This document shows, one piece after another, positions 1 to 41,883 of a DNA stretch of 41,883 bases. Below the pieces are notes generated by a model. It was given only the letters and a program-made list of their open reading frames with translations. It made no database searches and was not told where the DNA came from. The stretch spans positions 1-41,883 of the IMG/VR virus record IMGVR_UViG_3300022921_000040, one strand, 5' to 3'. How positions within the stretch are numbered: position 1 is the first letter of the stretch; each line of letters begins with the position of its first letter. A program made the translations under genes and the position numbers. The stretch is from a virus.

Positions 1-2
1 CA

Positions 3-134
3 CAAGGCTGTGTGGACGCCGACCTAGACATGAGCAAGGTAGAGGACATCTTGTACTGCAAGTTCGAATGGACGGGTGAGATGCTCAGAGACTTGTACCA
101 CTACTCAAGAGAGGGACTGATAAAGGTTAACTGA
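3..134 (+). CDS. 3' end of a hypothetical protein (cut by window start)
   Basis: Only the last 43 residues are visible, in the frame that stays open from the left edge to a TGA at 132-134. They are acidic and aromatic (ending in YHYSREGLIKVN) and resemble the small early proteins downstream in composition. I do not recognise a family. The stop codon lies inside the CUGAUGA core of the first hammerhead ribozyme, so translation termination and ribozyme folding share the same bases. The start is outside the window. Confidence 0.65.
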   Translation, partial: QGCVDADLDMSKVEDILYCKFEWTGEMLRDLYHYSREGLIKVN

Positions 135-176
135 TGAGACTTCAATAGTCGAAACGTCCTTAGGGACGTCTTAACC
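125..176 (+). ncRNA. Hammerhead ribozyme 1 (type I)
   Basis: All invariant parts of a hammerhead are present in order. Stem I is GGUUAA (125-130) with UUAACC (171-176). The core CUGAUGA is at 131-137. Stem II is GAC/GUC (138-140/148-150) around a 7-nt loop. GAAA is at 151-154. Stem III is CGUCC/GGACG (155-159/164-168) with a UUAG loop. The cleavage triplet is GUC, so the cut falls after C170. Stem I is the open stem, giving type I. The element overlaps the stop codon of the upstream gene and ends 15 nt before the next ATG. A second copy at 841-892 has compensatory changes. Self-cleavage is inferred from the complete core, not shown. Confidence 0.93.
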
Positions 177-191
177 ATAAATTTTAATCAC

Positions 192-443
192 ATGGGAAGT
201 TCAAAGAATTACAAAGTATTAACTCAAGAGGTTTATTGCCATCACTTTTTGTTGTTTTCCGATTTTGAGTACAAAGGGAAAAAATACCTTGTTAAATCAC
301 ACTATTATGATGGTGGTTGGGGATTTGAAAATACCGAAGTACTTGACGAGAATGAGGATTGTGTTAACGACAATGAAATTGTATCAATAGCTAATGACAT
401 TATTTGTGATATGGATATCGAAAACTATAAAGTCAGAAGCTAA
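192..443 (+). CDS. Hypothetical small acidic protein (83 aa)
   Basis: Unrecognised. No signal peptide or membrane segment is visible; the middle has a short beta-rich stretch (FEYKGKKYLVKSHYYDGGWG), followed by an acidic C-terminal half. The phrase 'F-x-YKGKxY' recurs in the protein at 3241-3510, a weak hint that the two share a fold. The ATG stands 21 nt after the predicted hammerhead cleavage point (C170), so the cleaved mRNA would begin with a short AU-rich leader ending AAUUUUAAUCAC. There is no Shine-Dalgarno, in keeping with Bacteroidota initiation. Confidence 0.75.
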   Translation: MGSSKNYKVLTQEVYCHHFLLFSDFEYKGKKYLVKSHYYDGGWGFENTEVLDENEDCVNDNEIVSIANDIICDMDIENYKVRS

Positions 444-470
444 ATCAAGGTTAATCATAATAAAATCGAC

Positions 471-563
471 ATGAAAAAAGACATCATACAAGCGGTGCTA
501 TTCGTAGCGTTTTCCGCAGTACTATTCAAATCATTATTAATCCTAATTCTAATCTTATCATGA
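471..563 (+). CDS. Single-pass membrane mini-protein (30 aa)
   Basis: Thirty codons from ATG 471 to TGA 561-563 encode a short charged start (MKKDII) followed by about 22 hydrophobic residues, a single predicted membrane helix. The stop overlaps the next start as ATGA, the coupling used throughout this operon, which supports it being real. The leader and first codons (AATCGAC, then ATGAAAAAAGA) nearly repeat those of the ardC-like gene at 911. Function unknown; tiny membrane proteins in phage early regions sometimes act in superinfection exclusion or lysis, but nothing here decides that. Confidence 0.6.
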   Translation: MKKDIIQAVLFVAFSAVLFKSLLILILILS

Positions 564-844
564 AATTAACTGAGACACTAATCCAAGCCCTAGTAACGCA
601 AGAAGAGAGAGCAATCTTTAAAACCACATACGACAAGGTGCCGTGTGAGGTAAACATCGGTGACCGATACTTTGTCGTGAAATTCAAGGACGGGCTAATG
701 TTCCAACAAAACGAAGAGGACGTCGTAGATGGTAGTTGCTTTGACTACGAAGATATTGAGGTGTACACGTCTGTCGGAGAAGCAAACATCATCGTCAACT
801 CGAAGTTGTGGTTCGAAAGGTTCGGTAACCTTGAGCTAAAGTAA
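560..844 (+). CDS. Hypothetical acidic protein (94 aa)
   Basis: Unrecognised soluble protein with an N-terminal helix (MKLTETLIQALVTQEERAIF) and a beta-rich, acidic middle (GDRYFVVKF, then NEEDVVDG). Translation appears coupled to the upstream membrane mini-protein by a 4-base ATGA overlap. Its TAA stop (842-844) lies inside the 5' strand of stem I of the second hammerhead ribozyme, so a ribosome finishing this gene would cover part of the ribozyme. It is the last gene of the 716-nt segment bounded by the two ribozyme cleavage sites. Confidence 0.75.
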   Translation: MKLTETLIQALVTQEERAIFKTTYDKVPCEVNIGDRYFVVKFKDGLMFQQNEEDVVDGSCFDYEDIEVYTSVGEANIIVNSKLWFERFGNLELK

Positions 845-892
845 CTCTGATGAGCCTTCAGTAGGCGAAACGTCCTTCGGGACGTCAGTTAC
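841..892 (+). ncRNA. Hammerhead ribozyme 2 (type I)
   Basis: This is a second complete hammerhead. Stem I is GUAACU (841-846) with AGUUAC (887-892). CUGAUGA is at 847-853. Stem II is GCC/GGC (854-856/864-866) with a 7-nt loop. GAAA is at 867-870. Stem III is CGUCC/GGACG (871-875/880-884) capped by a stable UUCG tetraloop. The cleavage triplet is GUC, cut after C886. Compared with copy 1, stems I and II change sequence but keep pairing (A139-U149 becomes C855-G865), while every catalytic base is identical. That is covariation for structure. Cleavage would leave a 24-nt leader before the ardC-like start at 911. Confidence 0.94.
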
Positions 893-910
893 AAATTAAA
901 TACAATCGAC

Positions 911-1819
911 ATGAAAAAAGATGTTTACCAAGTAGTAAATGAAATTGTAATCAAGGGACTAGAAACCAAAGGTCTCAAGTGGTTCAAGAGTTGGAAAAAC
1001 TCAAACGGGAACATAGAGTCCCCAATCAACAGACAGACGGGCAAGCCGTACAACGGAATCAATGTCTTCCTTCTCAACGCCTTGATGGCCGAGAACGACT
1101 ACATGTACAACGAGTGGATGACCTACAAGCAGGCTGAAGCTTTGGGAGGTAACGTAGTGAAAGGTTCGAAGTCGGCGGAGGTATTCTACTACCACGTGTC
1201 ATTCAAGGACAACAACGACGACACCTACTACATGAACGAGCAGAAGTTACGTGAGGCAGGCAAGTCACCAAGCGACAAGGGAATACAGAAGATATTCTCG
1301 CTAAGAATGTACCGAGTGTTTAACATCGACCAGACCGAAGGAATCAAGCCAAGGCGTCAAGTGAACGAACACCCGAAAAGAGTGAATTCGATCGATTCAG
1401 CGGAAGCAATCATTGCAGGGTTCAAAGACAAGCCGACGATACGCAACGTCGAACAAGACAGAGCATACTACTCACCGAGTCAAGACCTCATCGTGATGCC
1501 ACTGATGGAGCAGTTCGACAGAGAAGATAACTACTACAAGACATTGTTCCACGAGCTAGTCCATAGCACAGGACACGAGTCTAGAGTAGGACGCAAGCTA
1601 GAGGGGTTCCATGCAAGCTCTGATAGCTACTCGTTCGAGGAACTGATAGCTGAAATCGGAGCCATGTACCTCACCTCAATCGCAGACCTCAACACCTCAG
1701 ACGATAGTAGCCAAGCCTACATCAACGGGTGGGTTGAGTACTTGAAGGGTGAGCCGAAGGACATCATCGTCCGAGCGATGACCCAATCAAAGAAAGCAGT
1801 CGAATACATAACTGCCTAG
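911..1819 (+). CDS. ardC: ArdC-like antirestriction protein (ssDNA-binding domain plus zincin)
   Basis: At 302 aa it has the ArdC family's size and two-domain plan. The N-terminal domain (about residues 1-140) contains the characteristic PYNGIN segment near residue 46. The C-terminal zincin-like domain has a zinc site HELVHSTGHE with H214, E215 and H218, followed by EELIAEIGAMYL supplying the downstream acidic ligand. ArdC proteins travel with plasmids and phages, bind single-stranded DNA and protect incoming DNA from host restriction. The start follows an A-rich leader (AAATACAATCGAC) just after ribozyme 2, so ribozyme cleavage would give this gene its own 5' end. Family assignment is confident; the protective role here is inferred. 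Confidence 0.9.
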   Translation: MKKDVYQVVNEIVIKGLETKGLKWFKSWKNSNGNIESPINRQTGKPYNGINVFLLNALMAENDYMYNEWMTYKQAEALGGNVVKGSKSAEVFYYHVSFKDNNDDTYYMNEQKLREAGKSPSDKGIQKIFSLRMYRVFNIDQTEGIKPRRQVNEHPKRVNSIDSAEAIIAGFKDKPTIRNVEQDRAYYSPSQDLIVMPLMEQFDREDNYYKTLFHELVHSTGHESRVGRKLEGFHASSDSYSFEELIAEIGAMYLTSIADLNTSDDSSQAYINGWVEYLKGEPKDIIVRAMTQSKKAVEYITA

Positions 1820-1822
1820 GCT

Positions 1823-1978
1823 ATGTACGAGTTCAAGCTAACGTACCAAGACGATTCGAAAGGGGTGTACCACAAGGAGTGTGTACATCCCAAACGAACA
1901 AAGGTCTACAAGCACTGCATGTCGCTACTAGACCAAGATATTATCAAGAGATTTACTTACTATAAAATACAATCATGA
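1823..1978 (+). CDS. Hypothetical basic small protein (51 aa)
   Basis: ATG 1823 lies 3 nt after the ardC-like stop, and the TGA (1976-1978) overlaps the next ATG as ATGA. The product is rich in Lys, Tyr and Cys/His (HKECVHPKRTKVYKHC), unlike its acidic neighbours. The two Cys and three His residues in the middle could bind a metal, but the spacing is not a known zinc finger. The open frame, tight spacing and overlap support a real gene; function unknown. Confidence 0.6.
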   Translation: MYEFKLTYQDDSKGVYHKECVHPKRTKVYKHCMSLLDQDIIKRFTYYKIQS

Positions 1979-2448
1979 TACACAGAAGCACACACACTTA
2001 CTGGAACAACAAAGGCCGTTACCAAAACATCTATGACAAGTTAATAGAGGAGATGCCTTTCTACGGAGCGTCAGACGACGAAGACATTGAAGCAATCAGA
2101 TGCATATCAAAAATCGTGTACGACGTCTACACTAACGGAGCGTGTAACTTAGTAGGCCAACAACACGTAGAAGACGACGACGAAGGGTACTACGTGTTCG
2201 ATATCAAGTGGGGTAACCACGAAGACAAGTTCAAGACTATCGAGCGTTACCTTAACGGAGACAGACAATACATGAACGCAAACGACACCGAGCTAGGTAA
2301 GTTAATACTAGACGGCCAAGCGTGGGGAGGGTACAACGACAACGACCTAGCCAAGCTAGAAACAATTATGAACCAAGTAATCAGAAAAGCATATGCGACC
2401 AGAATTGCAAGAGGCACTAAACAACGTGACCTTACAACTGCTGAATAG
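1975..2448 (+). CDS. Hypothetical protein (157 aa)
   Basis: Unrecognised. It is acidic through the centre (SDDEDIEAIR and VEDDDEGYYVFDIKWG) with a basic tail (RIARGTKQRDL). The start overlaps the preceding stop by 4 nt and follows the recurrent AAATACAATC leader. The last 56 nt overlap the next gene in another frame. No membrane segment or signal peptide is visible. Codons here lean toward C-ending GAC, TAC and AAC, as in the rest of the left arm. Confidence 0.75.
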   Translation: MIHRSTHTYWNNKGRYQNIYDKLIEEMPFYGASDDEDIEAIRCISKIVYDVYTNGACNLVGQQHVEDDDEGYYVFDIKWGNHEDKFKTIERYLNGDRQYMNANDTELGKLILDGQAWGGYNDNDLAKLETIMNQVIRKAYATRIARGTKQRDLTTAE

Positions 2449-2620
2449 TCTCCAGTACGGAGAGGAGCTAGAGTTAAACGACACCTACACCTTGTACCGA
2501 TACGTTGAGGACGACTGCGTCAGCATCGTTGAGACGCAGGAATGGAACGAAGTTCTTGCGGTAACGTGGGACGAGTTCAACATCGAGTACGATGTGATTG
2601 AACCAAGCTTAGTATCATGA
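2393..2620 (+). CDS. Hypothetical acidic protein (75 aa)
   Basis: Unrecognised. It has a short N-terminal helix (RPELQEALNNVTLQLLNSL) and an acidic, aromatic C-terminal half (YRYVEDDCVSIVETQEW). It starts inside the 3' end of the previous gene (56-nt overlap) and stops in an ATGA overlap with the next. No ATG occurs after the overlap before the conserved-looking part, so the overlapping start is preferred. Confidence 0.65.
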   Translation: MRPELQEALNNVTLQLLNSLQYGEELELNDTYTLYRYVEDDCVSIVETQEWNEVLAVTWDEFNIEYDVIEPSLVS

Positions 2621-2793
2621 ACGAGGTGCTACAACTTAGGTGCGAGCTAGAACAGATGGCAATCATCGAGGAGGTTATGTTCTTCGGGGTGGTTGCCATG
2701 CTGATACAAGTGGTGTTGATTTACCAAAACATTAATTTAATTCACAGAAAGAAATGGACTACACAGAAATTACAATCGAGGGGGACAAGGTAA
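2617..2793 (+). CDS. Single-pass membrane protein (58 aa)
   Basis: ATG 2617 overlaps the upstream TGA as ATGA, and the frame closes with TAA at 2791-2793. The sequence shows an acidic N-terminal helix (about residues 2-20), a hydrophobic segment FFGVVAMLIQVVLIY (about 22-36) and a basic C-terminus, giving a predicted N-out/C-in helix. The end overlaps the next gene by 40 nt. Function unknown. Confidence 0.55.
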   Translation: MNEVLQLRCELEQMAIIEEVMFFGVVAMLIQVVLIYQNINLIHRKKWTTQKLQSRGTR

Positions 2794-3212
2794 CAATGAG
2801 TGCCGAAGCCTTCACAAAGATCGAATTAAGAGAAGATAAACTTGAAGACGAAGTGTTTCAATGCTTCTTAAAAATAACAGAAGCTAGGGAGGCTTTCAAA
2901 GAAGAGTCAAGAAGTTTAGGCAACGTGATACACGAGCTACAAGTCGAGTTGAACGAAGCTAAACGCAAAATTAAAATGTACGAGGCGTTTGCAAATTACG
3001 GGTACGTAGTGTTCAGCTACACCTCAACGGACTGCGACAACACGACCTCACACGGGTGGCTCAAGTGCTACTCGTTCGAGCAAGTCGATGGAGCTATCGA
3101 CGGGCTATACGAAGACGCTGAGGGTAGCGTCGGGTACGAGATAATAACAGAAAACCTTGAAGAGTTCAAGGGAGAATCCGACCGCTACACCTACGGAGGT
3201 GTGTGGTACTAA
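2754..3212 (+). CDS. Coiled-coil hypothetical protein (152 aa)
   Basis: Residues about 20-80 form a likely helix or coiled coil (LREDKLEDEV through VELNEAKRKIKMYEAF). The C-terminal half is beta-rich and aromatic with short acidic runs (YEDAEGSVGYEI). The N-terminus TEITIEGDKVTMSAEAF is a two-stranded element often seen at the front of small phage coiled-coil proteins. No family name can be given. The start overlaps the preceding small membrane gene by 40 nt. Confidence 0.75.
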   Translation: MDYTEITIEGDKVTMSAEAFTKIELREDKLEDEVFQCFLKITEAREAFKEESRSLGNVIHELQVELNEAKRKIKMYEAFANYGYVVFSYTSTDCDNTTSHGWLKCYSFEQVDGAIDGLYEDAEGSVGYEIITENLEEFKGESDRYTYGGVWY

Positions 3213-3240
3213 TATTCACTATCATCAAATACAAATAACT

Positions 3241-3510
3241 ATGTCTAATTACGAAGTAATAGAAGAAAAAGCAATTGTAGAATACATTAATTTAAAAGCA
3301 AGCTTTGTTTACAAAGGCAAATTTTATCGAGCAGTAGGAATCCTTTGGCCTAATGACTCTTCAGTAGATGACGTTGAAGTCATATGGAACGATGGTGAGA
3401 TTAACCACCACCTAGATATTCATCACCCCGCTTTCGGTATAGGATTGTCTATACTAGATACTATGGAGGTTGACTTAGAAAAAATGGAAATTAATAAAGA
3501 AACTTGTTAA
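3241..3510 (+). CDS. Hypothetical protein (89 aa)
   Basis: I start the gene at ATG 3241, which follows an AAATACAAATAACT leader and leaves a 28-nt gap, rather than at an in-frame ATG 84 nt upstream that would overlap the previous gene. Unrecognised, acidic; FVYKGKFYRAVG (near residues 21-32) resembles a segment of the protein at 192-443. The stop abuts the next start directly (3510/3511). Confidence 0.7.
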   Translation: MSNYEVIEEKAIVEYINLKASFVYKGKFYRAVGILWPNDSSVDDVEVIWNDGEINHHLDIHHPAFGIGLSILDTMEVDLEKMEINKETC

Positions 3511-3750
3511 ATGAGAACACTAGAGCAAATTATCGAGAAGTTCAATGAACTTAAAGACGAGTACGACGACTACGGGTACGGAGACATCCACGACCAAATC
3601 TACTACCAAATCAGTGGAGCAGTTGAAGACTACTCAAACAACGAGAAAGACGAGGCCTTACTAAAAGACCTCAACGAACTCGTAGACCAGTTAGAGTCAC
3701 ACCTCTACTACATCACGAACTTACCAGACTTTAAATGGATATACGGATGA
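3511..3750 (+). CDS. Hypothetical acidic helical protein (79 aa)
   Basis: Unrecognised. Predicted largely helical and strongly acidic (NELKDEYDDYGYGDIHDQIYYQ), with heptad-like leucines toward the end (LLKDLNELVDQLESHL). It begins one base after the previous stop and ends in an ATGA overlap with the next gene. A regulatory or host-interaction role is possible for such early proteins, but nothing in the sequence points to a target. Confidence 0.75.
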   Translation: MRTLEQIIEKFNELKDEYDDYGYGDIHDQIYYQISGAVEDYSNNEKDEALLKDLNELVDQLESHLYYITNLPDFKWIYG

Positions 3751-3929
3751 GAACACCAGAGGAACTATACGAGTACGAAACGAAGCGGTGTAAAGAGTAC
3801 ACCACTAAAATCGAGGAGCTAATCAAAGACCACCCTAACAAGAGTCAGATACTACACCTTGTTGAGTGGTACGGGAAAGCTAGAGCAATTAAATCAAAAG
3901 CATATCAAGAAATTAAATCAAAGTTATGA
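3747..3929 (+). CDS. Hypothetical small helical protein (60 aa)
   Basis: I choose ATG 3747, which overlaps the previous TGA as ATGA; another in-frame ATG lies 12 nt upstream. The protein is charged and helical (TPEELYEYETKRCKEYTTKIEELI). The TGA stop again overlaps the following ATG by 4 nt, so three consecutive genes are translationally linked. No family recognised. Confidence 0.7.
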   Translation: MRTPEELYEYETKRCKEYTTKIEELIKDHPNKSQILHLVEWYGKARAIKSKAYQEIKSKL

Positions 3930-4264
3930 GAGTTGTAGAAAACATCACGAACTACCTTATTGAGTTAGAGGTAAAGTCACTACTAAGTTGTGAAGACACA
4001 AGTGTCGAATGGGTTGAAGAAAACTACTGCCTAATCTTTTGTGAGGAGTCAATCTTCGGGATACTTGACGACCTTATCAGAGAAGATAGTAGCGGGTACA
4101 ACCACGCACTGCGTCAGATATTAAACGACTACTGCGACGACCTAAACTTCAGCTACATTGCTGAGGAGGTACGCAAGGAGTTTAAAAAGAAGAAGATAAA
4201 CCCAAAGCTTATCCAAGATAACACTGGGTACTACCGAACCATTAAAGCAGACTACAATGGCTAG
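3926..4264 (+). CDS. Hypothetical protein (112 aa)
   Basis: Unrecognised. The acidic N-terminal two thirds (VEWVEENYCLIFCEESIFGILDD) lead into a basic patch EEVRKEFKKKKINPK near residues 80-95. There are four cysteines but no evident metal site. ATGA overlap at the start; the end overlaps the next small gene by 8 nt. Confidence 0.75.
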   Translation: MRVVENITNYLIELEVKSLLSCEDTSVEWVEENYCLIFCEESIFGILDDLIREDSSGYNHALRQILNDYCDDLNFSYIAEEVRKEFKKKKINPKLIQDNTGYYRTIKADYNG

Positions 4265-4421
4265 GTATATTCTTAGAAACTACGGGTTAAACGGAGGGCA
4301 TGAGGCTGAGACTTGTGCCTTCTCCACCTTAAAAGAGGTAAAAGAAAACGCAAGGGGGGAGTTCTCTTTGTGTCAAGATTTATTAACTGGCGAGTCCTTT
4401 GAGCCTTGCGAAATACAATAA
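4257..4421 (+). CDS. Hypothetical small protein (54 aa)
   Basis: The frame from ATG 4257 to TAA 4419-4421 overlaps the upstream gene by 8 nt and stops 4 nt before the next start. The product (beginning MARYILRNYGLNGG) holds three cysteines (near residues 20, 39 and 51). The last codons double as the AAATACAAT leader of the following gene, an economical arrangement. No family recognised. Confidence 0.55.
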   Translation: MARYILRNYGLNGGHEAETCAFSTLKEVKENARGEFSLCQDLLTGESFEPCEIQ

Positions 4422-4425
4422 AATT

Positions 4426-5025
4426 ATGGCAAACCACTGCAACAACTGGATACACTTTATGGGAAGTAAAGAGTCCTTAGAAAAACTAGAGAAGGCTTTA
4501 GGTACTTACGAAGACTTCAACCACGTCAACGACTGGGTTGACTCAATGATTGAGTTCACACCACCGAAAGACGACGAACGAGACTACTACCACTACGGGA
4601 CACGTTGGTTCGACTTCCAAGTGAGCAACGACGACGATGGTAGCTTGTTTGTTGACGGAGACTCTGCTTGGAGTCCACCGCTAGAGATGACTCGATCACT
4701 TTGCGAACACTTCAAGGTTCAAGCTCGTCACGAGTACGAGGAGATGGGTAACGACTTCGCAGGTTTTATCCGTATCGGAGACAGCGGAGCAATCGCTGAG
4801 CAACAAGAGTATAGCTACCACGAGTGGAGGTACATAGAAGACGCTGATAGTTTTATGTTTAACCTTATCGACGACTTGTTCAACGACCTACACTGCGACT
4901 TCTTTAGTAGCTTAGATGACTTGCTTGAGGAGTACAACTTCTTATCTCAAGAACACAAGAAAGAGTTAGAGAACGAATGGAATAAACCAGAGATTCAAGA
5001 AAACTTAAAAAGACAATGGCAGTAA
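4426..5025 (+). CDS. YubB/Api92-like ferredoxin-fold protein (DUF1281 type)
   Basis: The start MANHCNNWIHFMG and the later DGDSAWSPP are hallmarks I associate with the small-molecule or nucleic-acid-associated ferredoxin-like family YubB/Api92 (DUF1281), common on plasmids and phages. There the opening 'N-x-C-x-N' strand is followed by a 'FDTAWSPP'-like turn; here it is near residues 83-91. The middle is very acidic (NDDDGSLFVDGD). I prefer ATG 4426, which follows AAATACAATAAAATT, over an in-frame ATG 27 nt upstream inside the previous gene. The biochemical role of the family is unknown. The C-terminal 60 residues form an acidic helical extension. Confidence 0.7.
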   Translation: MANHCNNWIHFMGSKESLEKLEKALGTYEDFNHVNDWVDSMIEFTPPKDDERDYYHYGTRWFDFQVSNDDDGSLFVDGDSAWSPPLEMTRSLCEHFKVQARHEYEEMGNDFAGFIRIGDSGAIAEQQEYSYHEWRYIEDADSFMFNLIDDLFNDLHCDFFSSLDDLLEEYNFLSQEHKKELENEWNKPEIQENLKRQWQ

Positions 5026-5186
5026 TAACTAAAGACAATATGATTGTGGTGCAGAAGAAGTTTACAGAGCTTGAAATCTGCACCACTATACTAGCCTTGC
5101 AAGACATGATAAAAAAAGTGGAGGGCAACGATATGCTAGTAAAGAGTTGTAATAAAGTGATAACCAAATTAAAATCAAGCCTATGA
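5016..5186 (+). CDS. Hypothetical small protein (56 aa)
   Basis: ATG 5016 overlaps the end of the previous gene by 10 nt, and TGA 5184-5186 overlaps the next ATG by 4 nt. The product is mainly helical (KKFTELEICTTILALQDMIKKVEG) with alternating hydrophobic positions. No family recognised. Its retention of two tight overlaps is the main support for coding. Confidence 0.55.
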   Translation: MAVITKDNMIVVQKKFTELEICTTILALQDMIKKVEGNDMLVKSCNKVITKLKSSL

Positions 5187-5368
5187 TTAACACCGCAGAG
5201 AACGAACTGCACAGAGTATTTGTGCAAGACGTAGACACCTTACGAAAGTTGTGGGGAGACTACATGACCAAACCCTACGAGACTAAAGACTTGCTCGAAA
5301 CTATGGAGCATTACGCAGACAAGTGGGCAGAAATATGTACTAAAGTTTATATAGATAATCATGAGTAA
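5183..5368 (+). CDS. Hypothetical small acidic protein (61 aa)
   Basis: Unrecognised. Predicted helical, rich in Glu, Asp and Lys, with aromatic positions (LRKLWGDYMTKPYE). Linked to the upstream gene by ATGA and overlapping the next gene's start by 8 nt. No membrane segment. Confidence 0.65.
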   Translation: MINTAENELHRVFVQDVDTLRKLWGDYMTKPYETKDLLETMEHYADKWAEICTKVYIDNHE

Positions 5369-5621
5369 AAATTTATTAGAAGTCCTAAATCTCTTGAAGG
5401 AAGACTTCGAGATGTTACAAGATGGAAGATGGGAAATCCATTTAGCATCGGACAATGAACCAATCCAAGCATCTATTGACAATATCAATGAGGCGATTAA
5501 ATCATCTAAAAAGTTAGAATCAACATTAGAGTGGTTCAATAGTTTTGTTGACTACGTAGAGTGTTTCGATAGAAATTTGTATAACCAAGCGTGCGAGTAC
5601 GCAGATAAAAAAGAAGAATAA
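5361..5621 (+). CDS. Hypothetical acidic helical protein (86 aa)
   Basis: Unrecognised. Helix-forming, leucine- and acid-rich start (LLEVLNLLKEDFEMLQDGRWEIH), and an acidic aromatic C-terminal part (WFNSFVDYVECFDRN). The stop and the next ATG share one base (5621), so the two are probably translated together. Confidence 0.7.
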   Translation: MSKNLLEVLNLLKEDFEMLQDGRWEIHLASDNEPIQASIDNINEAIKSSKKLESTLEWFNSFVDYVECFDRNLYNQACEYADKKEE

Positions 5622-5884
5622 TGGGAGGATTTGCAGAAAGTTCATGCGTTCAGTGGGACGGCATGGACATCGAAACCCACCTTGAGGGTAGGTTAGATAT
5701 GAGAAGACAAATGTTGTTACACCAACACTTTCATGAGTTCCATGACTACCTTGACGAAGTTATGGTAAACGTACTCAGCGAGTTTGAGGACGAGATTATA
5801 GAGTTTATTAACGAGAAGATAGCCATCTATGTAGAAGATGAGCTAGAAGGAATTAAAAGGTATATCGATGAGAAAGTGTGTTAA
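5621..5884 (+). CDS. Tandem paralog A: acidic helical protein (87 aa)
   Basis: This and the next gene are duplicates. Both carry VQW-x-G-x-DIE near the N-terminus and an IIEFIN-x-KI element in the C-terminal half, ending in a charged amphipathic helix. Here the first motif is near residues 10-18 and the second near 65-72 (IIEFINEKIAIYVEDE). Length is the same (87 aa). The middle is histidine-rich (LLHQHFHEFH). Function unknown. The last codons (GAT GAG AAA GTG) contain, in another frame, the ATG of the paralog. Confidence 0.75.
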   Translation: MGGFAESSCVQWDGMDIETHLEGRLDMRRQMLLHQHFHEFHDYLDEVMVNVLSEFEDEIIEFINEKIAIYVEDELEGIKRYIDEKVC

Positions 5885-6131
5885 CAATACCGCAGTTCAA
5901 TGGAGTGGCTTAGATATAGAGGCATTCATTGACCCAATCATTGAGTTAAATAAGGAGCAATCCGAAAGACTACAAGATTATTTCGATAACGAAATGGAGA
6001 ACGTTATTGAGTCTTACAGAGATGACATTATCGAGTTCATCAATCTTAAGATTCAAGACCACGTGTATTACAACAAGAATGAAATGCTTAACGAAATAAA
6101 ACAGATACTAAATGAGAAAGTTCAGGAGTAA
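5868..6131 (+). CDS. Tandem paralog B: acidic helical protein (87 aa)
   Basis: Paralog of the preceding gene: VQWSGLDIEAF near residues 10-20, an acidic middle and IIEFINLKIQDHV near 65. It starts at an ATG inside the last codons of copy A (17-nt overlap), and the next gene starts the same way inside its own last codons, at an almost identical string ATGAGAAAGT. The duplication has therefore kept the overlapping-start arrangement. Function unknown; divergence between the copies suggests an old duplication. Confidence 0.75.
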   Translation: MRKCVNNTAVQWSGLDIEAFIDPIIELNKEQSERLQDYFDNEMENVIESYRDDIIEFINLKIQDHVYYNKNEMLNEIKQILNEKVQE

Positions 6132-6237
6132 TCAAGGGAGAGACCCGAAACGTAACGAGTATAGCTACCAAGCGGTAATTACCATCCTACTTATAGGGTT
6201 TACGTTAGTGATGATTAACTTAATAAACAAATTGTAA
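6112..6237 (+). CDS. Single-pass membrane mini-protein (41 aa)
   Basis: The frame from ATG 6112 to TAA 6235-6237 gives a basic N-terminus (MRKFRSNQGRDPKR) and a hydrophobic segment (AVITILLIGFTLVMINLI), so a predicted small membrane protein with cytoplasmic N-terminus. The ATG overlaps the paralog-B 3' end by 20 nt, and its stop shares a base with the next ATG. The MRK start mirrors the MRK start of paralog B because both arise from the repeated junction. Confidence 0.55.
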   Translation: MRKFRSNQGRDPKRNEYSYQAVITILLIGFTLVMINLINKL

Positions 6238-6407
6238 TGGAAGATAAAATTGTAGAGTTTGCTGAAAGCTTAGAGATCGACGCAAACGACTTAGAGTTAT
6301 TTATGGATACGGTTTATGACCCTACCAAAAAATACGAAGAAAATCAAACATTACTACTTAAGTTTATCTTGAGCAAATTTGTAGATTATGAGTTACGAAG
6401 AAGCTAG
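6237..6407 (+). CDS. Hypothetical acidic protein (56 aa)
   Basis: The frame from ATG 6237 (sharing a base with the upstream TAA) to TAG 6405-6407 encodes an acidic helical product (EFAESLEIDANDLELFMDTVYD). No family recognised. The 3' end overlaps the next gene by 20 nt. Confidence 0.55.
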   Translation: MEDKIVEFAESLEIDANDLELFMDTVYDPTKKYEENQTLLLKFILSKFVDYELRRS

Positions 6408-6561
6408 GATAGAGGCGTTAGAAAGCGAGCTGAAATCGGTGTCGAAAATGATAGGTTTTCTTATCGAAAACTACCCACACGTGTACTACGACGCTACTAT
6501 CAACCACAACATCACTATTAGCTCGTACATAACAGAGGGTAAATTCGACACCAAAGAGTAA
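6388..6561 (+). CDS. Hypothetical protein (57 aa), last gene of the first early cluster
   Basis: ATG 6388 to TAA 6559-6561. There is a helical acidic start (SYEEARIEALESELKSVSKM) and a beta-rich C-terminus. Its last codons run directly into the TCGACAYC repeat cluster; the string AAATTCGACACC inside the gene (6541-6552) is already a degenerate copy of the repeat. No family recognised. Confidence 0.55.
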   Translation: MSYEEARIEALESELKSVSKMIGFLIENYPHVYYDATINHNITISSYITEGKFDTKE

Positions 6562-6650
6562 AATCGACACCAAATCGACATCAAATCGACATCGGTTAAG
6601 TTATTGATTATCAGTTACTTACTTTAACTGGTGTCGAAATGTCGATTTTT
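6561..6650 (+). repeat. TCGACAYC repeat cluster with inverted copies; possible operator or terminator
   Basis: Three tandem 11-mers AAATCGACAYC lie at 6561-6571, 6572-6582 and 6583-6593, preceded by a degenerate copy at 6541-6552. Inverted copies GGTGTCGA (6630-6637) and AATGTCGATTT (6638-6648) follow about 37-45 nt later. The third repeat can pair with the last inverted copy (10 of 11 bases) to form a long hairpin ended by TTTTT. It separates the small-gene cluster from the replication arm. Reasonable readings are a transcription terminator, a protein-binding array or origin iterons; the sequence alone does not decide. Confidence 0.7.
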
Positions 6651-6698
6651 AATCTAATAATTACAAAAAAAATAAAGAGTAGCTGAGCATTAAATTAT

Positions 6699-6923
6699 AT
6701 GAAGAGTAAGAAGGAGACAAAAAACGACATCAAGTACAGAGGAGTAAGGTTGCATCGATCGGGCGGTCGTTTATATTGGAGGGCAGAAATATGTGTTAAT
6801 AGTCAGATAATACATTTAGGCAGGTACCTTGAACCGAAGGAAGCGGCTAAGGCTTACGACTTGTATGTTATAAAGAATGGTTTGGATAGAAAGACTAATT
6901 TCTTGAAGAAAAAAATTGCATAA
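6699..6923 (+). CDS. Stand-alone AP2-domain DNA-binding protein (74 aa)
   Basis: Nearly the whole protein is one AP2/ERF domain: YRGVR at residues 13-17, WRAEI at 27-31 (the three-stranded sheet that reads the DNA groove), LGRYLEPKEAAKAYD at about 40-54 (the packing helix) and a terminal TNF where the family has LNF. Bacterial and phage AP2 domains usually sit in HNH homing endonucleases; here no nuclease part is present. It is basic (pI clearly high), unlike the acidic genes before it. It lies just after the TCGACAYC repeats, which makes it a candidate for the protein that binds them; that link is inference. Confidence 0.88.
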   Translation: MKSKKETKNDIKYRGVRLHRSGGRLYWRAEICVNSQIIHLGRYLEPKEAAKAYDLYVIKNGLDRKTNFLKKKIA

Positions 6924-6924
6924 G

Positions 6925-7269
6925 ATGTATGATGTTTGTAGATTTACGACTATGGAATACACATTAGAAGAAATATGGCAGGCGTTCAGGCGTCACGAAA
7001 ACTCGGTTGACTTAGATACCGACGAGTTCAAAGCTTCTATTTACAAAGGAGTTAAGATGGTTAACGACGGCGAGCGTATATATATACTTAGTACCGCTTC
7101 TGATATTTATAGAGAAGTTGACGACGACATTTACTACACCTTTATTACTGAGGGTGTAGAGAATGGTGTAAAGGCCTTTCAAAAGAAAAGGTATGAGAGG
7201 CAACTGCTATCTAATATGCATAGCCAAAAGTCAAGAGAAACAATACAATCTAAAATAGATAGACTATGA
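6925..7269 (+). CDS. Hypothetical protein (114 aa)
   Basis: Unrecognised. I take ATG 6925, one base after the AP2 gene's stop; a TTG at 6916 and an ATG at 6952 (starting MEYTLEEIW) are alternatives. N-terminal helical part, a central segment with VDDDIYYTFITEGVENGVKAF and a basic C-terminus (KKRYERQLLSNMHSQKSRE). The 3' end overlaps the exonuclease gene by 4 nt, suggesting co-expression with recombination functions. Confidence 0.7.
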   Translation: MYDVCRFTTMEYTLEEIWQAFRRHENSVDLDTDEFKASIYKGVKMVNDGERIYILSTASDIYREVDDDIYYTFITEGVENGVKAFQKKRYERQLLSNMHSQKSRETIQSKIDRL

Positions 7270-8036
7270 TTAAAAAAGTAATTGAATCAAACGAAAAGTA
7301 CCACTCGTCTAGAGCTATCTCTGCTAGTGGACTAAAGGCGATACACAATAAATCTGTGTACCACTTTATCAACCAGAAGCCTTACACGAGCGACGCGTAC
7401 CAATTAGGTACCGCTATCCATACACTTGTACTTGAGCCACACTTATTTGATGAGCAGGTAAAGTTCTACGACAAGATAGACGGAAGAACCGCTGAAGGTA
7501 AGGAACAAAAGAAGTTGGTAGAGAAGTGGCAAGAAGAGGGTAAGTTAGTGTTCCCAGAGACTGATAGGGAGATGTTCACTATCATCAAAGACAACTTTGA
7601 CAACAACCCTACCGCATCAAAGTACGCTAAAGGTGATGTTGAGTTATCACACTACGTAGAAGACTTTCAAGGCGTGTACCTCAGAATACGACCTGACGTA
7701 ATTAACTACGACGAAGGTTTTATATCTGACATAAAGACTTGTAGAAGTAATACACCAAAAGCTTTTAGAAACGACATCTACAAGTACGGGTACCACATCC
7801 AAGCTACGCTCTACTGCGACGCACTAGGTATTGACCCAAGTAGGTTTATCTTCCAAGCGATCGAAACCAATCACCCGTATAGCGTTCAGTGTTATAGGTT
7901 GAGTGAAGACATGATTGAGCGTGGACGAATTGACTACGAGAACGCAATCATTCAGTGGAGAGAGTACTTAGATACTGGCGAAGCTCCACTATATAATTGG
8001 GACTTTATGGACGAAGAAGGTGTAATCATTTTGTAA
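7266..8036 (+). CDS. RecE-like PD-(D/E)XK exonuclease (exodeoxyribonuclease VIII type)
   Basis: At 256 aa this matches the nuclease module of the RecE/DUF3799 family. There is an SASGLK opening near residue 19, the structural motif YQLGTAIHTLVLEP (45-58, with H52), R142-P-D144, and the catalytic D155-I-K157 in ISDIKTC. A late QATLYCDAL helix supplies the usual Gln/Tyr. Such enzymes degrade one strand of double-stranded ends and feed a single-strand annealing partner. No RecT-like gene is evident; the next gene encodes an SSB-like protein, so the pair may perform end-resection and coating. Likely cytoplasmic and magnesium-dependent. Confidence 0.85.
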   Translation: MIKKVIESNEKYHSSRAISASGLKAIHNKSVYHFINQKPYTSDAYQLGTAIHTLVLEPHLFDEQVKFYDKIDGRTAEGKEQKKLVEKWQEEGKLVFPETDREMFTIIKDNFDNNPTASKYAKGDVELSHYVEDFQGVYLRIRPDVINYDEGFISDIKTCRSNTPKAFRNDIYKYGYHIQATLYCDALGIDPSRFIFQAIETNHPYSVQCYRLSEDMIERGRIDYENAIIQWREYLDTGEAPLYNWDFMDEEGVIIL

Positions 8037-8051
8037 AAAAACACTTTTTTC

Positions 8052-8082
8052 TTGTGAGAAATAAACATTACGTTTATATTTG
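8052..8082 (+). promoter_or_regulatory. Bacteroidota-type promoter for the SSB-like gene
   Basis: TTG (8052-8054), a 20-nt spacer and TATATTTG (8075-8082) fit the Bacteroidota -33/-7 consensus (TTG, about 19-21 nt, TAnnTTTG). Transcription would begin near 8089, leaving an unusually long leader of about 120 nt before ATG 8210. The other promoter-like boxes in this window that precede a gene lie only 15-25 nt from the start codon. Confidence 0.7.
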
Positions 8083-8115
8083 TAATTCATCATTTGGTTA
8101 GTTTTTTTTATGGTA

Positions 8116-8155
8116 GCCACGAACGGTTTTTCTAGGTTCGATTCCTAGCGTGGCA
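8116..8155 (+). ncRNA. tRNA-like T-arm plus acceptor helix in the SSB leader
   Basis: A T-arm CTAGG/CCTAG with loop TTCGATT (8132-8148) is directly followed by CGTGGC (8149-8154), which pairs with GCCACG (8116-8121). The result is a 6-bp acceptor stacked on a 5-bp T-stem, like the top half of a tRNA. The D and anticodon arms are missing; only a 10-nt linker (AACGGTTTTT) joins the two. A further hairpin GCCC/GGGC with an AAGCGGACA loop (8161-8177) resembles a D-arm, and ACGAAC (8119-8124) could instead pair with GTTCGT (8184-8189). This may be a regulatory leader, an RNA-processing signal or a degenerate tRNA. Confidence 0.6.
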
Positions 8156-8209
8156 CGAGAGCCCAAGCGGACAGGGCGTTGATGTTCGTACTTTAAAACA
8201 CTTTTTATT

Positions 8210-8878
8210 ATGGCAAGAATCAGCCACACTTCTCAAGAGAGCAAAAGCTCTAACCCCACTACTAAATACTTAGAGTGGAAATCAAATGACAAATGCTTCG
8301 AGTACTATGACAAAGAAGCAGGTCAAAAAGTTCAAGTTCAACTACCTACAAAGTTCTTGTTCCTGCAACACTACCACACCGTAAAAGGTTGGAACGATGC
8401 TTCGGAATCTGGAATCTGGTCGAACGAAGTTTACTACATTGGCACTGAGCCGATGACGGTACGTGCGTTTAAAGGTGGTGAAATTGCTTCGGGTCTTTAC
8501 AAAGACATCAAAGCAAAAGTTCAACAAGCAGGTGGTCGTTACCACAGATCGATTTACATTATGCTTGAGGACGGAACTTTAGCTAACCTATCCCTAAAAG
8601 GAGCAGGTGTAAAAGAATGGTCTGACTTTGTTGAGGCCAACAAAAATCTACTAGACAACCAGTGGATTGAGGTAAACGAAGCTAATGAAGCGAAGAAAGG
8701 GAGTGTTAAGTACTCTACACCTAACTTTGTACTAGGCAAGAACCTAACTGCTAAAGATTCAGCAAAAGCTGATAGCGTAGCGGGTGAACTTCAAAACTAC
8801 ATGGAGGGTTACTTCAATAAAGATGTAAACCAAATCGAAGTTATTGAAGCTGAAGAAGTGGATGACTTAGGGTTCTAA
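8210..8878 (+). CDS. SSB-like single-stranded DNA-binding protein
   Basis: At 222 aa, it has a beta-rich N-terminal domain with FKGGEIASGLYKDIKAKVQ followed by GGRYHRSIYIM, a pattern I associate with phage single-stranded-DNA-binding proteins. The linker is disordered and the acidic tail ends EAEEVDDLGF. The hydrophobic tip DDLGF is the equivalent of the bacterial SSB tail that docks partner enzymes. It would coat single strands during replication and recombination. The gene stands alone between its own promoter (8052-8082) and a strong terminator (8901-8929), which suggests separate, probably high expression. Start ATG 8210 follows a T/A-rich tract. Confidence 0.65.
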   Translation: MARISHTSQESKSSNPTTKYLEWKSNDKCFEYYDKEAGQKVQVQLPTKFLFLQHYHTVKGWNDASESGIWSNEVYYIGTEPMTVRAFKGGEIASGLYKDIKAKVQQAGGRYHRSIYIMLEDGTLANLSLKGAGVKEWSDFVEANKNLLDNQWIEVNEANEAKKGSVKYSTPNFVLGKNLTAKDSAKADSVAGELQNYMEGYFNKDVNQIEVIEAEEVDDLGF

Positions 8879-8900
8879 GTTAACCAACTAGTAATCTATC

Positions 8901-8929
8901 GGGCAGGCTTAACACACCTGCCCTTTTTT
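8901..8929 (+). terminator. Rho-independent terminator after the SSB-like gene
   Basis: A 7-bp GC-rich stem GGGCAGG/CCTGCCC around a 9-nt loop (8901-8923) is followed by TTTTTT, 23 nt after the SSB-like stop. It isolates the SSB transcript; the downstream DnaA-like gene must use read-through or a promoter I cannot see. Confidence 0.88.
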
Positions 8930-8950
8930 ATCTTATTTAAATACAATCAT

Positions 8951-9469
8951 ATGAAACTGAACGAGATTATTAGCGTCGTTTCTGACGTTACGGGTATTGA
9001 CCTTAGAGCAAACAACAGAAAAAGAAATGTAATATACGCTAGAGTTATCTACTTTAAGATAGCTAGAGACGTTACCAAGTACTCACTTTCAGCTATTGGA
9101 GGGGAAGTGGGTAAAGACCACGCAACAGTTTTATTTCACCTAGAAAAGAACTTCGAGGTAATTCAAAGGTTTGAACCAGAATTCTACAACGCATACCTTG
9201 TAGCTAAAGATATTGTGTATAAAAAGGTCATTAAAAAAGATGACTCTAAGGTTGCTTTATCTATTGAGGGTGAGATCGAAAAACATTATTTAGAGGTTAA
9301 CGAAGAGTTGACTAACGAGGTATCAGCACTAAAAGAATATATAAAAGGACTTGACCTTTCTCAAAGTGACGAAAGGGTATCTAAATATATTAGCCGAGTA
9401 CCAGAAAATAATTTACCAGAGTTTCTAGAGAGACTAAACAACCTAACTAATTACATGGCTAAACAATGA
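8951..9469 (+). CDS. DnaA domain-IV-like DNA-binding protein
   Basis: The first 75 residues match the C-terminal DNA-binding domain of DnaA. RNVIYARVIYFKIARDVT is the family's 'R-x-x-A' helix, and GKDHATVLFH (54-63) is the DnaA signature that reads the DnaA box (bacterial form GGRDHTTVLHA). The AAA+ ATPase domain of DnaA is absent. Residues 90-172 are an acidic helical tail, perhaps for partner binding. It overlaps the primase-helicase gene by 4 nt, so it is likely the phage's origin-recognition or helicase-loading factor. Domain call confident; role inferred. Confidence 0.85.
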   Translation: MKLNEIISVVSDVTGIDLRANNRKRNVIYARVIYFKIARDVTKYSLSAIGGEVGKDHATVLFHLEKNFEVIQRFEPEFYNAYLVAKDIVYKKVIKKDDSKVALSIEGEIEKHYLEVNEELTNEVSALKEYIKGLDLSQSDERVSKYISRVPENNLPEFLERLNNLTNYMAKQ

Positions 9470-11895
9470 TTACTATTTTTAAGAACATTAAAGAGACCTC
9501 AACCCCTTTTTATAGAGATGTCGAGTTCGTATTTGATAGGATTAAAAATGGTAAGTACGCTGAGTTAGTCGATCAAATTAGAAAAGAAGACGATAAATCT
9601 AAAAGAAACGAACTGAAGAAAGGCTTACCCGCTATATGTTTTAGCGGTCAGTTTAAAAAACGAGCTGACGACGCTATCATAGAGCATAGTGGGCTTATAT
9701 GTCTTGACTTCGACGGGTACGAAAACTCTGGTGTGATGTTGGAAGACAAGCACGCTATGACTGAGAACCCATATGTTATGGCGGCTTTTGTGTCTCCAAG
9801 CGGTAACGGACTCAAGGTTATTGTTAAGATACCTGCGGAGCCAGATAACCACAAGAGGTACTTCGAAGCTCTTCAAGACCACTTCGATTCAAAATACTTC
9901 GACGTTACATCAAAGAATATCTCTAGAGTTTGTTACGAGTCTTCAGACCCAGACATGTATGTCAACATGGATTCTGAAGAGTGGACTGAGTTGTCTGAGT
10001 TGGAGGGTAAACCTATTGATAAATACGACCTCAATACAACGATACCAGTTACAGACGAGGGGGTAATTATCGAGAGACTTATGAAGTGGTGGAACAGAAA
10101 GTATGGGTTGGTTGATGGTGAGCGTAACCACAACGTATTTATACTTGCTTCTGCTTTCAATGAGTTTGGTATTACTAAAACCACTGCTGAGATATTTATG
10201 TCTAGCATGGCTCAGTCGGACTTTCCTATGACAGAAATTAGAACTACAATAAACTCAGCGTATAGCAACGCTAGTGCGTTTGGGACAAAGTTCTACGAGG
10301 ATGAGGCGCAACTTCAAAACATCAGAAAAAAAATAAAGAGTGGAGCATCCTCTAGCGAAATAAAGAAAGACCTGCGCAGACTTGAGATCGATGAAGGTAA
10401 CCTAAACGAGGTGTACGAGGCTATCGAAAAAACCTCTGGAGTGGATAAGTTCTGGAGCGTTTCAGATAAGGGAGCTGTGTCTCTACAACACTTTTTATTC
10501 AAAGAGTTTTTAGAAGACAACGGGTTTTACAAGTTCACTCCTCACGGCTCAGACAAATACATATTTGTTCGTGTAACCAACAACCTTATTGATAAGGCTT
10601 CAGAAGAAGAGGTAAAAGATTTTGTGCTTAACTATGTGTTAGAGAAGGGAGACATGATTGTCTACAATTTCTTTGCTGACAAGACACGTTATTTCAAAGA
10701 AGACTTCTTGTCGTTCTTGGATACAGTAAACATTCACTTTGTTGAGGATACGAAGTACGAGTCGTTTATTTACTTCAGAAACTGTGCGCTTCGTGTAACA
10801 AAAAAAGATATTGATTCGATCGACTATATTGACTTAGGCGGTTACGTTTGGCGTGACCAAGTTATCGATAGGGACTGGAGTGTAGTAGACGTTGAAAACT
10901 GCGACTTCAAAACCTTTATCAATAACATATCTGGAAACGAAGATGAGCGTATTAAGTCTATTGAGTCCGCTATCGGGTTCTTGATGAGCAGTTACAAGGA
11001 TCCAGGTTATTGTCCTTCAATAATTCTTAATGACGAGGAAATGTCTAACGACCCAGAAGGTGGTACCGGTAAAGGTATATTTGCTCAAGCGATAAGCAAG
11101 ATGAAGAAAGTTTCTTACATAGATGGTAAGGCATTTTCTTTTGACAAGTCCTTCGCTTACCAGACGATATCTACCGACACTCAAGTGGTTACTTTTGATG
11201 ACGTTAAGAAAGGTTTTGACTTCGAAAGACTATTCTCAGTTATTACTGAGGGTATTACTATTGAGAAGAAAAACAAGGACGCTATCAGCATACCATTCAG
11301 GTACTCACCTAAGATTATCATTACTACTAACTACACAGTTAGGGGTACGGGTAACTCTTTCGTTAGACGTAAGTTCGAGTTGGAGCTAAAGCAATACTAT
11401 AAAGCAGACTTCACTCCAGTTGATGAGTTTGGTAAGCGTTTGTTTGACGAGTGGTCAGACGAAGAGTGGGTGGTGTTTGACAACTATATGATAAACAACC
11501 TACAATTCTTCTTACGTCACGGGCTTATCGTTTCACAATCTAAGAACAGTAAGATTAAGAAGCTTGGTCAGGAGACACGACAAGAGTTTATTGAGTGGTG
11601 TGGATTAGTTGATGGGTCTATTAAGTCAGACTTAATTGTTTACGACAAACGAATATTTAAGGACGACTTGTATAACGACTTTATACTTGACAACCCTGAT
11701 TACGCTCCTAAAGCTAAGTACACTATATCCAGAACTCTTTTCTACAAGTGGCTTGACCTATACGGTAAATTCTTAGATAACGTAGAGGTTACTGATGGAA
11801 GAGAGAAGATGGGTAGATGGATTATGTTTAACTCTAAAAAAGAAGTAGATGTTTCCGAGCTCAGAAGAGATGACGACGATATGTTCGAATTTTAA
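9466..11895 (+). CDS. Primase-helicase: VirE/BT4734-like AEP domain plus SF3-type helicase
   Basis: At 809 aa. The N-terminal part (about residues 15-175) resembles the VirE/BT4734-like N-terminal domain: CFSGQF near 58-63, LICLDFDGY (78-85) with the DxD pair D81/D83, and SPSGNGLK (110-117), features of archaeo-eukaryotic-type primases. The C-terminal half is a superfamily-3/D5-like ATPase with Walker A GGTGKG (532-537), Walker B-type VVTFDDV and a sensor-like IIITTNY. Such fusions prime and unwind DNA as replicative hexamers. Start overlaps the DnaA-like gene (ATGA). The C-terminus is highly acidic (RRDDDDMFEF). Confidence 0.85.
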   Translation: MITIFKNIKETSTPFYRDVEFVFDRIKNGKYAELVDQIRKEDDKSKRNELKKGLPAICFSGQFKKRADDAIIEHSGLICLDFDGYENSGVMLEDKHAMTENPYVMAAFVSPSGNGLKVIVKIPAEPDNHKRYFEALQDHFDSKYFDVTSKNISRVCYESSDPDMYVNMDSEEWTELSELEGKPIDKYDLNTTIPVTDEGVIIERLMKWWNRKYGLVDGERNHNVFILASAFNEFGITKTTAEIFMSSMAQSDFPMTEIRTTINSAYSNASAFGTKFYEDEAQLQNIRKKIKSGASSSEIKKDLRRLEIDEGNLNEVYEAIEKTSGVDKFWSVSDKGAVSLQHFLFKEFLEDNGFYKFTPHGSDKYIFVRVTNNLIDKASEEEVKDFVLNYVLEKGDMIVYNFFADKTRYFKEDFLSFLDTVNIHFVEDTKYESFIYFRNCALRVTKKDIDSIDYIDLGGYVWRDQVIDRDWSVVDVENCDFKTFINNISGNEDERIKSIESAIGFLMSSYKDPGYCPSIILNDEEMSNDPEGGTGKGIFAQAISKMKKVSYIDGKAFSFDKSFAYQTISTDTQVVTFDDVKKGFDFERLFSVITEGITIEKKNKDAISIPFRYSPKIIITTNYTVRGTGNSFVRRKFELELKQYYKADFTPVDEFGKRLFDEWSDEEWVVFDNYMINNLQFFLRHGLIVSQSKNSKIKKLGQETRQEFIEWCGLVDGSIKSDLIVYDKRIFKDDLYNDFILDNPDYAPKAKYTISRTLFYKWLDLYGKFLDNVEVTDGREKMGRWIMFNSKKEVDVSELRRDDDDMFEF

Positions 11896-12160
11896 TTGGT
11901 GCGTAGAGAATGACTTCCAAGTAACCATCCAACCTGTTGAGTGGATACCCGACAGGTACGGTGGTTACTACGGAAGTAAAGAGTGCCAAATACATATCCG
12001 TAAAGGTGGTATAACTACTGAGGGTAAAGACTTCATTTACAAGGATGGAGTTAAGTATACCAGTAAAGTAACAGTAGGAAGTAAGATTTATAAAGATAGT
12101 ACAGAAGCAGCAGTAGCCTGTTGGGATGTGTACGCAAAACTAAGAGAAAGATATGGTTGA
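11849..12160 (+). CDS. Hypothetical protein (103 aa)
   Basis: Unrecognised. The core shows short beta strands (FQVTIQPVEWIPDRYGGYYG), several Gly/Tyr turns and a C-terminal helix (STEAAVACWDVYAKLRERYG). The start is uncertain: ATG 11849 overlaps the primase-helicase by 47 nt and has an A-rich upstream tract, while in-frame ATG 11870 would reduce the overlap to 26 nt. The stop overlaps the SNF2-type helicase start by 8 nt, so it may cooperate with that enzyme. Confidence 0.65.
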   Translation: MFPSSEEMTTICSNFNWCVENDFQVTIQPVEWIPDRYGGYYGSKECQIHIRKGGITTEGKDFIYKDGVKYTSKVTVGSKIYKDSTEAAVACWDVYAKLRERYG

Positions 12161-13385
12161 GTTTAGGGACTACCAAAAAGATATTATTTCCAGAGGCTAC
12201 CAGATACTTCGTGAAAAGCGAATGTTGTATTTGGCTATGGAGGTTAGAACTGGTAAGACACTTACTAGTTTAGGTATCGCAGACACATTAGCTTGTGGTT
12301 ACAACGTACTTTTTGTTACAAAGAAAAAAGCTATACCTAACATTCAAGACGACTACGATCTCTTGAAACCTAGCTTTAAGATAACTATAATAAACTACGA
12401 GAGCCTACATAAGGTTTCTGAAAAAGGTTGGCACACTATTATTGTAGACGAGGCACATTCTCTAGGTGCGTTTCCTAAACCTAGCTCTAGAGCAAAGCTT
12501 GTCAAGAAGATGATGGTAGTGAACAACCCGTACGTAATCTTCCTTTCTGGTACTCCAACACCTGAATCGTACTCTCAGATGTACCATCAGGTGTATGGGG
12601 TTTCCAACAACCCATTCTCGGAGTACAAGAGTTTCTACAAGTTTGCAAAGGACTACGTTAATGTTACCCAGAAAAAAATCAATGGGTTCAATATCAATGA
12701 CTATTCCGATGGTCGGAAAGAAATTCCGGAAGCAATGGAGCCTTATACAATTTCTTACACACAAAAAGAAGCGGGGTTTGAGTCATCGATTGAGGAAGAA
12801 ATCATTGAGGTTCCTATTAAACAATCTACCTATGAACTTTGTAGTAGGCTAAAAAGAGATTTAGTTGTAGAAGGTAAAGAAGAAGTTATTCTTGCTGACA
12901 CTGGAGTTAAACTAATGTCTAAGCTACACCAGATGTATAGTGGAACTGTTAAGTTTGAGAGTGGTAATAGTGCTGTGCTAGACACTAGTAAGGCTGAATA
13001 TATAAAGTGGAGGTTTACTGATAATAGGTTGGGAATCTTCTACAAGTTCAAAGCTGAGCTTGATGCTATCAAACAAGTTTTTGGTGATGAGGTTTGCACT
13101 ACACTAGAAGACTTTGACTCTGGAAAAGCTAAACACATAGCGCTTCAGATTGTATCTGGTAGAGAAGGTATATCACTTCGTAACGCTGACTTCATTGTTT
13201 TCTACAACATAGATTTCAGTGCTACAAGCTACTGGCAAGCTCGTGATCGAATGACAACTAAAGACCGAAAATACAATAAGGTATATTGGTTGTTTTCTAA
13301 AAACGGAATTGAGAAAAAAGTTTACAGAGCTGTGTCAAACAAAAAGGATTATACCCTCAGACACTTCAGAAAAGATTTTTCTTAA
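12153..13385 (+). CDS. SNF2-type superfamily-2 helicase
   Basis: At 410 aa this is a compact two-lobe SF2 motor. FRDYQKDII at the start is the Q-like motif I front, MEVRTGKT (29-36) is Walker A, VDEAH (98-102) is motif II and LSGTPTPES is motif III (about 130). REGISLRNADFIVFYN and WQARDRM, near 340-365, are motifs V and VI. The Walker A lacks the usual GxGKT glycine (E-V-R-T-G-K-T). It lacks any chromatin-specific domain, as expected for phage versions that act on replication or recombination intermediates. The VRR-NUC gene follows after 9 nt. Confidence 0.88.
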   Translation: MVEFRDYQKDIISRGYQILREKRMLYLAMEVRTGKTLTSLGIADTLACGYNVLFVTKKKAIPNIQDDYDLLKPSFKITIINYESLHKVSEKGWHTIIVDEAHSLGAFPKPSSRAKLVKKMMVVNNPYVIFLSGTPTPESYSQMYHQVYGVSNNPFSEYKSFYKFAKDYVNVTQKKINGFNINDYSDGRKEIPEAMEPYTISYTQKEAGFESSIEEEIIEVPIKQSTYELCSRLKRDLVVEGKEEVILADTGVKLMSKLHQMYSGTVKFESGNSAVLDTSKAEYIKWRFTDNRLGIFYKFKAELDAIKQVFGDEVCTTLEDFDSGKAKHIALQIVSGREGISLRNADFIVFYNIDFSATSYWQARDRMTTKDRKYNKVYWLFSKNGIEKKVYRAVSNKKDYTLRHFRKDFS

Positions 13386-13394
13386 ATTTGTTAT

Positions 13395-13637
13395 ATGACT
13401 GAGCAACAGATACAAAAGAAAAGGATAGACCAACTTGAAAAGCAAGGGTATTATGTTCTGAAGCTTGTCAAAACAAATAAAAATGGTATACCAGATGTGT
13501 TGGGAATACACCCTGACGGGCGTGTGATTTTTTCAGAGATTAAAACACCTAACGGTAAGCTTAGTAAAATACAAGAGTATAGATTAAAAGAACTAGGTAA
13601 GTATGGATTCACAACTGAGGTTTACAGAGGAGAATAG
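13395..13637 (+). CDS. VRR-NUC-domain nuclease (80 aa)
   Basis: This is a minimal PD-(D/E)XK nuclease of the VRR-NUC family. GIPDVLGIHPDG (31-42) carries the catalytic D34, and FSEIKTPNGKLSKIQ carries E48-x-K50 and the late Q60. Stand-alone phage members cut branched or structured DNA; here it directly follows the SNF2-type helicase. This gene pairing occurs widely in phages and suggests the two act together on replication forks or junctions (inference). The 80-residue length is normal for the single-domain form. Confidence 0.88.
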   Translation: MTEQQIQKKRIDQLEKQGYYVLKLVKTNKNGIPDVLGIHPDGRVIFSEIKTPNGKLSKIQEYRLKELGKYGFTTEVYRGE

Positions 13638-13638
13638 T

Positions 13639-13923
13639 ATGATACAGATATCGATCGATGTTGATAGATACTTGACTGCAAAGTACGACGATATTAAGTG
13701 GGATATATTAGACGTAGTTAATGACGTTGAGTATCCTGGTGAGGAGTATGTTATAGATCAGCAAGCTTTTGTTGTGAAGACTGAAATAGGAGACTATTTT
13801 TTTGTAGCTGACATTGTTTTTGAATCACCGATAGAGGTTCTTGTAGTTGATATTGTTGAGATAGATATCGACACGTTTCTAGATTATATTAATTTAAATA
13901 AATACATTAAATATGGCGTATAA
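13639..13923 (+). CDS. Hypothetical highly acidic protein (94 aa)
   Basis: Strikingly rich in Asp, Glu, Ile and Val, with alternating hydrophobic residues (VLVVDIVEIDIDTFLDYI), a beta-rich acidic protein. I use ATG 13639, one base after the nuclease stop and preceded by GAGGAG, one of few Shine-Dalgarno-like sequences here; an in-frame ATG 36 nt upstream lies within the nuclease gene. The charge pattern would allow DNA mimicry, but no family is recognised. Confidence 0.7.
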   Translation: MIQISIDVDRYLTAKYDDIKWDILDVVNDVEYPGEEYVIDQQAFVVKTEIGDYFFVADIVFESPIEVLVVDIVEIDIDTFLDYINLNKYIKYGV

Positions 13924-14158
13924 ATTTGAGGACTTAGATAAGTTCATGGGGTTCACTACGTGGACTGTTAGACAAAAAGTAGAAGAGTGTTTGCGTATTA
14001 ATGCAGAGCTAAGATGTAACTTAGGCACTGATTCTACTAAAGCAGAAATTAAAGAAGCTGACCGTAAATGGAAAAAGATGGCTAGAGCCATTAATAAAAT
14101 TGATCCAGTTGTTGGATCAGAGTTTCTAAGAACTATTGTTCTTGAAGAATTGGACTAA
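13913..14158 (+). CDS. Hypothetical helical protein (81 aa)
   Basis: Unrecognised. Mostly helical, charged (VRQKVEECLRINAELRC and IKEADRKWKKMARAINK). The start overlaps the preceding stop by 11 nt and follows AAATACATTAAAT. It ends just before two promoter-like boxes, so it is probably the last gene of the transcript that carries the helicase and nuclease, though no terminator follows. Confidence 0.7.
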   Translation: MAYKFEDLDKFMGFTTWTVRQKVEECLRINAELRCNLGTDSTKAEIKEADRKWKKMARAINKIDPVVGSEFLRTIVLEELD

Positions 14159-14216
14159 CTGTTAATATCTTTGTATAAGAAGTTATTAACCTCAGTCTAC
14201 TTATTCTATATATTTG
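14142..14216 (+). promoter_or_regulatory. Two promoter-like boxes before the phosphoesterase transcript
   Basis: TATCTTTG at 14166-14173 has TTG 21 nt upstream (14142-14144). A second box, TATATTTG (14209-14216), lacks a clear -33 element but sits 19 nt before ATG 14236, the same spacing seen at the leftward promoters. Either or both could drive the genes 14236-16198. Confidence 0.55.
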
Positions 14217-14235
14217 TGTATCTAACACAATAAGA

Positions 14236-14412
14236 ATGAGTTACATCGATAACAAACTGAGGTACATAAACCGATTAATGGATCAGGTTCATGACCTTGT
14301 TGATGAAATATATGAAGGGCTTGTCGATGAAGACTTCGATGCTATAAAAAAATCTTCTATTGCGTTGGAGGAACTACTAGAAGAAATCCTAAATTCAATC
14401 GATAATGCATAA
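14236..14412 (+). CDS. Hypothetical small helical protein (58 aa)
   Basis: The frame from ATG 14236 to TAA 14410-14412 codes for an acidic, helical product with heptad-like hydrophobics (LRYINRLMDQVHDLVDEIYEG, then ALEELLEEILNSI), suggesting a helical hairpin or coiled coil. It follows a promoter-like box by 19 nt and overlaps the next start by 8 nt. No family recognised. Confidence 0.65.
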   Translation: MSYIDNKLRYINRLMDQVHDLVDEIYEGLVDEDFDAIKKSSIALEELLEEILNSIDNA

Positions 14413-15559
14413 GTACAATCATGTAAAAGAAAGAGCTATTGAGCTCTACAGGTCAGGTATAACAAACCTGAAAGAACTAGCAAGAACAATGTATTCTGAA
14501 GGTTCTTACGAACAAAGTGAAAACAACCTATATCAATTAGCTCGTTACACTATTAGAAAGATGGAGGCTCAGGAAAATAATCCGGGCTTAACTAAGGCTT
14601 GCGAAGAAGCAGGTGTTCCTTTTGAGAACGTAAAACACGGGTGGTATAAAGGTAAACACTGGTCAATAGCCTTTAAACAAGATAATGATGGGCCTACGTT
14701 TGACGATATGTTAAACGATCACTTAGACGCAATTAAAAACCACACGTTTAAATATGAACCGATCAAAAGGACTGTTGTTGCTGATGGTCATTTACTTGTT
14801 GTTGACCCCGCTGATGTACATATTGGCAAACTATCTACTGTCTTCGCAACGGGAAAAGACTACAACAATCAAGTCGCAGTACAAAGAGTCAAGGAAGGAG
14901 TAAGAGGTATCTTAGAAAAAGCATCTGGTTTTCAGATAGACAAAATACTTTTTGTTGCGGGTAACGATATCCTTCATATCGATTCACCAAAAAGAACTAC
15001 AACTTCAGGAACTCCTCAGGATACTGACGGTATGTGGTACGATAACTTCTTAATTGCTAAAAGACTTTATGTCGAGGTGTTAGAGGAGCTAATGAAGGTT
15101 GCTGACGTACACTTTGTTTTCAATCCCTCAAACCACGACTACACACACGGGTTCTTTTTAGCGGATGCTATCCAGACTTGGTTCAAGGACTGTAAAAACA
15201 TTACGTTCGACTCAGACCTTAGACATAGAAAGTATTTTAAGTACGGAAAGAACTTGATAGGAACAACTCACGGGGATGGGGCTAAGCAGAATAACTTAGG
15301 TGAGCTTATGTCTATAGAGGCTACAGACGACCTAAATAAAGGTGACTTTAGGTACTGGTACCTACACCACTACCACCACAAAATGTCTAAGGATACCGTT
15401 AGTTGTACTATCGAAACATTACGCACCCCTTCAGAAGCTGATAGGTGGCACGCCGATAACGGCTACATGAATATGCCTGCTATTGAAGGTTTTATTCACT
15501 CTAAAGACAAAGGACAAATCGCACGTTTAACCCATTACTTTCCATTAGATGAGAACTAA
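14405..15559 (+). CDS. Calcineurin-like metallophosphoesterase with N-terminal HTH
   Basis: At 384 aa. Residues 5-50 look like a helix-turn-helix (ERAIELYRSGITNLKELAR). The rest holds the metallophosphoesterase motif set: DPADVH (134-139), GNDILH (186-191, GD replaced by GND), PSNHDY (241-246, the GNHD block), THGDG (288-292) and HHYHH (321-325), supplying ligands for two metal ions. Relatives include SbcD/Mre11-like nucleases and phage phosphatases; the substrate cannot be read from sequence. It overlaps both neighbours by about 10 nt. Catalytic residues look intact. Confidence 0.82.
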   Translation: MHKYNHVKERAIELYRSGITNLKELARTMYSEGSYEQSENNLYQLARYTIRKMEAQENNPGLTKACEEAGVPFENVKHGWYKGKHWSIAFKQDNDGPTFDDMLNDHLDAIKNHTFKYEPIKRTVVADGHLLVVDPADVHIGKLSTVFATGKDYNNQVAVQRVKEGVRGILEKASGFQIDKILFVAGNDILHIDSPKRTTTSGTPQDTDGMWYDNFLIAKRLYVEVLEELMKVADVHFVFNPSNHDYTHGFFLADAIQTWFKDCKNITFDSDLRHRKYFKYGKNLIGTTHGDGAKQNNLGELMSIEATDDLNKGDFRYWYLHHYHHKMSKDTVSCTIETLRTPSEADRWHADNGYMNMPAIEGFIHSKDKGQIARLTHYFPLDEN

Positions 15560-15812
15560 AATACAAGAGTTTTTGATCGAGCTAAACGATAAAAGCGAAG
15601 CTCTTTTTGCAGAAGGTTTTGATGACGCTATTATTGGTGTTGAGGCAGAATCAGAGAGGGTAATATACGACAAAGACAAGATGATAAAAATCTTAGTCGA
15701 AGAAGGTATGTCTGATCTAGAATCTATCGAGTACCTTGAGTATAATGTATGGGGAGCGTACGTTGGTGTACATACTCCTTTATACATAGACACGCTGAGT
15801 GATGACATTTAG
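15549..15812 (+). CDS. Conserved hypothetical phage protein (87 aa)
   Basis: The pattern FDDAIIGVEAESERVIYD, then MIKILVEEG and YNVWGAYVGVHTPLYI matches a small protein I have seen repeatedly in replication regions of phages of many hosts, without a known function. The start overlaps the phosphoesterase by 11 nt. No signal or membrane segment. Confidence 0.8.
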   Translation: MRTKIQEFLIELNDKSEALFAEGFDDAIIGVEAESERVIYDKDKMIKILVEEGMSDLESIEYLEYNVWGAYVGVHTPLYIDTLSDDI

Positions 15813-15987
15813 TCTCGGGGATAAGATTACAACCAAACCTTGCTGGACTGATATATATAACAAACCTAAACAGGTTCATGTTATAGAATATATCGACGAT
15901 AAATTAGCAAGAATAAGAGGTTTAGAGAATCAAGTAAGTATAATTTCAATTAAAACATTAAATGAGATCTTCACAAATACACTATGA
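15802..15987 (+). CDS. Hypothetical small protein (61 aa)
   Basis: Start ATG 15802 (a GTG lies one codon upstream) overlaps the previous stop by 11 nt. It is beta-rich with a FSLGDKI opening and VHVIEYIDDKLARIRG, resembling a small SH3/KOW-like barrel, but the match is too weak to name. The end overlaps the DUF3310 gene by 26 nt. Confidence 0.65.
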   Translation: MTFSLGDKITTKPCWTDIYNKPKQVHVIEYIDDKLARIRGLENQVSIISIKTLNEIFTNTL

Positions 15988-16198
15988 CAACGGTAAGGAC
16001 TACGACCTTATTGATGTAATATCTGACTACGAACTAAACTTTAATCGTGGTAACATTATTAAGTATGTTGCTCGTGCAGGCAAGAAAGAAAACGAAATAC
16101 AAGACCTACGAAAAGCAATGGACTACCTACAAAGGGAGTTAGATATCCTAACTAAAAAACGTGACAAGGTAGTATACGAATTTAAAGAGAATTGTTGA
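15962..16198 (+). CDS. DUF3310 protein (nucleotide-kinase-like phage protein)
   Basis: At 78 aa, with the DUF3310 signature: HYDNGKDYDLIDVI (7-20), NRGNIIKYVARAGKK (28-42) and DLRKAMDYLQREL (48-60). Family members are common in phages and are often labelled nucleotide kinase, but the activity is not established. The fold resembles all-alpha NTP pyrophosphatases, so a role in nucleotide metabolism is plausible. Last gene of the rightward arm, 122 nt before the terminator. Confidence 0.87.
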   Translation: MRSSQIHYDNGKDYDLIDVISDYELNFNRGNIIKYVARAGKKENEIQDLRKAMDYLQRELDILTKKRDKVVYEFKENC

Positions 16199-16262
16199 AA
16201 TCACTTTGATGATAGTGAATAACTAATCCAATTGAATCCAATGCAATACAATGTAATACAAC

Positions 16263-16347
16263 TATATTTGTACTGATTGTATTTATAGATTCATAATCTA
16301 GTTTGTTTTGAATGTAAGAAGGGAGCCTTAAAAAGCTCCCTTTTTTT
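16263..16347 (+). ncRNA. Candidate short RNA between the convergent arms
   Basis: A TATATTTG box (16263-16270) has no gene downstream. About 7 nt later would begin a transcript of about 70 nt holding a perfect 6-bp hairpin TAGATT-CAT-AATCTA (16286-16300) and ending in the strong terminator at 16321-16347. There is no clear -33 element. This may be a small RNA or only the tail of the DUF3310 transcript. Confidence 0.3.
16321..16347 (+). terminator. Terminator of the rightward arm
   Basis: GGGAGC/GCTCCC (6 bp, with possible extra A-T pairs) around CTTAAAAA at 16321-16340, then TTTTTTT. The T-run overlaps the stop codon of the opposing giant gene at 16346, so both arms end at the same point. 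Read leftward, the hairpin is followed only by TTCTTACATT, so it is weaker in that direction. Confidence 0.9.
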
Positions 16348-19300
16348 ATTTACCCATATACTCAGAGAAGTATATTGCGAAGGCTTTCTTAGACACTCTT
16401 CTACCAGCGTTTTTACCAGTTCTTTCTAGTAAGGCTAGTTCTTCAGCTTCTAAGCTAGTGCCAAACCTGTTGTATAGCATCAACGCTTGTACTTCAGGAG
16501 TGTCTTCGTATATTACATCAAGAATTTTTCTGTCTAGGTTGATGTTCTTAAGGTATGTAGTATACTTCTTATAGTACTTTTTAAAGTCTCTAGGTTCAAA
16601 GTTATCTACTAACATCTGATTGAATTCTTCTTGACTAAAGTATCCTCCGTCTTCTACCTTCTTTCTAATCATCTTATATACTTCTTGTTCGCTCTTCCAT
16701 ATGTCGGTTTCGATGATCATTTTCTGAGTCTTCTCTTCCGCCAACTTATCATACGAGATAAGCTTCTTATTTGTTGTTCTAGTCACTTTTTTTGTGGCAG
16801 AACCTGCAAGTCTTTTTACAACATTAGCTAACTCACCCGTAAGTGTCTTGTCTTCTTTAGCGTATGCATCAAAGCCAGCATAGATAAGACCGATTGTTGG
16901 ATTAGTACTTTCGCTGGTTAAAATCTTTTCTACAAAAGCTTTAGACCTGATAGGTGAGAAACCATCGCCTAAAGCTGGAGCTATTAACTTATAGATTTCA
17001 TCTACTCTATCGTCATATAAACCTTCAGCTGTTGGATGTATATCTTTACCTCTAGGCGCTGTAAAAATTTCTTTATCATAGAACAAGTCGTAATTCATGT
17101 TATATGCTATCATAGCGCTAAGACCAGGGTTTCTGCTTACTATTTGGTTAAAAAGCCCTTTAGTAACATCTAAAGGAAGTGCACTAGTTAACCCTTGAGA
17201 TAAGTAGTTTTTAGTGTAAGAAGAATCATATCCTTTGTTTTTAAGTATAGTATTAATCACTATGTTTTCAGCAAGTGTAGTAAATACATTTGTTGTAGGT
17301 AGTTTCTTAAATCTTAAATACTCCCACTCTCCTTTTTCATCTTTCCTTCCAGTGAATATGATTTGATAGTTAGCTTTCTCGTATTCGCTAACAGACTTTA
17401 ATATCTCTTCAAGATCGTCATCATCATCCATAGCTGATAAAAGTAAGTACATAGAAAGTGACGCTAAAGAACTTGAGAAGGCCATCAATTGAATCATACT
17501 AGAACCAAACTTGACAGGGTTGGCTAAAGCGTAGTCAATACCCTTTCTCAAACCTTGAGTAGCTGCGTTTAAGTAAGGAAATACTTTGTCAGCTTGTTTC
17601 ACTACTGTTCCTCCCTGACTAAAATCAATTGTCTCTCTTGCTTCTCTTACAGCTTTTTGTTTTATAACTTCTAAAGCCTCTCCAGTAGGTTCTGCACCAT
17701 TCTCTCTCTTATATTCTTTTATTTGGTTTTCCTTAGACTTCTCGTAAACAGACATTCTGAATGCTATCTCTGAAGTCTCTCCAAGATAAGACATTACATT
17801 ACCGTATCCCTTCATCCAAGAAAGACCTATTTTTTTCCACTTACTTACAGGGTTTAGACTCTCAAGAGATTTTAAACCGTCTCTAGAAAGGTAGCTCATT
17901 CCGCCTCCATTTTCCATATACTCCCTGTACGTTTCTTTAAACTTACCTTTTTTAGTTAAGTCTGACAGGGCTTTTTGAGTAAAGAATTTCACAGCGTCTT
18001 TAGTTAGGTTGAACGCTCCTTTAAATTTATTGTTGGAGTAAACGTCAGACAAAAATAGTATGTTCTGGAAATCCACTGCGGTGTTACCTACAATAAATAA
18101 TGGGTTACCACCAGTTGCGAAGAACCTAAGTATTTTTGTTCCAGAGTATTTACCAATTTTGTCAAGAGCTTCGCTATTCTTCTTTATATCTAACAATGAG
18201 TTTGCGTACTGGCTTTGAATAACCATGTACGTTGGAACACCATCCTTGATAAACCTTACTTTAGTGTATCCTGTAAGATCTTTTGCGGTATCATACTTAT
18301 ACTTCAGCTTTCCGTTTTTATACTTTCCAATAACAGGATTGTCTAGCATAAATTCACTTAAAGCTTCTTTTACCTCAGCGCTAGCTGATAGGTATCCTTC
18401 GTAAAACTTATTAAGCATCTTGTTCTCGAAGGTAACAGCTGAAATCATAGATATGTTTGCTTGTAGCAACCACTCAGAGTCCATTATTACATCGTTCTTG
18501 TTCTCGTTACTAAGGTTCTGAATAAGGTCTTTATTCATTCCAGTCATTTCAGCATACCTATTAAGGTCTTCTTTGCTAGTACCTTCTGGAATGATATACT
18601 TGATGGTTTTGATAGGTGAGTACTCTATATCTTTTAGCTGTTCAAAAACTTCTTGAGATATTAGTCCTGCGTCTCTTAATCTTTTAAGGCTATCTGCCAT
18701 CTCACTAAAGTAGATGTCGACTCTTTTAGATAGATCAGAAAAATTATCTAGAGTCATCTCCATCTCTAAAAGATCCGCTTTAGCATCTTCATAAGTGTAG
18801 TTGTCCTTACCTACATAAGGCTCAAGACCTCTTTCGACTCTATTCTCATTGATAGCTACTATCCTTTTTATGAACACCAACTCATCAAGGTCTTTTCTTT
18901 GTTTATCGTTTAGACCTTTATATATCTTTTTGTAAGCTTCCTTAAATCTAAAGTCTGCAAAACCGCTAGCTCCAGCTCTATTAACAAACGCGTCAGCTGC
19001 TTCAGTAGCTTGTTTAGTACCTATTTCTTTTAGGAAGTCTTTTATCTTTACACCTCTGTCTAAGAATTTTTCTCTCAGACCTCGTACTACTTGTTTTAGC
19101 TTTTTTCTTTTTAACTTATCCTTGATCGCTTTTTCACTATCTTCTCTAAGCTTAGTAGATTTTCTTTTTGCTGGCCTAGATGATTCAGTGCTTGATAGTA
19201 CAGAGTCTACAATCTCATCTATATTAGACTTTCTAAAAACAACACCAAGGGTTTTTACATCCTTCTTTGTAAGTTCTTTCCCGTCCTGACCTAAAAGTAT

Positions 19301-22300
19301 TTGTTTTATAGCTCCATCAACGAATTCATCTAAAGTTATGTTAGAGAACTCTTCCTGACTCATTTGGTCAAATCCTTTTATCTTGTTTTTAACGTACTCA
19401 AAAAGAGCATTAAACCACTCTTTAAACTTATTTCTAGTGTCTTGAGATGCGTTTACTAAAGTCTCACCTCTATTACCAATAAGCTCAGCTAAAGCCTCTT
19501 CTTTTGCTAGTTCGATATCGTCAGGAAACTCCTTCTTCTTTCTTTCAAGTACCTCTGTTCCTTCGAGTAGTTTGTAACCCTTTTCAAGAAGTTGAGGATT
19601 GTTCTCCCTTAAAAAAGATGTCCATATGTGTGCGTATTCGTGAATAGCGGTGTTTACACTTTCATACTCAGGATTTAAGAATATTCTATTGTCTATAGTA
19701 AATCCGTAAACAACATCACCTCTTTTTAGTTGTTTAGATACCTCAGGAGACGCTAACATAGCTTCATACTCTTGCTTGCTGTTTACTACAGCTACAGAAG
19801 GAAATGAGCTTTTTATAAGGCCTAAAACAGCATTCAATGAATTAATTTTTTGCACTGGCTTAGCTCCTCTATACGCTTTAATTGTTGCGACCATGCCAGA
19901 AACAGCAATAGCTTGAGAAACAGCCGACATTGGTGTTGTTGCATCACCTTTCTCACTTACCTTAACCATAGGTGCTATTCTAGCATAAGCTTCAGGGAAC
20001 ACATCTGCCATATGAACAGGTTTTTCAAGAACACCTATTAACTGCCCTTTTACTCCAAATGGATAGTTTTGGTGATTTACCTCTCCGTCTTTTCTTTTTG
20101 TGACTTTACCGTTAATTACATCAATACCAGTTATAGAGATTACGTGAGAGTCAGGTATTTCTTTGGAAGCCTCTTCTCTTATGGATTCGTTTATGGTTGG
20201 TAGGTGTAGGTATTTGTAAAATTCTTTGCCTTTCGCTTCAAGAACTTTTGCTATTGCCTCTTTCTTGGGCACCCCTGGTTTTGATGCAGGCCCTAGATCT
20301 GTGCTTCCGTAAGTAAGTCTTTCTGTTATTATAACCCTGTTACCGATATTTATTTCCGTAATATTATTTAAAGCATCAACAATATTATCGTACTTGTTTA
20401 GGTGTCCAAGAGCTACTGTAGATTTGGCTCTATCTTTTAAATCTTCTTTTAGAGCCTCAAAAATTATTTGTTGCTCTTGTTTCGTGAAGTGTGTGTCAAG
20501 GTTGTCTGCTATAACTCTAAACAAAGCTTCGTTACTTTGTATAGATGTTTGTCCCATCTTAAGAATAGCCATAGGTACATGACCTTTAGGTAGTTTGCCT
20601 TCGTCCCAAAGCCTATCAAATAACTCTTTGTTTTTATTGTAAACATCCCTAGCATTTCTCAGCATTCCTTTAGCTGTCCTTTCATCAGTGTTTGCCCAAG
20701 CATTATTTTGGTTTCCTTTAGACATATTAAATCCAAGTCCACCAAAAAACTCCATTACTTTTCCAGTAAAAGGGCTAGTCCACTCACCTGTCATAAGTTG
20801 ATCCGATATAGAGAATACAAATGGTATTCCTTCAAACTCAGACATGTTTTTAATTGTCTTCACTTTTCTACCAAACCTATCCCTTAAAGATTTTAAGCTT
20901 AACTTATTTTTAGTGGTTAACTCTGAAGGGTTTTCGAAAGCCGCTTGCTCGTCAGAAAGTTGATTCATTTCATCAACAACAGCTGTAATGTCAGACGGAT
21001 CAACATCGGTTATAGTTCCTTTTTGGAACTTAGGTTGTTTAGCTTCTAACTTAGCTAGTTTTGTAGCTGCTTTTTTAGCTTCAGATCTAACAGAAGGAAG
21101 TTCTTGTTTGTAGTATTCGATAGCGTCAGCTACTCTTTCCTTCTCTTCTTGGAACTTTTCTTTTTCTTCTGCTTGTCTTTCTTTATTTCTTTTGATCTTC
21201 TCTTTAACCGTGTCAGACCAACCTTCTTCGGCGTCTGGTTTACTAGCTACTTGAAGTTCTGTTTTTAATATCTCAAGCTCTTTCTTTAGTCTTTCTGTTT
21301 GTTTAGCGTACTCTTCTTTAGCAATATTAAGGTTGTCTTTTTCGTTCTGGATTTCTTCGTTGACCTCCTCAAACCTCATATTAGCATCTTCGCTCTCTTC
21401 TCTAGCACGCTTAATATCTTCTTGTAACTGAGCTGATTTAGCTGCTTCTTTAGCCTTTGCTTTATCTTCGGCAGTCTTCTTTTTATTCATTGAAGCAGCC
21501 GCTTGTGGAGCTAATTTAGCTAGTGCCGCCTTTTGTTCAATGATAAGTGCGTCAGCCCAAACCTCTCTCATATCTGCGTCCAAGCCCATAGTTCTGGCTG
21601 TTCTAACAAACTTGTCTTTAGCCTTTCTTAGGTTTTCTTGTGCGCCTTTACTACTGGTTGACTCAGCGTCTGACTCAGCTTCTTGGAGTGTATTGAATAA
21701 CTCAGTTAGTTTTTTGTGGTCAGCGTCTTTTAACTGACCTGTTCTATCTAAGCCCTGTTCTCTTTGTGTAGTGGGTTTTTTAGGAGCCGTCTTTTTAGCA
21801 GGCTCAGCTTTCTTTGTAGGCTGTTTCTTTTTAGGGGTGGTCTTTTTGGTTTCAGCAGGTTTAACCTCCTGAGTTTGCTTCAGAAACTTATCGCTTCTTC
21901 TTATCGCTTCTTCGACCGTCTTATAAAACTCTCCCCGATCTTGTCCTTGCTGAACGGCATTTCTTGCAATATTTGAAAGAAGTTCTTTTCTTCTTGTGGG
22001 GTCGATGTATCTTGACTCGATTGCCCTTTTGTTTGCTGCTTCATGTTTTATTTTTTTGCTTTTTAGATACTCTGCAAATTTAGATATCTTTTCGTTAAAT
22101 TCAGTGCTTTGTCCCTTACTAAAATCCAAGAAAACTAATTCTCCAGTACTTTCATTGTAAGTAAAGTCGTATATATCATTATCCTTAAGAGCTTTAAGAA
22201 CCTCATCGCTCTTTGATTTGTCTGTTTTAATAGTGTATTCTAACACACCGCTATCGCTGTTGTAAGCGTCAGAATTCTCATCTACGTATTGAGCAGCTAT

Positions 22301-24712
22301 AGTAGCTTCCTGTACTTCTGTAGTTAAAACACCTATAACAGCAGCGTACTCTTCGATCTTTCCTATATCCTGCCCAGGCTTAAACCTAACTACGTTTTGT
22401 ATTTCCCTAATTTTAGTGCCTTTTTCGTTTATAAAGCCACCTATACCTTCTTCTATTGCTTCTATTTCAAGGCCTATAGCTTTAGCTGTATTTTTTATAG
22501 CGCTGATATGTTTTTTATAGCCCTTGGATTTTCTTAATTCTCCAGCGTCATTAACGCTTTCTACGGTAGTATCGTAGAATGGCGCAACAAAAACTCTAGC
22601 ATCTGCTTCAGCAACAACCTCTTCTTCAGCTTGCAAGCTTCTAAGCCTTTCTCTTTCAGCGTCGAACTCTTCTCTAGTGTCGAAGATGGTCTCACCAGCC
22701 ATAGTGTCTTTAACCAACCTTCCAATACCATCGGTATACATAAACACCGTAGATCCATCCTCGTCGATATACTCTTCATCAACGCCTTCTTCCTCTAATT
22801 CCGACTGAACACCTGGGGTTTCTTCTTCAGTAGCAGTCTCTTCTTCAGCAGCAGTCTCTCCTTCAGTAGCAACTTCTTCCTCAGTAGCAACTTCTTCTTC
22901 GGTAGTTTCCTTGCTTACAGTTCTTTTAGATATTTCAATTAACTCTTCATTTACTTGGTCTATTCTTTCTGCAATAGTTTGACCCATTGCATAGTCAAGA
23001 CCAGCTTTTTGTTTTTCTAGATTCTGTTTTTCTAATATAAGATCGAAAGCTCTTCTTCTATCTTCTTGACTTATGTTTTGAGGTATCTTCGACGATATAG
23101 CGCTTACAAAATCTAGGCTTTTTATATTCTTGTCATACTGTTCTTGAGTGATATCACCTGCTTGTAAAAGTGTTTTTTGGTGTAGCCTTGCAAGTTCATT
23201 TAGTTTTGGGTTCAAAGCCATTTTGTCAGCAGTGTCAAAAAGCTTTCCTAATTCAGAAGCTCTTTTACCTTCCTGAATAGTAGTACTTACGTTAGCGGCA
23301 CTACCCATAGCAAAACCTCCAATAGCTTCTAATACACCCGCCTTTAAAGAGTTCTTTAACATCTCTTTAGAAAAGAAATCAGGGTCTTTAAACAGCTCTA
23401 CACCTTTAGCTGTCTCGTAAATACTCTTTATACCTACCTCAGACAACTCTTGCGCAAAACCAGTCTCAAACTCTCCAGCAGCAGCTGTAAAAACTCTAAT
23501 ACCGTATCTAGCGTACAGGTTTGTTATTTCTTTATTTACTAAGGTTTCAAAGTCTTTTACGGTTGCGTTTGTAGCAGCCTTACCCAGTACGTTTTTTGTA
23601 ATTAACTTTACTATAGCGGGACTTTTTCCCATCATGTTTCTGAAACCAACATTCTCAAGTATACCAGCAACTAAAGCTATAGGTGCTTTAAAAAGATACT
23701 TTTCATTCTCTGATACGTTATCAAAGTCTGGGTCGTTCAAGGTTTCTTGGTCTAGAGCATCTACTCCAAGAAGAGCAAACTGAGCTATTCTTTGTTCTTT
23801 AGTACCCATCATGGCACGTAAACTACCAGCCATACCTTCAAGACCTTCGTATATAAGACTTTCCTCTCTAAACTCTTGTCTTTTCCTGTCGTCAATATCA
23901 ACTCCTAGAACCTCTTTCAAAGATTCTCTTACCATTGGTTGATACTCTTTCTTTTTGTCTTTACGAACCTTGTCTAAGATCTCAGAGTCTTTCATACCCT
24001 TATCCTTAAACCTCTTGTAGTCGTTTTCTGACATACCAAAGTTTGGTAGCACAGATGTAGCCATATCTATAATGGTTCCTAAAAGACCTGATTCTTGTGT
24101 GTTTTCTAAGAAAGCAGCAAAAATCCCTTCAACCATAGTGCCGTCACCGCCAAAAGCTTCTCTCATAGCCTCCTCTGAGGTTTTATAAGCTTTATCAAGT
24201 TCTGCGTCTAAGAAATCTTTTTGTCGGTCAAGATCAATCTTCATCGTTTCCGACTTAGAGATCTTTTTATTTAGTTCTTCAAACCCTTGTGTAGTATCGA
24301 ATGTAGGGTCTGCGTTCTTCTTTTGAACTAGTCTCGCTTGTTCTTCAGTCAGTTCTCTTCTAAGAGTTCTGTATTCGTCAAGTGAGTTTTGGTAAGCAGT
24401 TTTCTGCTGTGTTATGTAGTTTATTAATGCTTTGTCGGAATCAATCTCTGGAGACTCCAATGAACCAGCCATTGAATCTGATTCCGTATCTTCTTTTTTT
24501 TTTGGCTCTTCTACGGGTTTCTGTAAACCAAACAAAGAAGAGAAGCTATCGAATGGAACGTTAAATAATTCTTTTTCTACACCAGCTTTATATACTTGCT
24601 GTGCTTGGTCGTAGTTCATGCTAGAAAAAGCTTCTAAACTTACAGCTTCTGAATCTAGTAACCCTTGTTGAACATACGCTTGATAAAGTTGTTCTATAGC
24701 TTCTTTATTCAT
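16346..24712 (-). CDS. Giant polyvalent, probably ejected, virion protein (2788 aa)
   Basis: This is the largest gene and the last of the leftward block. It follows two candidate ejection proteins, the place of T7 gp16. Visible parts in order: a helical start; an acidic imperfect repeat (EEEVATEEEVATEGE, about 600-632); a lysine/proline/alanine/threonine linker like a histone H1 tail (about 950-985); long coiled coils (about 1080-1230); a zincin motif AIHEYAHIW with H1691, E1692 and H1695; NPLFIVGNTAVDF near 2200, recalling the LPD38 domain of large polyvalent proteins; and a hydrophobic helix near 2405-2430. Such proteins enter the cell with phage DNA. Peptidase activity is predicted only. 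Confidence 0.82.
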   Translation of the reverse strand: MNKEAIEQLYQAYVQQGLLDSEAVSLEAFSSMNYDQAQQVYKAGVEKELFNVPFDSFSSLFGLQKPVEEPKKKEDTESDSMAGSLESPEIDSDKALINYITQQKTAYQNSLDEYRTLRRELTEEQARLVQKKNADPTFDTTQGFEELNKKISKSETMKIDLDRQKDFLDAELDKAYKTSEEAMREAFGGDGTMVEGIFAAFLENTQESGLLGTIIDMATSVLPNFGMSENDYKRFKDKGMKDSEILDKVRKDKKKEYQPMVRESLKEVLGVDIDDRKRQEFREESLIYEGLEGMAGSLRAMMGTKEQRIAQFALLGVDALDQETLNDPDFDNVSENEKYLFKAPIALVAGILENVGFRNMMGKSPAIVKLITKNVLGKAATNATVKDFETLVNKEITNLYARYGIRVFTAAAGEFETGFAQELSEVGIKSIYETAKGVELFKDPDFFSKEMLKNSLKAGVLEAIGGFAMGSAANVSTTIQEGKRASELGKLFDTADKMALNPKLNELARLHQKTLLQAGDITQEQYDKNIKSLDFVSAISSKIPQNISQEDRRRAFDLILEKQNLEKQKAGLDYAMGQTIAERIDQVNEELIEISKRTVSKETTEEEVATEEEVATEGETAAEEETATEEETPGVQSELEEEGVDEEYIDEDGSTVFMYTDGIGRLVKDTMAGETIFDTREEFDAERERLRSLQAEEEVVAEADARVFVAPFYDTTVESVNDAGELRKSKGYKKHISAIKNTAKAIGLEIEAIEEGIGGFINEKGTKIREIQNVVRFKPGQDIGKIEEYAAVIGVLTTEVQEATIAAQYVDENSDAYNSDSGVLEYTIKTDKSKSDEVLKALKDNDIYDFTYNESTGELVFLDFSKGQSTEFNEKISKFAEYLKSKKIKHEAANKRAIESRYIDPTRRKELLSNIARNAVQQGQDRGEFYKTVEEAIRRSDKFLKQTQEVKPAETKKTTPKKKQPTKKAEPAKKTAPKKPTTQREQGLDRTGQLKDADHKKLTELFNTLQEAESDAESTSSKGAQENLRKAKDKFVRTARTMGLDADMREVWADALIIEQKAALAKLAPQAAASMNKKKTAEDKAKAKEAAKSAQLQEDIKRAREESEDANMRFEEVNEEIQNEKDNLNIAKEEYAKQTERLKKELEILKTELQVASKPDAEEGWSDTVKEKIKRNKERQAEEKEKFQEEKERVADAIEYYKQELPSVRSEAKKAATKLAKLEAKQPKFQKGTITDVDPSDITAVVDEMNQLSDEQAAFENPSELTTKNKLSLKSLRDRFGRKVKTIKNMSEFEGIPFVFSISDQLMTGEWTSPFTGKVMEFFGGLGFNMSKGNQNNAWANTDERTAKGMLRNARDVYNKNKELFDRLWDEGKLPKGHVPMAILKMGQTSIQSNEALFRVIADNLDTHFTKQEQQIIFEALKEDLKDRAKSTVALGHLNKYDNIVDALNNITEINIGNRVIITERLTYGSTDLGPASKPGVPKKEAIAKVLEAKGKEFYKYLHLPTINESIREEASKEIPDSHVISITGIDVINGKVTKRKDGEVNHQNYPFGVKGQLIGVLEKPVHMADVFPEAYARIAPMVKVSEKGDATTPMSAVSQAIAVSGMVATIKAYRGAKPVQKINSLNAVLGLIKSSFPSVAVVNSKQEYEAMLASPEVSKQLKRGDVVYGFTIDNRIFLNPEYESVNTAIHEYAHIWTSFLRENNPQLLEKGYKLLEGTEVLERKKKEFPDDIELAKEEALAELIGNRGETLVNASQDTRNKFKEWFNALFEYVKNKIKGFDQMSQEEFSNITLDEFVDGAIKQILLGQDGKELTKKDVKTLGVVFRKSNIDEIVDSVLSSTESSRPAKRKSTKLREDSEKAIKDKLKRKKLKQVVRGLREKFLDRGVKIKDFLKEIGTKQATEAADAFVNRAGASGFADFRFKEAYKKIYKGLNDKQRKDLDELVFIKRIVAINENRVERGLEPYVGKDNYTYEDAKADLLEMEMTLDNFSDLSKRVDIYFSEMADSLKRLRDAGLISQEVFEQLKDIEYSPIKTIKYIIPEGTSKEDLNRYAEMTGMNKDLIQNLSNENKNDVIMDSEWLLQANISMISAVTFENKMLNKFYEGYLSASAEVKEALSEFMLDNPVIGKYKNGKLKYKYDTAKDLTGYTKVRFIKDGVPTYMVIQSQYANSLLDIKKNSEALDKIGKYSGTKILRFFATGGNPLFIVGNTAVDFQNILFLSDVYSNNKFKGAFNLTKDAVKFFTQKALSDLTKKGKFKETYREYMENGGGMSYLSRDGLKSLESLNPVSKWKKIGLSWMKGYGNVMSYLGETSEIAFRMSVYEKSKENQIKEYKRENGAEPTGEALEVIKQKAVREARETIDFSQGGTVVKQADKVFPYLNAATQGLRKGIDYALANPVKFGSSMIQLMAFSSSLASLSMYLLLSAMDDDDDLEEILKSVSEYEKANYQIIFTGRKDEKGEWEYLRFKKLPTTNVFTTLAENIVINTILKNKGYDSSYTKNYLSQGLTSALPLDVTKGLFNQIVSRNPGLSAMIAYNMNYDLFYDKEIFTAPRGKDIHPTAEGLYDDRVDEIYKLIAPALGDGFSPIRSKAFVEKILTSESTNPTIGLIYAGFDAYAKEDKTLTGELANVVKRLAGSATKKVTRTTNKKLISYDKLAEEKTQKMIIETDIWKSEQEVYKMIRKKVEDGGYFSQEEFNQMLVDNFEPRDFKKYYKKYTTYLKNINLDRKILDVIYEDTPEVQALMLYNRFGTSLEAEELALLERTGKNAGRRVSKKAFAIYFSEYMGK

Positions 24713-24725
24713 TCCCTTTATTTTG

Positions 24726-26210
24726 TTATTGGAATAGGTTGTTTAAGTTCTTTTGTTCCTCGATAAAATCGTCTGGTAAAAACTTCTGTAGTTTTAATAG
24801 GTCAGATTCATTAACATCTATTGTTTGGTAAGTTAGTCCTGATCCAGAAATACCATAAGCCTGCTTAGTTTGACTAATATAAGTGTCTATCTCCTCTTGA
24901 GTAGCTCCATTGTTTCTCATTTCTTCGGCTTTATTAGATATTGTAGATCCTATACCCATTAATTCCGTGCTGTCAAGACTAGATTTTGAAGGTGGTATAT
25001 AAACACTTAAACGGTATTTATAGTTTGGATTCTCGTCGGTACCTGTATTAATTTGCTCTACCTGAGTCAACTGAACAGCACCAGAATGTTTTAGTTCTGT
25101 AGCACCCTCAATATAAGGAGCTATGTTATATGTTTTATCTAAAGGAGTTTGCCAAACCTTAGCTGCGTATTGACCTTCATTGTAATTAACAACAGTTGAT
25201 TGAGGGTCAAGCATTTTTCTTTCTGCTTCAGCTTCTTTTTTCTTAGCCCTCTCTTCTCTGTCTGAAGAAATTTTAAAGTTACCTCTTTGTATAGATAGTC
25301 TTATTCCTTCAACTTCATTTGCAGCTTCCTGATCTGTAAGGTATGATTTGGTTTTATTTTCATATACATTCATAAGACTACTCTTAAGAGCGTCTTTATT
25401 TTCTATTTCTAAACCATCTCCATAATCAATATCATTCTTTACAGCCAAATCAATTAACTGATCGTCTGACATTGTATCGAACTGTTCTTTTAGGAAGTTT
25501 TTAGTGTTTGCGCTAAGATCTCCGTTGGGCATATATGTAGAAACTACAGCCTTTCCTTTGACTTGTGTGGTTGGTTTGATACCAGCCATAACACCCTTGA
25601 ATATATCGTTATCACTAATACCTTCTTTAGCTGATAACATATCTTGCATACCAGATAAAGAAGTTTGTTGTAAGCCTCTCTTGCCACCTCTACTTAGAAA
25701 AACCAACTCACTATTTTCGTTAACAACAGGCAGCATGTCCTGTGTAAATGAGTTTAGGCGCTCTATAACAGCTTCATTGTATTTAGATGATTTACCACCA
25801 AGTTCATTGTGTTGCTGTATAAAAGAAGATACGTTACCTACCATGTTTCTATACTGAGCTGAAGCGTTTGATAGCTTTCTCATTCTAGAGTTTAGTTGAG
25901 ACTCACTTATTTTACCGTCCTCATATAATGAGTTTAGTATCTCAGCATGTTTTTTTATCGAGTCTTTTGTTTTATCAGCTACGCCATCGATATTATCGAT
26001 CCCTGTACCGTCAAACTCTCCTATAATTTCGTTACCAAACAGCTCCTGCTGTTTCATTAAGAAGTCTTGACGATATTTAGCTTGCTCAGCAGACTCTTTT
26101 CTTTTAGATTCAGCGATATTAGCAAATCCCATTGCTATGTCACCAAAGCTAACTGGCTGTACTTGATTAGCTGCTCCAGCTGCTGCGTAGTATGCTCCTC
26201 CTTTAGACAT
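24726..26210 (-). CDS. Candidate internal virion (ejection) protein (494 aa)
   Basis: It lies between the 202-aa and 2788-aa proteins, the position of gp15 in T7-like ejection clusters. Ala/Gly-rich start (GGAYYAAAGAAN), then long helices (KRKESAEQAKYRQDFLMKQ) and an alternating helical and beta C-terminal half. No enzymatic motif or signal peptide. The start overlaps the previous gene by 8 nt, and 13 nt separate it from the giant gene. Family not recognised by sequence; the role is inferred from order. Confidence 0.6.
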   Translation of the reverse strand: MSKGGAYYAAAGAANQVQPVSFGDIAMGFANIAESKRKESAEQAKYRQDFLMKQQELFGNEIIGEFDGTGIDNIDGVADKTKDSIKKHAEILNSLYEDGKISESQLNSRMRKLSNASAQYRNMVGNVSSFIQQHNELGGKSSKYNEAVIERLNSFTQDMLPVVNENSELVFLSRGGKRGLQQTSLSGMQDMLSAKEGISDNDIFKGVMAGIKPTTQVKGKAVVSTYMPNGDLSANTKNFLKEQFDTMSDDQLIDLAVKNDIDYGDGLEIENKDALKSSLMNVYENKTKSYLTDQEAANEVEGIRLSIQRGNFKISSDREERAKKKEAEAERKMLDPQSTVVNYNEGQYAAKVWQTPLDKTYNIAPYIEGATELKHSGAVQLTQVEQINTGTDENPNYKYRLSVYIPPSKSSLDSTELMGIGSTISNKAEEMRNNGATQEEIDTYISQTKQAYGISGSGLTYQTIDVNESDLLKLQKFLPDDFIEEQKNLNNLFQ

Positions 26211-26811
26211 TACCTGTTAATTCTTTAGCTAATTCATCATTACTAAGAAAGCTATTAGCCGGATTAGCCATTTTGAATCCTGCCATAGCGGTACCCGCTA
26301 GTCCGGTGATTCCTGCGTTTAGCATTTGTCTACCAGCGGCAAGTTCAGCTCCCATACCTTGTATTTCTTGGCTTTCTCTTGCCTCTTGCATACCTCTGAT
26401 TCTTGCTTCGTCTTGAGCTCTCATTTGCTCTATTTGAGTTTGCTGTCTATCAAGGTCAGCTGCGATTTGTTGTTGCTGCTGTTGTTGTTGTTGCTCAGCT
26501 ACTCCTAAACCACCTACAAGACCTCTAACTCCTCCTGATTGTAGTGCACCAACAGTAGTAGCAAAGCGTCTTTGCGCTTCTTCTGTCTTCATCTCGGCAG
26601 CAAGAGTAGATACTCTCATACCTTCCGTTACATTCTTAAGTTCTTGTCTTTGGTAATTCTCTAATGCTTTTCTAGCTTTATTAGCTCTTGAAGCTCCAGA
26701 AATCATTTGTCCTATCGATCCGATAGCACCAATAGCTAAACCCGCTCCACCTAATGCAGCGCCCGAACCTCCTAGTCCGGCAAGCTTACCTATTTTTTCA
26801 AATAAACTCAT
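26203..26811 (-). CDS. Candidate internal virion protein, gp14-like, with polyglutamine tract
   Basis: At 202 aa it has the composition of a membrane-inserting ejection protein: an N-terminal Gly/Ala hydrophobic stretch (about 12-38), a helical charged middle and a C-terminal AGITGLAGTAMAGF hydrophobic stretch. Nine consecutive glutamines (107-115) are encoded by mixed CAA/CAG codons. First of the three candidate ejection genes; a promoter box lies 15 nt upstream. By analogy with T7 gp14 it may form the outer-membrane part of the DNA channel; analogy only. Confidence 0.55.
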   Translation of the reverse strand: MSLFEKIGKLAGLGGSGAALGGAGLAIGAIGSIGQMISGASRANKARKALENYQRQELKNVTEGMRVSTLAAEMKTEEAQRRFATTVGALQSGGVRGLVGGLGVAEQQQQQQQQQIAADLDRQQTQIEQMRAQDEARIRGMQEARESQEIQGMGAELAAGRQMLNAGITGLAGTAMAGFKMANPANSFLSNDELAKELTGNV

Positions 26812-26826
26812 ATCGTTTTATTTTTA

Positions 26827-26834
26827 CAAATATA
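26827..26834 (-). promoter_or_regulatory. Promoter -7 box before the ejection-protein genes
   Basis: TATATTTG on the minus strand ends 15 nt before the start of the 202-aa gene, in the only gap (30 nt) between the tail protein and the ejection cluster. It fits TAnnTTTG; the -33 element is not obvious. Confidence 0.5.
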
Positions 26835-26841
26835 CAAATTA

Positions 26842-29800
26842 TTACATGAAGCTCTTGACTACTTCACTGTTAACAGCGAATAACTCTAGAGGTTCAGTAG
26901 TGTTGTTAGTTAATCTTACGTTGGCGTGATAACCTTTTAAACCATAGCTTTCTGCTTCAGGGTTTTTAGCTACAAAACAAAAGTCAGATACCGACGGTGT
27001 ATTATTTACTGTATCTACCACAAGCGTTGTACTTGTCTTGTCTGTTACAGAACCCATTAGTAGATTGTCTACACCATCAAAGAAATATAATGAATCACCT
27101 ACTCTTGCAGACGAAGGAACATTAATAAACGCAGCAGTATTGCCGTCTATGCTAGTTAGATTACCTATACCCTGAACAGAAAGTAGTCTTGTATTAAGTA
27201 TATCATCTAGGTTTCTTCTAATGTAAGCCCAGTATTTGTCTTCTTTATCTTTGAAGGATAGTTTGTTGATGTGACCTTCGTCTAAATTAGTTACAATACT
27301 TGCGTCCCAGTTTCCTGAATTACCTTCCAACTCAACTGCTTTGAATATTTTTACCTCAGAAGGCGAAGCATTCATTACAAACTCAACCTCTGTGTTTGCA
27401 GGAGATTGACCATAAAACACATTTCTTTGACCTGTCTTAATATTATGTTTATATAATTGACCATCCTTAAAAGTATAGAAATTATTACCTACACTAGTCA
27501 TGGACTCTGGAATGTAAGAATAAAAAGAGGCCCACCCTTTAGCGTCTGTACTGAAAGCAACGGTGTATTGGTCTCCTATTGATGCGATGTAATGATCGTT
27601 ATACGGGTCGTAACCAGCGATGGCTGTGTTTCCAGATTCTAAACTTAAGTTGTCGTTAAACCAACGCTTCATCCCGTATTGGGATATCTCGAATATTCCG
27701 TTGGCATCTAAATCACAAACAACTCCACGTCTGTTATCTACAAAGTATATACTGTTTCTCCATAGCTGAACTGAGTCAGGTGAGTTATTTATACCATACT
27801 CTCCCAAGTAAGCTACTTCTTGACCTAATACATTAAGTGTTTGAGATACGTCACCTGTTCCAGATGCTGTGAATAAAACGTTTTTGTTTACAAGGATTCT
27901 ATGAACCTTATCTTCTTGAAACGATATAAGATCGGTGTCTTTAGACACAACCTTGGTAATACGACCATATTTATCGTCTAAATCTTTGTAGTTTAGTAGA
28001 TTTAGGTTGAAAGAACTCAAGCCGTTATATCCTGTAGATTGTTCGTATACTTCGCTGTAAGTGATTGATGAAGGACGTACAGTTTTACCGTAATCATCTA
28101 TTTCTTCGTTAACCCTAACACCCATGTATATTTGTAGGTTGGTCTGTAAGTCTAACGCTTTAGCAGACTCTGTTCCATCTCCGAAAGCCCAAGCGTTGTA
28201 AGCATCTAAAATTACTATACCGTCGTCTGTTGCGTTCTGATTTTGACTGTTGCCTTGATGGTATCGATCTATAATATCGTAAGTTCCAGGAACTTCGTAG
28301 TACACTGACTCTGGAGCTGATTTCTCTACAGACTCAAAAACTAATGCGGTATCAGTGTCAACGTCCACTTGATTAGGATCTACCAAAGCTCCACTAACCC
28401 AATCAAAGACTGTGTTTACATCAAAAGAAGATTCTAGTTTAGCGTAAGCTCCTGCTTCAGAACCAGAGTAAAGTTCATTGGCTTCAGCTGTATATATTTC
28501 TACAAAATCGAAAATATACTTAGTAGCCATACGTCCCTTTCCATTATTCTTTAGGACAACATTTCTTTCAGTGCTTAGTTTGTTGTAATCATCTTGATAC
28601 ATTTTAACATACATCACACCATCTTTCTTGTATGCAGGACCTTCAGTTCTTATGGTTTCATACAGACCAACATTAGACTTTACAGCAAACTTATATCTCT
28701 TAGCCCAACTAGGAGCTAAGTGTTCTATATTTACTCTTAATCTTGTAGAAGTATCGTTAGCACTAAAATTTATAGTGCTTTCTAAGTAATTAGAAAGTAC
28801 AGTTGACTTTCTACCGTAGTCATCAAAATAAACAAAGCCAACCTCGTATGTGTGCCCAGCTTTTAGTGTTTTTTCTGCTTGACCACCTGTTATTGTATTC
28901 CCTGGTGTTTGTGCTAAAGAATAGTTTAGAGTAGTATCAATATCGTAGTTTTCTTCATAACCCCCATAAACCAATCTATTACCTATCATAGCCTGTGTAG
29001 AGGCTTTTAAAGGAACGTTGTCATATACTTTATTGAATTCATTTGAAGCCAATACAGGATATGTCTTGTCGTTTCTGAAGTAGAAAGAATCTGTTAAGTT
29101 ATCAGCACCAAGCTTCTTATCTGTATGTATTCTGTATGCAGTGTTTTTACCGTTTTCTACGGCGTATACCTCAACTTTCTTTACTTCAGCCCCTCCGTTG
29201 TTGTAAAACACTTGTATATTGTTCCATGTGTTAGCCATACCTTGATTTTCTGAGTCAGAAAAGTCGGTATCTATTATTCCTGCTAAAAATGCAGGTTCAG
29301 AGAATGGCGATAAAGCACTCCACTCACCGTGAGTATATTGGTATCGGTAAGCGAAAGAAAACATCTTGTCTTCTATATTGTTGTTGTCAGCGTACTGAGC
29401 CGAGTTATATCCTGTAAATGTAGGCTCGTTTTTAGGAGCTGCTTTTATAACAGATATATCAGCATCTGTAAAGGTAGTCCATAATTTAGCTTCAGATATC
29501 TCTATACGTCTTGGAGGATTGTTATTATCCGTCCAGTATAAGAATACTTTGTCGTTATCTGAATCTATTACAATATCAGAGCTGTGTATTCTGTAATCTG
29601 AACTAAAGTTGAGTGCACTGCCACTAATAATAATTTCTGAAGCCTCTGTTTCTTCGTTATACTCTACTATATAAGATCCGTTATCAGAAACTACAAACCA
29701 GTATATTTTTTTGAGTCCGTCACTACTTACAGATCCGATACACTCAGCATTTGATCCAAAGTCTAAACTACTTTTAACTGCGTTAGATAAAGCGTTCTCG

Positions 29801-29934
29801 ATAGATCCAACATCCGATCCTTCAGAGTTAGCTACCTTTACGTTCAAAGCATCTCTATATTCACCCTGAGGTATAAGACGCTCATCAGCGTCTTTGTTCA
29901 TCTTTCCAGATGTAAAAACGTTCTTTATCTTCAT
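26842..29934 (-). CDS. Large tail nozzle/muzzle-like protein (1030 aa)
   Basis: The opening MKIKNVFTSGKMNKDADER and RLIPQGEYRDALNVKV (19-34) followed by GSDVGSIENALSN is a start I associate with the big 'stabilization/muzzle' tail proteins of crAss-like and related podoviruses, a beta-propeller nozzle like T7 gp12. Repeated beta-rich blocks (VFLYWTDNNNPPRRIEI, YSLAQTPGN) fit propeller blades. It shares one base with the ring-protein gene upstream (stop/start at 29934). It would close the short tail after the ring proteins. No signal peptide or enzyme motif seen. Confidence 0.75.
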   Translation of the reverse strand: MKIKNVFTSGKMNKDADERLIPQGEYRDALNVKVANSEGSDVGSIENALSNAVKSSLDFGSNAECIGSVSSDGLKKIYWFVVSDNGSYIVEYNEETEASEIIISGSALNFSSDYRIHSSDIVIDSDNDKVFLYWTDNNNPPRRIEISEAKLWTTFTDADISVIKAAPKNEPTFTGYNSAQYADNNNIEDKMFSFAYRYQYTHGEWSALSPFSEPAFLAGIIDTDFSDSENQGMANTWNNIQVFYNNGGAEVKKVEVYAVENGKNTAYRIHTDKKLGADNLTDSFYFRNDKTYPVLASNEFNKVYDNVPLKASTQAMIGNRLVYGGYEENYDIDTTLNYSLAQTPGNTITGGQAEKTLKAGHTYEVGFVYFDDYGRKSTVLSNYLESTINFSANDTSTRLRVNIEHLAPSWAKRYKFAVKSNVGLYETIRTEGPAYKKDGVMYVKMYQDDYNKLSTERNVVLKNNGKGRMATKYIFDFVEIYTAEANELYSGSEAGAYAKLESSFDVNTVFDWVSGALVDPNQVDVDTDTALVFESVEKSAPESVYYEVPGTYDIIDRYHQGNSQNQNATDDGIVILDAYNAWAFGDGTESAKALDLQTNLQIYMGVRVNEEIDDYGKTVRPSSITYSEVYEQSTGYNGLSSFNLNLLNYKDLDDKYGRITKVVSKDTDLISFQEDKVHRILVNKNVLFTASGTGDVSQTLNVLGQEVAYLGEYGINNSPDSVQLWRNSIYFVDNRRGVVCDLDANGIFEISQYGMKRWFNDNLSLESGNTAIAGYDPYNDHYIASIGDQYTVAFSTDAKGWASFYSYIPESMTSVGNNFYTFKDGQLYKHNIKTGQRNVFYGQSPANTEVEFVMNASPSEVKIFKAVELEGNSGNWDASIVTNLDEGHINKLSFKDKEDKYWAYIRRNLDDILNTRLLSVQGIGNLTSIDGNTAAFINVPSSARVGDSLYFFDGVDNLLMGSVTDKTSTTLVVDTVNNTPSVSDFCFVAKNPEAESYGLKGYHANVRLTNNTTEPLELFAVNSEVVKSFM

Positions 29935-30803
29935 TACTTAATCCATTTATCTCGTCCTCTTAAGACTTTAAGTATATCTAATGGGTGTATGTCCATCATC
30001 CTGATCTTCGTGTTTCTTAACGAAGAAGATGCGTCCTTTTTCATTCTCCTTACAATATACTCTTGAACACCAAACTTGTTTTTGATAATCTCATGAGCGA
30101 TATACTTGTATAAAAAGTCTTCAGCGAGTTTATGGACTCTTAAATCTGAATCTGTGGTATTGTATAGACCATCTGTCACGTATTCTATAACTAGAAGTTT
30201 TCCGTCCAGCTGAGAGCTAAAGTTTATAACACCAAGCTTGGTATTTACGTTATATAAACTATTGGTGTTTGCGTCAGATGTATCTAGACCGAATCTACCA
30301 CCAGAGTAGTCATCTTGGTTTGAGGTAGGGTCTGTTAATTCTACATTATACTCAGCACTTCGAATATCGTGAATAGGTGTACCGTATATAAGGTTGTTAG
30401 ATGTGTTAACCTCATCAGAGAAGAAGTTACCAAATGAATCTTGTAAAGGCCCTTGATCAACAACTTTTGTTCTTGTGCTTTCGTTAAGAGGTATTAACCT
30501 TCCTGTATCGTCTTTGTATGATATCCTTACTAATCTGATAAAGTCTCTTGGGAAAACCACTTGTAAATTGTCTGGTAAATCTTGTTCCCAAACCTTTATC
30601 TCGTTAAGTGCGTCGTAGTGGATTTCTTGTAACCCACGCTTCGCATGAAATATAATATCACTTCTATCTACCGAGTTAATTACCTTGCTGTCTCCAACGT
30701 AAAAAAGTCGAAAGTTATTTACGACATCAGCCATTTTAACATACTGTTCTTCACCCCAGTACTGGCCATCTTCGTAATACGCTCTATCGTTTGCTGCTGC
30801 CAT
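29934..30803 (-). CDS. Head-tail ring/adaptor protein (289 aa)
   Basis: The sequence FHAKRGLQEIHYDALNEIK followed by VFPRDFIRLVRISYKDDTGRL is the shape of tail-adaptor (gp4/gp11-like) ring proteins in crAss-like phages: a helical bundle with an inserted beta domain carrying 'P-x-D-x-x-x-L'. The C-terminus (LRNTKIRMMDIHPLDILKVL) ends in helices. It lies between a second ring candidate and the nozzle-like gene, consistent with a stacked tail neck. Assignment by pattern and context. Confidence 0.6.
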   Translation of the reverse strand: MAAANDRAYYEDGQYWGEEQYVKMADVVNNFRLFYVGDSKVINSVDRSDIIFHAKRGLQEIHYDALNEIKVWEQDLPDNLQVVFPRDFIRLVRISYKDDTGRLIPLNESTRTKVVDQGPLQDSFGNFFSDEVNTSNNLIYGTPIHDIRSAEYNVELTDPTSNQDDYSGGRFGLDTSDANTNSLYNVNTKLGVINFSSQLDGKLLVIEYVTDGLYNTTDSDLRVHKLAEDFLYKYIAHEIIKNKFGVQEYIVRRMKKDASSSLRNTKIRMMDIHPLDILKVLRGRDKWIK

Positions 30804-30806
30804 CTC

Positions 30807-31511
30807 TTATGAGTTTTCTTTTTGGTATTGATTGGTATCCAAACTTGTCGCTCCTTGAACAACCTCTGCGTCTCTTATTGTAACACCAGCTAATTTAAGA
30901 ATCTCTAAAACAAGTTTTGGTGCGTCTTCAGCGGGAACTTCGAAGTCTTGGTATCCAGTTATGTTAGGGTTGAATATAGGGTCTTCTGAAGCTGATATGT
31001 TTTGATAAGTCCACACAGGGTCTTTAGGAACTCTTATGTAGTTAACTATTACATCCACTGTTACATTTGTCGGGTTCATTTTGTATACACCATCAGACTC
31101 AGTGTATGTGGGATATAGTGAGTTTGGAGAGGTCATATTAGATGAACCAAGAAGTAAAGCTCTAGAAAGAGAAACCTTTTCAGCAATCTTTCCGTCGTAC
31201 TGCAAGTTAATCGCTTGGTACATATCAGAAGGTATCGGGTAAGAACTTCCGTCAATACTAATATCATCTGACGTTACAAAAGAATCTATCTTTTCTTGCA
31301 ACGCACTTAAGGTGTCTCCGTGCTCAGAGCTGAGTCTTCTAGCGTTTTTCATCGCTACAAGCTTGTTATATTCAGAGAAGTATAGGTTGAATACATTCAT
31401 CTGAGCCTGCTTAGCGTATAAGTTAAACTGCTCAGGAGTCAAGTACCCTCTATTCTCTTTATTTAACGCAGTGAGAACAGTCTTTCTCACGTCGTCTATC
31501 ATATGAACCAT
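30807..31511 (-). CDS. Head-tail connector/ring protein (234 aa)
   Basis: It opens with a helix bundle (VRKTVLTALNKENRGYLTPEQFNLYAKQAQ), then a beta domain with YPIPSDMYQ and the phrase VNYIRVPKDPVWTY (about 160-173), which I associate with a neck protein of crAss-like phages. EAPKLVLEILKLAGVTIRD-type C-terminal helix. The gene has its own terminator-promoter junction upstream (31529-31568), so it starts a new transcript segment with the ring and nozzle genes. Confidence 0.6.
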   Translation of the reverse strand: MVHMIDDVRKTVLTALNKENRGYLTPEQFNLYAKQAQMNVFNLYFSEYNKLVAMKNARRLSSEHGDTLSALQEKIDSFVTSDDISIDGSSYPIPSDMYQAINLQYDGKIAEKVSLSRALLLGSSNMTSPNSLYPTYTESDGVYKMNPTNVTVDVIVNYIRVPKDPVWTYQNISASEDPIFNPNITGYQDFEVPAEDAPKLVLEILKLAGVTIRDAEVVQGATSLDTNQYQKENS

Positions 31512-31528
31512 ATCCCGTTTATTTGGTA

Positions 31529-31536
31529 CAAAAATA
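31529..31536 (-). promoter_or_regulatory. Promoter -7 box before the ring-protein genes
   Basis: Minus-strand TATTTTTG ends 17 nt before ATG 31511, directly following the U-run of the terminator at 31538-31568. It would restart transcription for the ring and nozzle genes after termination of the preceding unit. The -33 region falls inside the hairpin. Confidence 0.45.
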
Positions 31537-31537
31537 C

Positions 31538-31568
31538 AAAAAAAAAGAGGATGCCTTTTGACACCCTC
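31538..31568 (-). terminator. Terminator after the 251-aa capsid-block gene
   Basis: On the minus strand, a 9-bp stem GAGGGTGTC/GGCATCCTC (two G-U pairs) with an AAAA loop, followed by nine U residues. It lies 27 nt past the stop codon of the gene at 31595. Confidence 0.88.
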
Positions 31569-31594
31569 CTTTCACATATGCTTTGAACGTATGC

Positions 31595-32350
31595 TTACAA
31601 TTCGTTTGCGATCTTTTGCATAACGTCAAGTCCTTCGTCTGTTTTAAAATAAGCACCTAGAGCAGAGTAAACATTCTCACCGTAAGGTATGGTAACAATC
31701 TTCTCTTTCTTTCCAGATCCCCACTTAACAGTTCGTTGATCTTGGTCTACAGAAATAACTCCCATTTCAACCGCTCTAATAGCTAAGTTTCTAAGTTTAA
31801 GGTTCTCGTCGTTGAGTAACCCCATGAACTTATCTGGGTTGTTTTTAGCCCACATCAACATATCTCTCTTAATTTCTTTAGAGGTCATGTTATTGATACG
31901 ACCTTTGATTACAGATCTTGCGATAGCTTCTAAATCTTCAATATCTAAAGACCTAACTGCGTTCATTGCTTCAAGTTCCAACTCAACTCTATCAAGCTCA
32001 GCTTCTGCTTGTGCTCCAGGGTCAAATTCAAAAAATATGCTACCGTTATCTGGGTGCTTTAATAAAAATTCTTGTAATACTTGGTCTTCTTTACGAATAT
32101 CTAGTCTACCGTTTCTAAATATGATAGCAGGAAGTGAAACATCACCTACTTGCTCGTCTTCAAAGACACTTGTTTGGTTTGATGCATAACGAAGTGTTCT
32201 ATACACTCGCATTTCTTCATCAAAATATTGTAGTGGTTTATTTGTTGAGTGTCTTGAACGTAAGATATAGTTCACAGGTGTTAGACCATCCTTTAAGATA
32301 AACACTCTATTTTTTAGCTCAGGAAGAGCCTTTGCAATTCTTTTTGCCAT
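31595..32350 (-). CDS. Capsid-block protein, possibly decoration or vertex (251 aa)
   Basis: Not named with confidence. The N-terminal half contains DVSLPAIIFRNGRLDIRKED followed by QVLQEFLLKHPDN (near 100-115), a layout I recall from capsid-block proteins of marine phages. The second half is helical (LELEAMNAVRSLDIEDLEAI). It has terminators on both sides (32372-32422 and 31538-31568), so it is an isolated unit after the major capsid gene, which often marks a separately dosed structural protein. Confidence 0.6.
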   Translation of the reverse strand: MAKRIAKALPELKNRVFILKDGLTPVNYILRSRHSTNKPLQYFDEEMRVYRTLRYASNQTSVFEDEQVGDVSLPAIIFRNGRLDIRKEDQVLQEFLLKHPDNGSIFFEFDPGAQAEAELDRVELELEAMNAVRSLDIEDLEAIARSVIKGRINNMTSKEIKRDMLMWAKNNPDKFMGLLNDENLKLRNLAIRAVEMGVISVDQDQRTVKWGSGKKEKIVTIPYGENVYSALGAYFKTDEGLDVMQKIANEL

Positions 32351-32371
32351 TTTATTGTTATTTAATTTGAT

Positions 32372-32422
32372 TAAAAATAAAGGTAGTAATTACCCCCGCC
32401 GTTGTGACGAGGGTAAACTACC
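32372..32422 (-). terminator. Terminator after the major capsid gene
   Basis: Minus strand: GGTAGT-TTACCC pairs with GGGTAA-TT-ACTACC, a 12-bp stem with a 2-base bulge and a GC-rich loop, followed by TTTATTTTT. It lies 9 nt after the capsid stop codon. Partial read-through would set the capsid to downstream gene ratio. Confidence 0.85.
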
Positions 32423-32430
32423 GAGGTATA

Positions 32431-33774
32431 TTACTTCAATAATACGAAGTTGTTAGCTCCCATAACACAAAGTGCACGCTCTGATAAGAAGTGTACTTGC
32501 ATTGCATCAAGATCGCTATTGCTAGCTCCACCAGCAGATCCAACTACCCAAGACTTGTATTTACGGTCTTCAGTAGCAGAACGGCGGTACTTAACGTGTA
32601 GGAAAGGAAGAGTCGCTGACTCACCCATTACTTCGTCATATACGCTAGTTGTACCAGCTGGAGCAATTAAACCATCTACACCACCAGCGATAGCGCCAGT
32701 TGTAGCGTCGTTTAAGTATTTCCAGTCAGTCTTATAGAAATCATATCCTAAGTTGAATCCTGAGAATCCAAGGCTAAGAGCCATGTTTTCGTCATTATCA
32801 AATAAACCGTAAGATGCAGCTCCTTGAGTTCCGTAAGTGTTTAATCCAGCTAATACAGCGTCAATCTCGAAAGATTTAGTTCTGTTAACAAAGATTACGT
32901 TCTCTTGGATAGCTCCTTCTTGGTCTAGTACCTTAACGATGTTATCGATATCGGTTTTGCTATCAATAGATCCAGCAGCGATGTTACCACCTTGCTCTAC
33001 TTGGTAGAATAAACCTTCAGTACCTTTATAGTTCTCAGTAAGAGCAGCAGATCCAGCAGCAGCAGGAACGCCCTCTACCATAGAAAGCTCTAGGTAATCT
33101 TCGAAACGCTTACGTGTTTCAGACTCAGACTTTAGGTACCATAGGTATCCAGCGCCTTCTACTTCGATCCATCCGATTTGAGCCATGTCAGAACCAGCTA
33201 CTTCATACTTATCTTTAATGATAATAGGAGTAACAGAGTGAATGTCTTTAGGAGCTTCTAGAGATCCAGACATACCATTAGTTCCTTTTCTGAATTCAGA
33301 ACCGTAAACAAAACCAGAGATAGCTGCACCTGTAACAGTTAATGAAGCGCCTGCATATGGAGCTACTTCAAATTCATTAGCGGTTAAGCCCTCTGCTAGT
33401 ACAATACCTTTATCAGTGTTTGTACCGTCAGTTAAGATAACTGTTTGACCAGCTCTAAAAGAGTGACCAGTTGCAGTAATTACATTACCAGTTACAGACA
33501 TTCCTGTAGCAGCAATGTGAAGACGACCTTGCTCTGACCACTGGATAATATCAGAAGAGAAAGGAACTTCAGCTCCCATTCTTGATAGGAATCCAGATAC
33601 AGAACGATTACCGTACTTTGCGAATTCTTTAGCTTGTGTGTCAGGTAGGTACTGAGACGCGAATGCGAATGTATCCCCAATATAGTTACCTGGTAAAGCT
33701 ACCTTTGATGGTGCAGGTGTTAAATTTGCTGCTGGTAAAACTCCAGCTGCTGCACCGTTTAAATCTAATGCCAT
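32431..33774 (-). CDS. Major capsid protein
   Basis: At 447 aa, HK97-fold type by position and sequence. FASQYLPDTQAKEFAKYGNRS in the N-terminal arm, a beta-rich inserted domain at about residues 95-160 (GHSFRAGQTVILTDGTN), ETRKRFEDYLELSMVEG (spine helix region) and the C-terminal signature HFLSERALCVMGANNF. These match the capsid proteins of crAss-like phages as I recall them. It follows a candidate scaffold gene, as usual, and precedes a strong terminator. Its codons use the preferred Ala/Gly/Val set more than its neighbours do, as expected for the most abundant protein. Start ATG follows the A-rich AAAAAACATAAAAA. Confidence 0.88.
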   Translation of the reverse strand: MALDLNGAAAGVLPAANLTPAPSKVALPGNYIGDTFAFASQYLPDTQAKEFAKYGNRSVSGFLSRMGAEVPFSSDIIQWSEQGRLHIAATGMSVTGNVITATGHSFRAGQTVILTDGTNTDKGIVLAEGLTANEFEVAPYAGASLTVTGAAISGFVYGSEFRKGTNGMSGSLEAPKDIHSVTPIIIKDKYEVAGSDMAQIGWIEVEGAGYLWYLKSESETRKRFEDYLELSMVEGVPAAAGSAALTENYKGTEGLFYQVEQGGNIAAGSIDSKTDIDNIVKVLDQEGAIQENVIFVNRTKSFEIDAVLAGLNTYGTQGAASYGLFDNDENMALSLGFSGFNLGYDFYKTDWKYLNDATTGAIAGGVDGLIAPAGTTSVYDEVMGESATLPFLHVKYRRSATEDRKYKSWVVGSAGGASNSDLDAMQVHFLSERALCVMGANNFVLLK

Positions 33775-33796
33775 TTTTTATGTTTTTTAGCGTTGT

Positions 33797-34879
33797 TTAA
33801 AATTTTAGTTTAAATTCGCTACTTGAATCATTCACCAACCTGATTTTCGGCACTCCTGTCTCAACACCCTTGTTATCCCGAACAGACATGTCGATGTTCT
33901 TGGTTTCTTTTACAATCCCATCGGTTGCGTCTGCTCTACCCTGCTCATAGAAATATTTGGCCATGGCGTCTGCATTAGTCGCAGCGAATAGAGCTTTGTG
34001 ATATGAGGTGGCATCTTTTATGATACCATTCTCATCCAAGTGTTGAGCAAAGAAATTAGAAATATCAGACTGAAACTCTTTGACTTTGTTTACATCCTTC
34101 GGGACAAACGCTTGTTTCTTTTCTCCGAGATCGAATTCAAAACCTTTGAACTCTTCATTGAATAGACTGCTTGTCTTTTCAGCGAAAACTTTAGCCCTTT
34201 GCTCAGTTAGTTCCTTTTCCTTTTGCGAACTTTGTTTATAGTCATTGTAAAACTCGTAAGCCTCTTTTACGTCTTCAGGAAGGTTAGCAGAACTTGACTC
34301 AAGTGGTGCCTTATACCTTTCCTTCAAATCATTAAAGTGGTTTCGAGCTTTATATAACTCATCTTTTAATGCTACCTTCTTTTCTCTAATCTCATCATTC
34401 TCTGCGTAATCCTCATCGTAAGAGAAATTCTTATTGATAAGGAAATCAATATCCTCATCGTCTAAGTGTGGCTTAGTTTCTTTGTAGTACTGTCGTAACA
34501 CGTTAGTGTCTTCAACTGAGTTCCAGTCTTTTTGTAGGTTTAAGTAATCCTCAAAACCACGTCCTGTCTCTTTTTTGTACTCTAAAAACTTAGCTACATC
34601 TTCAGGTAGCTCTTCAGTATTTGTCTGAACTTTTACTTCTTCGAGCTCTTTGATTCTGGCGTAAAGTGAATCTACGTCAACCTCTGGCTCCTGTGCTGCA
34701 ACAACAGGTTCTTCTTGTGGTTCTTCCTCCACTACTTCTGGCTCAGAAACTTCTTCTTGAACCTCTGTATTTACATCCTCAGTCAGCTCTTCAGTTACTT
34801 CTTCTTGAGCTTCAACCTCTGGCTGTTCTGGCTCAATAGCGTTTCCGTTATCGTCCAGTACTTTAAAATTCCATTCCAT
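33797..34879 (-). CDS. Candidate scaffolding protein (360 aa)
   Basis: It is placed between portal and capsid genes, where a scaffold is expected. The first 70 residues are extremely acidic and low in complexity (QEEVTEELTEDVNTEVQEEV), the middle is helical and coiled (RKKVALKDELYKARNHFNDLKE type), and the C-terminus IRLVNDSSSEFKLKF is a short basic tail that could bind the capsid. No enzymatic motif. Composition fits a capsid scaffold; a head protease fusion is not seen. A promoter box lies upstream. Confidence 0.6.
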   Translation of the reverse strand: MEWNFKVLDDNGNAIEPEQPEVEAQEEVTEELTEDVNTEVQEEVSEPEVVEEEPQEEPVVAAQEPEVDVDSLYARIKELEEVKVQTNTEELPEDVAKFLEYKKETGRGFEDYLNLQKDWNSVEDTNVLRQYYKETKPHLDDEDIDFLINKNFSYDEDYAENDEIREKKVALKDELYKARNHFNDLKERYKAPLESSSANLPEDVKEAYEFYNDYKQSSQKEKELTEQRAKVFAEKTSSLFNEEFKGFEFDLGEKKQAFVPKDVNKVKEFQSDISNFFAQHLDENGIIKDATSYHKALFAATNADAMAKYFYEQGRADATDGIVKETKNIDMSVRDNKGVETGVPKIRLVNDSSSEFKLKF

Positions 34880-34897
34880 ATTATATTAGATTTGGCA

Positions 34898-34905
34898 CAA
34901 AGATA
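34898..34905 (-). promoter_or_regulatory. Promoter -7 box before the scaffold and capsid genes
   Basis: Minus-strand TATCTTTG ends 18 nt before the candidate scaffold start, in the 34-nt gap after the portal gene. It fits TAnnTTTG, giving a leader of roughly ten bases. It would provide extra scaffold and capsid mRNA over the portal transcript. Confidence 0.55.
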
Positions 34906-34913
34906 CAAAAACC

Positions 34914-37328
34914 TTAAATATCCATTAAACCTTCAAGTCCAGAGCCTAGTGAGTCCTGTCCATCAAAGTCTATTGGGTCTAAGTCTTGGTTTCTTTGCTG
35001 AATTAATTTAGATTGTTGGGTTGCTTGCTTAGCAGTTCTTTGATCTTTACGATCTTCTTTGTATTTCTCCTTATCCATATGTCCTTGTACTTCAGCCATC
35101 TTTATTTGGCTGTCCATACTCTTCTGCATTTGAATAAGTTGTGACTTCAATTGAAACTCCATCTGCATTCTCTGTAACTCGTACTGAGCCTCTAACTCTT
35201 TTAGTTTGGCCTTAACCTCACCTTCAGTCATTATAGTCTGTTGCTTACCTTGTTCAGCGGTCATAGCTGCTTGTTGGTTTGCTTCAGCTTGCAATGCAAT
35301 ATTCTCTTGTTGTCTCTTGTTATCTAACTTCTCTTTTCTTTGCTTTCTAACCTTAAGAAGTTGAGAAGCAATCTTGGTGTTTTTGATAGACCTAACATCA
35401 ATAGCGTCGTCAATATCAATCTTTCCATTAGCTAAAGCTACTTGAATGTTTTGTTCTAAAACAGCCTTCTCTTCTTCGTCTGGATGCAACTCAATATATA
35501 TACCAAAGTCATGTAGGTGTAGTTCAGAAATTTCTTTTAATATCTCTAAACTAGCTCTACCAATGTTTTTAGCAAAGTCCTCTGCCATATCAGAGTACTC
35601 CAACATGTCAGATATTCTATAACTGATACACTCAGCAATACGTTGAGTAACAAATAGTCCAGACTTTAAGATATGTCTTGTAGCTGTATTTGAGTTTAGT
35701 GCTGCTAGTTTTTGTACACCCACCAAAGAGTTTGAATCTGGCATACTACCGTCTCTAGCCTCATTAAGACCTGTTACAGACCTAATCATATTTAGGTTGT
35801 AGTTGTACATACTAATAAGCGAACTAATCTTACCGTTTGCTCCAGAAGAAGTTAGCTCTTGTACTGGCACTTTACCGTGGTTGTACTCACCATCTTCAGT
35901 ATAGCTACGACCAATAACCGATCCTGTTTGGAAGTAAAGGTTAAGCGCTTCTTGAGGTGTATACGAAGCTCCGTTACCCAAGTTAATAGATGCCAGACCA
36001 TCAATATCTAAGTACACACCATCAGGTATCATCTTAGAGGTTACTTGCTGAAGCTTTAGGTGAACCATTTGGATCTGGTCAGCAAAAGGAATCATTCGCT
36101 TTACCAAAGAGTCAATCTGTCCTCTATACATTTTAGGGGCAGACACAATATACGGCGCGTGAACTTTTTCGATGGCTGACTTTGGTCTAACCATATTTTT
36201 CATAAGATCCCATTTAAGAATCTTATCTGTACCAAGAACTAGTACACCCTCATACCAAACGTCAATACGCTTTGATAGTACCTCAAACTTTTCGTTCTCT
36301 GGCGGGTTGAATGAATCATCCTTTTTGATTACTTTATCAGTCCCAACTGGAGTAACCTTTTTCTTGTATACAATATTCTTATCTGTCTTATAACAGAAGT
36401 AAAGTAAGTTTACCGTGTTCTTATCAAACTCAGAGTTAGATGCACTAAACTCTTTTCTTAGGTTTTGATAGTAGTCCCACTTAGACGCTGTCTTAGCAAT
36501 ATCTCTTAGCTCATCAGTACTTAGTGATGGATCGAGTTTTTTAAGCTCTGTAACGTTAACGTTTTTTACCTCTCCGAAATAGTAACAATCCTTAAACGTT
36601 GGGTCGTCTGTAGGGCTATGGATAAGGTTTGCTGGGTCAACGTACTCGACTCTAATACCATCGTGGTTGTTGAAAGAGTGTTTTAACGCTGATATACCAA
36701 TAACAGTAGCGTCTTCGTCAATCCTCTTTTTAATTAACTCGTAGTCATTATTGTTAAGGATTGATTCGATAGCTTTTTCTTCAGCAATCTCAATATCATC
36801 CTTGTAGTCAATAATCATATGTAAGTCAAGCTCGTCCTGTGTTTTAGGTAACAAATCTGACTCAATAGAAAACATATCTTCTCCAATATTCTCACCGATT
36901 TTCTCAAACAAATCCTTGTTTCGCATTTCGGTTTGAATCTTGTTTTTGTAAACAGACTTTTTGTTGCTAGATACAGAGTCTACAGCGTTGGCTTTTACGT
37001 CAAACAGTCTGTTAGACATTCCGTTAACAACAATGTCTACAAACTTAGGGATGATAGGTACTGGAGTCCAGTCTAAATTTAGGTAAGAAATGTCTCCGTT
37101 AACAGACATCTCATCTTTGTATTTTTTAACAGACTGCTCACCCATTGCGTAGCTACGCAAGTTATGATAATTTCTTCTGCTATTGTAGAATCTAGAACCG
37201 CTACCGTCTCTTTTAAACCACTCATTCTCAATGGCTCTACCTACTTGTAGACCATATTCAGGTGTAGCTTTCTTTGAGTCAGAAGCAAATTGATCTGGAA
37301 ATCCACCAACATCTGATGTTTTTGCCAT
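34914..37328 (-). CDS. Portal protein (crAss-like type)
   Basis: 804 aa. The front half carries NYHNLRSYAMGEQSVKKYK and LDWTPVPIIPKFVD (85-98), a run I associate with the large portals of crAss-like phages, followed by a mostly helical stem and crown. Residues about 640-770 form a long coiled coil rich in Gln, Lys and Met (LQRMQMEFQLKSQLIQMQK), the barrel-like C-terminal extension. Twelve copies would form the DNA gate. It sits 1 nt after TerL, the normal order TerL-portal-capsid. Confidence 0.9.
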   Translation of the reverse strand: MAKTSDVGGFPDQFASDSKKATPEYGLQVGRAIENEWFKRDGSGSRFYNSRRNYHNLRSYAMGEQSVKKYKDEMSVNGDISYLNLDWTPVPIIPKFVDIVVNGMSNRLFDVKANAVDSVSSNKKSVYKNKIQTEMRNKDLFEKIGENIGEDMFSIESDLLPKTQDELDLHMIIDYKDDIEIAEEKAIESILNNNDYELIKKRIDEDATVIGISALKHSFNNHDGIRVEYVDPANLIHSPTDDPTFKDCYYFGEVKNVNVTELKKLDPSLSTDELRDIAKTASKWDYYQNLRKEFSASNSEFDKNTVNLLYFCYKTDKNIVYKKKVTPVGTDKVIKKDDSFNPPENEKFEVLSKRIDVWYEGVLVLGTDKILKWDLMKNMVRPKSAIEKVHAPYIVSAPKMYRGQIDSLVKRMIPFADQIQMVHLKLQQVTSKMIPDGVYLDIDGLASINLGNGASYTPQEALNLYFQTGSVIGRSYTEDGEYNHGKVPVQELTSSGANGKISSLISMYNYNLNMIRSVTGLNEARDGSMPDSNSLVGVQKLAALNSNTATRHILKSGLFVTQRIAECISYRISDMLEYSDMAEDFAKNIGRASLEILKEISELHLHDFGIYIELHPDEEEKAVLEQNIQVALANGKIDIDDAIDVRSIKNTKIASQLLKVRKQRKEKLDNKRQQENIALQAEANQQAAMTAEQGKQQTIMTEGEVKAKLKELEAQYELQRMQMEFQLKSQLIQMQKSMDSQIKMAEVQGHMDKEKYKEDRKDQRTAKQATQQSKLIQQRNQDLDPIDFDGQDSLGSGLEGLMDI

Positions 37329-37329
37329 A

Positions 37330-39570
37330 TTATTTCTTTAGTATTGAGCTAAATAAACCGCTGTTATTATACTTTGCAAAGTTAACATTTATTTCTTTAC
37401 TGACTTTTTGTGGTTTCACAAGGTATTTTTGGTTAGCCATAATAGCTAATCCCGATGATACAGTGGCGTCAAACTTGGTACGCTTGCTGATATCGTAGTT
37501 AGCCCAATCAATAAGTGTCCTGTTAAAATACATGTTACCAGAACCTTCTTCAGTTAGCCCAACATGCTCTTCTATATAAGCCTCTAAAGCCTCTGCGTGT
37601 ATTGATATTACTGCTTGAGACGAAGGTATGCCGCCCAGTTCTTTCTCTGCCTTAGACAAATTATTTTTATGTTTGTCTGGCCTATCAATACTATATCCTC
37701 TATATCCCCTATTCTTAAGGTGATACAAAAGACGTGGTTTATTGTTCTCTGCAAGTACTGGCATACCATAGAAAACTAAAGCCATTAGTACGTCTTCATA
37801 AAACAACTCTGCGGTCTGAGGCCTAGCTATGTACTCCAAGAAAAACTGATTACTCGGAGCGTCGTCCATATTAAATTTGGTCACGCCATGTAGTGCACCA
37901 TTTGATCCACCACCACCGACAGTTCCGCTGATGTCATAGCTGTCACATCCAAATGCGCCAATATGAACATTTCCAGGATATTTTCGTCCATTTTTGTTTT
38001 CTGTTCTGTTCCTAAGTTGTGGGCTTGGTAACCAAGATACTAAAAATTTACCTCTGTTATTTGGCGTCCAAACCACCTCAGTATCTTTCACCCCGTTCTT
38101 CCAAGAAAAGTCTCCTCTCTTCAATATTCTCTGAGCTTCTAAACCTTCATTATAATCTATCTGCTCGTATATTTTTTGAAGGTTGAACAAACTATTATTT
38201 GCTTCATCTCTAAATGCGTGAGACTCTGTTCTTGGGAACTGACGATAAAACTCGTTAAGTGCGTCAGGGTCGTTCTTTAAGGACTCCACTTCGTTTTCCC
38301 AGTAGTCCAAGACACCATTATCTATAACATCACCCATAGCATCAAACACAGGTTTGTCTGGCTTTCTGAATACGGGCTGCCCATACTCATCTATAAATCC
38401 TTCGAAGTTCCACTCCATAGGTATAAATAAAGAATATAGACCACTCTTAGTTTGTCCGTTAGCGTTACGCTCTAATACATTGGAATCCTCATACATTTTT
38501 TTGAAGTTAGACCCCCCTTTATCTAACGCGTTTGAAGTTGATCCCATCATACACTTTCCAATAATTCGCCGACCGAGTCTAAGAGTGGTCTTTACCACGC
38601 GCCAGTTATTTAGAATGCTATCAGGAGGTAACCATTTACCAGACTCGTCATGTACAAGGAAGCGTAATTTCTCACCATCGTAAGAGTTGTCTCCTGTGTT
38701 TTTCCAGTCAATAGTTGTATCTAAACCTTCTAAATCCGCTGGTCCGTTAGTGTTTTCTATAGTTTTTCTTGTAAGTTTTGATGCAGGTACACGGTAAGCA
38801 AGTTCCGTCTTTGGCCTGTCCATACCATCTTGTATAGGCTTAAAAAAGAAAGGGTAGTTCATTGATATTGGTACCACCTTATCTGTAAACATCTTCTTTG
38901 CATCTGATCCTGTTTTTGACAGTATACCAAAACGAGCGTCGCTTGTTATTGTAGCTAAGTTTACCGTTTCTGATGAAGACATAAAAGAGAATCCTGAACG
39001 ACGATTCTTGAGGTAACACATTCCATAACACCTGTTATCTGCTTTACAAGCTTCCCAAAATATAAAGAATAGTCGGTTTGATTCCCTGTAGTCTGGGTGG
39101 CCAACATCTATCTTTGTCCACTGAAGGTACATGTAGTGGGTTCCTGTTATGTAGGTTGGCTTATTATTATTATTGAACCAGAAACCGTTTTCTCTACGGT
39201 TAAACTCTTCTTCAATATAATCAACCCATTGAGACTTAAATGAGTTAGGATACTCGTTCCAATGGAATATAGACTTGATTTTTGAAAGTTCTTTAGCGTA
39301 CTCAAAAGGCTCCCATCTTTTATATTCGTTAGAATATACGTTTTTAGGTGTAGCAGGTAAAGCTATCTTAAGGTTTTGAATCTCAATAACCTCACCAACA
39401 GTTCCATCCTTAGAAATGCAAACCACGTCGTACTTTTCGTCATAGCCGTATTCCCACTTCTTGTTTTTAGGAAAGCTTATGTCTACAGTTTTACTTAGAC
39501 TTCTTGCTTCTTCCCTCTGCGAAGCTTTGGAATCCTTTACTGCTTGTATCTTCTGTTTCCTCGTTGCCAT
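37330..39570 (-). CDS. Terminase large subunit
   Basis: 746 aa, with ATPase followed by nuclease domain. The ATPase has an adenine-binding FFIFWEACKADNRCYGMCYL, a Walker A-like LKNRRSGFSF (187-196, lacking the classical GKT), Walker B LRFLVHDES (302-310) with D308-E309, and MGSTSN (342-347), the coupling motif. The RNase H-like nuclease part contains FGCDSYDISGT with its catalytic Asp and later Asp positions (YSIDRPDKHK). It packages the genome into the prohead. The first 80 nt overlap the preceding 99-aa gene, and no later Met gives a shorter overlap. Confidence 0.9.
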   Translation of the reverse strand: MATRKQKIQAVKDSKASQREEARSLSKTVDISFPKNKKWEYGYDEKYDVVCISKDGTVGEVIEIQNLKIALPATPKNVYSNEYKRWEPFEYAKELSKIKSIFHWNEYPNSFKSQWVDYIEEEFNRRENGFWFNNNNKPTYITGTHYMYLQWTKIDVGHPDYRESNRLFFIFWEACKADNRCYGMCYLKNRRSGFSFMSSSETVNLATITSDARFGILSKTGSDAKKMFTDKVVPISMNYPFFFKPIQDGMDRPKTELAYRVPASKLTRKTIENTNGPADLEGLDTTIDWKNTGDNSYDGEKLRFLVHDESGKWLPPDSILNNWRVVKTTLRLGRRIIGKCMMGSTSNALDKGGSNFKKMYEDSNVLERNANGQTKSGLYSLFIPMEWNFEGFIDEYGQPVFRKPDKPVFDAMGDVIDNGVLDYWENEVESLKNDPDALNEFYRQFPRTESHAFRDEANNSLFNLQKIYEQIDYNEGLEAQRILKRGDFSWKNGVKDTEVVWTPNNRGKFLVSWLPSPQLRNRTENKNGRKYPGNVHIGAFGCDSYDISGTVGGGGSNGALHGVTKFNMDDAPSNQFFLEYIARPQTAELFYEDVLMALVFYGMPVLAENNKPRLLYHLKNRGYRGYSIDRPDKHKNNLSKAEKELGGIPSSQAVISIHAEALEAYIEEHVGLTEEGSGNMYFNRTLIDWANYDISKRTKFDATVSSGLAIMANQKYLVKPQKVSKEINVNFAKYNNSGLFSSILKK

Positions 39571-39790
39571 CCAACTTAGCTCGTTCTAATTCTATTCTAT
39601 TTAACATATCAAACGCATCGTTCAAAGCCATCTTTTTAGTAGCTGCTGCGTTTTTCAACCTATCCGCTGCTAGGTCGTGCTCTGGGTCATCTGTAATGAT
39701 CTCACTGTGAAGAACTTTTATAAGCTCTTCTACGGCACGTTCTCCAGCAGATATAATACGTTCTATTCTTTTTCTGTTATCGTAAGGCAT
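39491..39790 (-). CDS. Possible terminase small subunit (99 aa)
   Basis: Helical, basic and acidic mixed (RKRIERIISAGERAVEELIKVL and RLKNAAATKKMALNDAFDMLNRIE), ending in a lysine-rich tail (GRSKKSK). It directly precedes and overlaps TerL by 80 nt in another frame. Position and size suggest the DNA-recognition small subunit; no helix-turn-helix motif can be pointed to with certainty. It overlaps the GroES-like gene by 28 nt. Confidence 0.5.
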   Translation of the reverse strand: MPYDNRKRIERIISAGERAVEELIKVLHSEIITDDPEHDLAADRLKNAAATKKMALNDAFDMLNRIELERAKLDGNEETEDTSSKGFQSFAEGRSKKSK

Positions 39791-40335
39791 ATATCTCTTG
39801 TTTGCATTCTATAGAGTTTTTCGCCATCAATATTAAACTCGTACTCACTGTTCTTAGTAAAACCAATAGTGTCTCCGTTGAAAACACCTTTGCTTTCTAA
39901 GTAGTCATTTGTGTAAGCAATCACACCTGTATGCTTCTCTTCCTTATCCGTTCTTAGTATCTCAGATTCTTGTCGGTAGTCTACAGGCTTTACAAAGCAG
40001 TAATGGTTTAAAGATCTCCACTCACCGTCTCTTTGATACATATACATCTTATCTAAAGGTACAAGATATTTTCCGTCCCTAAAATACTCGTTAGACTTTC
40101 TTTTTCTACCCTTCATATCAAGATAGGTACGAAACACGTTGTGATGAACTACAACCAAATCACCCGTCTTAAGTTGTTCACTATCATCAGGGGCCGAAAT
40201 AACCTCGCCGATTCTGTTAACATACTTAGCGTTTTCTATTGTAGCGTTAATAGTAAGCTCTTGGTCTCCAACTTTTTTTGTTGTTATATGCTCAGAACCT
40301 ACAGGCTTTATTAAGTAGGTGTACCTAGGCTTCAT
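39763..40335 (-). CDS. GroES-like co-chaperonin-fold protein
   Basis: 190 aa. The central RIGEVISAPDDSEQLKTGDLVVVHHNV aligns by eye with the GroES beta-barrel (GxV, then 'K-x-GD-x-V-x-F'), and KYLVPLDKMYMY matches the GroES C-terminal strand (YLVMSESDILA-type). The region between (FRTYLDMKGRKRKSNEYF) would hold the mobile loop. Phages such as T4 encode a GroES substitute (gp31) for capsid folding, and its place just before the packaging and capsid genes fits that. The extra C-terminal 70 residues are unexplained. Not certain. Confidence 0.5.
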   Translation of the reverse strand: MKPRYTYLIKPVGSEHITTKKVGDQELTINATIENAKYVNRIGEVISAPDDSEQLKTGDLVVVHHNVFRTYLDMKGRKRKSNEYFRDGKYLVPLDKMYMYQRDGEWRSLNHYCFVKPVDYRQESEILRTDKEEKHTGVIAYTNDYLESKGVFNGDTIGFTKNSEYEFNIDGEKLYRMQTRDICLTITEKE

Positions 40336-40553
40336 ATCAAGTCAAGATCAAATTCTATTACACATGGAATATTATCAAAAAACTTCCACTGAAAACTTTC
40401 TCCTTGATCGTTTCTTATCCAGACACCGTATCCGTTATTGTCTGAAACTATTTCTGATATAATATAGTTACCACCCATAACAGTTTGCCCTACTATATAG
40501 TGCATAGCGTTCTTGTAGTCGGTACCTACCGATATTTTTCTAATGTATGACAT
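40332..40553 (-). CDS. Hypothetical beta-rich protein (73 aa)
   Basis: Unrecognised small protein of alternating strands (YIISEIVSDNNGYGVWIRND, then ESFQWKFFD), resembling small beta-barrel accessory proteins. ATGA-type 4-nt overlap with the GroES-like gene. It starts 8 nt after the T-run of the terminator at 40561-40602 and so probably opens a new transcript, though no promoter box is visible. Confidence 0.65.
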   Translation of the reverse strand: MSYIRKISVGTDYKNAMHYIVGQTVMGGNYIISEIVSDNNGYGVWIRNDQGESFQWKFFDNIPCVIEFDLDLI

Positions 40554-40560
40554 TTAATTG

Positions 40561-40602
40561 TAATAAAACGAAAGCAGGACAGTCTTAGACCACCCTGCTT
40601 CG
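40561..40602 (-). terminator. Terminator before the packaging genes
   Basis: Minus strand: CGAAGCAGG pairs with CCTGCTTTCG (one bulged base) around an inner AGTC/GAC helix, followed by TTTTATTA. It lies 24 nt past the stop of the gene at 40626 and so separates the fibre-side genes from the packaging genes. Confidence 0.85.
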
Positions 40603-40625
40603 TAGTTAGTGTATTTATTGTTTGA

Positions 40626-40886
40626 TTAGGCTTTCGCTAACTCAGAAACGGGCGCATCTTCTTCAATAGGCTCGTAAGTTCCGTCTTGAATATTGATTGA
40701 TACTTTACCGTACTCTTCTTCTAGCGACTGCTGAAGCGTCTGAAGTTCTTCTTGTTGAGAAGCAAGTACGTGTAGCGCAGCGTGTTTCTGTGCCTCTAAT
40801 CCTCCAATTTGAGCTTGGATGTTTTGAATTGCGCCTACCTTTTCTTGTAGGCTCTTTAGTTGTTCGTCAGTGATTTTCTGTGACAT
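40626..40886 (-). CDS. Coiled-coil hypothetical protein (86 aa)
   Basis: Residues 5-58 form a clear coiled coil (LKSLQEKVGAIQNIQAQIGG, then QEELQTLQQSLEEEYG), then a short beta segment VSINIQDGTYEPIEED and an acidic end. Small coiled-coil proteins of this size are common beside crAss-like structural blocks; function unknown. A promoter box lies 25 nt upstream and a terminator follows, so it is an independent unit. Confidence 0.75.
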   Translation of the reverse strand: MSQKITDEQLKSLQEKVGAIQNIQAQIGGLEAQKHAALHVLASQQEELQTLQQSLEEEYGKVSINIQDGTYEPIEEDAPVSELAKA

Positions 40887-40911
40887 AGTGTTTTAAATTA
40901 AATTATTTGTG

Positions 40912-40919
40912 CAAATATA
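40912..40919 (-). promoter_or_regulatory. Promoter -7 box before the coiled-coil gene
   Basis: Minus-strand TATATTTG (40919 to 40912) ends 25 nt before ATG 40886 and abuts the stop codon of the preceding gene. It fits TAnnTTTG. No clear -33 element is found. Confidence 0.5.
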
Positions 40920-41171
40920 CTAAATTTCTGGTGACTCCATGCTAGCGTTATAAGCATCAATTATTTCTTGCGTCCATACTGCATTAGCTACAGCTACCAC
41001 CTCAGATGGTTGGTCTGTAAGGTCACTACCCGGAGCTAATACATATCGATGAAAGCTTCTTGTAAGTTCTACACCATCTTCTTCGATAACGGTTGCTTCT
41101 CTTACTTGAATGTTCTTGAAATCACCCACGATCTCAATCTTGTCTGTTTTAGTTGTTTTTGTTATTGCCAT
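40920..41171 (-). CDS. Hypothetical protein (83 aa)
   Basis: Unrecognised. It has N-terminal beta strands (DKIEIVGDFKNIQVREATVI), a central VELTRSFHRYVLAPG and a helical end (VVAVANAVWTQEIIDAYNASM). Small proteins with a 'R-x-x-L-x-PG-x-D' turn often sit next to fibre genes as structural accessories. The start is 2 nt after the fibre stop and follows an A-rich tract. Confidence 0.65.
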   Translation of the reverse strand: MAITKTTKTDKIEIVGDFKNIQVREATVIEEDGVELTRSFHRYVLAPGSDLTDQPSEVVAVANAVWTQEIIDAYNASMESPEI

Positions 41172-41173
41172 TT

Positions 41174-41883
41174 TTATTCTATTAAGTATGTAAATGAAAC
41201 TTTGATACTACCATTAGTTGCAGAATTTATCTGTCCTGCTGCTATATAAACAAAAGTACTTGTTAACTCAGATGTACCTCTATACACTGATCCTAATCCA
41301 AATCTATTATTACCAGAACCAAAGATTAGGGCTGCATGACCAACGTCATCGTACCCGTTATTATTTGTACTAAACGGAATGGTGAAACGTAGTCTTGTTT
41401 CTGCCGTTGTTGAAGACGCTGTAGTTAAAAATTCAGCATTTATATGAACTATATTACCAATTTTAATATACTTAGCAGAAGAAACAGTAGTAGACGATAA
41501 ATTATCTTGCTGTAGTATACTTGGAGTCCAAGTCCCTTCTTCATAATCATCTAACGCGTTAGCAGCGGCAGTGTCACCGTTAAAGGTAATACCTCCTGAT
41601 GATAGTATTCTAGCTCTTTCTGCTTCAGCATGAGGTAACTGGTTTCCATACACCAGAGTATTAGCTCCTTTGAAAATTATATCGCCATTTGCTCCTGCTC
41701 CGGTTCCAACTCCTCCTCTTAAAATTAAATTTCTACCGGCAATTGAGTTACTACCTGTACCAGATGGCTGTGAGAATCCTGTTATCATTCCATCAGTACT
41801 GCCATTACCTATCATTAAGGTTTTTGGAGTGTAATTTTGTACACCGTTTGTCCCAATTGCAACGTGCCCAGTTCCTCCATTAG
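41174..41883 (-). CDS. Tail fibre / receptor-binding protein, C-terminal part
   Basis: The frame is open to the right edge of the window, so the true start is outside; 236 residues are visible. It is Gly/Ser/Thr/Asn-rich and beta-structured (NLILRGGVGTGAGANGD), with ANALDDYEEGTWTPS, a phrase typical of phage fibre C-terminal domains. AIGTNGVQNYTPKTLMIG precedes the first in-frame Met in the window. Likely a trimeric tip that contacts the host surface. First visible gene of the leftward block; no self-cleaving chaperone domain is seen at its end. Confidence 0.75.
   Translation of the reverse strand, partial: NGGTGHVAIGTNGVQNYTPKTLMIGNGSTDGMITGFSQPSGTGSNSIAGRNLILRGGVGTGAGANGDIIFKGANTLVYGNQLPHAEAERARILSSGGITFNGDTAAANALDDYEEGTWTPSILQQDNLSSTTVSSAKYIKIGNIVHINAEFLTTASSTTAETRLRFTIPFSTNNNGYDDVGHAALIFGSGNNRFGLGSVYRGTSELTSTFVYIAAGQINSATNGSIKVSFTYLIE

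Follow-up and report, generated by a model that had tools for sequence, protein, structure and literature searches.

The left end of this viral DNA raises the question of whether two short elements, lying less than a kilobase apart, are working self-cleaving ribozymes and what they would do for the virus. The window analysed here comprises a complete IMG/VR virus record (41,883 bases), in which an earlier note had described two complete hammerheads of type I within an operon. Direct reading of the sequence bore out this description, including the catalytic bases and the cuts predicted after C170 and C886. In DNA letters, copy 1 consists of GGTTAA (125-130), CTGATGA (131-137), GAC-TTCAATA-GTC (138-150), GAAA (151-154), CGTCC-TTAG-GGACG (155-168), T169 and C170 and, past the cut, TTAACC (171-176). 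Copy 2 consists of GTAACT (841-846), CTGATGA, GCC-TTCAGTA-GGC, GAAA, CGTCC-TTCG-GGACG, T885 and C886 and, past the cut, AGTTAC (887-892). The core CUGANGA...GAAA, the A15.1-U16.1 pair and H17 are present in both, and both folding and a covariance model give each copy three stems, with stem I open and stems II and III closed as hairpins, that is, the type I topology. Pairing is kept while the sequence changes, as had been noticed: five of the six stem I pairs differ between the copies, every one by a double change, and one stem II pair is doubly changed, while stem III is identical.

Table 1. Coordinates of the two ribozymes and of the reading frames around them in the window
Feature	Position	Strand	Remark
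Upstream ORF, 3' part	12..134	+	start outside the window or GTG 12
Stop of ORF 12..134	TGA 132-134	+	inside the catalytic CUGAUGA of copy 1
Hammerhead copy 1, type I, stem I open	125..176	+	predicted cut C170/U171
Leader expected after cut 1	171..191	+	21 nt, before ATG 192
83-aa ORF, first gene past cut 1	192..443	+	no match in Pfam or PHROG
30-aa ORF between both ribozymes	471..563	+	membrane-like peptide by eye
94-aa ORF	560..844	+	stop TAA 842-844 in the 5' strand of copy 2 stem I
Hammerhead copy 2, type I	841..892	+	predicted cut C886/A887
Leader expected after cut 2	887..910	+	24 nt, before ATG 911
ArdC-like antirestriction gene, 302 aa	911..1819	+	first gene past cut 2

A scan that takes structure into account (at least 5 bp in stem I, 3 in stem II and 4 in stem III, plus core, GAAA and cut triplet) found both copies in the window and no object in 100 first-order Markov shuffles of it. 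A covariance model (R2), built from 43 copies with the window and the similar contig L074 excluded, scored copy 1 at 70.8 bits and copy 2 at 66.3 bits (rough E-values 2e-17 and 4e-16), whereas the third-best site reached 14.0 bits; neither the scan nor the model found a third copy in the window. When each copy is folded as an isolated 56-nt piece, the hammerhead is both its minimum free energy and its centroid structure (z -2.76 and -2.65). With flanks of 20, 30, 50 and 100 nt, the hammerhead of copy 1 lies 0.1-3.4 kcal/mol above the minimum-energy fold, and its exact fold has an ensemble probability of 0.003 with 50-nt and 0.025 with 100-nt flanks; for copy 2, a competing fold beats the hammerhead only with the 100-nt flank.

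At Rfam gathering scores, neither window copy reaches threshold. The above-threshold match to Hammerhead_1 (RF00163) that the earlier note had named as confirmation was not obtained: copy 1 scored 17.4 bits against a gathering score of 34 and copy 2 was not listed, and this model has topology, core and stems in common with the window copies. The best library match was RAGATH-1-hammerhead (RF03152), which shares the CUGAUGAGACUU...CGAAAC core and stem III with the window copies and gave 32 bits for copy 1 and 21.5 bits for copy 2. Since both values lie below the gathering score of 56.3, membership in RAGATH-1 was rejected; sequences preceding A2.7 are poorly conserved among the relatives, with no sign that the extra 5' hairpin of RAGATH-1 is a trait of this family. 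Because 24 related loci, scanned in the same way, gave no hammerhead match either, the Rfam criterion seems to probe the Rfam models rather than these RNAs, which suggests that annotation at gathering scores overlooks such ribozymes.

Relatives were collected with a search pattern in which parts of stem II and loop II and the initial C of stem III are specified along with the core, and stem I is left free; it matched at least 120 viral loci. Among the 125 evaluable matches in viral contigs (two incomplete ones dropped), 120 have a stem I of at least 5 bp together with a stem III of at least 3 bp, compared with 16 of 2460 when the flanks were shuffled, and stem I measures exactly 6 bp in 116 of these 120. 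Of the five matches without type I stems, four look like type III by eye and L096 appears to be a chance match. In cellular genomes, where the pattern is mostly chance, the stems were present in only 12 of 53 matches, and the placement of these 12 loci relative to an ATG is less regular than that of the viral copies. A scan of 296 genomes belonging to the same phylum as the Aquimarina genome, the Bacteroidota, returned a single copy, the seed, under stricter filters that can lose weak matches. A BLAST match in Pseudomonas (102 records) was discarded, as it covers only 21 bases of GAAA and stem III and the model found no match in one such record. The cultured Flavobacterium phages elemoA and elemoE are represented by nine matching records, two of them RefSeq copies; in each of the two elemo records searched with the model, a single copy scores 55.6 bits and its cut precedes a start codon by 28 nt, the gene being QLF85236.1 in an elemoA phage, for which Flavobacterium sp. 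BAL314 is a host. In the elemoA record (L246), the annotation places a short antisense CDS across the ribozyme at 3962-4069, probably a false gene call.

The stems of these relatives covary. In 48 aligned copies of equal length, 99.7% of the cells are paired, 217 cells are doubly changed and 13 of the 16 pairs show double changes, with a covariation score of 0.774 as against at most 0.092 when the partners are slid; these rows were chosen by a descriptor that demands stems, and the count of 120 in 125 is the stronger statement. Conservation of the core was examined in 181 sources by allowing one change in CUGAUGA, GAA or H17 while requiring strong stems. This gave 104 distinct objects, 92 of them intact (many supplied by the search pattern with its fixed core, and fewer found otherwise) and 12 with a single change, in every case at N7 and never at the ten other scored positions; reversed sequence yielded no object. 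N7 is the core position of the hammerhead that tolerates any base.

The genes around the two copies form a rightward block, in line with the operon of the earlier note. Rightward genes extend to about 16 kb and include, by Pfam and PHROG matches, an ArdC-like antirestriction gene, an exonuclease VIII-like gene, a primase/helicase-like gene and a helicase, while a leftward block holds the portal, the large terminase subunit and a match to the crAss-like phage muzzle family. The block carrying both ribozymes is probably early, judging from its genes. Three small ORFs are flanked by the two hammerheads, and the ArdC-like gene then adjoins copy 2; its product matches Pfam ArdcN (5.8e-25) and MPTase-PolyVal (1.5e-31), phrog_7245 (2.5e-67) and the solved ArdC structure 6i89 (E 1.8e-39). 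BLASTN of window positions 1-8000 against named phages gave no match, and a promoter search found 6 candidates where 3.9 were expected. The leader of the ORF at 471 (window 444-475) resembles that of the ArdC-like gene (882-915), ATCGACATGAAAAAAGA; it also contains GGTTAA and could be the scar of a lost ribozyme. In the leftward block, the 2788-aa protein at 16346-24712 (-) has no Pfam match and lies together with the crAss-like muzzle homologue.

The position of the cut relative to the next gene is preferred across the family. In 103 of 156 nonredundant copies, the cut falls 17-31 nt before the ATG of an ORF of at least 30 aa, where about 14 would be expected at random positions, and in 66 it falls 22-26 nt before it (4.8 expected); only five have no such ATG within 200 nt. 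Copies found outside the search pattern behave alike, 35 of 42 cutting 12-41 nt before an ATG. All 34 multi-copy contigs carry their copies on a single strand, and the 50 gaps between successive cuts have a median of 606.5 nt. The first downstream proteins (n=114) are short, with a median below 100 aa, and mostly without family; a preferred downstream function was rejected, as the 22 PHROG and 7 Pfam families matched among these 114 have no more than three members each.

Several side observations concern the same sites. The copies at L053 527 (+), L092 8777 (-) and L039 3455 (-) share stem I GTCCTT/AAGGAC, and in them a structured-looking stretch, AAGGACACGC..., replaces the close ORF start; the copy at L044 4058 (+) is followed by a similar-looking stretch plus a short ORF. 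A search for loop II of the RUAA form gave 83 evaluable matches, of which 44 are nonredundant type I copies and 28 have no type I stems, duplicates making up the remainder. This class is placed more loosely, with 29 of 44 cuts 12-41 nt before an ATG. Many of the 28 misses look like type III by eye; such elements, in L030, L031, L036 and L103 and among the misses in, for example, L264, L267 and L276, stand just before an ATG, and type I and type III topologies seem to be interchangeable at these sites. Shine-Dalgarno-like stretches were compared in 116 distinct cores with an ATG 12-41 nt past the cut: leaders following a TTAACC stem I 3' strand lack such a stretch in 26 of 28 cases, compared with 35 of 88 for other stems (Fisher 5e-7).

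On this sequence evidence, we consider it likely that both elements are functional type I hammerheads and that they act in cis, cutting a polycistronic transcript of the phage that is probably early. We infer that the cutting takes place in cells and serves to segment the mRNA and define 5' ends. The cuts would be made during synthesis, with 21 and 24 nt left in front of the start codon that follows, and would give shorter mRNAs. The upstream RNA would finish with hairpins II and III and carry a terminal 2',3'-cyclic phosphate, and the downstream RNA would begin with a 5'-OH and a short open leader of about 24 nt. In bacterial RNA decay, a 5'-OH end should not feed the 5'-phosphate-dependent pathway. 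Given the size of the bacterial ribosome footprint at a start codon, this spacing would put the ribozyme near the outer edge of that footprint. Against this reading stand the Rfam scores below gathering, the competing folds of copy 1, the patchy occurrence among primase relatives, the looser placement in the RUAA class and in the cellular loci, and a leader and start codon that lie outside the ribozyme, so that translation would not need the cut. Candidate benefits are stability, equalised expression or separation from upstream translation.

The stop codons of the upstream genes bring in a different possibility, namely that cutting is regulated: a ribosome terminating at the stop would keep the ribozyme unfolded, and cutting would then report translation of the upstream gene. 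A usable upstream ORF is available for 128 of the 156 copies. In 62 of these, its stop codon touches or overlaps stem I on the 5' side, in 27 the TGA of the core serves as the stop, and the window itself offers one example of each, the core TGA of copy 1 and the stem I TAA of copy 2 (Table 1). However, tight gene packing would produce similar overlap, the core contains TGATGA by necessity, and the stop lies before the ribozyme in 25 of the 128 copies and after the core in 14. We thus regard such regulation as rather unlikely, and segmentation by cutting in cis stays the preferred reading.

The earlier note had stated that stem I is only 6 bp long and has no internal loop, and that the usual contact between stem I and loop II may be absent and cleavage slow. 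The length is correct, but the inference of a missing contact is probably wrong. Such a tertiary contact is needed for hammerhead speed at cellular Mg2+. In the relatives, stem I ends at 6 bp with an unpaired A on each side (A2.7 in 94% and A1.7 in 90%, n=159). A2.7 is not a mere by-product of stop codons, because it is kept in 77 of 84 copies with the stop codon elsewhere and in 29 of 30 without a usable upstream ORF. An extended stem Ib past 6 bp was rejected, as the A on each side is conserved and unpaired and further out there is only a weak A bias. The base at 1.7 covaries with loop II: where loop II ends in A, 1.7 is U in 9 of 12 copies, and with other endings it is not U in 143 of 144 (Fisher 1.8e-11, or 3.3e-10 after removal of duplicates). 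Viewed from the other side, 9 of the 10 U1.7 copies have a loop II ending in A, and 137 copies combine A1.7 with U or G as the last base of loop II; three A-ending loops have A1.7 and five G-ending loops have G1.7.

The rule was then put to a prediction test. Where an RUAA loop II is combined with a 6-bp stem I, U1.7 was present in 33 of 33 copies; 30 of these come from contigs beyond the first sample, some being near relatives of sampled ones. RUAA copies with a longer stem I also have U at 1.7 (9 of 9), paired in the helix and thus uninformative for the rule, and the two with a 5-bp stem I have U and C. In the window, position 1.7 is A177 in copy 1 and A893 in copy 2, and the last base of loop II is U in both. 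From this covariation, a stem I-loop II contact is predicted for the class of the window copies, and slow cutting through its absence is not favoured. Minimal fast hammerheads held by a pair between U1.7 and a tetraloop A are reportedly the subject of an original paper by O'Rourke. PMC9217987 describes them as using one trans-Hoogsteen pair between U1.7 and an A of the stem II tetraloop, and states that this contact gave no gain in that paper's own constructs. The likeness lies in the 6-nt arm, with the contact at the seventh base past the cut, and in the U1.7 of the relatives' RUAA copies with a 6-bp stem I (all 33); the window class is reciprocal, with A1.7 and a loop II ending in U, or in G in some relatives.

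The distribution of the copies bears on whether they are passive or decayed ribozymes, transcribed but of little weight. Among 60 loci chosen by their primase, six hold seven copies at E < 0.01, one of them weak (24.8 bits). Of these 60 loci, 22 reach as far upstream as window copy 2 and five of the 22 carry a copy, which means that the clade can do without the ribozymes. L222, listed by the descriptor scan of these primase relatives, is unsupported by the covariance model, and the reversed-sequence control of that scan gave no object. In the whole records of 22 chosen loci, we found up to five copies each and none in L176 only, a near-identical record that extends only about 2 kb upstream of the primase, so that the region is absent. 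As regards the ArdC-like protein, no relatives were found in viral contigs, and a comparison with named phages gave 57 records, none of which reaches 60% identity, the 20 listed lying at 33-36%. That the ribozyme is conserved at the ArdC-like gene was rejected, as the model found no match in MW202801, the one such record searched. The patchy occurrence among primase relatives and the competing folds of copy 1 would fit passive elements. By contrast, a core that is essentially unchanged while the stems vary freely, a covarying contact and a preferred distance to the start codon argue against them, which makes this reading improbable.

Paired ribozymes could also release segments that then undergo ligation or circularisation, like those of satellite RNAs and retrozymes, with ends exchangeable between copies of the same stem I. 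TTAACC does occur in all copies of L010, L074, L082, L085, L091 and L093 (6 of 29 nonredundant multi-copy contigs), and stems II and III mostly differ within these six. A shared stem I per genome was nevertheless rejected as a general rule, since L056, L017 and L058 show the opposite, with stem I different and stem III alike. Within contigs (67 pairs), identity is 36% for stem I and 25% for the first four bases of stem III, as against 6% and 4% between contigs, with no clear excess of either stem. In the window, the stems I differ (TTAACC and AGTTAC), so the released segment's ends could not pair to rebuild a hammerhead. Perreault et al. (PMC3088659) sought spliced or circular products and detected none. 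Taken together, these points make circularisation very improbable. Chance resemblance deserves practically no credence, for although only 12 of 53 cellular pattern matches have the stems, the shuffles of the window gave nothing and an independent model scored both copies at 66 bits or more.

Cutting of a phage transcript in cis by functional hammerheads thus remains the preferred reading, and its kind is already known. The paper of Perreault et al. 2011 (PMC3088659) describes clustered prophage hammerheads flanking single genes or small blocks, one of them next to ardA, and proposes a segmentation role for tandem phage hammerheads; the suggestion that a tandem pair in a phage operon is new does not hold against this. 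According to the same paper, tandem prophage hammerheads cleave in vitro and one cluster does so in E. coli, the haloviruses HF1/HF2 carry one copy 13 nt upstream of the helicase start, and a mapped halovirus 5' end is no more than three nt from such a site. The window resembles those systems in having several hammerheads around genes and an antirestriction neighbour, which is ArdA there and ArdC-like here. It differs in the contact: that paper stresses pseudoknots of loop I with nucleotides past stem II, whereas the window copies have an uncapped 6-bp stem I and the predicted contact at 1.7. Copies or contacts of the window sort may be among the supplementary alignments of that paper or in its Figure S5 on tertiary contacts by type. 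What is new here is the scale, the fixed position, the contact rule and a cultured Flavobacterium phage carrying a copy; among the open-access papers listed in literature searches, none dealt with the compact class, its start-codon spacing or hammerheads at tRNA 5' ends.

Some copies lie at tRNA genes. In L094 (6483-6756), one cut coincides exactly with the 5' end that ARAGORN predicts for a tRNA-Tyr, the stem I strand doubling as the acceptor strand, and a second copy precedes a partial tRNA match at 6536-6596; in L293 (-), the cut lies one base before a tRNA-Gly. In L053 and L092, the hammerhead matches start 7 and 10 nt past a tRNA. Overall, the L094 and L293 cuts are two of 344 hammerhead matches (duplicates included) compared with 94 tRNAs, and the other 20 ARAGORN tRNAs in L094 have no cut at the 5' end, so that a general role is not favoured. 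Gut phages have theta ribozymes (PMC10879173), which are HDV-like and cut adjacent to tRNA 3' ends; like the hammerheads, they are self-cleaving RNAs widely used by phages with cuts at RNA ends. A tentative extension, which we hold to be possible though doubtful, is that bacterial viruses use compact hammerheads generally for making RNA ends: one ribozyme body would set the 5' ends of mRNAs at a fixed distance from start codons and, in some phages, those of tRNAs. If this is true, tRNA 5' ends would be matured free of RNase P, mirroring the theta ribozymes at tRNA 3' ends, and many mRNAs of phages without Shine-Dalgarno-like leaders would share the first bases UUAACC. One review (PMC6155905) calls the role of hammerheads in bacteria and phages an open question. 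The distance to the start codon, the contact rule and a cultured host-phage pair with one copy make this role directly testable.
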